Below are positions 1-64,000 of a DNA stretch of 64,000 nt, piece by piece. Each line of letters begins with the position of its first letter. Positions within the stretch are counted from its first letter, which is position 1. The translations under genes were made by a program, and so were the position numbers. The notes beneath the pieces were generated by a model that searched no databases, had not been told where the DNA came from, and was given only the letters and a program-made list of their open reading frames with translations. Source of the stretch: Dictyophora rubrovolvata (Eukaryota > Basidiomycota > Agaricomycetes > Phallales > Phallaceae); the NCBI GenBank assembly GCA_029959195.1, contig CP114119.1, forward strand, positions 496,001 through 560,000. The letters are read 5' to 3'.

Positions 1-628
1 AATACAGGTTAACCATATCATTGAAAACAATATGGAAGCCAATATCGCCTTACCTCCATCAGGATCTCCACGATTATAAACGGTGGTGGAATCAGCCGTG
101 ACAAAAACAGTTTCCAAGCACACTGCAAATAATAGTATAAAAGTGTTAAACTCGTTGAAAACATGTAATACTCACCATATAGCTGGCATTCGTCACAATG
201 CATGAAATGTTCATAAATACCTCTTTGAACATCAACAAATTTGGGGCGACTTTCTTTCAGACCACAGAAACACTCGAAGTGAAGTCTTTTGCTATCGAAG
301 TATCGCTTGAATCCGCTAGGCAGAATTCGCACGCTTTGGTGTTCGGGACTGCAAAGTAGGTTAGTCTCATATCGAATTTAATAATCTAAACGGTAACTTA
401 CTATGGGAATTCAGTGACTTCACCATGAATACAGTCAAAGAAAACGAGATTAGGGGAAGCACGTTGCAAATCCCATGAAGACTGGAAGAGTGAACGAGTG
501 AACTCCTCACGTTCGCTAGTGGCAGGAACATCATTCGACGGTATATGAGTTCCTCCCCATCGAGCGACACACGCACCGAGTTGCTGTGTTGAAGAGGAAA
601 GAGAGCGATGAGAGCTAAAGCCTGGCAT
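1..628 (-). CDS. Unrecognised multi-exon gene, 5' part only
   Basis: Three exons can be placed on the minus strand: 402-628 starting at an ATG (MPGFSSHRS...), 176-348 and 54-122, joined by GT-AG introns of 53 and 53 bp that keep one open frame. The product begins with a Ser-rich stretch and later has a Cys/His-bearing segment (FECFCGLKES, then HFMHCDECQLYG). Four cysteines in two CxC or CxxC pairs suggest metal binding, but I recognise no family. A further donor at 53 shows that the gene runs past the left edge. Function is unknown; an uncharacterised accessory protein or a transposon-borne gene are both possible. The start is chosen as the first ATG in the open frame. Confidence 0.45.
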
Positions 629-1071
629 GATGGCCAGAGCCGTACGTTGCTGTCTGGCACTTATGTATCATTCTTCATGCATATTGCGGCCCGGTTTCTG
701 ATTTTGGTTTGGGGCGAATCTTCCGCTGAAGTTCATTCTGTTGAATAAACTTTCGATCCTGAAGGGTTCGTACCATACTGTCGGTGAGGACTGTGGTTCA
801 GAGTACTTAGCGAGCAACGCACAGGCTCCGTTGAAAAAAAATTCAATTGTAAGCAACAGTTTGGGGCAACCTGTCTATATTTGTAATATGTTGACCCTGA
901 TTATTCTATAGATCGAGATTATACAAACATTTTGGGGATAAATTGACCCGCTGCGCCAAACATGCACATATATGCAGTAGGCCATTAGGCCCGTAAGATC
1001 AAGTCCAAGCAACGAACGGCCTCTGAAATATCATGTTAGATGATGAAATAAGATTTTAAACTAGTTTAAAA
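629..1071. other. Intergenic stretch with half of a 29-bp direct repeat
   Basis: No gene seen. A ~29-bp AT-rich segment at 911-939 recurs almost exactly at 1088-1116 at the start of the MULE-like coding region, 177 bp away in the same orientation. Confidence 0.5.
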
Positions 1072-4000
1072 TTGTACGACTCTTTGCGATCGAGATTATA
1101 CAAACTTTTTGGGGAGGATCGTCCCTTTCTTAATCACGAAATACGCTGTATATATGCCGCGGGCGTCAGGTGCGCGCATTATGATCGAGTTTACTTGATG
1201 CTTTCAGATACATACGAGTTTTCCCTGAAGGAATTTGATTTTTTTAAGTGTCCTGAAAACACCTACCAGCATCGTACAATGCCCATGTATAATGCAAAGC
1301 AATTAGAAGCTATTCAGCTGGCACAAGAAATCCTTCAACAAGCAGGTCTCCAGTCTATGGATATTCTGGGCAATGACCATCCATTTGAACACGATGGGTT
1401 TCCGTTTCGTTTTTTGATGAATTATACACCACTAAAAGCAAGGCTATTCACTGCTGAGGAAACTGCAAGTCAGAAAAATTGCCTTACCAGAAAATCTTAT
1501 ATTCATGGCATAGTTGATCATTCCCTTGGTGCAATTATCGAATTCCCTGAAACTGGCGACAAACCGAACATAGCTATCGGACACAGATTTAGAATTGATC
1601 CTCAATATTTCATAAACCCAAGAAGTAATATCCAGTATTCCTTTGGTGACTCGCAATCCATACACCACAATGTACAGTGTTCTCTTCTACTTGATGAAGT
1701 TACTGGAGAGCCAATGAAATGCGAACAAATGAAATTAACCTGTAAGTCAAGATCATCTTTCATCAAGCAACCACATTTATTCTCCTAGGTTGTTCAATTA
1801 AATACTGCTCCTTCAATCCTGTTGGTACACAGTCAACTCCCCCAATTATCCCTCTGGACCCGGTGTTAAGTACCGATTCTCGGGTATCGGCAACGAATGT
1901 ATAAACGTTAATAATCGTATTTAATGATGATACAAATGTCACTGTAATGTCGTAGAGCGCGGTCTCAACCTGAGTGGGTTGTACCACGACAGTCCTCTGG
2001 ATGTTGGCTCTACTTGTCTTGATGTCGTTCGGGATCTTCGAGTCATCGTAGAATCTCATTGAGCCGAAGCTCTAAGAAGTCTAAAACAATCTGGTAGAAT
2101 AGATTGTTGACTAGAAAGCAGAAGAACAAGAGATGGAAGAAGTAGCGGATCCAATGCCAGAACGGCGTTATCGCTACAGACAGTTTAGATTTAAAGCATT
2201 TGGAAATGACTGAAGCACTATTGGGAAATGAAGACTATATTGAGATATCGAACTAGGTTCGATATTAAGTCTGAAGAGAAGTCTAGCTACGAAGTATAGG
2301 AGGCTTTATATACAAGTACGCTAGAGGTTTGAATCTCAGTTCGAAATAGATAACGAACTTGAGAACGTATACATGTCATAGCAATTCGTGAGTATCATAG
2401 GTATATGCAGGGTCAGTTTGCCATGTGGCAAACATGAGGCAATAAGAACAAAGGAAAAGCACATAAGGACCTACGACCGTCATAGATGATCTCATGCGCG
2501 GTTTGGAACTAGAATTTATACCAAAGGTCTATCCGTGGCTTACTGTAAGTCCTAGGAAGACGACGGCCTCTAGGACTTCATAAAAACGGCAATGAAGTCT
2601 GATAAGACTTCCGGTTGTGGCGTCTATGAAGCGATTGTGATAAGATAACGTTTAAGTACGATAAGATAAGGGAATATAATAAGGAATCCGTATTGCTAGT
2701 GATGTCATGAATCGGATCATGACACCCGGATGGTGAACTATTTATGAAAACATTGGGTTTTTTTTGCACACTCAGGGAAACCGGTTGTGCATTCATGAAA
2801 ACAACTCAATTAGATAATGACAAAAATGACAGTGAAAATGATGATATTTCTCCCCCTGAGAATGCCTCATTCGACTTAGTCGCCATTCTCAAGGATGTAC
2901 GCTCCTGCTGTCAAGATAACAAGAAACCAACATACAATGGCAAGCTGTTATTGCAAAAGGATAAATTTAATCATCATTACATTCGGTAAGGCTTTTTATA
3001 TTTAATGCAATTCACGTCTCATGTTCTTGTCTATATATATGGCAGATGCAAGCATTTCGCAAAAGGTCGCCGTAATCACTTACAACTTCGTAACCTCAAT
3101 GAATACAATATTGATTATCTCAAGGCTTTATTTCAAAATGACTTGGCCAAAATTACGTCGTATGAAGTTGCTACTGCGAATCACGGTTATGGTCCTTTAT
3201 ATCCTTGCAGCGTTACAGCAGCTGCCCAAGAACAGAAACAGCTTTGTCATACGTGCCTCTATGTCTCTATCTTTCTATATTACATGTGATCACATCGTTT
3301 TTAGCAATGTGGCATCGTGATAATGGGATATTAAAGTGAGGCAAAATAGAATTAAATGACACAACTAAATGTGAGTGCCGAATGGAGATTTATGAGCCGA
3401 ACGACCTCTCTCGGTGCCCATACATTTTAATAGTTTTCCGTAATCCTCACACTCACGCATGTCCACCCTGAAGTAAGACTCCAAAAAGTATCAAGCTAAT
3501 TTTCAATTCTTTGCTTCAACACCTAGGATGGCGACTTGCTGATGCAACCCCACACCATATTCTTCTAGACAGTACATTTATACACGGTTTGAGGAAGATT
3601 CTAAGCTGGGATGAATTTCGAGACCCAGGATTAGGAGACCTTCACCCTTCCCTGATAAATCAAGATCACGCCGCTCATCTCATTAACAATTTGCATTATA
3701 AAGAGTATCCAAAAGGCACAGGTTTGGAAGGTATGTGATTGCAGCTCGTGTTTCTATTTTAATATATATGCTCGTCATTACAGGCGCAAGGCACCTTCTG
3801 AAAGATCATAAGGATTTACCACCCGAACAACAATATTTGCATTGCATTGAAACATGCGAAAACCCAAAGGACGGCAAATTTTATATTGTTATTTGCATGT
3901 TCCGAGCTATGAGTCGTCTGCTCGTGAAGACAAGACGACCATCCATTGACACCACATTTAAATGACTAGACAAATGGCAAGAATTCGAGATAGAAGCATG

Positions 4001-5908
4001 GTTTCCAGAGTTTTCATGCTGTAAGCACAATTATCTGTCGTGTTCTTAATACTATGCTAACGGTAAATTGACAGCCATGGTAGTTGCACAAGCCTTCATC
4101 ACTTCGCAGAGCGCGGAGGCCCACCAATTTTTATTTAGACATATTTTCAAGATTGTGCAAGAGGATACAGGTCAAAGCATTCGATTTTGTCACATTCACG
4201 GGAGTGGCATTGATACCATCACAGCTGATGGTCATGAAGGTCAAGCGTTGGGTACGTTATTTCAACCGTTCAATGGTATACCCCCAATTAAATCCCTAAA
4301 AGGGCTTGGTCTATATTGTCAAGAAATCTGTGAAAAATTAACCGATCTGCAGTCTGTGGAATGGGGCAAGTTGATGAACCAGGTCACGCCAAGGGAGCAT
4401 CTCATGTGCTTCTACAAATATTGCTTCATCCATTATATTAGGAATGTAGCAAAGTTACGAGCACATGTCAAGCCAAATGTGATTTCTGCCATGATGAGCC
4501 TCGCAAGCTTGGATCCCTTGCCAGACTACGATCAAGTTATTGTGACTATTTGTAATGGTGGAGAAAAAGCTCTAAGTACACTGAGGTGTCTTTTTTGGAA
4601 TTGAAAGGACTTATGACATTTCACAGACTGGTATCAAAAGGGAGACAGTGTTCCTTTGGCCACGATTTATAGACCTTTAAGCAAAATCCCCTTGGAAATT
4701 TAGAAGGCAGCACCGTCTACGTCCAACGGAAACGAGCAAGCCCATCGTAACATCAATCATGATGGTACAAAACTCACCATGCTTGCTGGGATCATGCGTG
4801 GATTGCAGTTTGATTCTAGAGCAATGGCGAATATTGATTTTTGGATAGCGGAGAGTATCCAACCTCGAGATAAACTAGCCACACATTTTCATCGGTCTGC
4901 CAGAGGTATTCAAGTTAAAAGTCATTTCTTTTCATTTCATTTCTGCATCTGTGTGAGCTGAATCTTGTTTAGCATCTTTTCAACAGCGAAATGTCCTTGC
5001 GAAGGATGTGGAGATACTATCACTCTACGAGAAGGCTCAAAAACTTGAAAAGAGCATTCCAACAGATGCCACAGCTGTGGTACGAGCTTTAGAGGCTTTG
5101 GAGTCTGCTGAAGAGCCCAAACAAGTTCTAAAATGGTGCCGAAAACAGGATGAGCAGGAAGGGGATTCAAAGGCTTCTGAAGAGCTTAAATGAGCGCAGG
5201 AACGGCTTTGCAAACATGATGAGCAGTTGACGATAACACAATCGCAGCTGGATTCACTTCTTCCTCAAGGCTCGGGATCATATACCTTAACAAAACTGGC
5301 AAAACCTGAAGAAATATATGATCGCAGGCTTTTAGATGCTAAACCCAAAGAGAAGCCGGTATTTATACACACTCACCACTGTCTTTTGATATGGATTGAC
5401 GATGAAAATACAGGTCCAAAATATCAGAGACACACAAGCTGTCTTTAATTCATCCATTGAACCGCAACACCCAACGCTACCAACCAATAACGGACATCTG
5501 TATGCACATGCTACACCTGTACATGCATACAATGGCAACCTCCAATATCACGGCATTCCACCTCGTCATGTATACGATAATAATTTCCAACCTCAAAATG
5601 GATACCACACCAGTTTTCTCCCTCAGAACGACTACATTACTCAGCCTAGTACATTCTACATTAATCCCCAACCCCAACACGCATTCTACCACAACTCTCA
5701 GCCTCAATTCCAATATAGTGTTTCCCATCCCCAAAATATGACATATCACCAGGTCTCAATCCCCGTGCATCTTTCCACAAATTCGAGCCTGTCAGGATAC
5801 ACAGGACCTGCTCATGCACACCCACACAACCTGCCTCCTCCAAGACATTTTAATTACCATAACCCTGGATACTACTCTCAACCGGGTCCTTCTTTTTATT
5901 CACAGTAA
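1072..5908 (+). pseudogene. MULE-like (DDE-type) transposase-family gene, copy 1, decayed
   Basis: An open region at 1072-1741 is followed by exons near 2725-2985, 3046-3260, 3307-3735, 3784-4020, 4074-4251, 4303-4573, 4627-4910 and 4987-5908. From memory this matches a large family of uncharacterised multicopy agaric proteins. In order: an N-terminal region with paired Cys and His; a GYGPL box; DLHPSL; IDTTFK (candidate first Asp); HIHGSGIDTITADGHEGQALG region (candidate second Asp); SNGNEQAHRNIN (candidate Glu); a coiled coil; and a Pro/Tyr/His/Gln-rich tail to 5908. The D-D-E reading as a Mutator-like transposase is inference. The frame has in-frame TGA codons at 3337, 3469, 3963 and 5191 and a TAG at 4701. 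The TAG replaces a Trp that copy 2 keeps, and the TGA at 3963 falls where copy 2 has Arg. An LTR-like insert lies at 1820-2724. No terminal inverted repeats were found. The second copy is at 25508-34885. Confidence 0.6.
1820..2724 (-). mobile_element. Probable solo LTR inside MULE-like copy 1
   Basis: Read on the minus strand the unit starts TGTCATGATCCG and ends CCAACA. It has a TATA-like box near 2305-2314 about 410 bp from its start, an arrangement like U3-R-U5. It breaks the MULE-like reading frame between the CSFN and ELFMKTLGF segments, which are close together in the family. No clean target duplication is visible, so the left boundary is uncertain. An old LTR remnant is the best reading. 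Confidence 0.4.
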
Positions 5909-7876
5909 ACAATATCAACAGAACTTATTGCTAGAAAATGTAGATAAAAATACTATCGTATATTGATTCACTAATAAAATATGTTCTACATTCTTGAATG
6001 AGTAACATGCTCAGTATAAACCAAGTTTAGGAATATTTAAATACAACGTATATACCTCCATGTACTGGAAATGCTCGAGTGTCAGTGATGGTATTAGACT
6101 TAGAGCAACTTCGGAATTATATGCGATTCGAACAAACAGACATTTCAAACTCAATTAGAATAACAAGATTGATAATTTACATATAATGACAAAATTGATA
6201 CTTTACATGTGTATGGTATTCAAGGATATTCAAGTATAAAATGAAAACGCTTAAACCAAACCAAATTATAAGTACAACGGTTGAACAGTCAAATCCACCC
6301 CTTTGAAACCACCCAACACATAGCTTTCCTTCCTTTATTCCAAACTCTCAAAAAACGGGAAGGTGGCCCCCACGCGCAACTATGATTTTGGTATAGATGA
6401 ACAGTATTCATTCCAACGAGTCGTCGATTCGTGTTGAGTGAGATTGTGTTGAGTGTGATGTGAGGTTTGTTGTTGGAACGAGAAGTATGGAAATCGTTTC
6501 TACCGAAAGAATTAGGTGTAGACATTAATTCCCAATAAATTTTAACTTACTGAACTTGTAAATGCTTAATATTTATGTATTTAAGCTCGTTTGAATTGTT
6601 GCGAATGAAGTTTCTGAGGTATTGGTGTAGTGTGGGCGAGACACGATGCAATCGACTGATATAATTCGAGAAATAGATTGGAATATTCTGAATTTGAGTT
6701 TGGAATAAGAATTTCATGATATGACTGTGATGGTAGCGTTCACAGGTACGGTTTAAGAGTGGTAGATATTATTGGGTAACTTATGGAGTAGAGACGTACC
6801 TTTTAAAATGCGGAAACCTATCTCAACGCTGACAACAAGGGTAATGAAGCTTTAGAATTATTACCCAAACTCTCGCATTTTTCTACGTCTTCAAAATCAA
6901 TGAATCTACCCTCCTTTTCCTATTATTGATCCTAGGTGTCAGAGGCTAGTAGTGTCACCTATTGAAACAATTAAGATTATCACGAGTATTACAGTCATTT
7001 TTACTTATGAATTTTGTATTTAAAAACATCATAACAGAATATATTCATAAAGGGTTTACTACTTGGTTTTGGTACGAACACGGGAATGTGTTGCACCTCT
7101 GCCAAGTTCACCATTATGCACTTAGTCATGAAGATAAGATAACTTTCAAGCATCTGTATTATCAACTCAATTGATAATCAGCGACCCACAGTAAACAATG
7201 ATGACATTCAGGTATCCTCTTATTTTTAGCCAAGGTCACGTTTTTCTTATTTTTTCTTATTTTTATCTACTTATTTACATTGTATAGGTCTCTGGTGTCC
7301 TTGACGCTACGCGAGTCGGCTCAAAATTTGATGCCAGATCTCGCTAATGAATCGGATTAGTTCACCATATACTCGGGAGCTCGAGTCGGAGTGTGAAGGG
7401 AGTAGAGCCGCCGTCTCACAAGCGCTCAATATGATGCAAGCGACACCCAATAAAGAACGCAGAACAAGTCCTAGGCATAGAAACAGAGAATTAGAACATA
7501 CCTAAATATATTGTGCATTTCTTTACTTGAAATTTCATTGGAGCTCACTTATAAAATTCTACAATAAACATTCCGTTGCCTGGCTCGGAGTTCGGCGGTA
7601 GGCCGAGTAGAGCCGTGTTTTATTGGCTGCCGGCTGAATGGCTGGATGGTGGGCGAGGGGTCGCGGACCGCCTACCTAGTCCCGGTCTGGGCGCTTATTT
7701 ATTGCCTCCCCTTGCTTTATGCGCAGTGACAAAAATTTATCAAGGAAAAAGCACTGCAACGAACCACAATCTCGGCATGATACAGGAGAACAGCATGAGT
7801 AACAAAAAGCGCATGCACTTTGATAACAAATGTCCGGTGAAGCTTAAAGGGCGTCAGTAGTAGAGGAAGAAAACGA
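5909..7876. other. Intergenic, no supported gene
   Basis: Mostly AT-rich sequence with only short chance reading frames. A locally GC-rich patch at 7570-7720 holds an open frame without recognisable domains or splice context. I see no RNA gene or repeat with defined ends here. Confidence 0.5.
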
Positions 7877-8689
7877 TCAACGGCCGAGGGATTGAAGGTC
7901 GCTCCCGAGAATGTCAGGGTTGTACGAAACATCAGAGGAAAAGGTGCTATCAGCCGTAGATGATAGCGCTAGCATAGCATCAACATCGCCCAGCAGACGG
8001 AAAGAAGTAGAAAGGGCTCTGTTGTTCATTTCAAGAGCGTGTGTCAACTGTTGGTGGGCAAGGAGGTTGAGGTTATGGAGCTGAACCAAGAGCGGATGTA
8101 TAGATAAAAGGGGCTGGGTGTGGCTACTGGGAGAATTGGAAGTTAATCGTGGCATGAAAAAGGCAATGGAAGGTGTCATGGAGGATTGGTCTCCGGAGTG
8201 AGGTTGAGATAAAGAAATTGGTTTGGCATGCCCCGGATTATCGGTTTTCCCGGTGGTCGTGGTTATTCCATGATAGTCTGGAAAGGTGGTGGAAAAGGTG
8301 TCTCTAGCAACCTGGCTATATTCAGGAGGAATGGCCCAAGATGAAGGTGCTATCCAATCATCGGGGGGTGGGGTAAACGACCAAGCAATCTTTTTGTCTA
8401 GATCATCATTTGGCGACGGAATCATGCTAAGAGATTGAGTTATTAACACAATTTCTGCCAGCTCAAGTCTCCACTGAAGAACACGGTAGAAGAGCTAGGT
8501 TAGATCATGTATTACAAGGCTACCACGATACTCAAAATGCTTACAAGGGCCTTTCGGATGCCTTTTTCATTAACAGCAATTTTGCCGTCGCGAAACGATT
8601 CCAGTAGCCAAACCGCTGCAGCAAACTGAAGACGAACCTGACGGAGAGTAGTAGTAGATATCATCAAATGGAAAGCAAACTGAGTGTAC
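7877..8689 (-). CDS. Unrecognised gene, 3' exons
   Basis: Two exons on the minus strand are joined by a 71-bp intron: 8545-8689 (…LRQVRLQFAAAVWLLESF…KGIRKAL) and 7877-8473 (WRLELAEIVLITQ…). The junction keeps the frame and gives a helical, aliphatic stretch across the splice, followed by a low-complexity Ser/Thr/Pro-rich C-terminal half ending at 7877. An acceptor site just upstream of 8689 shows that more exons exist, but I could not place them in 8690-9500. I recognise no family. Confidence 0.4.
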
Positions 8690-10056
8690 CTGCATGTACG
8701 ACAAGTGAAAATACTTCTTTTTAGAGTCAATCCTTAAAGTCTTAATTGATAGATCCACAGGAGCGAACATGCGGAAACCACAGCGTGCTCGATGTTTCTT
8801 TCTCTGCCACCCTCTTTTTTTCTAGATCACGTTTACGTTGCACACTTTCGATCCCATCATGAAAGTTACTAATTAGTCCTCGTTTTACCCTAAGGTCTAG
8901 AATATGAGAAGCTGACATACCAGCACCTCATATTTTATCCCTTTTTCATTTCTTCTCCTTCTTTCCTTCAGTTGGCTATTTCTCACCGACGGGAATTATT
9001 TTTACGAACAGCCAACTACCATCCCCGCGGTTTTAACCCTAATCATCGTGATGCGGACGCCATGTGAGTATCGCCATGACCAGTCCGCTGGTCGATATGA
9101 GATCAGCCGTAACCGACCGTTTCGCTTCGTCCAAGATGTACCTCCAAAATATCAAGTAATATGGCTTGAACGACCCGAACCGGATTCACATTGCAAAATT
9201 CTTATCAAATCGACATGAGCCCGGAGATCTTCTTAGACAGGGTGTGCAATAGATGCAGGACAAATTGACATACCAGCCTAAATCAAACGAGAAGTATGAG
9301 CAAAATATCACGGAATCGTTCGGTTGGGGCTTTGTTTAGTGTAAATCTGTTCGACCCAATTGTATAGGCTCGTTTGTACTGGGTGCGCAAAAAATAGGCT
9401 CGCGCTCACGGATTTATCAACAAATGCTTTTGGTTCATAGGACTCTTTGTCTATCGTCATCCACGCATATCGCCGCTCCATACACTGCTTGACTTCATGC
9501 TCTTTTGAAACTGAATATATTGATATATGAATATAGCCTTCTACCCGCTAGATCAACATCAATAGTAAAGAAAACGACGTTGAGACCAGCTGGGAACCGT
9601 TTGAAAATTTGTCTGAATGTTTTTCTCTGCATAGTATATCTTGATATCCTTCTTGGTGTAGGTGTTTGTTCGGTGACGAGACTGCTGAGCGTTGAACGAT
9701 GCACTGATGTACCAGGTTATTTCTTCGGCATGAATTTGATTGGCGGATATGTCACAACCGTCACTCTCGTCTTTGGGCTGCAGCTCGAAGTCATTCAACA
9801 ACATCAACAACGAAAAAAATTACGTTGAAGTCAATAGTCGCACTATAGCGCACGACGTTATACTCACAGAAGTCCTACTGTCTCAGAACAGATCATGACT
9901 GTCGGCCAATTATGTAAAGGCTTGCTTCCAACCTTTTTTTATAAAAAAGTAATATTTTTAATGATTCAACCAGAAGAAGTACGGCATCTACGGAACCCAG
10001 AAAACATTCAGAATTGCAACCAACCATCCGGACTGGGTACAGCGACAAATATGGAC
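8690..10056. other. Intergenic, no supported gene
   Basis: It may contain 5' exons of the gene at 7877-8689. Open frames at 9505-9828 and 9895-10164 show no domain, and the second overlaps the hydrophobin exons on the other strand. Confidence 0.4.
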
Positions 10057-10537
10057 TTAAAGGTTAAGGGGACTGCATCCAAGGTTGATCTTAAAGATGA
10101 CATTTCTCATTCATTTGTTGTGGCTAGTATTATTGCCGAAACCACTTACCAATCCCTGGAATGAGGTACCAGTGCAGCAAACAGCCTGGGCGTTGCAGCT
10201 GGCTCCCCCACCAATACCACTAGTAATACGATTTTGTAAGTCTTCTTTCACTGGATGAACGGAGAACTTACATAACAGAAATCGGATCACAGTTCAGACC
10301 AACCTACACACCAATGTTGGGAAGAGAAATGCCGAGTAAGCCTGCAAGCTCAGCGACAGCTGTGTTGGTAGAACTCATAACCGAGTTGCAGCAGCTAGCA
10401 TCTCCTGCGGGTTCAGGTCAATAACTTATCCGCGACCTTTAAAGAAGCTCGAGCATACCTGTGTTGCATTGAGAAAGGGCTTGTGGTGCAGCGGCGGCGA
10501 AGAGCGCAACAGAGAGAGTAACAAAGAAGGCTTTCAT
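10057..10537 (-). pseudogene. Class I hydrophobin with one in-frame stop
   Basis: The ATG at 10537 opens a signal peptide (MKAFFVTLSVALFAAAAPQA) followed by LSQCNTG. Four exons with the same intron positions as the hydrophobin at 11973 give all eight cysteines in the class I order C, CC, C, C, CC, C, ending GCSPLNL and TAA at 10057-10059. In exon 2 the codon between GV and VGLNCDP is TAG (plus-strand positions near 10325), where CAG would be expected. The product would stop after roughly 60 residues, before cysteine 4. Everything else, including splice sites and a TATA-like box, is preserved, so loss looks recent, or the base is a sequencing or haplotype variant. Hydrophobins coat aerial hyphae and fruit bodies. 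Confidence 0.85.
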
Positions 10538-10586
10538 TTTTCTTCTAGTCTTGTAAGTACAAGGTTGAATATTTAGATTTCGGTTG

Positions 10587-10595
10587 CTTATATAG
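10587..10595 (-). promoter_or_regulatory. TATA-like box of the hydrophobin pseudogene
   Basis: TATATAAG on the minus strand about 50 bp upstream of the ATG at 10537. Confidence 0.4.
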
Positions 10596-11891
10596 ACATT
10601 TTGTTTGAACACGTTTGTCCGAGGAACGTGAACAGCGAAGTCATCGCCCGTTGTCTGTCGCAGGCACAAGTCTCACAGCGTAAGTTACTCGGTACGAGAA
10701 GTTCAAACTTGCGATGGGAAATTTCAAAACAACACGCGTTGTTTTCTTTTTTTTTTCCTACGGAAAAGTGTCTTGATTACTTGACACAAAACGTTGCCCC
10801 AGATGCGTTGTGCGGCTGTTCATGCCAATTACTTCTATCTGGAAGAGATTGTCTTACAATAAAGATAAAGTGAGTCAAGTCTCCTGCCGTAATTTAACGA
10901 CGATACAGACACCCAATCTATGATCTCCTTTAATTGTCAAGAGTCATCGCCTTGGATCCCCATCAAACATGTTACGAGTGCATCAGAACTCGTCCCTCAT
11001 CCGATAATTGACGATGGAATTCTGAAAAGACAGTGCCTTCTGAAAGCTTAGCGAAGAAAAAGAATGACGTGTCGCAAGTTAAAGTTGTTCCTTAATCTTA
11101 CCCACACACTATTACTACTATATCGCGGATTTTCTACAAAGTGATTGTGTCTGGTTAGCGACTCATCATGGCACTGTTCAGGGCGACAGCGGTCTTTGAC
11201 AGGGACCGTCATTCGGCTGCTGGGCCAGGCGCATTTGCCTCATGCTGGTCATAAATGATCATGATTGATGGCATTTAAATCATACCTCTGACAGTTCCGT
11301 CAAGCTGGCTTATTCAGTCCAACATGACGTATTGTCAAAGACTTGGTTTAAGCAAGGTACTCGAAAGCAGTGACAAAATATCGCTTGTTAAAATTAATCC
11401 TGGAAGCTCTGCCAGCCCCTCACATCTTTAAGCCATGTGAGAAATACCAGAATGTAGCGAAGCTTCGAGCGCAAGCCATTCAGCTCTTCTTTCAGGAGAC
11501 GAGCTTGACGTTTTTCGGTTCGCTTTTCTTTACAAGAAGACATGATTTAGTGTTGTCATGAACGTTCAGTCCTCGCAACACGACGAAGCAAGGTGCATTT
11601 TGAAAGTTGACTATAGGCACAGTCTTACAAGGGCCTGCCTTCAAGTCATGGGAGGATCTCAATGAAGCCTTGAGAATTCAGCCACTTTCAAAAGGGACTG
11701 TTCAAATATGTGCAAGTCTCAAGGTTGCTCAGACACGGCGTCGTTAGACGTAAGCGAGAATCATGACGCTCTCCTAATTTGACTGATGATTACACAGAAG
11801 TACAGCCATTGTTCAAGTTTGTGTAGTGTTTACCCCTCAAAGGTTACAATAATTATCCCTTGCGTTCGAACTTTAGTTCCCAACATTTCTC

Positions 11892-11898
11892 TATAAAT
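11892..11898 (+). promoter_or_regulatory. TATA box of the hydrophobin gene
   Basis: TATAAAT 75-81 bp upstream of the ATG at 11973, followed by a pyrimidine-rich leader, as is common for highly expressed basidiomycete genes. Confidence 0.5.
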
Positions 11899-11972
11899 TC
11901 CGAGAAGTTCGAACCACAATTCCCTCAGTTCAAATCTCAATTTCGAACTATTCTACATTCCACCACTCAAAA

Positions 11973-12467
11973 ATGAAGGCTGTTCAAGTTTTTGCTACCC
12001 TTGCTTTTGCTGCCACCTTTGCCGCAGCTGTACCACAAGCCCTTTCTCAATGCAACACCGGTATAAACCACTTGTCCTATATCTTTTAACCATATGTGAG
12101 CCTCATAAAAAATGTAGGAAGCGCCTCCTGTTGCAACAGCGTTCAAGAGTCCAGCAGCGATATCGTACAAGAGCTTGAGGGCTTGCTCGGTATCGCACTC
12201 GGTGGTATTACCGGATCAGTTGGTCTTGGATGCAGCCCAATTAGCGTTGTGTAAGCTGTGGTTCTCCATTTTGTCGAAATAGGTAATAACTGTATTTGAA
12301 TAGCGGCATTGGAGGTGGTGCTTCCTGCAATTCTCAAGCTGTCTGCTGCACTGACGCCGAATTTGAAGGCTTGGTGAGTTGACGTTTGCTTTCGTTGAAC
12401 AAGGGGAGAAATAATAATACTTTTAAACTTCTAGATCAACCTCGGATGCAGCCCTCTCAACCTTTGA
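11973..12467 (+). CDS. Class I hydrophobin
   Basis: Small secreted amphipathic protein that self-assembles at air-water interfaces. Four exons, 11973-12060, 12118-12250, 12304-12373 and 12435-12467, with introns of 57, 53 and 61 bp, give 107 residues. A signal peptide (MKAVQVFATLAFAATFAAAV) is followed by eight cysteines spaced C-6-CC, C(GCSPI), C-5-CC-12-C, and the end GCSPLNL. Spacing and length fit class I. The start is the only ATG giving a signal peptide and follows an A-rich leader. A paralogue with the same exon pattern lies head-to-head at 10057-10537. Confidence 0.95.
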
Positions 12468-13960
12468 GCTTTGAGTCTTAAGTTATTAGCAGAAGTCGTC
12501 ATGTAATCACTAGCCTGTCTCAGCTTGTAGGGCTGTTTCTATGCGGAATAAATTGATTTGATGTCTATTCTATTTGATGAGTGTTGGGGATTTTGATACT
12601 TGCTTTATATGATCGAACAAGCCCTTATATACATGCTTGGGCGGCGCGGCGCGGCCCCGCCTTACATGGCTTTACTGCTAGGAACCAGGGTGTTGTTCGA
12701 GATAAAGAAGGGGGGGTGATGGAAACGGAGGGTGGTGGTGTTCAAAAGAATAAAATGTTTTTTAGAGTGTAAAAATAGAGAGAAAGTAAGGATGATTTCG
12801 TAGAATAAAGCGCAAAGTCTTGAGAATGCGACTTTGATTTTTAGCTTCTTATTAGTTTCAGTGAGAGAAGAAAGGCGTTTTTTTTCAATCTAATACAGCT
12901 TGTTTGAATACATTGAAATACGTTTTCTGTCTACTTTTCCCGATTTAATTGGAGCATTTTATTCCTTATTTAACGGAACGAGTCTTTGAAGAAAACTGGA
13001 AAAGGCCCAGATGGATTAAAAGGGCATAAAGAACGAACAAAATGAGGCGACGGAACTGCGGAAAAACAGAGAGAAACGGGGTTCAAAATGAATAAAATAC
13101 CTTTAATCGAGATTTGAACGAAAAGTAGGGAAAGTCGATGCTAGTTGAAGGGATTGTCGGACTCGGTGTAAGTACAAAACGAGCGCCTTCTGGTTTGAAC
13201 CAGAGACTTTTCGGCCGCGAATGTCTGAAGGCGCATACGTCGCGATCTGAGCGCTGAGGCCGAGATAAGATGCATCGCGATCCTCGGTTTGGCACTCTCA
13301 GCACCATTGTTCTGTGATTCATCGTATGTCGAGGTTTTACATTGACGCCATTGTAGTGCGGTGGGCCTTAGGTTAACTGGACCTTTGTGTCATACGCTGT
13401 TATACTCGGTTATGCTGCCGTCGTGGCCACAGTTCGAGCTTCAGGTGGCGGAGCTGAGTGTCAAAATTGACTGCCTATCGGCAACTGATGCCGCCAATTT
13501 TCAAACCTTGTTTAAATCTTCTCCACAAAATGTCTCTACATCTTCTGTGTGGGTTAATCGCAAACCCAACTTAACTTCAAACTATCGATAATCTCACTTC
13601 GTTCTTATGATTTGAAATGTATAATATCGGCTTTTCCTGAACTCACGTTTCCACATCCTTTTGGATAATTTTTGATCATCCTCAGACCGCCATCATACTC
13701 TGCATTGATTCAAACCGCGGTCTGTGGGTAAATAGTAACTCGTCTCACCAAGCGATCTTCTTATTAAACTCAACGTCGGCTTTTTCAAACGCATCCGGGA
13801 GGTGAAGCGTTCCAGTATATGTAACATTGAGTAATAATTTAAAGTCTGCACGCTGAGTACGTCTTGTTTTCCTGGTTATTATAAACTTATTATTTTCACT
13901 GTATGGATAGATTCAGAGTTGGTAATACGGAAAGCATGAAATTTGAGTTCAGATTTAATA
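12468..13960. other. Intergenic, no supported gene
   Basis: AT-rich with poly-T tracts and a short GC-rich palindromic patch near 12641-12662. A tRNA-like segment near 13165-13320 on the minus strand has a B-box-like motif but does not fold as a tRNA. Confidence 0.4.
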
Positions 13961-14112
13961 GGGGATGTCAGGGTAATAAGTAGGCCGTTTCAAGGCTATC
14001 AAGGCCGTTTCGCAGCTTGGGCTGTCCGTTCCGATGCGTTGGATGCCGTTTTGCTGAAATCGAAACGGACAGCGAAACGACCTTGAAATGGCTTACTTAC
14101 CCTGACATCCCC
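13961..14112. mobile_element. MITE with TA target site
   Basis: 152-bp palindromic unit with terminal inverted repeats starting GGGGATGTCAGGGTAA, imperfect for about 35 bp, flanked on both sides by TA. Inner inverted segments (around a GCCGTTTC motif) make most of the unit foldable. The TA duplication suggests mobilisation by a Tc1/mariner-type transposase. No coding capacity. Confidence 0.75.
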
Positions 14113-14613
14113 TACTGAAGCCCTGAAGGAGTTACAAAGAAACTTTTGAGTGGCGCATTGGGTCTACTAATTACTGTATTGCATTGTAGGGTGATAATAC
14201 CAAGTTTAACCTCCATCGGCGGACATGTTTTGTTGCTTAGTCGTTTGACCGTCCACTAGCAGCTACTAGCACTGCTTTGCGGCCAAGCTACCCTGTCACT
14301 CACCCCATATTATGTACATACCACTTTGTTTTATCCCCGTCGTAGATATCATGGTTCGTTGTTTTTCTCTGTGTTATTGACTTGCATTCGACTTTGATCA
14401 ACTATTAATAATAGGCCTAAGGATCTACTTCTCGAGCCCTTCTTGAGTACCTTTTTAGAATTCGTCCTCACCGCGGGCAGGGTCCCAGATATAATTAAAT
14501 CCGTGGAGCCGCAAGCACCGGGCTCGGGGTAAGACATTTAAAGACGCGTGGACGGGGTTAAATGCCGCATAGAGTTTCGTTTGCACTATCACAGACTATC
14601 ACAGAAATCTGGC
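14113..14613. other. Upstream region of the P450 gene
   Basis: No gene seen; presumed promoter of the gene starting at 14614. Confidence 0.4.
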
Positions 14614-16800
14614 ATGGCTCAGTCATCCAAACTATCGTCTTTCGTGCCCCTCTTCCCGTCTTCCATTCGCCAAATTTCTTCTAATCCTTTACAAGCAGCA
14701 TTACTTGTCGACGTATCATGCGCTTTTGTAAGATATAGTCTCCCTGTAGTCTCCCGTGCACTCCTAACAATGAATCCAGCTTGCTCATGCATGGTTTCGA
14801 AAATTTGAGCCAGACGATGTTAGAGGCGGCTTTATCCGACTAGCCTTTTTCGCGATCGCACCCATCGCAACAGCAGTAATAAATCTCCCGTCGACTCAAC
14901 CTTGGCTAAATGGTCTTTTACACTTTAGTCTTTTCGCGAGTGTCTTGCTATTCTCCATCTTATTCTATCGTGTTTCCCCGTTTCATCCTATGGCTAAATA
15001 TCCCGGACCACTGATTTGCAAATTATCAAAGTTATGGATGGCTTGGCTATTTCATAAAGGAAAAGTGCATATGTATCTAAAGGAGCTTCACGATAAACAC
15101 GGATCCATTGTTCGAATTGGTAATCCCAATATTCTCTTTTTTTTTCAAACATCACTGATTACACCACCATGTCATTCTACAAGGTCCAAACGAACTCTCC
15201 GTAGTAAATGTCGACCTCCTCCCTAGCATCCTAGGACAGCAAGGCATGCCCAAAGGTCCGATGTGGGAGGGCAGACAACCCAACTATATCAAAAACCGGA
15301 AAACAGGCGGCAGTATCATCTCTTTGCGCGATGCTACTCTCCACGCCAAGCATCGTAAACCATGGACTCGCGCATTCGGTCCTGGTCCATTGCAAGATTA
15401 TGAAGAATCTCTCATGACTCGTGCAAACGAGATGGTTGAGCATTTGAAACAAAATTGCAAGAATTCGCAGGGCGAAGTTGGCAATGTTGATATGGCCCGG
15501 TATATTACGCTTTTTAGGTATGGGCTCCCCTTCTTCAAGTTGGGTAAATAATATATCATAACTGAATCATGCATGTTCAGCTTCGACCTTATGGGAGATA
15601 TAGTGTAAGTTCCATGCCCACACATCTTTTAGAACTCAGAACTTAAGTTCCCCTTGCGACTAGCTTTGGAGAAGGCTTCAGTCTCATGCGTGATGGCGAC
15701 GAAAACGGATACTTAGATGGCATACAAAGGGCGATCAAGTCAATTTTTCTCCTTCATTCGACCACTGTCCATTCTAAACTCCGTAATTAGGTCTACAGCG
15801 GTTCTTATGGCAATTCCCTGGGCTACAGACTTTTCTCGTTTTACCCAACTATTCGCTAGTAAAAGCACCAACGGACAGTTCAGTACTCTAGCATTTCAAC
15901 TGGCGCAAAGGCGGATTCAAAAAGGCTCAGAGAAACGAGATTTATTTTACCATTTGGTATTACATTTTCCTCCATTTGATTCTCCTAATTAATCATTACT
16001 TAGTCCGCAAATATGGACATGCCCAATGAGAAACTAGTCACCTCAAACGCAAGTTTCGCTGTACTAGCTGGATTGGATACAACCTCCTCCGTACTTTGCG
16101 GGACACTTTTTTATCTGCTTAGATATCCCGATTATATGCAACATTTGCGAAAAGAACTTGACGAAGCTTTCACGTCATCCGCCGATATCAAATGTGATAA
16201 ACTGATTCACTTGGAGTGGTTGAACGCTATAATGTCTGTGTGGACTTTAATTTTCTTATCATAACTAATTACCCATGCTTTTCTCTCTCTTTCTAGAAAC
16301 GAAGTAATGCGTATTCAGCCACCCCTTTTATCGTATATGCAAAGAGCACCCGCTGAGAACAGCGGAGGAAAACGTGTAGGAGACATGTACGTGGTCCTCA
16401 TAATTCAACGAATTAACCATAGAACTTCACGCGCGTGCACAGGTTTATCCCTGAACGAGCAGCCGTAATAGTCCCCCCTTACGTCTTACACCGCGACCCC
16501 CGTTACTTCTCCCCAAACCCAACTCAATTCTGGCCTGAACGATGGCTCGCAAACACAAATGAGAAACCAACCTTAAACCGCTCCGCGTTTATCCCATTCT
16601 CAATGGGACCCGCAAGCTGTGCCGGAAAACCATTGGCATGGTCGCAGTTGAGATATATAACAGCTTTGTTGATTTATAATTTTGATTTTCTGTTTGATCG
16701 AGAGTATAATCCGTCGCAGTGGGAGGAGGATTTGTTGGATAAGCTTATGGTTATCAAGGGTTCTTTGCCTGTGCAGATGAAGATTAGGGTTCGATCATAG
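14614..16800 (+). CDS. Cytochrome P450 monooxygenase
   Basis: Heme-thiolate monooxygenase, probably ER-anchored. At least nine exons, all with GT-AG introns, give a continuous frame of about 520-530 residues from the ATG at 14614. In order: an N-terminal hydrophobic anchor (FAIAPIATAV, LLHFSLFASVLLFSILFY); SPFHPMAKYPGP proline hinge; helix C region with HAKHRKPWTRAFG; I-helix AGLDTTSS; ExxR in NEVMRIQP; the PERF-type FWPERW; heme loop FSMGPASCAGKP with the Cys ligand; TAG stop before 16801. An apparent frame change near 15740 is explained by an intron at about 15736-15790. The 5' splicing (38-codon first exon ending at 14727) follows the layout I recall for a large agaric P450 clan. Substrate is unknown. 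No related pathway genes adjoin it. Confidence 0.88.
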
Positions 16801-17432
16801 GATGTATTGCCTGAACCTTTGACGTATTCGTCGTGCTTTAGTTTTGTGCTGATTTTCTGTATTCTATTATTTATATTTTATGCAATTCTCGTTACACACA
16901 ATTTGCAGACAACAAGCAATTTGATAATTTGAACACGGACGGGTTACAGTAAAGGTCAGACTCCTACCCACATTTTAGTGACCATCCCAGGGTGCGGGGT
17001 TTTAATAATATGGGTGTATATGGGTGTATATGGGTGTTGTGCGTGAATTTTAGAATTCCGGAACTTTATTCGCAGAAAATGTGAAAAGACGACTAGCAAA
17101 AAATGTTAAGTGAGCGTGCCATGTTTGGCACACTGTGTCATGGCTACTCACTCAGACTAGAGGGAGGGGATCCTGTAATGTTTCATTACAGATATTGCAG
17201 CCCAGTTCTTACAGGTTCACAAACTAACAGTGAAAACTGTATATTCACAGGTAAATGGTAAGAAAGGCTGCCAGTGCCTTTACTGCCTTGCGGTATTTAC
17301 ATGGTGTACAGTGCCTACATACTATTACATAACATTCTACATAATGCATGTGCTAAGTTGCATTGTAGGACTCCAAAAATAAAAGTGATGTGCAGGCTAG
17401 ATATAATCGGAATTACGAAGATATTTGATTAT
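16801..17432. other. Intergenic with short repeats
   Basis: Holds a 10-bp unit (ATGGGTGTAT) repeated nearly three times at about 17008-17037 and, at 17142-17173, a fragment of the 405-bp TGTCAGGG repeat found further right. No gene. Confidence 0.5.
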
Positions 17433-18079
17433 TGTTACGTATGGTGGCCCGAAGCTATTCCGGATAGTTCCGAAGAAGTCCGGACCACAGGGTCAGATGG
17501 GAGACGGAGTACTGAAGTATGGGGTGAGGGACTTGGCTTCAACTTATATGTTGCACCCACTCGCCCAGCTTACGATATCCCTCGATTTTGGAATATGAGG
17601 AAGTATGTAAGTACATACAAGTCCAATGACATGTGATATGACAATGGAGTACAAGTCCACGTCGTCTTTGACGACGTGAATGATAAGTATGAGTTGACTC
17701 AAACATTAAGTCCGAGCCAACTACGCAATACGGATTAAGAGTACAAGATGGATTAGAGATGAGAGAGTAACTGATTAAACTGATTATATTCAGACTGAGG
17801 ATCCACAGCTGAGGGAGCTGGGGTTTAAATACAGGAGGGAGCGGAACTACATAAATGGGGATAATGACAAATAAGGGAAAGTGGGAATTGACTAGTGCAG
17901 GCCAAGATGACAACCAGGTACCTTATTACTAAGCGACTGGAATACACATCCCCTTAAGGAAGGTGTCTGATATGGAGTATGGATGGAGTACGGTCTTGGA
18001 GTTAAGGGGAAATATGGGGTATGTAGTACGGGATTCGGAATAGTCCGGGTTTGGACTCTGGGGCACACAGGGCGTGACA
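17433..18079 (-). mobile_element. Solo LTR (family L1) with TSD ATTAT
   Basis: 647 bp, reading TGTCACGCCC...ACGTAACA on the minus strand, flanked by perfect 5-bp duplications ATTAT at 17428-17432 and 18080-18084. A related unit lies at 30843-31368. TATTTAAAC-type and TATAAG-type boxes occur inside. No internal region, so a solo LTR left by recombination. Confidence 0.85.
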
Positions 18080-18244
18080 ATTATAGAGGTTGTCTAGTAT
18101 CTGTGGAGTGGGTCCTAGTGCTGAATTTGATAAGAGAGTGGGGGATAATGGGAGTGTGATAAAGAATGTGTGTTGATGTCGAATCAACAACAGCAACAGT
18201 AACAGCAAACACAACACCAACAAAAGTTTGACTTAGGTGTGTAT

Positions 18245-18649
18245 TGTCAGGGCTACTCACTCAGACTAGAGGGAGGGGATCCTAAGTAATTATATTTTGG
18301 GAAAAATACTAACTCACCTAGAGGGAGGGGATCCTAAGAGAACAAACTTAGGGATCCCTCCTCTAGGGCTACTAACTATATACTATGAAAAATGGCAAAG
18401 GTCATACGCGGCCTTCGGTTCATGGACTGGGCATGGATATGCACCGGTCCTGGGCTTTAGCCGGGGCCTAGGCCATGGCTCTGATGGGAACAGATGCTCA
18501 GCACCCGTTGAAGGGAAAAATGAGAATACAGAAGGAGAGGGAAATGCAAGAGATGTGATAAAATGCGAGAAATATGGAAATGAATAAAATAGACCAGAAC
18601 CAGAGATAAACAGAGGAAAAGAAAGGGACAATGCTAGCATACCCTGACA
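18245..18649 (+). repeat. 405-bp TGTCAGGG repeat, copy R1
   Basis: Begins TGTCAGGGCTACTCACTCAG and ends GCTAGCATACCCTGACA, with 8-bp inverted ends and inner repeats of a CTAGAGGGAGGGGATCC-type motif. No target duplication. Its right edge abuts a fragment of the 2.26-kb unit. Could be a solo LTR (TG...CA ends) of the gypsy element at 19756-23391, or a non-autonomous DNA element. Confidence 0.75.
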
Positions 18650-19048
18650 CCGAGGCCTCACTCAGAGTAATCCAAAGAAATAGACGTGAGTGTAGAAATA
18701 GACTAGAGACAAAACCTTGACTTGAACTTGACTTAAACTGAACTAAAACTTGAGACAACCGTTCTGGTAGATTGCTGCTGTTACACGTATTTACATACAG
18801 TATTTATACTGTTCTGAACAAAAGAAATATTTTTGGAATTTTTGGAAGGTTTAACAATAAGCAATTGTAAACCATTTTCATGAAACAATAAAAGAAGAAG
18901 AAAAGGAGAGGAAGAGTTATAATTGGGGAGAACAACAAGCGATGAGGAATTTTTAAAGAGGAAATAGAAGTACAATAAACACAAACAGTCCCAATTTGGA
19001 AGAAAAGCGATACTCTCCTTTTTTACCATTTTTGCACCATACTGCCAC
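18650..19048 (-). mobile_element. Fragment E of the 2.26-kb TG...CA unit
   Basis: Matches, on the minus strand, the TATA-to-U5-like part of the unit seen whole at 26397-28651 but clearly diverged from it. Cut off on both sides by 405-bp repeats. Old fossil fragment. Confidence 0.7.
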
Positions 19049-19349
19049 TGTCAGGGCTACTCTCTCAGACTAGAGGGAGGGGATCCTAAGTAAAATATAT
19101 TCTAGGAATAATACTAACTCACTTAGAGGGAGGGGATCCTAAGAGAACAAACTTAGGGATCCCTTCTCTAGGGCTACTAACTATATACTATGAAAAACAG
19201 CGAAGGCCACACGCGGCCTTTGGTTCATGGACTGGGCGTGGATACGTGCCGGTCCCAGACTTTTAGCCAGGGCCTAGGCCATGGCTCTGATAAGAATGGG
19301 CACTCAGTACCTATTGGAGGAAAAATGGGAATACGGAAGAAGAGGGAAG
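19049..19349 (+). repeat. 405-bp repeat, truncated copy R2a (left arm of palindrome)
   Basis: First ~301 bp of the repeat in the plus orientation, running straight into an inverted full copy at 19350-19755. Together they form a palindrome with arms of about 300 bp. Confidence 0.75.
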
Positions 19350-19755
19350 TGTCAAGGTACGCTAGCGTCATCCCCTTATTTTTCTACATTTATCTTTGGT
19401 TCTGGTCTATTTTATTTATTTCCATATTTCTCATATTCTATCCCATCTCTTGCATTTCCCTCTCCTTCCATATTCCCATTTTTCCTCCAATGGGCACTGA
19501 GTGCCCATTCTCATCAGAGCCATGGCCTAGGCCCCGGCTAAAAGTCCGGGACCGGCACGTATCCACGCCCAGTCCATGAACCAAAGGCCATGTGTGGCCT
19601 TCGCCGTTTTTCATAGTATATAGTTAGTAGCCCTAGAGGAGGGATCCCTAAGTTTGTTCTCTTAGGATCCCCTCCCTCTAAGTGAGTTAGTATTATTCCT
19701 AGAATATATTTTACTTAGGATCCCCTCCCTCTAGTCTGAGAGAGTAGCCCTGACA
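19350..19755 (-). repeat. 405-bp repeat, full copy R2b (right arm of palindrome)
   Basis: Full-length unit in the opposite orientation to R2a. Its right edge abuts the RNase H-like part of the gypsy remains. Confidence 0.75.
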
Positions 19756-22700
19756 CCCAGGATGTGCTGGAGGGTGAAGTTGAATCAAGCAAGATAGACT
19801 GACTACTGAGCTTGTTGATGATTGAGGTTGCGAGCAGTCATAAAGTACTCTAAGTTCTTATGGTCAGTGCAAATGTCGATGGGGTGACTTGCGCCTTTGA
19901 GAAAGTGTTGCCATTCTTCTAAGGCTCAAATTATCGCCAGCATTTCCTTGTCATGAATCTCGTAGTTGCATTCTACGGGGCTCAGGGCTTTCAAGAAGAA
20001 CGCGACTGGGTGCCATTTACCATCCTCGTCTGATAGCTGTGAGAGAACTGCATCAGAAGTAGAGTCGGAGCTGTCTGCCTCAACTTTGTAGGGTTTAGCA
20101 GGGTCTGGGATGAGCAAGATGGGAGCCAAAGTGATTGAGAGCTTGAGTGCATCGAAGGCTTGCTGACAATTGTTGGACCAGACGAACAAAGTGTCCTTTT
20201 TGGTCAGACCGAACATTGGGAGTGCGATATGAGAGAAGTCTTTGATGAAACGATGATAGAAATTAGCAAAACTGAGGAAGGATTGAACTTCAGTGATATT
20301 TCTCGGGACAGGCCAGTCTCTGACAGCTGAGACCTTCGCAGGATCCATTTCGACAGTGTTCTCGGATATGACCATCCTAAGGTACTCAATTTTGGTCTGG
20401 CAGAACTCGCATTTCTCTACCTTAAGGTATAGCTGGTGCTCGCGAAGCCATTCGAGTACGTGTTGAATAATACAATGGTGTTCCTCCAAGTCTCGTGTAT
20501 AGATGAGGATATCATCAATATACACAGCAATGACACCTTCTAAGATTATGTCCTCAAAGATTTTGTTCATCATTGTCTGAAAGGTGGCTGGACTGTTAGT
20601 AAGGCCGAAAAACATCACCAAAGGTTCGAAAAGGCCTCTGTTAGTACGAAACGCGGCCTTCCACTCATCGCCTTCCTTTATCCGCACATTGTTGTAGCCC
20701 CATCGAACATCAAGCTTTGTGAAGTAGCGGGCACCCTGCAACTTATTGACGAGTTCCGGGATAAGGGACAATGGATAGCGGTTCTTGATTGTCATCGTGT
20801 TCAGAGCTCGGTAATCTTGAATGAGACGAAGGGAGCCATCCTTCTTTTTGATAAAGAAGACTGGTGAGGCCATCGGTGACTTCAAGAGTCAGATCCGTCC
20901 TGATTTGAGGTTTTCCTCTAGAAACATATCCAACTCGGCCTGTTCCTTTGGTGACAGCAGGTAGATCTTACTAGATTTGGGCTCTGAGCCTGAGACGAGT
21001 TCTATTGGGTGATCCTATTTCTTTGACATCAGTAGTGAATCAAAGGATTCTTTGGAAAAGATGTCGTCAAAGTCATGGAATTGTTCAGGCACGATATCAC
21101 AAAAACCCTTGGGGGCTGGAGTATCTGAGTTCTTGGTGTGAGCTTGGGCAAGTCTCTGCGAGATGGTCTCAGTTGCACCAATGTGATGGACCTCAGGTCT
21201 AGTGTCAACCATTGAAATACCAAAGAGTCGATCGCCATCCTCCAGTTGGAGCTCATCTTCCATGTCTGCCAGATCAGGCATGTCAGGATCTTCAGCTTCA
21301 GTATTGTCAAGCTTTATATCTGCAGACATTTGGATCTGTCAAAAAGAACCTTTAGTGCGACAACCTGAAGGCCAGCTGGGTGCACAGGAATGACATTGGG
21401 GACTACAACACGTCAGTTCTACCTCTCCAGCAGTATAGTCAATCACCGGGTTGTGGGCCTTGAATCAAGGTAGCCCCAGTAATACAGGATATTTCCCGAG
21501 TGCAGTGACAGCAAATAGGATGCGTTCAGAGTGGGACCGATACCTCATAACCAGATCAACCACATGTGTAATGGCACCAGCCTGGTTGGGTGTACCATCA
21601 ACATTAAATACAGGAATAGGTTTCAGGAGTTTGACAGTTGGGAGTCGATATCTCTCAATGAAATTGTGGTCCAGGAACATACCACTAGCACCTGTATCAA
21701 GTATGGCTTTGCTGGTGATCAGATCTCCTATGTTGGTACTCTGGAGCTCTACTGAAATTTCAAGTTTCTGAGTACTGGTGTTGGCTGCAAGTCGATATTT
21801 GGAGGGTAATGACTTCCACTTTGAAGTCGAAAGTCATAGAGGTGACGGCATAGAAGAGGGTGTAGGGAGAGGGGTCTTTAGGAGATACAGCAGGGGTAAT
21901 AGGATTCAAATTACTATCATTATTTTGTTCACGATCTATGTACAAAATGTCAAATCTATTGAATGTCGGCAATGAGGGTGTATCCTTCACTCATTGCCTT
22001 TCTGAAAATCCTCTGTTACTACTGGTACAGGAATCTCTTCTTCTTCTGTTGGTCCAGGCCCTGCACGACTCTGTGCTTCTATAACATCCTTTTGGGTGAG
22101 GAGCAGTTCGACAAGGTTATCAATCTCATCTGTGTTCATGAAACAAATATCATGTGTGCGAGGACAGTCACGCATGAGATGCCCAGCTTGTCTACAATGG
22201 TAACATCTAGTGGATTCTGTGGTCGTCTGTCGACGTGTGGTATCAATGTCCATCAGGTCATGACATTGTTGAGGTTGAACCAGAATTGATGGCCTAGATG
22301 AGGCAGCGGCAAACCCAGGAGCAACTGGCCTAGGAGGTGGGAATGGAGGTGGTTGATACTGGGGGATAGTGGGTCTTAGAGGCAGGAAGGGTGCCGGTCT
22401 AGGACAAGATATAGGAGCCATCATCAAGTGGTTAGGAACCGACGGGGTTGGGAGCTGGTGATGTCGAGTAGCACTGAAGGCTTCATTTGCTCTTCTATCT
22501 TGATCAAAAACACGTACAGCCTTGACCCAGCCTTTGAAATCTTCGTATGTGAGTCGGCTCTGCATGGTAGTAATCTTGGACTGAATTGTTAGGTCTAATC
22601 CCTGCCGAAAGTGCATTGTGATGGCGAAGCCATCTGTGAAGCCAGCATGTTCTATGAGGACATTGAAGGAGTCCACATAATCCTCTACAGTTTGACCTCC

Positions 22701-23391
22701 TTGAGCATATCTGCCAGATAGGAGGAGGTTGAGGGTGTTGTCATGTTTAGTTAAGGGCAGAAATTCCTCTTCAAACTTGAGTCAGAACTCTCCCCAAGTC
22801 GCAAAAGGAATGATACCTGTGAGGTACTTCTGTAGCAGGCTATTGGCAAAAACGTGGGCGCAGCCGTCGTTCATATACGACAGTGTCCAGATGATCATTT
22901 CTTGGTTGGTCACAAAATCCTTGCTACATGCACTCATATAGATCTGGACAGAGTTTCAAAACATGTGTCCTTTGTTTCTATCACCATCAAAGGACTGAGG
23001 TACTGTGGGACAGGTGTTACGAGAATTTCATGAATCTCGCGTGGAAGATGGAAACAATGCTTGGACTGGGGGAACATTGGCGGATTGAGGGTTTACTGGA
23101 GGTTCTGATAGAGAGTCAGACGGGAGTTGAGGTTGGAGAAACAATTCGAGACAAGATAGGAGTTGTTCGAGTCAAGTGTTACATGTAAGGAAATTTTGTT
23201 CCATAGTCACAAGGTGTTGCTCCAGATTCAGAGTAGCCTGGTTAGGTTCCATGATAGTAAAAATAGCCTAGGTGCACAGTAAGAAGGAGGGGAAGGGTCA
23301 AGTTATAGATAGAACGAGTCATTGTCGAGGATAATTTTCCGAAGGTGAATGTCAATAGAAATGACCAGTCCAGAGGAGAAGTTTGTTCTAC
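19756..23391 (-). mobile_element. Ty3/gypsy (Metaviridae-type) remains: gag, protease, RT, RNase H
   Basis: Minus-strand order from right to left: a gag-like region (about 23250-21987) with a CCHC zinc knuckle (CYHCRQAGHLMRDC); an aspartic-protease-like segment (about 21700-21465); reverse transcriptase (20885-19926, with YIDDILIY and the LTNSPATFQ box); the start of RNase H (to about 19790). Integrase and the 3' end are absent, cut off by the R2b repeat. The coding region is broken in several places and the element is a fossil. The 405-bp repeat R3 sits exactly where a 5' LTR would be expected and in the right orientation, so the repeat may be this family's LTR. Confidence 0.88.
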
Positions 23392-23798
23392 TGTCAGGGC
23401 TACTCACTCAGACTAGAGGGAGAGGATCCTAAGTAACTGTAGTGGATAAATACTAACTAACTCACCTAGAGGGAGGGGATCTTAAGAGAACAAACTTAGG
23501 GATCCCTCCTCTAGGGCTACTAACTATATACTATAAAAAATGGCGAAGGCCATACATGGCCTTCAGTTCATAGACTGGGCATGGATACATACCGGTCCCG
23601 GATCTTTAGCCGGGGCCTAGGCTATGGCTCTGATGGGAATGGGTGCTCAGTGCCCGTTGGAGGGAAAGAAGGGAATACGGAAAGAAGGGAGAATGCAGGA
23701 GATGGGATAAAATACGAGAAATAAGGAAATGAATAAAATAGACCAGAACTGAAGATAAATGTAGGAAAATAAGGGGACAACGCTAGCATACCCTGACA
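23392..23798 (-). repeat. 405-bp repeat, copy R3 (possible 5' LTR of the gypsy remains)
   Basis: 407 bp with TG/CA ends. Read on the minus strand (TGTCAGGGTATGCTAGCG...) it precedes the gag-like region by about 140 bp. No target duplication: the right side abuts a truncated 2.26-kb unit. No obvious tRNA primer site follows it. Confidence 0.7.
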
Positions 23799-25507
23799 AT
23801 GAGAACACAAAAACTTAGCTCTTATAGACCAGCAAATCTCGTTCCTGAAGAGCCACACATTTCCCATTTTTCACCTCATTCGTCAGAACCGATTTCACTC
23901 CCCTCTTCCCCATCTAGACGATCTATCACATTTGTTCAAATCTTCTTGGATGAATTTAGGACAATAAACTTGTTTAGGATAAACGATTAGATTTATATTT
24001 CATCTCCTTCTTTCTTTTCTGGACATTTCATTAGCGCTTGAAATTTTTGGTTAACTCATATCATCATGTTGGACAATAGCAATCCTCCCACTTCCCCTAT
24101 TCCCCTTTTTCAACTCCCTTTCTTCCCTTTTGAATATCGTTCTTCTCTCAGATTCAGACCCAACCCTAATTTCCTCTCACAACTTCACATTTACAATACT
24201 CTCATCTCCGAAATCGATGTCGATCCCTCCACAATGCTTCCGATTACTCCACTGCCACTAATGGAGATTACTATTCCTTACGACAATCTGGAGATAGGAT
24301 ATCCATGAGCTTTGACCCTGTATGAACAAACTAACATCAATGTCATGGATGAATCGTATGAGTTTGTCAAGTTCCTTTCAACGAATTGTCAAGAAGAATC
24401 AATCTGGAGACTGGTTTTTCATCACCAATTTCAAAGCTATACTCAATTCCTATTCATAGACGCACCTCTATCTGCTATCCCGTCCCCTCCCGACTACACC
24501 ATTGGAAATCAAATCCTCCCTTCCTATTCCAATCTCCAATCCAATCTCGTTCAAGATCTGATATTGTTAAGCATCGCCATGGCTTTTATTATTATGCCAC
24601 AGCCACGAAGAAGAAGATCTCATCAACAAGAACCAGATCAATAAGAAGTTTGGGATGGTAAAGTTATAGTTTTGAGTAAGAGGCAGCATGAGAAGTGCCA
24701 GATGGTGATTTTGGTAAAGCTATGCTGGGAGTCCAGTTTCATCATTTCCTTTTGATCTCTTTTTGTTTTTCCTTTTGTTCTCTTTTGTTTCTCTTTTGTT
24801 TCAACATATTTCTCCTATTCCCCTTAACTACATATGTGATTCCCCTTTTCTGTAATTGTACTCCCTGTCATCCTCTCACGATGCTCCTTTTCTTTTATTT
24901 CTTTGTTCTCTTTTTGTTTTCTTTTTGTTATCATGGCAAATGATGAGTGATCATTCTGCTTTCCTCTATATTTCCAAATGGTATATATACTGCATGTAAA
25001 TAATTGTAACAGTAGCAATCTGCCGGAATGGTTGTCTCAAGTTTAGTTCAGTTTAAGTCAAGTTCAAGTCAAGGTTTCATCTCTAGTCTATTTCTACACT
25101 CATGTCTATTACTTTGCTCACATCTATTACTTTGGATTACTCTGAGTGAGGCCTCAGAGTATAAACTCAACAATTCGTATTGTCATTGAAGCCTTACTAA
25201 CTTTAACAGTTTTCTATTGCTGTTTTATCAATAGCATATTATCATAACATTTTATTGCGAATCCATATTTATCGTCCCCCTCATGCACACAAGATCTTAG
25301 GATTGTTATTTTTTTTGTTATTGTTGTTGGTTTAATATCAACACTCACTCACTCATTTCACCATATTACCTCCCACCACTTCCTCTTCATGAAATCAGCA
25401 CCAGGACCTGCTCCATGGAGACTAGACGGCCTCAAACAAATATCTTCATAGTTTTTCCGATTATATATATAGCTACGACATTTAGTTATTATCTTCAGAT
25501 TGTTACA
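23799..25507 (+). mobile_element. 2.26-kb TG...CA unit, copy B (left-truncated)
   Basis: Lacks the first ~600 bp of the unit and starts abruptly at the R3 repeat; the right end (GATTGTTACA) is present at 25507. It carries the remains of the second ORF and the TATA and U5-like part. About 1.5 kb (23799-~25290) appears essentially identical to the inverted copy D, after which the two diverge. Broken. Confidence 0.8.
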
Positions 25508-26519
25508 ATGGCTATGTATCAGTCAGGGCATAAGGGTTTTTTCATGGTGGTAAATGTTGCAACGCGGAAAAAAAAACCACTATGGTGACATATTCCACTA
25601 GCCAGGTTGAAGCACTACATCAGGCGAAGCAGTTATTGAAGGATGTCAGTTTGAGTACCTGCAATTTAGTTGACAGTATTCCATCATCTCCTCCTTCTCT
25701 ACCTTCTGAAGAACCTGTTAAAATAAACTTCAGCCTGGGAATGGCGAAAGTTCTGTCTGTTGAGGACTGGAACAGCTTACACGGAGATTTCATGGAAATA
25801 GACTAATTAGCAATGGCGCATTTAGTCAGCATTTGACTATATTGCAATTAGTATTTGATTCGTATTGAGTGCAGTTTCTCGCCTTTCCTTCATACTTATT
25901 AGATACTTAAGTCCCTCGTTCCTGCTTACTCATAAACCATGTATATAATAACCAATAGTTAAACAAAAATATCATCAGAGAGAGTTTCCCCCCCATTTTT
26001 CGCAACTTTTCCCTCAGTTTGAGCCTTAAGAAATATATCTTCTATCCATGGATTATATTATACAATTCTCTCTATCTATCTAAAAAATCCCTTATTTTCC
26101 CTCGACACACATAAATACTGGTTCCCTGGATCTCTGCGTACTCCTGAGTGGCGCATATCATGTCACACAAGGAAATTGAGAATGGAGAAGGTCGCATTAC
26201 AAGAAAAGTTGCGAGCAGTGTGCACATGATTGCAAAACATCCTTTGAATACGACCATTGAATTTCCTGAGACCAGTTCTTCACATGGTTTAGCTGTCAGA
26301 CATATCTTTGCTATTGATACTGAAAGCTGGATTCACCCCAAAGATGACTTTCAGTATTCTCTTGGTAATAAATGTGGGCATCGCAACAACGTCCGCTGTC
26401 GTGCACCAAAATCTTCCTAATAAGGAAACATTCCGAATTTTGGTTCAAAGCGGAGTTTCAAACTACCAAAAACTTAACCGATACACCACAGCCTCTTGAA
26501 ATCAAAACCCTTACAAAAA

Positions 26520-27152
26520 ATGGCCACATTTTCATTTCACTATACATCATCAATTTCTTTGCCCATTCCAGCATCTCCCACCGAGTCATTACCCCCCTCC
26601 GACAATGAATCTATATCACCTTTTCGTTTTTCGCCTTCCAGTCCAAGGACATACGATTTGGATCTGCATACGACTCTTTATATCTATAGTTCCCAATATG
26701 CGAGTCTCGACATCGACGAAGAAACGTACCTCCCGAAGTTCCCTCCACCTCTTATTATTCGTCAATGCAGAAGTTCGGATTTGGTCCACCCCGGTCTCAT
26801 GTTTGGAGAAAAGGTTTATATCGAGGAACGATTAGACTGGTTTACAATTATTAACGTTTATTCTACACCCGAATCAGCCGTTAAAGACTCATATCGGATT
26901 TGGTTAGTGACACAAGAAGGGTTCAAATTTACATTCCTGGTTCTAGATGTGCCAAGTCGTTGGGTTGTCATGAAAAACATAAAAACACAAAAACATAGCC
27001 CATATAGACCAGCCAATCTTGTTCCTGTAGATCCTCAAATGTCTCGTTTTTCACCCCATTCGCCAGAACCAATATCTCTCCCCTCTTCTCCATCCAAACG
27101 ATCCTTCCGAAAGATCCAACGCGTTTGCTCAAACCTTCTTGGACGAAATTAG
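26520..27152 (+). CDS. ORF1 of the 2.26-kb unit, unknown function
   Basis: 210 residues from ATG (MATFSFHYTSS). A Ser/Pro-rich N-terminus, then a core of about 110 residues rich in Tyr, Ile and Val (YIYSSQYASLDIDEETYLP, IWLVTQEGFKFTFLVLDVP) and a basic Ser/Pro-rich C-terminus. No signal peptide, membrane span or known domain. The core resembles that of ORF2, 105 bp downstream, in the same order of motifs. The other copies in the window carry decayed forms. I know no match to any retroelement protein. Confidence 0.5.
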   Translation: MATFSFHYTSSISLPIPASPTESLPPSDNESISPFRFSPSSPRTYDLDLHTTLYIYSSQYASLDIDEETYLPKFPPPLIIRQCRSSDLVHPGLMFGEKVYIEERLDWFTIINVYSTPESAVKDSYRIWLVTQEGFKFTFLVLDVPSRWVVMKNIKTQKHSPYRPANLVPVDPQMSRFSPHSPEPISLPSSPSKRSFRKIQRVCSNLLGRN

Positions 27153-27257
27153 GACAAAAGGCTTGATTAGGATAAGCGATTAGATTTGTATTTCATCTCC
27201 TTCTTTCTTTCTGGACATTTCATTAGCGCTTAAAAATTTTGGTTAACTCATATCATC

Positions 27258-27824
27258 ATGTCGGACAATAACGATACTCCTACTTCCCCTATTCCCCTTT
27301 TTCAACTCCCTTTCTTCCCTTTTGAATATCGTTCTTCTCTCAGATTCAGACCCAACCCTAATTTCCTCTCACGACTTCGCGTTTACAATACTCTTGTTTC
27401 TGAAATTGATGTCGACCCCTCCACAATGCTTCCGATTACTCCACAGCCACTAATGGAGATTACTATTCCTTATGACGATCTGGAGATAGGATATCCACGA
27501 GCTTTAACCCTGTACGAACGAACCAATGTCAATGTCATGGACAAATCGTATGAGTTTGTCGAGTTCCTTTCAACAAATCGTCCAGAAGAATCAATCTGGA
27601 GACTGGTCTTTCATCATCAATTTCGAAGTTATACTCAATTCTTATTCATAGACGCACCCCTATCTGCCATCCCATCCCCTCCCGACTACTCTGTTGGAAA
27701 TCAAACCCTCCCTTCCTATTCCAATCTCCAATCCAATCTTGTTCAAGATCTGGTATTGTTAAGCGTTGCCATAGCCATTATTATTGCACCACAGCCACGA
27801 AGAAGAAGATCTCGTCAACAATAA
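27258..27824 (+). CDS. ORF2 of the 2.26-kb unit, unknown function
   Basis: 188 residues from ATG (MSDNNDTPTSPIPLF). N-terminal Pro/Phe-rich stretch, core with LRVYNTLVSEIDVD, IPYDDLEIGYPRALTLYER, EESIWRLVFHHQF and QFLFIDAP, and a basic tail (PQPRRRRSRQQ). Weakly but collinearly similar to ORF1, which suggests an old internal duplication. No recognised domain. The basic C-terminus could be a nuclear localisation signal, which is inference only. Confidence 0.5.
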   Translation: MSDNNDTPTSPIPLFQLPFFPFEYRSSLRFRPNPNFLSRLRVYNTLVSEIDVDPSTMLPITPQPLMEITIPYDDLEIGYPRALTLYERTNVNVMDKSYEFVEFLSTNRPEESIWRLVFHHQFRSYTQFLFIDAPLSAIPSPPDYSVGNQTLPSYSNLQSNLVQDLVLLSVAIAIIIAPQPRRRRSRQQ

Positions 27825-28142
27825 CCAGATCAGTAAGAAGTTTGGGATGGTAAGATTATAGTTTTGGGTAAGAGGTAGCGCGAGAAGTGCCAGATGGTGA
27901 TTTTGGTAAAGCTATGCTGGGAATCCGGTTTCATCGTCTTCTTTTGATCTCTTTTTGTTTCTCTTTTTGTTTCAACATATTTCTCCTATTCCCCCTAACC
28001 ACATATGCGATTCCCCTTTTTCTGTAATTATATCCTCCATCGTTTTCTCCTTTTTCTTTTGTTTCTTTGTTCTCTTTTTGTTTCCTTTTGTTATCATGGC
28101 GAATGATGAGTGATCATTCTGCTTTCCTTTATGTTTCCAAAT

Positions 28143-28155
28143 GGTATATATACTG
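28143..28155 (+). promoter_or_regulatory. TATA-like box in unit C
   Basis: GGTATATATACTG, conserved in copies B and D, about 500 bp before the right end of the unit and downstream of both ORFs, as at a U3/R junction. Confidence 0.45.
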
Positions 28156-29461
28156 CGTGTAAATAATTGTAACAGCAGCAATCTACCGGAACGGTTGTCT
28201 CAAGTTTAGTTCAGTTTAAGTCAAGTTCAAGTCAAGTTTCGTCTCTAGTCTATTTCTACGCTCACGTCTATTTCTTTGGATTACTCTGAGTGAGGCCTCG
28301 GAGTATAAACTCAACGATTTGTATTGTCGTTGAAGCCTTACTAACTTTAAACAGATTATCATCGCTGTATTATTGACGGCGTATTGACTCACCATTTTAT
28401 CGCAACTCACATTTATCGTCCCCCTCACACACACACGATCTTAGGATCATCATTTTTTTTTGTTGTTGTTGGTTTTATATCGACGCACACACACTCACTA
28501 AATATCATATTATTCCCCCACCCTCCTCCTTACGAAATTAGCACCAGGACCCGCTCCACGGAGACTAGACGGCCTCAAACAAAATATCTTTGTAGTTTTT
28601 CCGATTGTATAGATAGCTATGACATTTAGCTATTATCTTCGGATTGTTACACCGCTGCCATTTATTAGATCTATATAGTAATACAAATACCCCAGTCCTC
28701 TGTACTAAACTTTTAAGAGGCTGTCAGTCCCCTTTATTTTATCATTTGGAGTGGAAAGCTTACTATTTTACTTCAGGCCGCTCGATTAAACCATGCACAT
28801 TCACAAACATCACCCATCCCAACACCTTTACCCAACCTGTGACAAGGCCAGATGCAAATCAAGAGGTCTTTATGAAGACTTTAGACTTCTATACTGCTTT
28901 GATGGAACATGGATGTCACCTGGATTCATGGACTGTTGTTGAATATGAGGAAACAGATGGTAACACAGAAGAAGATAAAGTGGAAGAGCAAGAATTAATT
29001 TGGTTGCTCATAAATTCCCACGCGCATAATAGCGGTACAATACATAAGTGTGGCAGCAAATTCATTTTGGAGTTTGAAAAAAACCATAGGCCTTGGATTC
29101 GGTAAGCACTACAATTATATGTTTTTCACTAAGTAAACTGACTAGACATCTTGTGGCCAGTTGTGAATATTACAAGCCAGGAATACGAGGTCATTTGGTC
29201 CTTCGTAATATTAGAGAGTTCGACTTGCATTATCTTCAAGCGTTGATGAACCACGATCTCACTGTGATTCGCATGTTTGAACTAGTAGCGCTATCAAAGG
29301 GTTATGGCCCGCTTGCCCCCTGTACAGTGACCTGTGCATTTCGTGACCAGAAGGAACTATGCTGTAAGTAGTCGCTTGATGCATGCTGAATTTTTTTGAC
29401 CTCTTTCTGACACAGCCACTTGGCACTGTAATGTCAACAGTAAACTTCAAAGGGGCGAGCT

Positions 29462-29866
29462 TGTCAGGGTACGCTAGCGTCGTCCCCTTATTTTTCTACA
29501 TTTATCTTCGGTTCTGGTCTATTTTATTTATTTCCATATTTCTCGTATTCTATCCCATCTCTTGCATTTCCCTCTCCTTCTGTATTCCCATTTTTCCTCC
29601 AACGGGCGCTGAGTGCCCGTTCTCATCAGAGCCATGGCCTAGGCCCCGGCTAAAAGTCCGGGACCGGCATGTATCCGCACCCAGTCCATGAACCAAAGGC
29701 CGCATATGGTCTTCGCCGTTTTTCATAGTATATAGTTAGTAGCCCTAGAGGAGGGATCCCTAAGTTTGTTCTCTTAGGATCCCCTCCCTCTAGGTGAGTT
29801 AGTATTTTTCCAAAATATATTTTGCTTAGGATCCCCTCCCTCTAGTCTGAGTGAGTAGCCCTGACA
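29462..29866 (-). repeat. 405-bp repeat, copy R4, inside MULE-like copy 2
   Basis: 405 bp, TG...CA ends, minus orientation. Sits between the segments ending QRGEL and starting MDLHPS. No clear target duplication; part of the host gene segment is missing at the site. Confidence 0.75.
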
Positions 29867-30842
29867 CCACTCTTATGGATCTTCATCCCTCGTTTGCAAA
29901 CCATGATCACACCAGACAGTTAATCAAGAGCCTTTGCGATGAATTGTATCCTAAGGGAACTGGATTGGAAGGTATGTCTTCATTCTGTTTCATTTTATGC
30001 TTTATGTTCTGATGTTTATTCAGGAGCAAAGTATCTGATAGAAGAGCATCCGGAAAAAGAAATTTATAAGAATCATATTTGACACATCTGAAAACACACC
30101 ACCCCAGGTGACGAAAGCATACATATTGTTATATGTATGTTCCCATCTATGAGCCATCTATTCCACCAAACAACTCGTCCATCTATCAACACATCATTCA
30201 AGAGATTGCACAAATGGCAAGAATTTGAAGTTGAAGGATGGTTTGGTGAATTTACATGCTGTAGGTTCTGCACTTTTTATTTTTCTGTGCTTTTTATTGA
30301 GCAATACCTGACTTTACACTTAGCTGTTGTACTTGCATGAGCATTTACAATCTCACAAAGTACAGAGGCGCATCAAATTTTATTCCAGGAAGTCTTCAAA
30401 ATAGTTGAAGAAGATACAGGAAAAGGACCACATTTCCGGCACATCCACAGTGATGGTTTCAAGACAATAACCGCAGATGGTTACCACGGACAAGCTTTAG
30501 GTACCTTGTACAGCGATGCATTAGCATACACACTTGTATTGACTCATCCTTAGGGCTTGGGCTTTATCTAGAAGAAACATGTATAGGCGAGAAGAAGAAG
30601 TCTCTTGAATGGGACAAACCATTACAACTTCTGACACCAATGGAGCATCTGGCATGCATCTACATACCACTACTGCTTCACGCACTACTTTCGAAACATT
30701 ACCACCTTGAAGAATTCCATTTCTGGTGAAGTGAGAGCAGTGATGATAAGTCTATCATCCGCTGAGCCTTTGCCTAACTACGAACAAGTCCTTAGTTGCA
30801 TTCAGAGTGGAGGGAAAAAAGCCACTAGTATGTCTTAATCAC

Positions 30843-31368
30843 TGTCACACTCCGCGTGCCACACCTTCCTAATTTGGAAGTCCAATCCCATTCCGCTTAT
30901 TTCCATACTCACCCCACATCTCCGTAGCAATCCCATCCCGTACTTGTCAGTACTCTGTCCGGACTTCAAGTCCGTCACCTTCCTTATGGGGAAACCAGCT
31001 CCTGACTCTTAGTAATAAGGAATGAAGATTTTATAATCATCACCCCTAGCTGTGTACAACCATATGCTACCTTTCCTTATTTATTCTTATCCCCATTCCC
31101 ATAGTTCTGTTCCCTCTTGTATTTAAACCCCCAGTTTCCAGCTGTGGATCCCTAGTCTGAATATCAGCTTTATTAGTCTCATCTCGTACTCTCTAAGTCC
31201 CTGCCACTCCGAAATTGAGGGATATATAAAGCTGGGCAAGTGGGCACAGCTTATAAGCTGAAGCCGAGTCCCTCGTCCCATACTTCCATACTCCATCTTC
31301 CACCTGTCCCCAGTGGTCCGGACTTTCTTGGAGACATCCAGGATAGTCCCGGACCACCGTACGTAACA
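30843..31368 (+). mobile_element. Solo LTR (family L1) with TSD ATCAC, in an intron of MULE-like copy 2
   Basis: 526 bp, TGTCACACTCC...ACGTAACA, flanked by ATCAC at 30838-30842 and 31369-31373. Same family as 17433-18079, in the opposite orientation. The site is between a GTATGT donor and a TTTTTGCAG acceptor, so it entered an intron. Confidence 0.88.
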
Positions 31369-32204
31369 ATCACAACCTTTATTGTATAAATTATTTACCA
31401 TTTTTGCAGAGTGGCTTGAAGACAAGGAAGTATCAAACAACATGACGCTGGCAGGTATATATAGACCTATCAGCAAGATTCCAATTGAAATCTGGAGGGC
31501 AGCTCCAGGAATGTCCAATGGAAATGAGCAGGCACACAGAAACATTAATCGGGATGGGATGCAACTCACGTTGCTTGCCAGTATCATGCGTGGGCCTCAA
31601 TATGATTCAAGAGCCATGCAAAGCTGTGTCGTATTCGAGCGGGAAGGTATAAATGTTTGTGATCAAGATGCCACGTCATTTTGAAGGGCTAGGAGGGCTA
31701 TAGGAAAAAAAGGTAAGCTATATGCGGACTCAAAAATATAATACATGTTTGATGAAAACATAGAATGGGGTCAGCAAAAATTAGTTGAACTTAAAGATTC
31801 AAAGATCACTCAAGTCAATGAAACAATCATCAAGCTACAACAAGCTGTTCAAACAAGTGCTCAGGGCACAAAACACATACTAGAGTCAGAATCGCCCAAG
31901 AAAATTGAGACAGCAGTCAAATGACTTCGCAACACAAACAACACTCTGCAAAAAAAATTGTGACAAATTAGATAAGTTAATTTTACAGGGATCTGGCAAT
32001 ATCGTTCCCTCAGGCATATTACCAGCACAAGAGCTTTTCAACCATGACCTCCTTAATATGCCAACTGCAGACATGATAATTGAATCTTGATTTAAGAGTT
32101 TTTAAATTCTATTGATTCATGATTAATATAGAATTCTAATTCTAATTCTCAACCAGCATCACCATCTGTTGGCACCCTTCCACACAGCCCATTTGTACAA
32201 CTGG

Positions 32205-34498
32205 TGTAACAATCCAAAGATAATAGCTAAATGTCGTAGCTATATATACAATCGGAAAAACTATGAAGATATTTGTTTGAGGCCGTCTAGTCTCCATGGA
32301 GCAGGTCCTGGTGCTGATTTCATGACGAGGAAGTGGTGGGGGAATAAATGATATAGCAAGTGTGCGAGTGTCGATAACAAACCAAACAACAACAACAAAT
32401 AAAACAATTCTAAGATCTTGTGTGCATGAGGGGGACGATAAATGTGGATTCGCAATAAAATGTTATGATAATATGCTATTGATAAAACAGCAATAGAAAA
32501 CTGTTAAAGTTAGTAAGGCTTCAATGACAATACGAATTGTTGAGTTTATACTCTGAGGCCTCACTCAGAGTAATCCAAAGTAATAGATGTGAGCAAAGTA
32601 ATAGACATGAGTGTAGAAATAGACTAGAGATGAAACCTTGACTTGAACTTGACTTAAACTGAACTAAACTTGAGACAACCATTCCGGCAGATTGCTACTG
32701 TTACAATTATTTACATGCAGTATATATACCATTTGGAAATATAGAGGAAAGCAGAATGATCACTCATCATTTGCCATGATAACAAAAAGAAAACAAAAAG
32801 AGAACAAAGAAATAAAAGAAAAGGAGCATCGTGAGAGGATGACAGGGAGTACAATTACAGAAAAGGGGAATCACATATGTAGTTAAGGGGAATAGGAGAA
32901 ATATGTTGAAACAAAAGAGAAACAAAAGAGAACAAAAGGAAAAACAAAAAGAGATCAAAAGGAAATGATGAAACTGGACTCCCAGCATAGCTTTACCAAA
33001 ATCACCATCTGGCACTTCTCATGCTGCCTCTTACTCAAAACTATAACTTTACCATCCCAAACTTCTTATTGATCTGGTTCTTGTTGATGAGATCTTCTTC
33101 TTCGTGGCTGTGGCATAATAATAAAAGCCATGGCGATGCTTAACAATATCAGATCTTGAACGAGATTGGATTGGAGATTGGAATAGGAAGGGAGGATTTG
33201 ATTTCCAATGGTGTAGTCGGGAGGGGACGGGATAGCAGATAGAGGTGCGTCTATGAATAGGAATTGAGTATAGCTTTGAAATTGGTGATGAAAAACCAGT
33301 CTCCAGATTGATTCTTCTTGACAATTCGTTGAAAGGAACTTGACAAACTCATACGATTCATCCATGACATTGATGTTAGTTTGTTCATACAGGGTCAAAG
33401 CTCATGGATATCCTATCTCCAGATTGTCGTAAGGAATAGTAATCTCCATTAGTGGCAGTGGAGTAATCGGAAGCATTGTGGAGGGATCGACATCGATTTC
33501 GGAGATGAGAGTATTGTAAATGTGAAGTTGTGAGAGGAAATTAGGGTTGGGTCTGAATCTGAGAGAAGAACGATATTCAAAAGGGAAGAAAGGGAGTTGA
33601 AAAAGGGGAATAGGGGAAGTGGGAGGATTGCTATTGTCCAACATGATGATATGAGTTAACCAAAAATTTCAAGCGCTAATGAAATGTCCAGAAAAGAAAG
33701 AAGGAGATGAAATATAAATCTAATCGTTTATCCTAAACAAGTTTATTGTCCTAAATTCATCCAAGAAGATTTGAACAAATGTGATAGATCGTCTAGATGG
33801 GGAAGAGGGGAGTGAAATCGGTTCTGACGAATGAGGTGAAAAATGGGAAATGTGTGGCTCTTCAGGAACGAGATTTGCTGGTCTATAAGAGCTAAGTTTT
33901 TGTGTTCTCATGCCTTTCATGACAACCCAACAACTTGGCACATCTAATACCATAAATGTAAACTCAAACCTATCTTGTGTCGCTAACCAAATTTGATATG
34001 AGTCTTGTACGGCTGATTCGGGAGTAGAATAAACATTGATAATCGTATACCAATCTAGTCATTCCTCAATATAGACCTTTTCTCCAAACATGAGACCGGG
34101 GTGAACCAAATCCGAACTTCTACATTGACAAATAATATGAGGTGGAGGGAACTTCAGGAGGTACGTTTCTTCGTCGATGTCGAGACTTGCATACTGGGAA
34201 CTAAAAATATAGAGAGTTGTATGCAGATCCAAATCATATGTCCTTGGACTGGTAGGCGAAAAACAGAAAGGTGATATAGATTCATCATCGGAGGGGGGTA
34301 ATGACTCGGAGGGGGATGCTGGAACGGGCAAGGAGATTGATGATGTATAGTGAAATAAAAATGTGGCCATCTTTTTTTTTGTAAAATTTTGTTTTCTAGA
34401 GGCTGTGGTGTGTTGGTTAAGTTTTTGGTAGTTTTAAAACTCCACTTTGAACCAAAAATCGGAACATTTCCTTATTAGGAAGATTTTGGTGCACGACA
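32205..34498 (-). mobile_element. 2.26-kb TG...CA unit, copy D, full length, inverted
   Basis: 2294 bp flanked by CTGG at 32201-32204 and 34499-34502. Same ends as copy C. Carries decayed forms of ORF1 (about 34370-33700) and ORF2 (33644-33066). Over about 1.5 kb it appears essentially identical to copy B on the other strand. Lies between the coiled-coil and tail segments of MULE-like copy 2. Broken, fossil. Confidence 0.8.
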
Positions 34499-34885
34499 CT
34501 GGCCATGCTGGTTTCCAACTCCCAGCACTCTGCTGACCAAAACCTCCCAGATAACCATGATCCCCATCTGTCATTCCATCCGCAATCAGTTCCTCCCAAT
34601 GCTTATTCTGCATTCCCACAACACCCCCACCATAATCCCCATCCATCATTCCATCCCCAAACCATTCCCCCCAATGCTTATCCTCCTCTCCTGCAACACC
34701 CTAACTATGATCCTTATCTGTCACCCCATCCCCAGACCTTCCCTCCCAACACTTATCCTCCATCCCCGCAACACCCTCCATTTCATCCTAATGTCCGGAC
34801 TCATCCTTCCAATCCTTATCCACTACCTCCCCTTACACAACCGCAGCCATCCTACCAGCATGGATACCCTCTGGATCACCAATGA

Positions 34886-35308
34886 TTTCCCGCTGAACTC
34901 TGTGAATGCGCCTTGCTGTCATACACGCCAAGTCGGCCTTTATTTTTAGCTCTTGTACTCAAAGTCTTTAATGCTGATAATATACTTGAGTTTATTTTTA
35001 TTTGTTGAACGGCACGGCACGGCTGAACGAACGGAGACTAAAATGCGTGACAATGATTTATTTTGACATTATTTTTGCTATTACTATTTATGAGTTTCCC
35101 TGCACCGGTCTCACCAGCCCGTTTAGCCGAATGAGACGAATCGACTGGAATCCCCCATTTATGTAACTTTCAACACACTAGTAACGATGCTTGACCGTGT
35201 TTTCTACGAAATATTCAGCAAAATCATCAAGTTTTATATACTAGCTATTCATTCCACTTAGTTCACTCTTCTTTTGATCTTGACGTGTGACATGCTGCTT
35301 GGTATTTT
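34886..35308. other. Intergenic, nothing seen
   Basis: AT-rich sequence downstream of MULE-like copy 2, with a short CGGCACGGCACGGC stretch near 35012. Confidence 0.4.
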
Positions 35309-35791
35309 TCAATCATCACCTGTCTTCGTGGGCTCAACATCCTGTACTTTATAAGACCAGAACCTGTCTTGGTTCTTTGCCGCATCTACGACTCGGAGAC
35401 CTCTCGCTTCGAGGAAATTGTATGGTCGATATTGTGGATCTTTTTTTGAGGCATCTCGAATTTTCCACGGAGAATATGTATGAGGTTCAATAGCACATGC
35501 ATCCTCACCCCATAATCTCTGAGTCAACCCTTTTATTACATTTCCCTTCCCAACGACAGCATTGAGAAGATGGACCAAGGATTTAGAACAATGTACAATT
35601 ACACTCGTGCGTGCGCCTACATAGGTGTCGGGCCAGGTGCAGTCCCAAAACAAGGAAAAAAACCTGCGGCTAATGGCGACGCCACAAAAGAGGACTCTGA
35701 TGCAGGAGAATTGAGACGACATCAGGGCTTCAAAAACATCCCAAGTCATCTTCCCCACCCTCATCCATCTTACTATGTTCTGCCTCACCAC
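35309..35791 (-). CDS. Unrecognised ORF, possibly the 3' end of a spliced gene
   Basis: Open for 160 codons on the minus strand. The last ~95 residues (SLVHLLNAVVGKGNVIKG, RLWGEDACAIEPHTYSPWK, KIRDASKKDPQYRPYNFLEA, KNQDRFWSYKVQDVEP) look like real globular protein in composition. The first part reads poorly and may be intron or 5' sequence; an acceptor-like CTATGTAG near 35620 is a candidate exon start. No family recognised. An open frame on the other strand at 35570-35839 competes. Confidence 0.3.
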   Translation of the reverse strand: MVRQNIVRWMRVGKMTWDVFEALMSSQFSCIRVLFCGVAISRRFFSLFWDCTWPDTYVGARTSVIVHCSKSLVHLLNAVVGKGNVIKGLTQRLWGEDACAIEPHTYSPWKIRDASKKDPQYRPYNFLEARGLRVVDAAKNQDRFWSYKVQDVEPTKTGDD

Positions 35792-36731
35792 CGACTCACA
35801 CTATCCACACTGAAGACGATATGGACCTCCTGCACATAGTACTCCTCGTACCTGTGTACGGAGAAGGAGAAACAGGCTCATGTTACCCATACCAATGCCC
35901 ACTGAGGGTCGAGTTTGCGACATGTTTGTGGCTGGAGAAATGGGCGTATTAGTCAATATCGACATCGAGGATGCTTTGATGTTGACTGACCATGAGAAGG
36001 TACATCTTTTGCAGGTGTATTTAAATCGTGTGCAGAAGAGGCAGGAGAAGAAAAAGAAAAGCTAGGAGAGGATCAGGGGTACTTATGACGTATGTATGTA
36101 TTCATCAACTGACAGGAAGCATTCCCCTGAAAAAGGATGTGCTCTGAGAGGGAAAAAGCAGACGAGACGGCCGAAAGCAAAGATGTTCACGTCGTTTACG
36201 GTTTAGCTTACCGGGCCTCTGTTTACTGCCGCCGGTGGTACCTGCGATCAAGACATAGCTGTACCCACTTGTGATAATTTTGAGCAAACAGTCCAAAGAT
36301 GCATTGGAAGGCTGACAAAATTGCTTTCTCTCTTCATCGACATCGGAGTATTATTGAAGAAAAAAAAGACGAGAAATAGTTCGGCAGGCTGAATAGAATC
36401 TTAGACAGGTTGCGCATCAGTAACGCGTCGTCTGCTATATAAAATACCGCTGAATTTCAAAACACAATGCCAGACCAAACTCTGGTTGAGTACTACGTCA
36501 GCTTCTGTGTACCTTTTCGGTGTACGCAATCAAACATGAAAAAACTACATACCAAAGATGCTCTAGAATCGGAAGTCGACGAATGTATCACCAAATAAAG
36601 TTTGACTCAGAACATTAAAAAATGTTAAAAAGATGATAGAATGATATTATAACACATCGGATACAGTAATGCCTGGCCCTTGCTGAGAGCTAAGTATAAC
36701 ACGGCCTATGGCAATATCTAGTACAACCAAG
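35792..36731. other. Stretch without a supported gene
   Basis: A plus-strand frame at 35880-36065 (MPTEGRVCDMFVAGEMGVLV..., Lys-rich end) may be an exon of an unplaced gene. The rest shows nothing. Confidence 0.3.
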
Positions 36732-37686
36732 TTATGAATTCTTAAAGGATTTATCTAAAAAGCGAGCGAGCTCACTTTGTTTGACGCTTTTGTCACCGTC
36801 CGATTTCTTAATTGCTTTTTTCACAGTATCAATGAAATACCGGACATTCCTAACCACATTTTCCTCTGGGAAGTTTACCTACAGGACGGACAATCCCATC
36901 AATGCAAAAAAAGTGACCTTGGCAGTGAACTAACCTTTCCAATAGGACTTCTGATAGTTCCGGCTTTATCTCCAGCCCACTGCGTACTCCCTTTCAGTTT
37001 CCTGATATATGATCCCGGATCCTCCATAACCGTCCCTCGTCTCTCCGTCGGCATAAGACCTCTCGGCCCAAGAACCCTGCCCAGCCGTGGGGCAATGGCT
37101 TTAACCATTGTGGGTGTTGCCAAAATGACGTTTGCCTGATGTCGGCCAGCTAAAACACCCTCGATAAGGTCAATCCCGCCAACAATATCAGCACCAGCTG
37201 CTTTAGCTGCCTCAGCCGCCCGTCCTTCCGCAAAGACTAGTATCCGGTCTTCTTTCGCTGGTTTTGGGGCAAATGGAAGATTTAGCCGTCCTCTAGGGGG
37301 AACTGAGCCTCTTCCGAGCATTGTTTTGACGACGAGTTCGTACGTAGCGTTTGGACGTGAAATTTCGAAAGCCTGTTGAAGATGGTTAAGTTAGATTCGT
37401 AAAAAAGGTGAAACGATGTTACTCTTAATGTCCTGATAGCATCAATGAGGGACATTTGTTCAGCAGCATATGCGCCTTCCACTTTTTGGATACGTTTGAG
37501 TTCCCGACGACGTTCCTTGGCTTGCAGCTTCTTTTTTGAGATAACGGGAGGAGCATTATTTTTCTTCTTATTTCGTGCAAGCGCAGGAGAAGATAAGGAT
37601 AAAGATCTAAGACTAGGGAGAGCGAATGGAGCTAGTCCATTTGGACTAAGAAATACTTGTCGAGACCGTCTGCAAATGGACAGCAT
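36732..37686 (-). CDS. MRPL1: Mitochondrial ribosomal protein uL1m
   Basis: Component of the mitochondrial large subunit L1 stalk, which contacts 21S-type rRNA and moves E-site tRNA. Three exons, 37423-37686, 36935-37372 and 36732-36878, with introns of 50 and 56 bp, give 282 residues. An Arg/Ser-rich presequence (MLSICRRSRQVFLSPNG) fits mitochondrial import. The L1 core has NLPFAPKPAKEDRILVFAEG, DIVGGIDLIEGVLAG, the signature VLGPRGLMPTERRGTV, and a C-terminal KKAIKKSDGDKSV. I chose the ATG at 37686 because it gives a classical presequence; an upstream in-frame ATG at 37764 would add 26 residues. Divergent from the hydrolase gene at 38312. Confidence 0.92.
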
Positions 37687-37880
37687 GAAGGTGGAACTGG
37701 GTTTGAAAAACCGACGCTCGGCAGACCACGCCGAGACGGACTGCGACTTTGCTTCACTCCTCAAGCAAACCCTAATACCAAATGATCAGCTGTGGCGAGA
37801 AGCAACATCTTCGTCGCGTTATTAAAAAGATCCGGACATTCTTTTCCTGTTCTTTTCTTGTTCTCTCCTCAATCTTTAGC

Positions 37881-38219
37881 TCAGTCGCGTCGGGGCCCGG
37901 GCAAGAGCTTACTAAACATCCTAAATTTCACATAGCCCGGCTCCTTATCGTGCATGTCCATCATTGCACACGTTTTGTACTTGACTTTGCTTTTGCCCGG
38001 ATGTTTTAACACTGGATCGCAGTCCTTGACGAATTTCTTCGGCACGGGACTAAAGCCAATTGGGAAATTACAAACTCCGATGAGCCGGCAGAGTGCGTCA
38101 CTCCCCTCGGCATGTGGAAATCCGTTTGGTAAGCACATTTCGTAAGCCCTAAGGACCACGGCGACGAGATGCTCCTTCAAAAAGCACCGGTACCCGTAGT
38201 CCGTCAAGCCACTCATCAA
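37881..38219 (-). CDS. Doubtful ORF between uL1m and hydrolase genes
   Basis: 112 codons starting MMSGLTDYGYRCFLKE, with several Cys and Lys, no domain, no clear splice partners. It occupies the shared upstream region of two housekeeping genes, so it may be chance. Confidence 0.2.
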   Translation of the reverse strand: MMSGLTDYGYRCFLKEHLVAVVLRAYEMCLPNGFPHAEGSDALCRLIGVCNFPIGFSPVPKKFVKDCDPVLKHPGKSKVKYKTCAMMDMHDKEPGYVKFRMFSKLLPGPRRD

Positions 38220-38311
38220 AAATAACCCTTAAAATACCACGCCTCTTTCTCTCTCGTCTCCGTCGTGCACGGCAATTTCCTCGTCTCTTTTCTCCTCGCT
38301 GCTTTCCCAGA

Positions 38312-39815
38312 ATGACTACCCTTCCACCCATGCAAATTCTTGCGGAGCTTCCACCTGCTCGCGCCATTCCCATGACTCTTCGTGAGAGTTTCCGCAGTTG
38401 GTGGGCGGCGGGTGAGAAAGAATCTGCATCTAGCGAAGAGCGACTTCTAAGGTAGCCTCCCTGTTTCTTTCAAATGCATTTGCAGACTGATAACATCCTT
38501 TGGACAGACCGTTGTCTTTCTACCTTCCCAAAGGCGCACCTGTGCCAAACCCAGCACCTCCAGTGACAGGTCAATCATCCTTCGTACAATTGTCGAATCC
38601 CTCGCACTATGTTAACACGTTCTCAATACTTCCAACTAATCAAACAAGTCAAACGCCCCCTGCAGTGGTTCTACATGGCTACGGTGCAGGCCTTGGTTTC
38701 TTTTTCCAAAATTTTGGTGCGCTGGGTGATTGGGTCAGCCGGAGAAGTACACCAATCTACGCACTCGATTGGCTAGGCATGGGCAGGTCTGCTCGTGTTC
38801 CTTTCAAAATCAAGCCCAAGAAAGACGATATTCCCGGACGAGTGGCGGCCGCTGAAGGGTTTTTCATCGACTCGTTAGAAGAGTGGCGTCAGAAGATGGG
38901 AATCGAGCGCATGACTCTGATCGGGCACTCTTTAGGTGCTTATCTGAGCGTCGCATACGCCATCAAGCACCCTGCTCGTGTTGAGCGGCTTGTTTTGCTA
39001 TCTCCCGCTGGTGTACCGCATGACCCAGATACGACTGTTCCGACGAAGGAAATGGACCCGCCGCCCAATACCAGTGAGAATGATGAAGAGGATGCTATTC
39101 AGCCTGCCAGACGATCCATTTTGTCTCGTATTAGAACACAGCAGAAGGCTGAAAAAAGGAGGGAAAGTGGCTTAGGACGTCTTTTGATGCATCTCTGGGA
39201 AGACGGGTGGAGTCCGTTTCAGGTTGTTCGGTATACTTTGTTCTGGGGACCGTTGTTGGTAGGCAAAGTGAGAGAGACAATTTCTTTCTCGTTTATTCAC
39301 GTAACTTATTCATCCTTGAAAGTACTCGTCTCGTCGTTTCGCCCATCTAACGGAGGAAGAAACTCGAAACATGAACGATTACATCCTCAATATCACTTTA
39401 GCGAAAGGATCTGGAGAGTATTGTATTTGTAAGTTAGTTTTTAAATTCCAGAGTACTCATTCCAACTCATCTTGCACAGCCCATATCCTTTCATTCGGAG
39501 CTCACGCTCGCATGCCTCTCGTGGATAGAATAGCCGTCCTCAACCAAATACCCATTACATTCGTTTACGGCGACCATGATTGGATGGATCCGGAAGGTGG
39601 CGCTCGTTCTGTAGAGAACCTAAGAGCCGCGGGAAATAGACACGCCAAAACCGTAATTATCAAGGGGGCGGGACATCATGGTAAACCATTTCAAACTCCT
39701 TCAGATTCTTTTTTCGTTTCTGACGAGAAAATGAACAGTATATCTTGATAATGCGCCTGCAGTAAATGAGTTATTAATTAGGGAGCTGGAAAAAACCGTT
39801 GTTCAAGAGTTGTAG
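38312..39815 (+). CDS. Alpha/beta hydrolase of the ABHD4/ABHD5-Cld1 group
   Basis: Five exons (38312-38451, 38508-39267, 39323-39428, 39480-39680, 39739-39815) give 427 residues. Features: LHGYGAG oxyanion loop, DWLGMGRS, nucleophile elbow GHSLGAYLS, acid region YGDHDWMD, and GAGHHVYLD carrying the catalytic His and the HX4D motif that family members with lysophosphatidic-acid acyltransferase or cardiolipin phospholipase activity share. Yeast Cld1 deacylates mitochondrial cardiolipin, and mammalian ABHD5 is a lipase co-activator. Which role applies here is not decidable. No obvious transmembrane span. The Ser nucleophile is present, unlike in ABHD5. The start is the first ATG in frame, preceded by a pyrimidine-rich leader. 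Confidence 0.9.
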
Positions 39816-40978
39816 TTGTTGTAAGTTGCGCGTATTGATTCTAAGATATAGACAAATATCTTAGTGACTCGGTGGATATAGCCTAGAAGCAATTTAATCT
39901 GTAGATGATATGCCGGACGTTATTTATCAAGAATTTCTGGCATAGCCTTTGTGACGGTAATATCGGTATACGCATACGCGTGTAATAATAATTTAATATG
40001 GTTTCTGTCAATTTCATGCTCGCTTTGACATCGCAGATAGAAAGGAACGACTATAGCGCTTCAAGTAACTGTCACTCTTGCGACATCAAAGAACAAAGTT
40101 TATTGAGTAATGTATTTTAATCAACCGTTTTATATGGGCTCGCCGTCCTAGTAAGGTCCACGGACGGCTTTGGGCCTGACCATGCGAGGAGAGATGTAAT
40201 GGGGGGGCCAAGGGTACACTTATTACTGTTTATGTATACCAGGTGCAACTTTTTAGCGACGCGAGGGGTTTGTCTGCAAGAGACGCCAGCACAGTTATTT
40301 ACTGTTTGATCGTAAATCGAGCTTTAATAGTACTTATTGCTAATTTCAATCTTTCCCCGTATCCGTTATCAAGACTTTCAAGAAAGACCCTACCACCGTC
40401 ATAAACATCGTACAGTCTGTACGTGCTTCCCTGATTTGCATAAAATTGGGACCTAATAACTCATTCATAAATCATTATTGCAAGCTCCTCCAAATGTCAA
40501 GTTTTCCGGCCTTCTAATTATTCTAAAACTGAAACTTACCTTTTCAATAATTAGAAAGCTATTCAAATTGCGAATAGAATTATTATTATCAGCAAATCGT
40601 ATTAGCGGTCACTGCCATTGCCAAAAACCGATCTGAGCTCGAGGTCACATGAACATGGAAATAACCAAATAAATTCGGACGGATTCAAACCCTGTTACTA
40701 TCTCCTTACTTCTAATTCACCCGCTCCGAAAATAGATACGAGAAGCTATATAAAGCAGGTATGCTGACAGTCCAGGATAAACCACATCAACGTGCGCACG
40801 CCGCACGCGCCTCAGCCTGACGCAAATCAAATTGCAATGGTTCCTTTCCAGGTCAAGTAGCTCACAAATGCTACAGGTATTTCGGTATTATCTCGGATGA
40901 AACATATTCTGAACTATAAACAGAGTCTCAAATACAAGAAATTGCTGATTTTCAGGCTGATGCTTTCTATGGAGCCTA
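39816..40978. other. Intergenic, nothing seen
   Basis: No gene, RNA or bounded repeat found. May include 5' exons of the acetyltransferase. Confidence 0.4.
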
Positions 40979-41842
40979 ATGGAGGTAAGTGCTAACTGTC
41001 ACTTCGTGTCATTTTGGTGATATATGTTCTGTTATCTCCCCGAATCAGACATTTCGGCGAAAGCTTTTGTTGGCGGCAACTGAAGTCTTCTTCGTGAATG
41101 CAAACTGGCCGTTTTACGGGCATGTTTACTCGAAGGGCTTGTTTATATCGTCACAATTGGGAATGGATTCGACGAGAAAATCGTAAGCGTTGGTTGTTGG
41201 TTTGGCAATGGCATTGTACAGCTATTTGAAAGGTATACTTGTAAAATTACCGCCGAATACCTCCTACTTTCCTTATTCTTAGCGAACAGCAACGTGCACT
41301 CGGATATAACACATATTTTGAGAAACTCAGCGATGAGACCAAATATTGGCTGAGCGAAACAGTTTGTATCAATGGTTTTTCCGCTTCAAGTATATTTGAT
41401 ATAATTCAGAACCTGAATATACGCAGTATTCAGAAGAGGCAACGAAACTTAATTAAAGTCACTTTACTAAAGAAAGTTCATGAGATCCATTTAGTGAATG
41501 ATACTCTTCCTTACAGAGTCATAATAGGAGATTGCAAAACGTTGGTGGTGTTATGAACTGGCTACACACCCCAAGCATCAAGGGAAAGGATATGCAACCG
41601 CGATTGTGCAAACAATTTTTAAGAAGGTCTGTCCCTTCATATCGTGCAGGATATGATCTAACTGAGCTTTATTTTACTAGGCTAAAGCCAAAGAAACACT
41701 CATTGCGCTATCAACTGCACCTGAGGAGAATGTTAAGAAGTACCTTTCTATGGGGTTTAAGCGTAGAGGCAAAGGGGGTCCCATCCATTCCCCTACCGGA
41801 GATTTTTGGATACACTTCTTCACGAAAGGCTCCCCCGCATAA
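40979..41842 (+). CDS. GNAT-family N-acetyltransferase
   Basis: Transfers an acetyl group from CoA to an amine; substrate unknown. The clearest part is the C-terminal half: RWWCYELATHPKHQGKGYAT (strand 4 and the Q/RxxGxG/A pyrophosphate loop, here HQGKGYA), a 56-bp intron, then IALSTAPEENVKKYLSMGFK, GGPIHSPTGDFW and TAA at 41840-41842. Upstream exons include RRKLLLAATEVFFVNANWPF and, after an intron, EQQRALGYNTYFEKLSDETK, typical of basidiomycete GNATs. Splicing between 41367 and 41530 is uncertain, and the N-terminus is only a guess: the expected DAF-type opening at about 40955 is followed by a stop. The gene may be slightly damaged. Confidence 0.65.
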
Positions 41843-41889
41843 TAACTCTATTCTTGTCCTACGAGGTGGTTATCAACCAAAGAGATAAT

Positions 41890-42567
41890 TTATACATACG
41901 AGGCTGGGCGGCCCGCCGTGTGCACTGAATTTGAGGAACTTTGTGTCCGCCTTGATTGTTCAGCCTTTTTCCTTAGACGTTGGTATGTTTCGGAATCCGG
42001 AAATTCGCACCATATACATACGGGAAGTGACAAACAAGTATAGCGGGCATCGAAACGAAAGGAGTGGTACTTAACTGTCAATGATTCGCTGTAAGACGTG
42101 TTTGGCTTGTCGGACGAAATAATAAAAAGATTTGGAGCTCTACGTTTAATTTCAAATTTGTTTGTGTTTGGATCTTCTTCCTCGATATGCAGAGCTAGAA
42201 GAGGTGTGGTAACTAGCCTGAGAGACCTTTTTTCTATACGTTGTCCATTTAGGTTGTCCCTCCTCGGCCGTCGTAGAAGCTCTTTGATAACGACCAGCTG
42301 AAACAATTTGACCCGCAAATTAACGGCACCCAAAGCATCGTTAATAAGACTATTTACATAAAATTCCTTACAGGTCGTTGCCTCCTTCTTTGAAATTGCT
42401 ACTCGCCCTGTATTCTGTTTCTTTCCACTGCGCGATGAGCTTGATATTAGCAACCAACTGAAACAGCGGCGGCTTTCAAGTTGAACGACATCATATTCAC
42501 CCTCAACGAAATCCATATTGTGTTCGCTCACCACATCAGGGATTGAAACTCTTACCGCCGCCGACAT
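41890..42567 (-). CDS. Unrecognised protein, 225 residues
   Basis: A single open frame from ATG (MSAAVRVSIPDVV) to a stop at 41890. Acidic N-terminus (FVEGEYDVVQLES), then basic stretches; TNKFEIKRRAPNLFIISSD and TVKYHSFRFDARYTCLSLP look structured, and the C-terminus is Arg/Ser-rich. Parts may be unspliced introns: several in-frame GT...AG pairs exist. No known domain. Convergent with the acetyltransferase, 47 bp apart. Confidence 0.35.
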   Translation of the reverse strand: MSAAVRVSIPDVVSEHNMDFVEGEYDVVQLESRRCFSWLLISSSSRSGKKQNTGRVAISKKEATTCKEFYVNSLINDALGAVNLRVKLFQLVVIKELLRRPRRDNLNGQRIEKRSLRLVTTPLLALHIEEEDPNTNKFEIKRRAPNLFIISSDKPNTSYSESLTVKYHSFRFDARYTCLSLPVCIWCEFPDSETYQRLRKKAEQSRRTQSSSNSVHTAGRPASYV

Positions 42568-42822
42568 TTTACTCTGAGAGGCGTTTAGACTCTAGAGATT
42601 GTGCCTGGGTCAATGCTATTTTCAAATTCCGTACTCAATGATTTTGTTATTTATTTACTTACATCTTACGATTCATTCGATATAAACATTCTTTTGATGG
42701 AGTCGGGTTTTATTATTGGCGGTTACGGTACATTAAATACCGTTAGATGAGTTCCCTTGCGCGCCCATATCTCCTATGTTTTATATCTCCACATCAGGGC
42801 ACAGCCAGGCGATAAATATCTA

Positions 42823-44532
42823 TCAATCTACGTGCTCGACTGTCAAACTACTTATGACAACACCATTCCCAGCTGCAAGTGGGATTTCATTGGAGCTAGT
42901 TATGCTTTTAAAGGGATTAACGGCTGCAAATGGCGTTTCGATGAAATCGAGTTGATAAACTGAGGCTTGTTGGGAGGCTTCCCAGACGATGTCCGTGCCT
43001 ATCAGAATCACCCGATTCACAGTGGCTGTGATTAAACTCCAGCTTCCCCTATGTAACGGAATTAACAGTGAAAATTTCAGAGGGAAGAACCGCATACACC
43101 GAAGATAACGCTGCATAGGCGAGCTGAAGGATATATAAGCAAGGAGTTAGTGAGATGGAGGAGATTATTTAATTGAACTTGAAACCTACATTTAGTTTCG
43201 CGATTACGATGATGTTGAATATACGAAGAGCTGTTATCCCCGTCGGAATTGTGTCAGTGTATATTGTTGGATATACATGGCTAATCACGTACTTATACTA
43301 ATCTGAAAAATTAGAACTGAACTAAGGAACGAAGACTGATAGAACCCGAGGTAGAGAGACGCACCATAAAGTAACCCAAACCATCGTTAAAAAGCTGTCT
43401 GACTAGGACTGTGTTGGTTTCCCTGGGGCGCTCGAAGGCGTTCCATATTGCTAATATGGCTAGATAGATATCAAGGACGACCTGAAGCCAAAAAAATACG
43501 CAAACAGAAAGTAGCTGATGAGAAGAACAACAGACCAATAATGTCCAGGTCACGATCAAGGATGTAGGTCTAGTCTCTAAAGCGCACTCTTTGAACGGGG
43601 AGCTAAGGTAGCCGGTATGGTCTAGAGGAGGCTTAGATGCAAGAAATCGTTCAATATCCTTTACGTACGAATGAAGTAATGAAATATAGCTTTCATAATC
43701 TAAGATGACATAGTAACAGTTACAATCTGGATGAGACTCACTATAGATTGAAAGGGCCACGGCCGTTCCATATACGCATACAAAGGGCGGAATAACAAAT
43801 CGAAGGATTCGTTTGTTATAACCCCATATAGCATAAATGCGATGGAACACGAAAACTGTGAAGGATCGTAAATGATAGCGAGCGAGAGAGTTTTTATCCA
43901 TACAATTAACTACTCCAATACTTATAGCTGACGCGAGGGTTACAATGATTAGCATCGCCTTGCAACTGTAATTAATGAGTTTAGAAACAAGTGCAAAACG
44001 AGCGCCGGAAGGGGATCCTTACGTCTAAGTTGAATTATAGAAGTGAGGACTAAGGTTACTGCACGAAAATGCGGACACGGCACGGGAGCTTACTGTAAGT
44101 GTATATGTTCCTGAAGATATTGTGCTTAACTCTAGGAATGGTATTGAGAATTAATAGCCTTCAAGAGGAGGTCATACATTACGATATGCAAGGGCTATCA
44201 GACAGACTGGTACAATGTATCGGTTCATGAGGAACCCGATCTTCCATCGTGTCCATCTGGCAGTCCAAATCAAACGACACTACACTCCATAATTACTATA
44301 AGGGAGGATAAGATAAAGAAAATCTCAGACGCACCTCATAGTCAAAGAGAAGGAGATGGTCATATAAAAGCACGACCGTTCCCGCGACTGGTAGAAGGTA
44401 TGGGGTGAGATGTGTACTCGATTGAAAATTAGATGCCTTACTAGATAAATAGCTGGCAACGTTTCGTGCTACTATCAGCAGGATTGCTTCACCTTTGGTG
44501 ATTAGTGTTACAACAGTTGTGGACATGGACAT
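42823..44532 (-). CDS. DUF6533-type seven-helix membrane protein
   Basis: The N-terminal DUF6533 block is clear: LLPVAGTVVLLYDHLLLFDYE, intron, CRLIWTARWTRWKIGFLMNR, YIVPVCLIALAY. Later exons add AVTLVLTSIIQL, a segment HRIYAIWGYNKRILRFVIPP, a Cys-bearing extracellular-type loop, VVLDIYLAILAIWNAFERPR, and IPTGITALRIFNIIVIAKLN, followed by LAYAALSSVYAVLP and SWSLITATVNRVILIGTD. Family members are multispan proteins of unknown function found in large numbers in Agaricomycetes, with a GPCR-like layout. Start ATG 44532. Exon joins near 44000 and 43060 are uncertain, and the last exon may need a one-base shift, so 3' decay is possible. Confidence 0.65.
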
Positions 44533-45498
44533 TGAGACCAAAGACGAGGACCGCTAGTAGGTCGCGATTGTCACTACAAATTATATACTTCCTTCATAGC
44601 CGGTCTGTTCCCTCCGGTAAATTGCTCAACTGAGTCCTCACTCAAGATGTCAACGTAGGAGAAGCACTGGTACAGAGGGCCAATATCGGCGAACGGAGTG
44701 GGCGCCGGCGCTCATTGCTCATTAGCTTGTCATTACTATTTGTCATCAGCTCCCCTGCTCATTAGCTCCCCAAATGAGCGGCATTAATCGCTTGGTGAGA
44801 CCTGGTGAGACGCAGTCGTGCGAGGAATTCCCAAGCAGAATTACAATTTTGATCTGCCATGTGCAACATTGAGAACCCGAGGCTTTGGATAATAAATGAA
44901 GAGATCCCATCTGCTTTTACCGTTCGAGAAGAGGTGTGGCTAAGCCCTACTTGGTACGTGTATGATATGATCCAACGAAATCTTCTTTGATCGAAATATT
45001 GATATATATATATATATATTATATTAATTTTATCATAGACTGTGCTTCAAAGTGAAAACTGAAAAAGTTTTATATAATTCTGTCGCCTAAACCTTCGGCT
45101 GAACAGGAGATTTTTGTGTGTATGATATCCTGTCTTGTCTTGCTGTCTCGTCTTGCTCTCTCTCCGAGGATGGCAGTTGGGGTAGGTTGGGGGAGGAGCG
45201 GGGAAGTAGCCTGAGGACGGACGACCGCCGGGACGGGCCTCCTGTCCTACGGTTCAGATGCCACCAGTATCTACAGGACGTTGATGCCGTCTCGGCTCCA
45301 GGTCTTTCCCATGGTCACCGCCACTCGCTGGCAGGTTGCGCCTGTCGGAGTTTGTGAACTATTATGTAGCAGCAACCCAAAAAGCACATCAATGATCGCT
45401 GCGAGGTTATCTCAACTAGCCTCCGAATTTTTCTAGCTTTCAATCTCCACTCCTAGAAGACCCTTTCTGACCTCAACTAATTAAACGCTGCAGTGTCA
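44533..45498. other. Intergenic with AT microsatellite
   Basis: A (TA)n run at about 45002-45020 and no supported gene. An open frame at 45118-45357 lacks domain or splice context. Confidence 0.5.
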
Positions 45499-47587
45499 AT
45501 GTACCCAACTCATGATCTCGCCCAAAATACACTTTTTCAATGCGGTTCCGAAAGACATACGAAGGAAGAACAAATCTCACTTTCTTATCTTCGAGCAAAA
45601 GCTATTACTGAAGCTTATGGTTCGTCATGATGCCCCTGGTCGCACTATTTCGCGGTTGTTAATCGCTTCGCACATCAGCTCTCACCATTGAAGACATTCT
45701 TCAACTCTCACCAAAGTTCTGGCAGCTCCATACCGATCCCATATGGGCAATGGATGGTGCAGCTGGGACATTGGTTACCATTCAGCTCAATTTGTGCGCA
45801 GGAACCCTCGCCAATTTCGTTAAAACACAACCGTATATATATGAAACTCTTCAAAAAATTCTGTCCTTTGAATATTCGTACGTCTAAACTGCTTAGATTC
45901 TGATATTTATATGCACATCCTCGATTAGGGGTCAGTTTTGTCTGACAGAGGTCGGGCATGGTCTTGACGCTCTTCACATCGAAACCACCGCTACCCTACT
46001 CGAAAATGGCCAATTTGAGCTCAACACACCTTCAGAACACGCGGCAAAGTTTGTATTGTATTGTTATAACAACCAACAATAGCCTAGTTGATATCATCCA
46101 ATCAGATACATGCCTCCTACCAAGCCAATGGGCGATAAATGCGTTGCCGTGGTTTTCGCTAGGGCCTTAGTCAACGGCGAAGATCACGGTGTAAAACCAT
46201 TCCTCGTTCCCATCAACGATGGTATCAATATGCACCCAGGTGTTGTATGCAAGTCAGTCCCCGAAACATACTCTAAAATCTATTCACAAGATGCTCATTT
46301 TCTTTCACTGAAGGTGCCTTCCTCACCGGGGCGGCTCAAAACCCATCAACCACAGCTTGACGTATTTTCACAAGGTTCTCGTACCACGTTCGGCGCTTTT
46401 GGGAACACTAGAGAGAGCCAAGGACGCTAGAGCAGCTTTCTTCACGCTCATTTCTCGAGTAGCAATTGGAACGCTGGCAATCGGATCTCTAGGCGTCCCA
46501 GCGCTCCAAGTATCTTCCTACATCGCTGCTCGATACAGCCTGCGGCGAATGGTGACAGATCGAACCGGGAACCAGATCCCCATAATAACTTTTCGAACTC
46601 AAAAAACCCCAATTTTAGTAGCTCTGGCACAACACTTCGTTATGAAGGCACTACATGAAGCGGCGGTTCCGCGGTTCTTGGACCATACCCTTCCATTGAC
46701 TGTTCGTCACGCAATTGCCACAGTTGTCAAGGTTGTCATGATGCAGCACGGGCAGACAGCTAATTTGGGCTTGGGAGATCGATGTGGTGCCCAAGGCCTT
46801 TTCGAGTACAACCAACTCTCTACCATGTTTGTATGTATTCATTCCACTTCATGTCACGCCTTGTGTTTTTAATTAACCTTTCCGAAGATGGATATGAGAG
46901 GCACTGCTATTTCAGAGGGCGATACTCTCGGACTGTCTATCAGTTAGTGTCATTTCATTCTCAATAGAAATCCTCCCTGATATATTTCTATATCAAGAAT
47001 TGGCGTCGGAGTTGCTTTTGCGCCGCTACAGTCTCCCCCCTCCGGCGGATGCCGAAAGTCTGCTTGCCCGCCACGAGAGCGGACTCTTCATAGAGTTAGG
47101 AGACTTGCTGAAGACTATAGGAGACCATCGATCCCCTGATTATGACCGTTATATTCTTCCAGACTGCCTCCTTTTAGTGCAATCCATTGGCCATCGGATG
47201 GCATATGACGCGGCCGTCAATGCGAATATCGACCAGTATCTTATCGACCTCTACGTGGCAAGCTGCGTAAAACTAGATTCGGCGTGGTACGTGGAACATA
47301 TTGGACTAGGAAGACAAGCCCAACGAGAGCTAGAGGCCGCTGCGGTTGACGCCGTTTTTCCCCACTTGGAGTCCCTTTTGAACAGGCTGGAAGTTGAGCC
47401 GTATATAACGGCACCCATAGTTTCCGAGGCGAGCTGGAATGAGTTTGTCAATGAACTGCAGCCGTTTGTTCCTTCCACAAATGACAGCAGTCAGAAATAT
47501 ACCATCCTTCACGGAGTTTTCGAGGAAGTCACCCGCTTCTTTTTCGGTCAGCTTGATTCGGGCGAACGTTGTCGGTTAAAAGTATGA
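45499..47587 (+). CDS. Acyl-CoA oxidase/dehydrogenase-like flavoenzyme
   Basis: Probably oxidises acyl-CoA thioesters with FAD; a peroxisomal or specialised role is unknown. The first exon from ATG 45499 (MYPTHDLAQNTLFQCGS) is joined to DPIWAMDGAAGTLVTIQLNL, FCLTEVGHGLDALHIETTAT (the oxidase-type TExGHG substrate loop), KYMPPTKPMGDKCVAVVFAR, GVKPFLVPINDG, LPPRGGS-like and NHSLTYFHKVLVPRSALLG segments, then helical C-terminal domains ending ERCRLKV at 47587. About seven exons, roughly 620-640 residues, near normal for the family. No C-terminal SKL-type peroxisomal signal. The last ~500 bp lie in the tandem duplication and recur at 54713-55200. Confidence 0.8.
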
Positions 47588-47863
47588 ATGGGTGGAATTT
47601 ATTAGAGTTCAGCGGAAGTTAGTTAATCTTTGACATCAGGGACTACATATGTGTGTTGTACTTTAAGTTTGCAGCATCCTCAGCGAAATATTCGTGTGGG
47701 GACTTAAAATTAGCGGTCTGGTAGAAATTAATATAATTAATTCGTGGTACATTAAAGGATTGCATAAATAATATCCCAAAGGAATCTGAGCTTTCCTTCT
47801 CTGCTAATGTGGCGCACAGACATGGGGGAAAGGGAGATATACAAAACCTTTAAAAAAACGTTT

Positions 47864-48969
47864 TTAAGCTCCTGGAGGTCGCGAAGCAGCTCTGTGCCAA
47901 ATCTCGCGAACCGCGTTCCAGTACCTTTCAGGATCAGTTCGGGCATGCGCAACATGAGGGCTTTTCTCATATTTTTCGAACTTTACATCCAGGCCTGCAG
48001 ACGATGCTTGCTCAATATGCCTTTCGACATTTTTTGCCAACGTTATCGTGTCAGTCTTGGAGTAGATATAGAGCCGGGGGATATTAAATTTGACTTCTTG
48101 ACTATCATTGGTAAAAATGGGAAGGATGTTAGCTTGAAGGAAGGTGTCTCGTAGCTCGTCAAAAAGGGGCCGATTCCCTGAAATTGTGTTTATGAGGTAG
48201 AAAATACTATAGGCCAGAGCGACAAAGGGAATAGTGACCAAGCGGAGGAGAGGGTTCGGTGAGGCGTTTGCAAGGATTGCAGACTCCAGACCATTATCTC
48301 CCGGAGTGGAGTCCATCACGAGCGCGATATGACAGTCGTCGCAGTTTGAGGAGATTGGATCTTTCAAAAGCATTTTGCGAAGAGTCATGAGCTGCCATCC
48401 TCCACCTACATGCCATGTCATAGTATCGGATAATGTAGAAAGAGTAAATGCAACAGAACGGTTTACCATTTGACATAGTGTGCAGAAGGACGCCTTTGTA
48501 ACCACTGTTGCCCTCGAATTCTCGACGAAGAATGCCTATTACTGGCTTGAGAATGGATTCCTGAATATGTTCAACCCAGGTTAGTTCAAATATCAGTAGA
48601 ATAAAGTGTACCTTGGTGCTCTCTGACGTCCAGTAAAATCTGGAGTTCACCATGACAACTACTATGGTCGACTTGTGAAACAAGCCCCTATAGCTCGCCA
48701 CATATTTTTCCACATGAGAACGTGCTCCATCCACTAAAGGACATGATGAACGATGGCTACTAGAAGCTGTGATAAAGAATTTTCACCCACTCCAAGAGAA
48801 GAGGATGATGACTCTGTAAGTTCAAGTTAGCACTCGTCCACCTCGTCCACTGCACAAGAAAGCATTCTTACGAAGGACTGACGTCGCCCACATTGTCGAC
48901 AGTTGTCTGGGGTGGCTCGGAAACTAAGACATGTAAATTCAACTTATTCAAGTTCAAAGACGTAGCCAT
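47864..48969 (-). CDS. DUF829 (TMEM53/PaxU-like) alpha/beta hydrolase-fold protein, copy A
   Basis: Five exons from ATG 48969 (MATSLNLNKLNLHVLV) to TAA 47864. Features: VIILFSWMDGARSHVEKYV, where a 51-bp intron splits the Met codon; TIVVVMVNSRFYWTSESTK; HTMSNGGGWQL, where the Ser sits in a nucleophile-elbow-like SNGG; VMDSTPGDNGLES; RPLFDELRDTFL; IPRLYIYSKTDTIT; and HVAHARTDPERYWNAVREIW, holding the candidate His. About 300 residues, usual for the family. Members include PaxU of a Penicillium indole-diterpene cluster and human TMEM53; reactions are unproven. Tail-to-tail with the oxidase gene. A near-identical copy is at 55487-56592. Confidence 0.88.
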
Positions 48970-49299
48970 GCCAGGAATCGTATACTACAAATGAATGAGG
49001 CGCCGAAATTGCTTTCACAGCCAATTATATTGACAAGGACCAAGCGGATGGTTATGGTATGATATTGAGTGTGCTGATCATTGCGTACTAAAGCATAATG
49101 GTTCTTCCGCGCCATGTATTGGCGTATGATTCGCGTGGGATTGGAATCTGCATTATACATAGATGACCGGAAATGAATGGGCGTTTCATACGATATATTA
49201 ATATCCGACTGATGCGCAACACTGGTTTCTTGTAATTGGACAAATTGTTATATACGATGTGGGTCCCTTTCCTACTAATTATCCACAAATCATTGTTGA
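48970..49299. other. Intergenic part of block A
   Basis: Aligns with 56593-57060 of block B upstream of the P450; no coding sequence. The P450 start is missing. Confidence 0.6.
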
Positions 49300-50728
49300 C
49301 CTGACCTACGTTGCATCTCGTGGTAGGAGGAAGGGTATTCATAGTCTGTACAATATACACAAGCTAATCATGATGTTTGTATCCTAAGGTTTTGCCCCAC
49401 ATATCATTTCTTCCAGACTACAATATTTCTAAACATACGTAGTACTTCATATTCTTTCGTTATTTAATCTCCTACTCCCCTAGATGAGAATGGTGCGAAA
49501 TATCTGCCTTTAATGGAGTTCGACGTCGGACATATAAGGTAAATTTCATTTTCATTACACATTCATCAAACGTGTATGCATGATTACTAGTACTTCGTTC
49601 TAAAAAGCGGTAAAAAACTTTGTACCGTCGTTTTTATTGTGTGCATGCGCGTACATTAGTGTTCTTAGATAATCTATGCTAATAAAAATGATGCCAAGGA
49701 AGTTCGGCGTTTGACATATTTTGGTATGAAATTCAATGCGATACTGGAATCTCATGTTCAGGAAGGAAATATGAGATGCGTTTGGAGGTGAAGAGCAGTG
49801 AGCGAAGTTAATAGGGAATGAACGAAGGTTGTTAAACCGCGAAGAATTGTTGATGGACGAGTAAATTTAAATAAAAAGATTATATTTCAATCATTAATCT
49901 ACATGAACTTCTTGTTCTAATTACAAGAAGCTTCAAACGGGCGATTCGACGCTGTACCAAACTCTTGTGAATTGAGCATCACCGGTTGATCTCAGGTGAC
50001 CAGGACTAATACTCATGAAGTTTTGACTATACTATTTTCATACCTTTTTTTCGGAGTGAAAACAAAGTATATACTAAAACGACTAGGAAACATGTTGTTA
50101 GTCTGGACCAGTAAATTGGTTGATAATACGACGTTTGAGATATTATTAGCTGTTGGCTGTTGTGTCTCAACGGTTAATGCGTGTCATCCTTTTGTTTTGT
50201 CTACGGGGTTGGTGGGTTTGATTTGCCCCCATGTTTCTTTTGTGTAGGAAATTACGTGATATCTATCGAACTAGAACAATGCTAAATTCAAATTTACTTT
50301 GAGGTGAATACACCAACAACCCTCTATGCCACGTATATACGTGGGCCACCCATCTCCAGTTTTCGGGGACCACCATCTCGCCTCCCAGCTGGGCCCGTGC
50401 CTTGATAGATCTGAGGCCGACATGCCGAGTCGGATGCAATAGGCAGGCGCCGGCACGGCACCAACGTCCTGTCGAGCACGCGGGATAAAAAAGTTTGTGT
50501 TTCTCTGTGCTAGAGGTGGCATCGGAATCCGCCGAGCAGGAGCCCGTCCACCCGGCGGTCTTCCTGTCCCGCGATCTGAGCCCAGCTCAACCCCCCAACC
50601 TACCATCTCTGGGAGCAAGACGAGACAGGATCAACTGAACACCGCCTTTTGTTTGATTGCCGCGTACTCCGCCGAAATGCACAGGCGGAGAAGTTGGTGG
50701 GCCTTGGGTGTGAATGATACGGTGTAGC
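49300..50728 (+). pseudogene. P450 remnant, copy A
   Basis: Only the 3' end survives. At 49304-49330 a degraded DPTYVA...GRR segment corresponds to block B 58996-59040. At 49390-49549 a segment reading DENGAKYLP and EFDVGHIR corresponds to 59104-59249. The last exon (CRVLRRNAQAEKLV) is at about 50630-50728. Compared with block B about 1.9 kb holding the start, I-helix and ExxR region is deleted, and the last intron has grown from 55 bp to over 1 kb by insertion. Not functional. Confidence 0.8.
49600..50620. other. About 1 kb of extra sequence in the last intron of the P450 remnant
   Basis: Present in block A, absent in block B. No clear terminal repeats or target duplication. Contains a 23-bp GC-rich segment (50439-50461) that recurs at 53795-53817. 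Confidence 0.55.
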
Positions 50729-50802
50729 AAATCAAGGCGAAGAGATGGTCATATTGTGATTGATATTATTTTTAACACCCAGGAATCAGCTTCGCCATGC
50801 TA

Positions 50803-51023
50803 CACGCCCAGCGAGAAATGGCACCATTAATAGGACCTATGGATTGGGCTCTGAATCGCCACCAATTTGGTACCATTTCAGTACTGACTTCATTTCGTTT
50901 TGGCTAGCCGAGATTAACCGATGCGATGACATAAGACATTGGTACTGAAATGGTACCAAATTGGTGGTGATTCGATACATAATCCATAGGTCCCATTAAT
51001 GGCGACATTTCTCGCTGGGCGTG
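50803..51023. mobile_element. 221-bp MITE, TA target, only in block A
   Basis: Terminal inverted repeats start CACGCCCAGCGAGAAATG and continue imperfectly for about 85 bp, so nearly the whole unit is a hairpin. TA on both sides (50801-50802 and 51024-51025). The matching place in block B (near 59490) has a single TA and no insert. Tc1/mariner-type non-autonomous element, no coding sequence. Confidence 0.88.
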
Positions 51024-51630
51024 TAGTGAAGCGATTAGGATTAGCGTTTCGCACCGAGGCAAAAAAATCATTAATACTATGTATTAGGGTTCGTATTTAT
51101 ATATGATTATTATTATTCGTCTAAGAACAATATTCCCTCCGGTGTTTAAGGTAAATTAAGAACTCCCGGGGTACGGAAGAAACAAAAGGCGCAATCACAT
51201 TAAAATAACTGCGTTGCGCCCTGTTGCGCCCATCACTAAATCTCGAAGCATAAATGAATTGCCAGGGGCAGGGGCAATATCGTCCCTCTTGATTTACTCG
51301 TATCAGTTTGAAAGGGGGATCGTTACATATCGAAGCATTTAATCCCCTTAATGTACCCAAATTATCGTGGTAACGTAATCATTAGAAATTGAGAATCACG
51401 AGCCATTGATTATTGTCTTTTTTTATCACGGAACGGAAGTTAAAGCCGCTCTCACTGCCATTAGGGTTTATTAGTTGCTTGAAAACATGGCAATAAATTC
51501 GATATCCCACAGCACATAGTAACATATATACAGAGAGTATACACAAAGTTTTAGAAAATAAAGTAAAGGAGTGGCTTTACACAATAACACGGGGCAAAGT
51601 CCTGCCCGTTTTGGCTCGACATCATGGAAA
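51024..51630. other. Intergenic part of block A
   Basis: Aligns with 59495-60101 of block B; no gene seen. Confidence 0.6.
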
Positions 51631-53390
51631 TCAGGTCAGTTGTGATCCTTTACGTTTCACAAGAATTGCCCGAGCCACCAATAAGAATGCGACTCCCGCA
51701 AAAATTGAGACCTGAATATAAATATAACCTGTTAGCAAATGACCTTGCGCTCAAATTTAGGTTTGCATACTCCACTCCAGATGAGAGCTCGGTGCCAGGG
51801 GAAAGTATTCCCAAGAAGAGCCCCAATAACGGGATTACCCACGAGAACCCCAAAGGAGGCAAGAAAGAAAGCAATTCCAAACCGGATCCTACCACCAAAT
51901 ATTAGTGAATTGTTCCGTCTGAGGAATACAATGTGACCATACCCGACTTCAGTTTGATCTTTGGAGAGAACTGCAATGGCAGGTGCACAGAGCGCTAAGA
52001 CTGTATAAAGTTCAGAAAGGAAAAAACTTTAAGCTCTACTCAAAAATTCCACTTACATGCGCCAGATGCCCAACCGTATATGATTGAGAATATAACTGTC
52101 GAGGCAACAGTTTTAACGCCAAACAGGGAAAAAATCATAATGCCGCATGTAGCAATGACCGGAATTGCTGAATTGAAAGGCCCAATATAGTCGGCGAGCA
52201 TGCTCATTAGCACTCGACCAGGGATTGCTCCAGCATTCATGATCGCGAGCTATGTACTTGATATCAATTATGACCGCCGATCAGCGTAAAACAACGTACA
52301 GTATAGAATGCCACTTGTGTATTCACACCGTTCAGTATTGCGAATAGTTGGAGATAGAAATCTGGATGATAATCTTAGCCTCTGTGAACATGACGATAGC
52401 AATATATTTAGCTTACAAGGGAAGAAGACGCCCCAGAGGGCGAAAAAAACTCTGCGACAAATCTCCTTAGCAAATAATTTTCAACATATTAGTTAGTTTA
52501 TTTCTCACCCCAAAATCGCCAATAGATATGGAGTGTCTGTCATTATGCCTTTGATATCAGGCTTTGGGCGTGATCCAGCTTTTCGAGCCTTTGCCGTCAT
52601 TAGTAGATTGGACACTGTGAGCATGCCTAGGACAACGAAGGCCGATATGCGTACACCCCAATGAAAGCCGATACGACCTTTGAAGAATTGGTTCAACATG
52701 ATCGGAAATATAATGCCCCCAATGGACGAGCCTATACGAGGATGTGAAGATGAACTTTTTAGCGATACACAAATTTTATATTACCTGTAGCCACGATACC
52801 CATAGCGAGGGCACGACGATTACGCCAATGGTGTGCTTGCACGGCGACACTTGGGACATAAAGTAGACCTGCGCCTATCCCCATCCCGAGTCCTTGTGAG
52901 AGATATAATTGATAGTATTTGTTCGGATGAGATAACGAGAGCATAAAGAGACTGAAAAACAGATGAGTACACGGTCTGTAATGACATAGCAGGTACAGAC
53001 GAAAAGACGTATAACGAAGAGCCCGCAAGAGTTGTGGCACGAAAATATCCCATATCCAACAATTTCCCAGCAGGGAGAGCCATTGCTTGGAGGAAGAAGA
53101 GCTGTGTCGAACCAATCCAACTGATCGCGGAGGATGAAGCAGTATGGGATTGAGTATAGAAATCTTGGTATACGCCGAAGCTATTTGCATAGCCGAACGT
53201 TGTTGCAACGACTAAAAGACTAATGGAATGTTTTTGAATTTACAATATACGTCGGCAGCTGGAGCAAATCGTACCCTCCAATGACAGTTGCCCACGCTTG
53301 TCGTCCTCCGTCCATAATATCATCCTCATATTGGACTAGTTTAGACTCAGACGACTGACGGCTTGGTGGTTTCTCGATTACTGTCGTCAT
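51631..53390 (-). CDS. MFS transporter, monocarboxylate-porter (MCT/MCH) type
   Basis: Plasma-membrane facilitator for a small organic acid or riboflavin-like solute; the substrate cannot be told. About eight exons from ATG 53390 (MTTVIEKPPSRQSSES) to TGA 51631. Order: cytosolic acidic N-terminus with DGGRQAWATVIGG; NSFGVYQDFYTQ; SSAISWIGSTQLFFLQAMA; GLGMGIGAGLLYVPSVA; HHWRNRRALAMGIVATG with SSIGGIIFPIML; LWGVFFPYFYLQL; NAGAIPGRVLMSMLAD; IIYGWASGA; NPVIGALLG; and the C-terminus VSIFAGVAFLLVARAILVKR. These are the usual MCT loops and 12 spans. All joins are GT-AG. Copy B at 60102-61004 lacks the middle. Confidence 0.82.
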
Positions 53391-53570
53391 TGTTGTACGC
53401 GGACGGTGGAAGAAAGACTGTTAAGTATACTGCTCCTCCACTCAATGCCAGCGACACGCCCATGGCGCCTGGTACTGAGATGGAATATCAGCTGCGAGTC
53501 TCACCCTATAACCAGGCGCCTTCTTTTTTTGCATGTGTTGCAAAGGTGATAGTTGAGTGGGTAGTGCTGT

Positions 53571-54450
53571 TGAGATCAGAAACACCCGAAGACGAGAACC
53601 CGTCAGAAAGAAAGCGCCAAAAAAAGGACAGCTATTTAGATCGACGTTTTAGTCCCTTATCCACCTTTTATTTTTATCAAAATACAATTTCTATTCCATT
53701 TTCCCTATAAATCTTTCCTTCAGCAGACTCCTTTCGTTGTTATTTCCTAAGTGAGTACCTTAGGTTCTTAGAGCATGAGTATGTCGATATTCCATAGGCA
53801 GGCGCCGGCACGGCACACCATTAGCATGCTCAAGCATCATTCAGTTTTTCATTCCCACTATCCCATTTCCTTTGTATTGCGTTTCGAGCGTAGCTCGCCT
53901 CCCAACCGCAAAGCGAGACGAGGCATGTGATGTTTATTATTGTTTATTTGTATTGTTTGTATCTCGAATGTTATTTTTAGTACATTCGTTACATTCAAGT
54001 GACGCGTGACTTCCATATTCCGGCCGGCGGCTCCTTAGCGTTGCTGAATTAGATACCGCATTTCCGACTCGTTTCGTAACTGCATTGTTTCAAAATCCTC
54101 GCCAGGTGGAAGCTCATATATTCCTATCATATCCCAGCTTTCGAGGGAGTTACAATGATCTAACATCCAGAAACAGTGAGCATAAAGATGAAAATTGTAG
54201 TCAATGGTACATGTAAATCACCCTTAAGAAATCTTGCCATAAATCATCTTCATATTCTTCGACGAAACGACTCTGGTTATCGTGATGGCTGCTGGGTAGG
54301 CGGGTCTGGGTAGATGGGTCACGGAATCCTCAAAAAATCAAGTCCTGTGCCTAAAGGGATTGCAAAAGTTTAGTCCGCAGTGCGCGCCAAGCCTGAGGCG
54401 ACCGAGAAACTGAGCTTTTTTTCCGCTGATACAACGTGGAACGAATTTGA
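53571..54450. other. Spacer between duplication blocks
   Basis: No gene supported. Contains the second copy (53795-53817) of the 23-bp GC-rich segment found at 50439-50461. Confidence 0.45.
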
Positions 54451-54713
54451 GCGATGTGGTGAGTCCGAGACGAGCCGTTTTGTCCTCATCCACTGACCTA
54501 CCATCGACCCACCACTACACCCCAGCGGCGGTCTGACCACCGAAACACCACCGACTTTGAAAATCAGTGGTCCATTACCACTAACCTTCCAAGTTCCACT
54601 TACCACTGACCCGCCACTGACATACCACTGGTACTTAGTGATATCAACCGCTGACCCACCACTGAATACGAATAGTCAGTGGTAATAGACACTAAATACC
54701 ACTATATCCAGTG
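54451..54713. repeat. CAGTGG/CCACTG-rich repeat at the left edge of block B
   Basis: The motif CCACTGA and its complement TCAGTGG occur at least eight times in about 230 bp in both orientations, ending exactly where similarity to block A begins (GTGGACTCTTC). Looks like the end of a MITE or DNA transposon with CAGTGG-type subterminal repeats; boundaries not determined. Confidence 0.5.
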
Positions 54714-55200
54714 GACTCTTCATAGAATTAGGAGACTTGCTGAAGACTGAGGCCATCGATCCCCTGATTATGACCGTGATGTTCTTCCAGACCGCCTCCA
54801 TTTAGTGCAATCCATTGGCCATCGGATGGCACAAGACGCGGCCGTCAATGCGAAGATCGACCTCCACCTGGCAAGTTGCGTAAAACTAGATTCGGCGTGG
54901 TACGTGGAACATATTGGACTAGGAAGACAAGCCCAACAAGAGCTAGAAGCCGCTGCAGTTGACGCCGTTTTTCCCCACTTGGAGTCCCTTTTGAACAGGC
55001 TGGAAGTTGAGCCGTATATAACGGCACCCATAGTTTCCGAGGCGAGCTGGAATGAATTTGTCAATGAACTGCAACCGTTTTTTTCCTTCCGCAAATGACA
55101 GCAGTCAGAAACGTACCGTCTTTAACAGAGACTTTGAGGACGTCAGCCGCTTCTTTTTCGGTCAGCTTGATTCGGGCGAACGTTGTCGGTCAAGAGTATA
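54713..55200 (+). pseudogene. Acyl-CoA oxidase 3' fragment, copy B
   Basis: Corresponds to 47081-47587, the last exon of the oxidase gene, starting in mid-exon. A small deletion, an added T in a T-run near 55080 and other differences break the frame. The fragment never had a promoter or the catalytic part, so it was non-functional from the duplication onward. Confidence 0.85.
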
Positions 55201-55486
55201 AGAATTGGTGGAATTTATTGGAGTTCAGCGAAAGTTTATTAATCTTTAACATCAGGCACTACACATGTGCGTTGTATTTTAAGCTTGTAGCATCCTCAGG
55301 GCAACGAAATATTCGTGCAGAGACTTAAAATTTAGCGATCTGGTAGAAATTAATACATACAATTTGCGGTACATTAAAGGATTGCATAAATAATATCCCA
55401 AAGGAATCTGAGCTTTCCTTTTCTGCTAATGTGGCATACAAACATGGTAGAATGGGAGATATACAAACCTCGAAAAAACGTCGTTT

Positions 55487-56592
55487 TCAAGCTCCTGAAG
55501 GTCGCGAAGCAGCTCTGTGCCAAATCTCGCGAATCGCGTTCCAGTACCTTTCAGGATCAGTTCGGGCATGCGCAACATGAGGGCTTTTCTCATATTTTTC
55601 GAACTTTACATCCAGGCCTGCAGACGATGCTTGCTCAATATGCCTTTCGACATTTTTTGCCAACGTTATCGTGTCAGTCTTGGAGTAGATATAGAGCCGG
55701 GGGATATTGAAATTGACTTCTTGACTATCATTGGTAAAAATGGGAAGGATGTTAGCTTGAAGGAAGGTGTCTCGTAGCTCGTCAAAAAGGGGCCGATTCC
55801 CTGAAATTGTGTTTATGAGGTAGAAAATACTATAGGCCAGAGCGACAAAGGGAATAGTGACCAAGCGGAGGAGAGGGAAGTTCGGTGAGGCGTTTGCAAG
55901 GATTGCAGACTCCAGACCATTATCTCCTGGAGTGGAGTCCATCACGAGCGCGATATGATAGTCGTCGTAGTTTGACGAGATTGGATCTTTCAAAAGCATT
56001 TTTCGAAGAGTCATGAGCTGCCATCCTCCACCTACATGCCATGTCATAGTATCGGATAATGTAGAAAGAGTAAATGCAACAGAACGGTTTACCATTTGAC
56101 ATAGTGTGCAGAAGGACGCCTTTGTAACCACTGTTGCCCTCGAATTCTCGACGAAGAATACCTATTACTGGCCGGATAATAGATTCCTGAATACATTCGA
56201 CTCAGATGAGTTCAAATATCAGTAGAACAATGTGTACCTTGGTGCTCTCTGACGTCCAGTAGAAACTGGAGTTCACCATGACAACTACTATGGTCGACTT
56301 GTCAAACAAACCCCTATAGCTCGCCACATATTTTTCCACATGAGAACGTGCTCCATCCACTAAAGGACATGATGAACGATGGCTACTAGAAGCTGTGATA
56401 AAGAATTTTCACCCACTCCAAGAGAAGAGGATGACGACTCTGTGGGTTCAAGTTAGAACTCGTCCACTGCACGAGAAAACATTCTTACGAAGGATTAACA
56501 TCGCCCACATTGTCAACAGCTGTCCCAGGCTGGGGCGGCTCAGAAACAAAGACATGTGAATTCAACTTATTCAAACTCAAAGACGAAGTCAT
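55487..56592 (-). CDS. DUF829 (TMEM53/PaxU-like) protein, copy B
   Basis: Same exon layout and length as the copy at 47864-48969, ATG 56592 (MTSSLSLNKLNSHVFV). The last exon has very few replacements against copy A (for example PP to PS near the C-terminus, NPLL to NFPLL). The motifs HTMSNGGGWQL, DSTPGDN, YIYSKTDTIT and HARTDPERYWNAIREIW are intact, so it should encode a working protein. It lies divergent from the P450 at 57191, with about 600 bp between, which may be a shared promoter region. Confidence 0.88.
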
Positions 56593-57190
56593 GCCAGGGG
56601 TCGTATATGGTACCACTTAGCTGAGATCCAGTGCTGATAAAGTACGATCGAACATGAAAAGTTTAATCGAGGCGCCGGAATCACTTTCACAGCCAATCAT
56701 AAATGACAAAGAAAAAGCCAAGAGGGCAAGAACAAGCGGGTAGTACGATATTGAGTGTGTTGATCGTTCCGTAATGGCATAATGGTGAGCGTCCGCGCCA
56801 TTGTATTCGGGTGTGATTCGCGTAGCACTATCTGCAGATAGACGAGGGGAAATGAATTAAATGAACGTTTCATGCTCCATATCCGACTGATGCGCAATGC
56901 ACTGGTCTCCTATAATCTCCATTTGACGATTGTTATACGAGTTAAAGCGCCCCGCGTGAGTCACTGTTCTTGTTAATCGACGCAAGTCATTGTTCCATCC
57001 GAGCCTAGTTGAATTGCAAACTGGTGGTAGGCGACGCAAGTTCCGACCTGAGCGTTAATAGTTTCAGCTCCTTACTATGAAGGTCGGTCCGACAGACCAG
57101 CCCGAGTCCACAGGTTATTTCTTTCAGAAATTCATCTCATACAGAATGGTTAAATTCTTCTCGAACACCAATTCAATCTTTACTGAGAAG
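56593..57190. other. Divergent upstream region of DUF829 copy B and P450 B
   Basis: No gene; presumed promoters for both. An open frame from 57077 continues into the P450 and would extend it by 38 residues. Confidence 0.5.
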
Positions 57191-59404
57191 ATGGAGTCGA
57201 CAGCTTACTTCCCAATGGGACTCATAGTTATCCTAATCGGTATTTTTATCATGTGTAATATTCGCGATCACCGTCGTTTGCCTCCAGGTATGCCCTGCAC
57301 CCTACCAGTTTGAACACCGTCAAACAAACTAAGGAGTCATTAGGACCACAGCCCATTTTTTTCTCAGGAAACCTTCATCAGCTACCGCGCAAAGAGCCTT
57401 ACAAAACCTACCGAGATTGGTCACAGCTATATGGTGTGTTCATAACTGTATCGCATCCTTAATCTCGCTATGCGACACTCTTAACGTACAGGGCCTATAA
57501 TATATATGCGAGTTTTCAGTAGAAAATTCGTGATTCTCAATTCGTTAGAGGCCATCACAGAACTTTACGAAAAGAGATCAGCCAAATATAGCACTAGGCC
57601 CAATAGCGTGAAGATTTGAATTGACTCTCAATATTCCATGTTTTTTTATGTATATTTCATATAGGTTATGGGGGGTACACTCGTAGGTCGTGAACAAACT
57701 GCCATCATTTTCATGAAATACGGCCCTAAGTGGAAGCAAACTCGACAACTTATCCATGGCTGGTTGGGTCAACGGGCTCTGACCAAATACGTCCCTACGC
57801 AAGCTCTGTCTTCCTATCGTTTATTGCAGAATTTATTGGACGATCCGGACCATTTTGCGGAGCACATACGAAAGTATATCATGACATTTTCAGGTTCGAC
57901 CATGCATTCAAACGGCTAACCTCGCATTGTAGTAGCGCAGGGTCTATTATTTTAAAGCTGGCTTACGGACTTGATTGTAAATCCTTCCACGATCCCTGGA
58001 TAGCGATGTCAGATGAAGTTCAGCAAATAACCGCCATTGCCACTGAGCCAGGACGCTGGCTTGTAGATTCCTTTCCTTGGCGTAAGGAGCACTTTATCTT
58101 TTACTCTTCATACGCTTATAACGCTTGTTAGTGCGTCTTGTGCCGTCGGTTCTCCCAGGAGCTGGTTTCCTGCGCTGGGCGAAGAGGTCCCGGAGGCTTG
58201 CACATGAACTTGTCAAAGCACCTTTCAATAAAGTCAGACAGGATATAGTTAGTAGATTCACAGTAACTCTTTTGCTCTGAGTCTTATATTCTATTCCAGA
58301 AGGACGGCATCGCGTCTCCCTCCTTTGTACGTGACCAACTACTCGAGGATGGCGAAGATAAGTCTGAAGAGGAGAACGACGTGCTTATCTGTGCAGCAGG
58401 AAGTTTATATGCAGGTTAGCGAATTGATCAGCCACAAATTAGACATTGCATCACAATTTTTTTATTTCATCTTGATTACCTTTTCGCCTTGCATAGCTGG
58501 TATCGACACCGTAAGCCGTAGATTACCATATTACTCGGCGGCGGCACGCTCTTAACGGAAGGCATAGATTGTTTCCACTATGCGCATGTTTTTCTATATC
58601 ATGGTTACTCATCCAGAGATTCAAAAAGCCGCTCAAAAGGAGGTAGACGCGGTAATAGGCACCCAGCGTCTTGCCACAATCGATGATCGCGACGCGCTAC
58701 CCTACATTGGATGCTTGATTAAGGAGCTTTTTCGCTTTAATGCCGTCGCACATCTTGTTCCCCATAGCCTAGATGAGGATGACGTGTATAAAGGCTACCT
58801 CATTCCTAAGGGCTCCTGGGTAATAGCAAATATTTGGTAAGAAAGACACCTTCCATACTAGTATTACAAGTTGCTAGTTCTCAGTTTCTCAAATTTAATT
58901 TTCAGGGCAGTTTTACATGATCCTACTATATATAAAGATCCGGATACATTCAATCCTGACAGATTCGGCCCTTCCCTAGAGGGAGACGCTGAGATGGACC
59001 CGACTTACGTTGCATTTTGTGTGGGGCTGGGTAGGAGGTAGGGCATTCATAATCTGATAGTATTAACATATACCCAAGCTGATCATGATGTTTTTATCCT
59101 GAGGTTTTGCCCCGCATATCATTTCTCCCAGACTACAATATTTCTAAACGTAGTTCATACTCTTTCGTTATTTGATATTCTACCCCCCTTGGATGAAAAT
59201 GGTGCGAAATATCTCCCTCCACTGGAATTCGACGTCGGACATATAAGGTAAATTTGATTACACATCAAAATCAAATGTACATGAACTCATGATCATTACG
59301 AATTAAATAGAGCACTTCGACCCTTTCATTGCCGTGTACTCCGGCGAAATGCACAGGCAGAGAAGTTGGTGCACCAGGCCTTGAATATGAATGATACAGA
59401 GTAA
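57191..59404 (+). CDS. Cytochrome P450 monooxygenase, copy B (complete)
   Basis: About ten exons with GT-AG introns, near 500 residues. ATG 57191 gives an anchor (YFPMGLIVILIGIFIMCNI) followed by RRLPPG-PQPIFFSGNLHQLP, YKTYRDWSQLYGPIIYMRVF, helix C KYGPKWKQTRQLIHGWL, I-helix AGSLYAAGIDT, ExxR KELFR, DPDTFNPDRF, and the heme loop FCVGLGRRFCPAYHF, where the usual GxC-P-G glycine is Ala. The end is PFHCRVLRRNAQAEKLV and TAA at 59402-59404. It resembles CYP51xx/O-methylsterigmatocystin-oxidoreductase-like agaric P450s from memory. Unrelated in detail to the P450 at 14614. The A counterpart is a remnant. Substrate unknown. Confidence 0.85.
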
Positions 59405-60101
59405 AAATCAAGGCAGAGATGGCGAAATATTGTGATTGATCTGAATGTGGTATTACTTTTTTTACACACAGGTATCAGATTCGTCATGCTAGGAAGCGAT
59501 ACTGGAGAAGTGATTAGGCTTGGCGAACCCGTTTCGTTCCAAGGCACAAAATCATTGATATACAATAGGAATTCAGATGATGGAGATGATGATTATTATT
59601 CGTTTCAGAGCAATATTCTCCTTAGTGCTTAAGGTAAAGAAAAGAACTCCCGGAGAATACGGAAAAATGATACCAGAAGAAAAAAAAGGAGTCACATTAA
59701 TTGCGTTGTACCCATCATTAAATCTCGAAGCAAGGATGAATTGGAAGAAGCGGCAACACGGACCCTCCTGATTCAACCGCGTCAATTTGAAAAGGGCAAT
59801 TAATTTCAAACATGTCGAAGCATTCATTCCCGTTGATGTACCCAAATTATCGTGGTAACGTAGTCATTAGAAATTCGGAATCACGGGCCATTTATTACAG
59901 TCTTTTAAGTTTTATCACGGAACGGAAGAACTGCTCACACTACTACCAGTGAAATTATTGGGCATGGTGATAAATTCAATATCCCGCAGCATACAATAAC
60001 ATATATACAGAAGAAAAGTAAAAGAGTGACTCTACATACACTATAACACGGAGAAAGTCTGAATCCTGGACTTTAGTCAAAATCATAGAAATCAGCATTT
60101 C
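59405..60101. other. Intergenic part of block B
   Basis: Aligns with the block A stretch between the P450 remnant and the MFS gene; lacks the MITE. No gene seen. Confidence 0.6.
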
Positions 60102-61004
60102 TCAGATCCGTTGCGATCCTCTACGTTTCACGAGAATTTCCCGAACTACAGATAAAAATGCGACTCCCCCAAGGACTGAGACCTGAATATCAACTGTTAG
60201 TCAATGTCCTTGCGCTTAAATTCAGGTTTGCATACTCCACTCCAGATGAGAGCTCGGTGCCAGAGGAAAGTATTCCCAAGAAGAGCCCCAATAACGGGAT
60301 TACCCACGAGAACCCCAAAGGAGGCAAGAAAGAAAGCAATTCCAAACCGGATCCTACCACCGAATATTAGTGAATTGTTCCGTCTGAGGAATACAATGCG
60401 ACCATACCCGACTTCAGTTTGATCTTTGGAGAGCACTGCAATGGCAGGCGCACAGAGTGCTAGAACTGTATAGAGTTCAGAAAGGAAAAAACTTAAGTCC
60501 TAGAGATATAATTGATAGTATTTGTTCGGATGAGATATCGAGAGCATAAAAAGACTAAAAAAATAGGTGAGTAAGCAGTCTGTAAGGACACGACAAGTAT
60601 TACTGACGAAAAAACATATAACAAAGAGCCTGCAAGAGTTGTGGCACAAAAATACCCCATATCCAACAATTTCCCAGCAGGGAGAGCCATTGCTTGGAGG
60701 AAGAAGAGCTGTGTCGAACCAATCCAACTTATTGCGGAGGATGAAGCAGTATAAAATTGGGTGTAGAAATCTTGGTATACGCCGAAGCTATTTGCGTAGC
60801 CAAACGTTGTTGCAACCACTAAAAGATTAATAATAGAATGAATTGTCTTTGAATTTTACAATATACGTCGGCAGCTGCAGCAAGCAGATCATACCCTCCA
60901 ATGACAGTTGCCCACGCTTCTCGTCCTCCGTCCATAATATCATCCCCATGTTGGACTAGTTTGGGCTCAGAATCGCTTGGTGGGTTTTCGACTGCTGCGA
61001 TCAT
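60102..61004 (-). pseudogene. MFS transporter, copy B, internally deleted
   Basis: Keeps the start (MIAAVENPPSDSEPKL, DGGREAWATVIGG, NSFGVYQDFYTQF) and the end (NPVIGALLG..., TGA at 60102) of the transporter at 51631-53390. About 860 bp corresponding to 52035-52895 are missing at a junction near 60493. The loss removes roughly the central six helices, so transport is not expected. Confidence 0.85.
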
Positions 61005-61210
61005 TCTTGTACGCGGACGGTGGAAGAAAGAGTATATACTAAGTCTGCCATAAGATAAGTTTCGGGTATAAATGCGCGCGCGCGCATGCGGGAAAGGCGG
61101 ACGGAGGTTTGTTTCTGTATGAAAGAACCAAAATCGCACCCTATAATCAGGCGCCTTCTTTTTTTTTCTGTGTGCATGCAACTTGCGAAGGTTGTTGAGT
61201 AGGTAATGCC

Positions 61211-61774
61211 AAAAATGGAAATGATCTTCAATTGTCGGTCGGCAACGCCTAAAGTGGGTTCGAGCGAAACGCCGTCAGTGGAATGACTCATGAACACCCG
61301 GTCAACGTTCGGGTCGTACGGGAAATTTGATTCTCGGGTATTGATGTAGTAGTAGTAAATCTGAAACATACGAAGTTCTCCCGAATATGGATGAACGGCT
61401 GTCCTTTTTTTCTAGTAGCCATTGCAGTGCACGATTCTGATGATCAATATCAGTCTTTCACTTCTGTATACGTGTGAGTTGTGGCTCGGCTTAGGTATCA
61501 GATCCACAGACCATTGTTTTCTCGACAGAGAACTAAGCGCAACTTCCGATATACCGCACACATGTACTGTTTACCACGAGGTTTTGTTCCTATCAAATTC
61601 CTATCAGCTGTATTTGCTCCTGAATATGTTCTTGACCGCCCATATGATCCAATACAATCATAACAACACCCGCTTAGCTGACAGCCTGAGGATTACGTTA
61701 CAATAATAATGCTCCATATTAATCTCGTCAAGAGTATCAGGTAAAATTCAACTCTAAGCCTTCCAACTACGATC
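61211..61774. other. Intergenic, nothing seen
   Basis: No supported gene. Just to the left, inside the block B edge, a CG-alternating run at about 61075-61090 is a simple repeat. Confidence 0.4.
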
Positions 61775-63610
61775 ATGAATTCTACTAGCAGTGCACTCCC
61801 TTCTGCAGTGCCCCTAACAGCAAATCTTGTCCTACCTGCACTGGACAATACCTTCGGGGCGCTGCTGATAGGTGTAGTCATTGCCTGCGCGTAAGCTCTT
61901 TGTTTGAATGTTTCTCAGTCAGCGCCCGGATAGTCATCACTTTCTGCCCATAGTCTTTGGGGCATCGGGACGGCTCAGGCTTACTGGTACAATCGTCCCA
62001 TCCCTTGTCATTTATCAATTTTCAACAGTAACATTCTTTAAGGTATTTTATAATGTATCCCAAAGACGGCCTTCGATTGAAGTTATTGGTAGGCACGATA
62101 CATCTAGCGCATCTGTTCCCGAATAATCCTCGTTTTCTCTGATCAAGGTTGCGCTTATGTGGTATGCGATCATGAACACATTTTTGGCTACATTCGGGTC
62201 CTCAGCAGCTGTCTGATTTCAATAGGATTCTCGATACCGTTCATCAGGCACTAATCACTTATACCCGTAAGTTTTTGTGGATGTAGAATTTTCACCTGAA
62301 TAAGGCTTACTGGTTGTGTTAGTCTACTTCTATGTCATTACGGTCAGCAGAACCTCCATAATCTAGCTCAATCGTCCGATCTTGACCTTTATCTTGGACA
62401 GAACTACTTTAACCCGCCGAACCTAGATTTTGCCATCTGGAGCCTTACAGTCAGTGAGAGTTTTTGACATCTACTTTCGCTGGGGCTCATATATCCGACT
62501 CGAACAGATTCAGTCTATCTTTGAAGTACGCGTTCGACTCATGAATGTACTATCGAGGAAAAACGCCTGACGTCTAACTTCCATTTTTAGTTCATACCAT
62601 GCCTTTGCGTACAAAGCTTCTTCTTGATGCGCATCTGGATCTGTGACTAAACTTTCTTTCATTCATATTAACTTGACTGAATCTCAGACAGTGAGTCATG
62701 GGAATTGGCTATTTATCATTCTTCCGGTGAGCGAGTCTCCTCTGAGCCTTCAAGGCATGCTATCGACAAGTAATGACCGGGTAAACAGGCACTCTTTATC
62801 GTTGCAAAGCTCGGTGCGTAATATGACCTATAACGTTCGATTTATTACATTTTCTGACAAACTTGGGATCGGGTTATTTCTAGTTCTCAGCATAAGTGAG
62901 TATTGATTCCGTAGCATAATCCATACGCACTGATATTCTGTCAGTCTGGACGATCAAATGTTCCGCCCTCGAATCGGTTACTCAAGGTCTTGTTCAAGAA
63001 CATAGTATCTCGGCCGGTATCAATGGCGCTGCAGCAGGGGGTGACATCCTCTTAGCCGTCACTATGGTGATTCTTCTGCGCAAATCGCGCACAGGGTTAA
63101 CCACGTCTGATACTATATTGGAAAAGCTTATGGTACGCTCAGCTGCTATATGCAATCGGTCACGAAAGAATTAAAGTATTTTCTATGTAAGATTTACACC
63201 ATCAATACCGGCGTTATAACATCGTTAGCGTCGATTGTGACTCTTATCACAGCTGAAGTCTGGAAACGAGCATTTATCTATGCCATATTTTATTTCTGCA
63301 CGGGAAGACTGTAAGAGATTATTTTTAAACGATCTCGGAAATTCGCTGACTTGGGTACTAATTGTATTATTTGCATAGCTACGTGAACACTATGCTTGCG
63401 TCTTTGAATGCCCGTAACGCCTTAAAGAGTTCCCGTCAGGGTGGAGGACAGGTAGTAGAGATGGGAAATAAATTCAAATTGGCATCCAGCGCGAATAATA
63501 CCGGGACGGAAACCAGTACCACCTTCGCCTTTTCCAGGCAAACCGGAGATGTAAGTATTGTTAACTTTTTTTGCATTTTCATTTATCACCAAGTAACCGG
63601 CCCCCGTTAG
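61775..63610 (+). CDS. DUF6534-type multispan membrane protein
   Basis: ATG 61775 opens MNSTSSALPSAVPL and LDNTFGALLIGVVIACA, the standard first helix of the family. Further exons: RILDTVHQALITYT, LYFYVIT joined to NYFNPPNLDFAIWSLT, CVQSFFLMRIW, GNWLFIILPVSE, and VWTIKCSALES. Then GDILLAVTMVILLRKSRTGL, SDTILEKLM, NTGVITSLASIVTLITAE, FIYAIFYFCTGRLYVNTMLASLNARNAL and a Ser/Thr/Gln-rich cytosolic tail. Seven helices are expected. Family function is unknown; members are numerous in Agaricomycetes. Exon limits between 61890 and 62200 are unclear, and the 3' end could be at 63610 or one small exon later. Confidence 0.7.
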
Positions 63611-64000
63611 AGCACGAAATATGAAACGCAAAATTTAATGCATGACGATCGAAATGAAGCAGTATAGGTCTGAGTCTCGGCCTATCTACTCTTCATCTGT
63701 ATGAAAAAAAAACTTCGCCATGCGATACGTATATCTTCTTGTATGTGTATATTTTGCATCAATATTATTATTGAACCTATGTATATAGATCATATGTTAC
63801 AATGATTCATTATCGAATAGCATCACCTGCTTAGTTTTCACCCTCTGACAACTCCGATAACTTTGTCCACTACCAGGTCAGCGATTTAAAAATAATTGCC
63901 TAGTAAGTAATACATGATGCAATGTCGTCTGCGCATAGACAAGTGGCTAGCGATAAAGACTCTGATCATGAAACTCACGTAGAAACAAATAGCTCATAGC
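63611..64000. other. Intergenic to the window edge
   Basis: AT-rich; no gene seen. Confidence 0.4.

Follow-up and report, generated by a model that had tools for sequence, protein, structure and literature searches.

Reciprocal loss is mostly described after whole-genome duplication. For duplicate genes in general, the sections of the literature drawn on here describe the loss of one copy as the usual fate (PMC3857721; PMC9252495). In basidiomycetes tandem duplication is a main route by which cytochrome P450 genes are copied, and the haem motif FxxGxxxCxG is required of 'authentic' P450s (PMC3899305, in the part used). In Aspergillus, a filamentous fungus, conversion between neighbouring duplicated regions is reported together with deletions and gene decay (PMC12844118, in the part used). 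At the paxilline locus the DUF829 gene PP112 (paxU) is listed beside an MFS gene (PMC3760044, in the part used). A literature search, which covered PMC10762295 in part, gave no account of the locus described below; this is a weak negative.

The window, that is, the whole stretch of 64,000 nucleotides of Dictyophora rubrovolvata DNA that was analysed, contains two direct blocks with the common gene order DUF829, cytochrome P450, MFS transporter:

47078–53570 (about), no strand: block A, from self-BLAST and extended alignment; the right end is where the alignment fades out
53571–54709 (about 1.14 kb), no strand: spacer between the blocks, unrelated sequence
54710–61210 (about), no strand: block B, from self-BLAST and extended alignment; the right end is where the alignment fades out

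We consider an old tandem duplication with stepwise loss and patchy gene conversion to be the best explanation of this locus, with a probability of roughly 80%. A previous sequence-only reading had proposed two blocks with the same gene order, and self-BLAST bears this out with five collinear direct matches, which are not due to chance given their E values of 0 to 1e-18. Alignment of the blocks gave identities of 80.1–91.8% over these five segments, and a sixth match was added upon extension (block A / block B):

47078–48984 / 54710–56607, direct: 91.8% (self-BLAST)
49322–49550 / 59030–59259, direct: 84.0% (self-BLAST)
50652–50764 / 59324–59440, direct: 81.7% (self-BLAST)
51223–52033 / 59705–60497, direct: 80.1% (self-BLAST)
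52899–53417 / 60502–61031, direct: 87.2% (self-BLAST)
53499–53538 / 61134–61173, direct: added when the five BLAST matches were extended

The two copies are collinear and direct, and the gene in which block B starts is complete next to block A. From this one block pair in one genome we infer a tandem segmental duplication. The spacer before block B is rich in short CCACTGA-like repeats.

The P450 gene is open in block B and reduced to remnants in block A:

57191–59404, + strand: P450 gene of block B, 12 exons, GT-AG introns, 514 aa, open, hand-spliced; haem loop off the signature
49298–49550, + strand: P450 remnant of block A near the 3′ end, frame broken (alignment to block B)
50652–50728, + strand: P450 remnant of block A, last exon (alignment to block B)
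49551–50651, no strand: stretch of ~1.1 kb inside the P450 remnant of block A, lacking a counterpart in block B (alignment)
50800–51026, no strand: MITE-like palindromic element of 227 bp, block A only (self-BLAST)

The P450 protein of block B reaches 237.7 bits with Pfam p450 (curated cut-off 22.8) and has the ExxR motif (ELFR at residue 355). Its haem loop FCVGLGRRFCPA at residue 429 matches neither FxxGxxxCxG nor the PS00086 pattern, and this departure from the usual signature stands in the way of speaking of a working complete gene set. A reading of this gene as dead at the haem region, with an in-frame stop just past the GRR codons, was dropped, as a GT-AG intron at this place keeps the frame open. 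Block A lacks the counterpart of 56917–58996 of block B (2.08 kb, 1.81 kb of it P450 gene) and only 3′ remnants are left, so that the P450 loss of ~1.9 kb claimed earlier was about right. Two ORF pieces of the ~1.1-kb stretch had no Pfam match.

For the transporter the situation is reversed:

51631–53390, − strand: MFS gene of block A, 10 exons, GT-AG introns, 423 aa, open, hand-spliced
60111–61004, − strand: MFS remnant of block B, intron-1 acceptor lost; 0.87-kb deletion, join near 60495–60501 with in-frame TAG

The MFS protein of block A scores 81.4 bits with Pfam MFS_1 (curated cut-off 33.4), and a simple hydropathy scan gives 10 segments, fewer than the 12 that are usual in this family. 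The acceptor chosen first for intron 4 led to an early stop (267 aa), and the alternative acceptor yields the 423 aa; the gene is thus predicted to be open and would be broken if this second acceptor were not used in life. In block B, 7 bp stand in place of the 869 bp at 52030–52898 of block A, in line with the ~860 bp of transporter loss noticed before, and the deletion join creates the in-frame TAG.

The order of the losses was judged from the dN/dS of the remnants and the gap lengths in the coding columns. The ratio is 0.58 for the P450 remnant (87 codons) and 0.32 for the MFS remnant (211 codons; one stop codon excluded). Of the six gap events in the P450 columns, two of which fall at alignment edges, five have a length that is not divisible by three; the MFS columns have two gap events, of 3 (alignment edge) and 6. 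On these grounds the P450 copy was probably lost before the MFS copy. The surviving P450 and MFS genes carry no frame-breaking indels, where 11.4 and 9.4 are expected (a rough estimate that takes half the noncoding rate for a single lineage), which suggests that both survivors are maintained.

The sequence-only reading had gone further and suggested that P450, DUF829 and MFS are one working set and that the complementary loss ties the blocks together under selection, as a repeat collapse would lose P450 or MFS. The complementary loss is as claimed, P450 being open in block B and MFS in block A and their counterparts broken. The apparent maintenance of both survivors, whose frames stayed open despite about 11 and 9 frame-breaking indels expected unconstrained, would fit a selected pair too, and the gene order implies that a single unequal crossover would remove the MFS gene of block A, the P450 gene of block B, or both. 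However, by reasoning, the chance that two independent losses hit different blocks is 1/2, and two losses at one locus cannot exceed it; thus the complementary pattern is no evidence of selection. In addition, nothing at the locus shows the three genes acting jointly, the P450 of block B deviates from FxxGxxxCxG, and each surviving gene may be retained independently of the other. We regard a selected composite set as rather unlikely. The same doubt applies to its extension, in which the duplication would be locked by complementary loss and DUF829 kept uniform by conversion, giving a stable two-block cluster; here the pair would be held by selection because any single unequal crossover removes a needed gene. 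Special selection for the composite set appears to be absent.

DUF829 is present in both blocks, and the similarity of its copies is unevenly distributed:

47864–48969, − strand: DUF829 gene of block A, 5 exons, GT-AG introns, 292 aa, open, hand-spliced; Pfam DUF829 125.4 bits
55487–56592, − strand: DUF829 gene of block B, 5 exons, GT-AG introns, 295 aa, open, hand-spliced; Pfam DUF829 124.2 bits
47876–48808 (0.93 kb), no strand: tract of low divergence between the blocks, probable gene conversion (0/2000 permutations)
51759–51983, no strand: weaker candidate for a second conversion tract, in the MFS region (permutations)

Both proteins are above the curated Pfam cut-off of 25 bits, and with both spliced frames open DUF829 is intact in either block, as had been stated. 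A comparison of DUF829 with solved structures gave nothing usable (best match E 0.1), and no relative of the DUF829 and P450 proteins was found among viral contigs. The suggested dN/dS comparison gave a dS of 0.075, a dN of 0.027 and a ratio of 0.35 for the whole gene, and the two indels between the coding sequences are of 3 and 6 bases. The ratio and the indel lengths are what strong purifying selection alone, with no conversion, would leave when keeping the copies alike. However, silent sites are nearly unchanged too, as are introns 2 and 4, whereas silent sites of exon 1 and introns 1 and 3 have changed. The dS is 0.037 in 47890–48545 and 0.32 in exon 1 (silent differences at 5/138 vs 6/23 sites, Fisher p=0.0013), and introns 2 and 4 show 0/118 differences vs 13/100 in introns 1 and 3 (p=2.5e-5). 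Purifying selection as the sole cause is therefore improbable.

Within the tract at 47876–48808 the similarity is far above that of the surroundings, at silent sites and in two introns as well, and was reached in 0/2000 permutations within site classes. Intron 3, which lies inside, is more diverged (8/51), and the tract may be two tracts. Among the five aligned segments only that of DUF829 exceeded the block-wide permutation null; the three segments outside DUF829 and MFS were reached by 1985 to 2000 of 2000 permutations. The MFS tract was reached in 0/5000 permutations within the MFS region, but in 233/2000 against the whole-block null. The DUF829 tract combines low divergence at neutral sites with high divergence at its flanks, and this mosaic at introns and silent sites supports the conversion between the blocks envisaged earlier. 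Gene conversion is probably its cause, judged from one block pair.

The left end of the duplication lies in a fourth gene:

45499–47587, + strand: hand-spliced acyl-CoA oxidase-like gene with an open frame of 582 aa in 7 exons, the last of which forms the left end of the duplicated segment
54710–55200, + strand: 3′ fragment of this gene, dead; gap events of 4, 15, 1 and 2 bases relative to the copy at block A

The only domain found in the protein at E 0.001 is Pfam ACOX_C_alpha1 (32.9 bits, cut-off 27). About 0.5 kb of the last exon was duplicated as well, and block B, which starts inside this exon, thus has a dead piece of a fourth gene (dN/dS 0.75, 161 codons). A gene fragment at the start of block B, preceded by a spacer with CCACTGA-like repeats, could also be expected if block B were a copy captured by a transposon, for example a Helitron-like element, which landed beside the original. 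No element ends were identified, the ORF piece searched in the spacer had no Pfam match, and adjacency and same orientation fit a tandem duplication, so that we consider such a capture very unlikely. RIP-like mutation was rejected: 365 transitions face 248 transversions, and by eye there is no strong context or block bias. An assembly join of two haplotypes with no duplication, the refuting case raised by the sequence-only reading itself, is also very unlikely, as noncoding divergence amounts to 23% (448/1958 sites) with 42 gap events, and as the flanks should be common to both, whereas the spacer is unlike the right flank of block B (one chance-like inverted match of 14 bases, E 0.03, within 2.8 kb) and has no match in 40000–47077.

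In the preferred reading of an old duplication with stepwise loss and conversion, a segment that begins in the last acyl-CoA oxidase-like exon and covers DUF829, P450 and MFS would have undergone an ancient head-to-tail duplication. The redundancy would then have been resolved one gene at a time, with the P450 copy lost in block A, probably first, and the MFS copy in block B. The acyl-CoA oxidase-like fragment would have been dead at birth, DUF829 would have stayed open in both blocks, and ectopic gene conversion would have overwritten patches, chiefly in DUF829, which would make this gene look much younger than the duplication. Dating the duplication by DUF829 would give a far too young age. 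The locus is a case of ordinary duplicate-gene decay and a readable example of it for several genes at once, with one gene lost per copy and one fragment dead at birth; it also shows one gene, DUF829, kept alike, probably via conversion. A complementary pattern of loss says little by itself when it is seen at one locus.

As in the nonfunctionalisation of duplicate genes outlined in the parts of PMC3857721 and PMC9252495 used here, each duplicated gene that decayed is back to single copy, from either copy. Unlike in the usual reciprocal loss, the copies are in tandem, so the surviving genes stay linked. The locus resembles the paxilline locus in being a fungal one where a DUF829 gene has a gene for an MFS transporter as its neighbour; unlike there, going by the section of PMC3760044 used, neither a prenyltransferase nor a cyclase gene was identified in the partly annotated window, and we do not class it as a member. 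Conversion between neighbouring duplicated regions, deletions and gene decay are shared with the Aspergillus case, but here we deal with a single short pair of tandem blocks from one genome, for which conversion is probable (PMC12844118, in part). Finally, the P450 gene of block B has 11 introns, as in some basidiomycete P450 families; unlike the tandem P450s covered by the part of PMC3899305 used, this pair is back to a single P450, and DUF829, MFS and a portion of the acyl-CoA oxidase-like gene were duplicated along with it.

By self-comparison of the window we could show that five matches arrange as two direct and collinear blocks, A (~47078-53570) and B (~54710-61210), whose right-hand ends were set where the alignment fades. 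The tandem duplication proposed in the sequence-only reading is real. Both blocks have DUF829, P450 and MFS genes in the same order, and hand splicing with GT-AG introns gave the following models, listed together with an element found in one block only:

Block A: T_A, DUF829 gene, 292 aa
Block A: MFS_A, MFS transporter gene, 10 exons, 423 aa
50800-51026, block A only, just past the remnants of the broken P450 gene: palindromic MITE-like element, 227 bp
Block B: T_B, DUF829 gene, 295 aa
57191-59404, block B: P450_B, P450 gene, 12 exons, 514 aa, open frame

The four genes all score above the Pfam cut-off, and a protein search (E 0.001) found no further copies of the locus genes elsewhere in the window. 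The gene types, together with their many introns, suggest that the DNA comes from a basidiomycete fungus. To the left of block A we find an acyl-CoA oxidase-like gene with an open frame (7 exons, 582 aa), in which Pfam recognises a single domain (ACOX_C_alpha1, 32.9 bits). The homology of the blocks starts within its last exon, and thus a truncated copy of this exon, with gaps of 4, 15, 1, and 2 bases, opens block B. Right of block B (61740-64000) there are open pieces which by eye resemble a multi-pass membrane protein; the sole piece searched there, 62628-62903, had no Pfam match.

Outside the coding regions the blocks differ at 448 of 1958 sites (23%) with 42 gap events, so that the duplication looks old and is probably of long standing. 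An assembly join of two haplotypes is unlikely given this noncoding divergence. In addition, the flanks are unlike: the spacer between the blocks (53571-54709) shares only one 14-base inverted match (E 0.03) with the DNA that follows block B on its right, and it has no match to 40000-47077. As to an origin by transposon capture, no element ends were identified. The 227-bp element has inverted ends of ~21 identical bases each and possibly a TA target duplication. An exact 23-bp repeat, perhaps a dispersed element, is common to the block A insert (50439-50461) and the spacer (53794-53816), and 45270-45299, upstream of the acyl-CoA oxidase-like gene, shows weak inverted similarity (30 bases at 83%) to 50446-50475 in the insert. 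Further away, 17000-35000 is repeat-rich, with an inverted pair of 1.7 kb (23799-25507/32205-33911, 98.4%), a further copy near 26397-28653 (~86%) and an ORF (19929-20888, minus strand) which we take to resemble a Gypsy-type reverse transcriptase.

A tandem duplication followed by ordinary decay with patchy gene conversion probably describes the locus best. The divergence varies along the blocks. For the whole DUF829 gene dS is 0.075 and dN 0.027 (ratio 0.35), with a dS of 0.32 in exon 1 and of 0.037 in 47890-48545. In stretches picked after inspection of the alignment, introns 2 and 4 differ at 0/118 sites versus 13/100 in introns 1 and 3 (p=2.5e-5), and silent sites at 5/138 versus 6/23 (p=0.0013). 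A permutation test that locates the tract by itself returned 47876-48808, matched by none of 2000 shuffles within site classes, which supports the idea of conversion between the blocks; with the diverged intron 3 inside, these may be two tracts rather than one. Protein constraint would not hold introns and silent sites alike in such a patchy manner, and ectopic conversion appears to be the better reading. Outside DUF829 the signal is weaker: the tract 51759-51983 in the MFS region was matched by 0/5000 shuffles within the region but by 233/2000 block-wide, MFS intron 8 differs at 2/54 sites versus 25/157 in introns 1, 2, and 9 (p=0.018), and in the three remaining aligned segments the top tract of each was matched by 1985 to 2000 of 2000 shuffles. 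Conversion may also have contributed to the low dS of the dead acyl-CoA oxidase fragment (0.086 versus 0.262 in the P450 remnant).

The gene losses were described correctly in kind and closely in size. From the broken P450 of block A everything corresponding to B 56917-58996 is missing (2.08 kb, 1.81 kb of it gene); its remnants have frame-breaking indels and contain a 1.1-kb insert without counterpart in B. In the broken transporter of block B the part equivalent to A 52030-52898 is deleted, the deletion join carries a TAG in frame, and the acceptor of intron 1 is gone; the predicted product is 46 aa if the next AG serves. That the P450 copy was probably lost first is suggested by dN/dS and gap events, all small numbers. 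The P450 remnant looks relaxed for a long time (dN/dS 0.58; of six gap events in coding columns, two of which lie at alignment edges, five have lengths not divisible by three). For the MFS remnant, dN/dS (0.32) and gaps only of 3, at the edge, and 6 suggest constraint until recently, unless conversion refreshed it.

That the complementary losses would tie the blocks together stands in its logic, as from the gene order we infer that one unequal crossover between the blocks would delete MFS_A or P450_B or both. Nevertheless, independent loss of one P450 and one MFS copy hits different blocks half the time, and thus a single locus cannot demonstrate more than chance. By a rough estimate at half the noncoding rate, 11.4 frame-breaking indels are expected in P450_B and 9.4 in MFS_A; both frames are open, and both surviving genes are probably maintained.

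P450_B scores 237.7 bits against Pfam p450 and has the ExxR motif (ELFR, residue 355). The haem loop reads FCVGLGRRFCPA and thereby fails to fit FxxGxxxCxG, a criterion used in PMC3899305. Compared with CYP2B4, P450_B has two extra residues ahead of the haem loop, and the last Gly of the loop is replaced by Ala (CPA for CPG).
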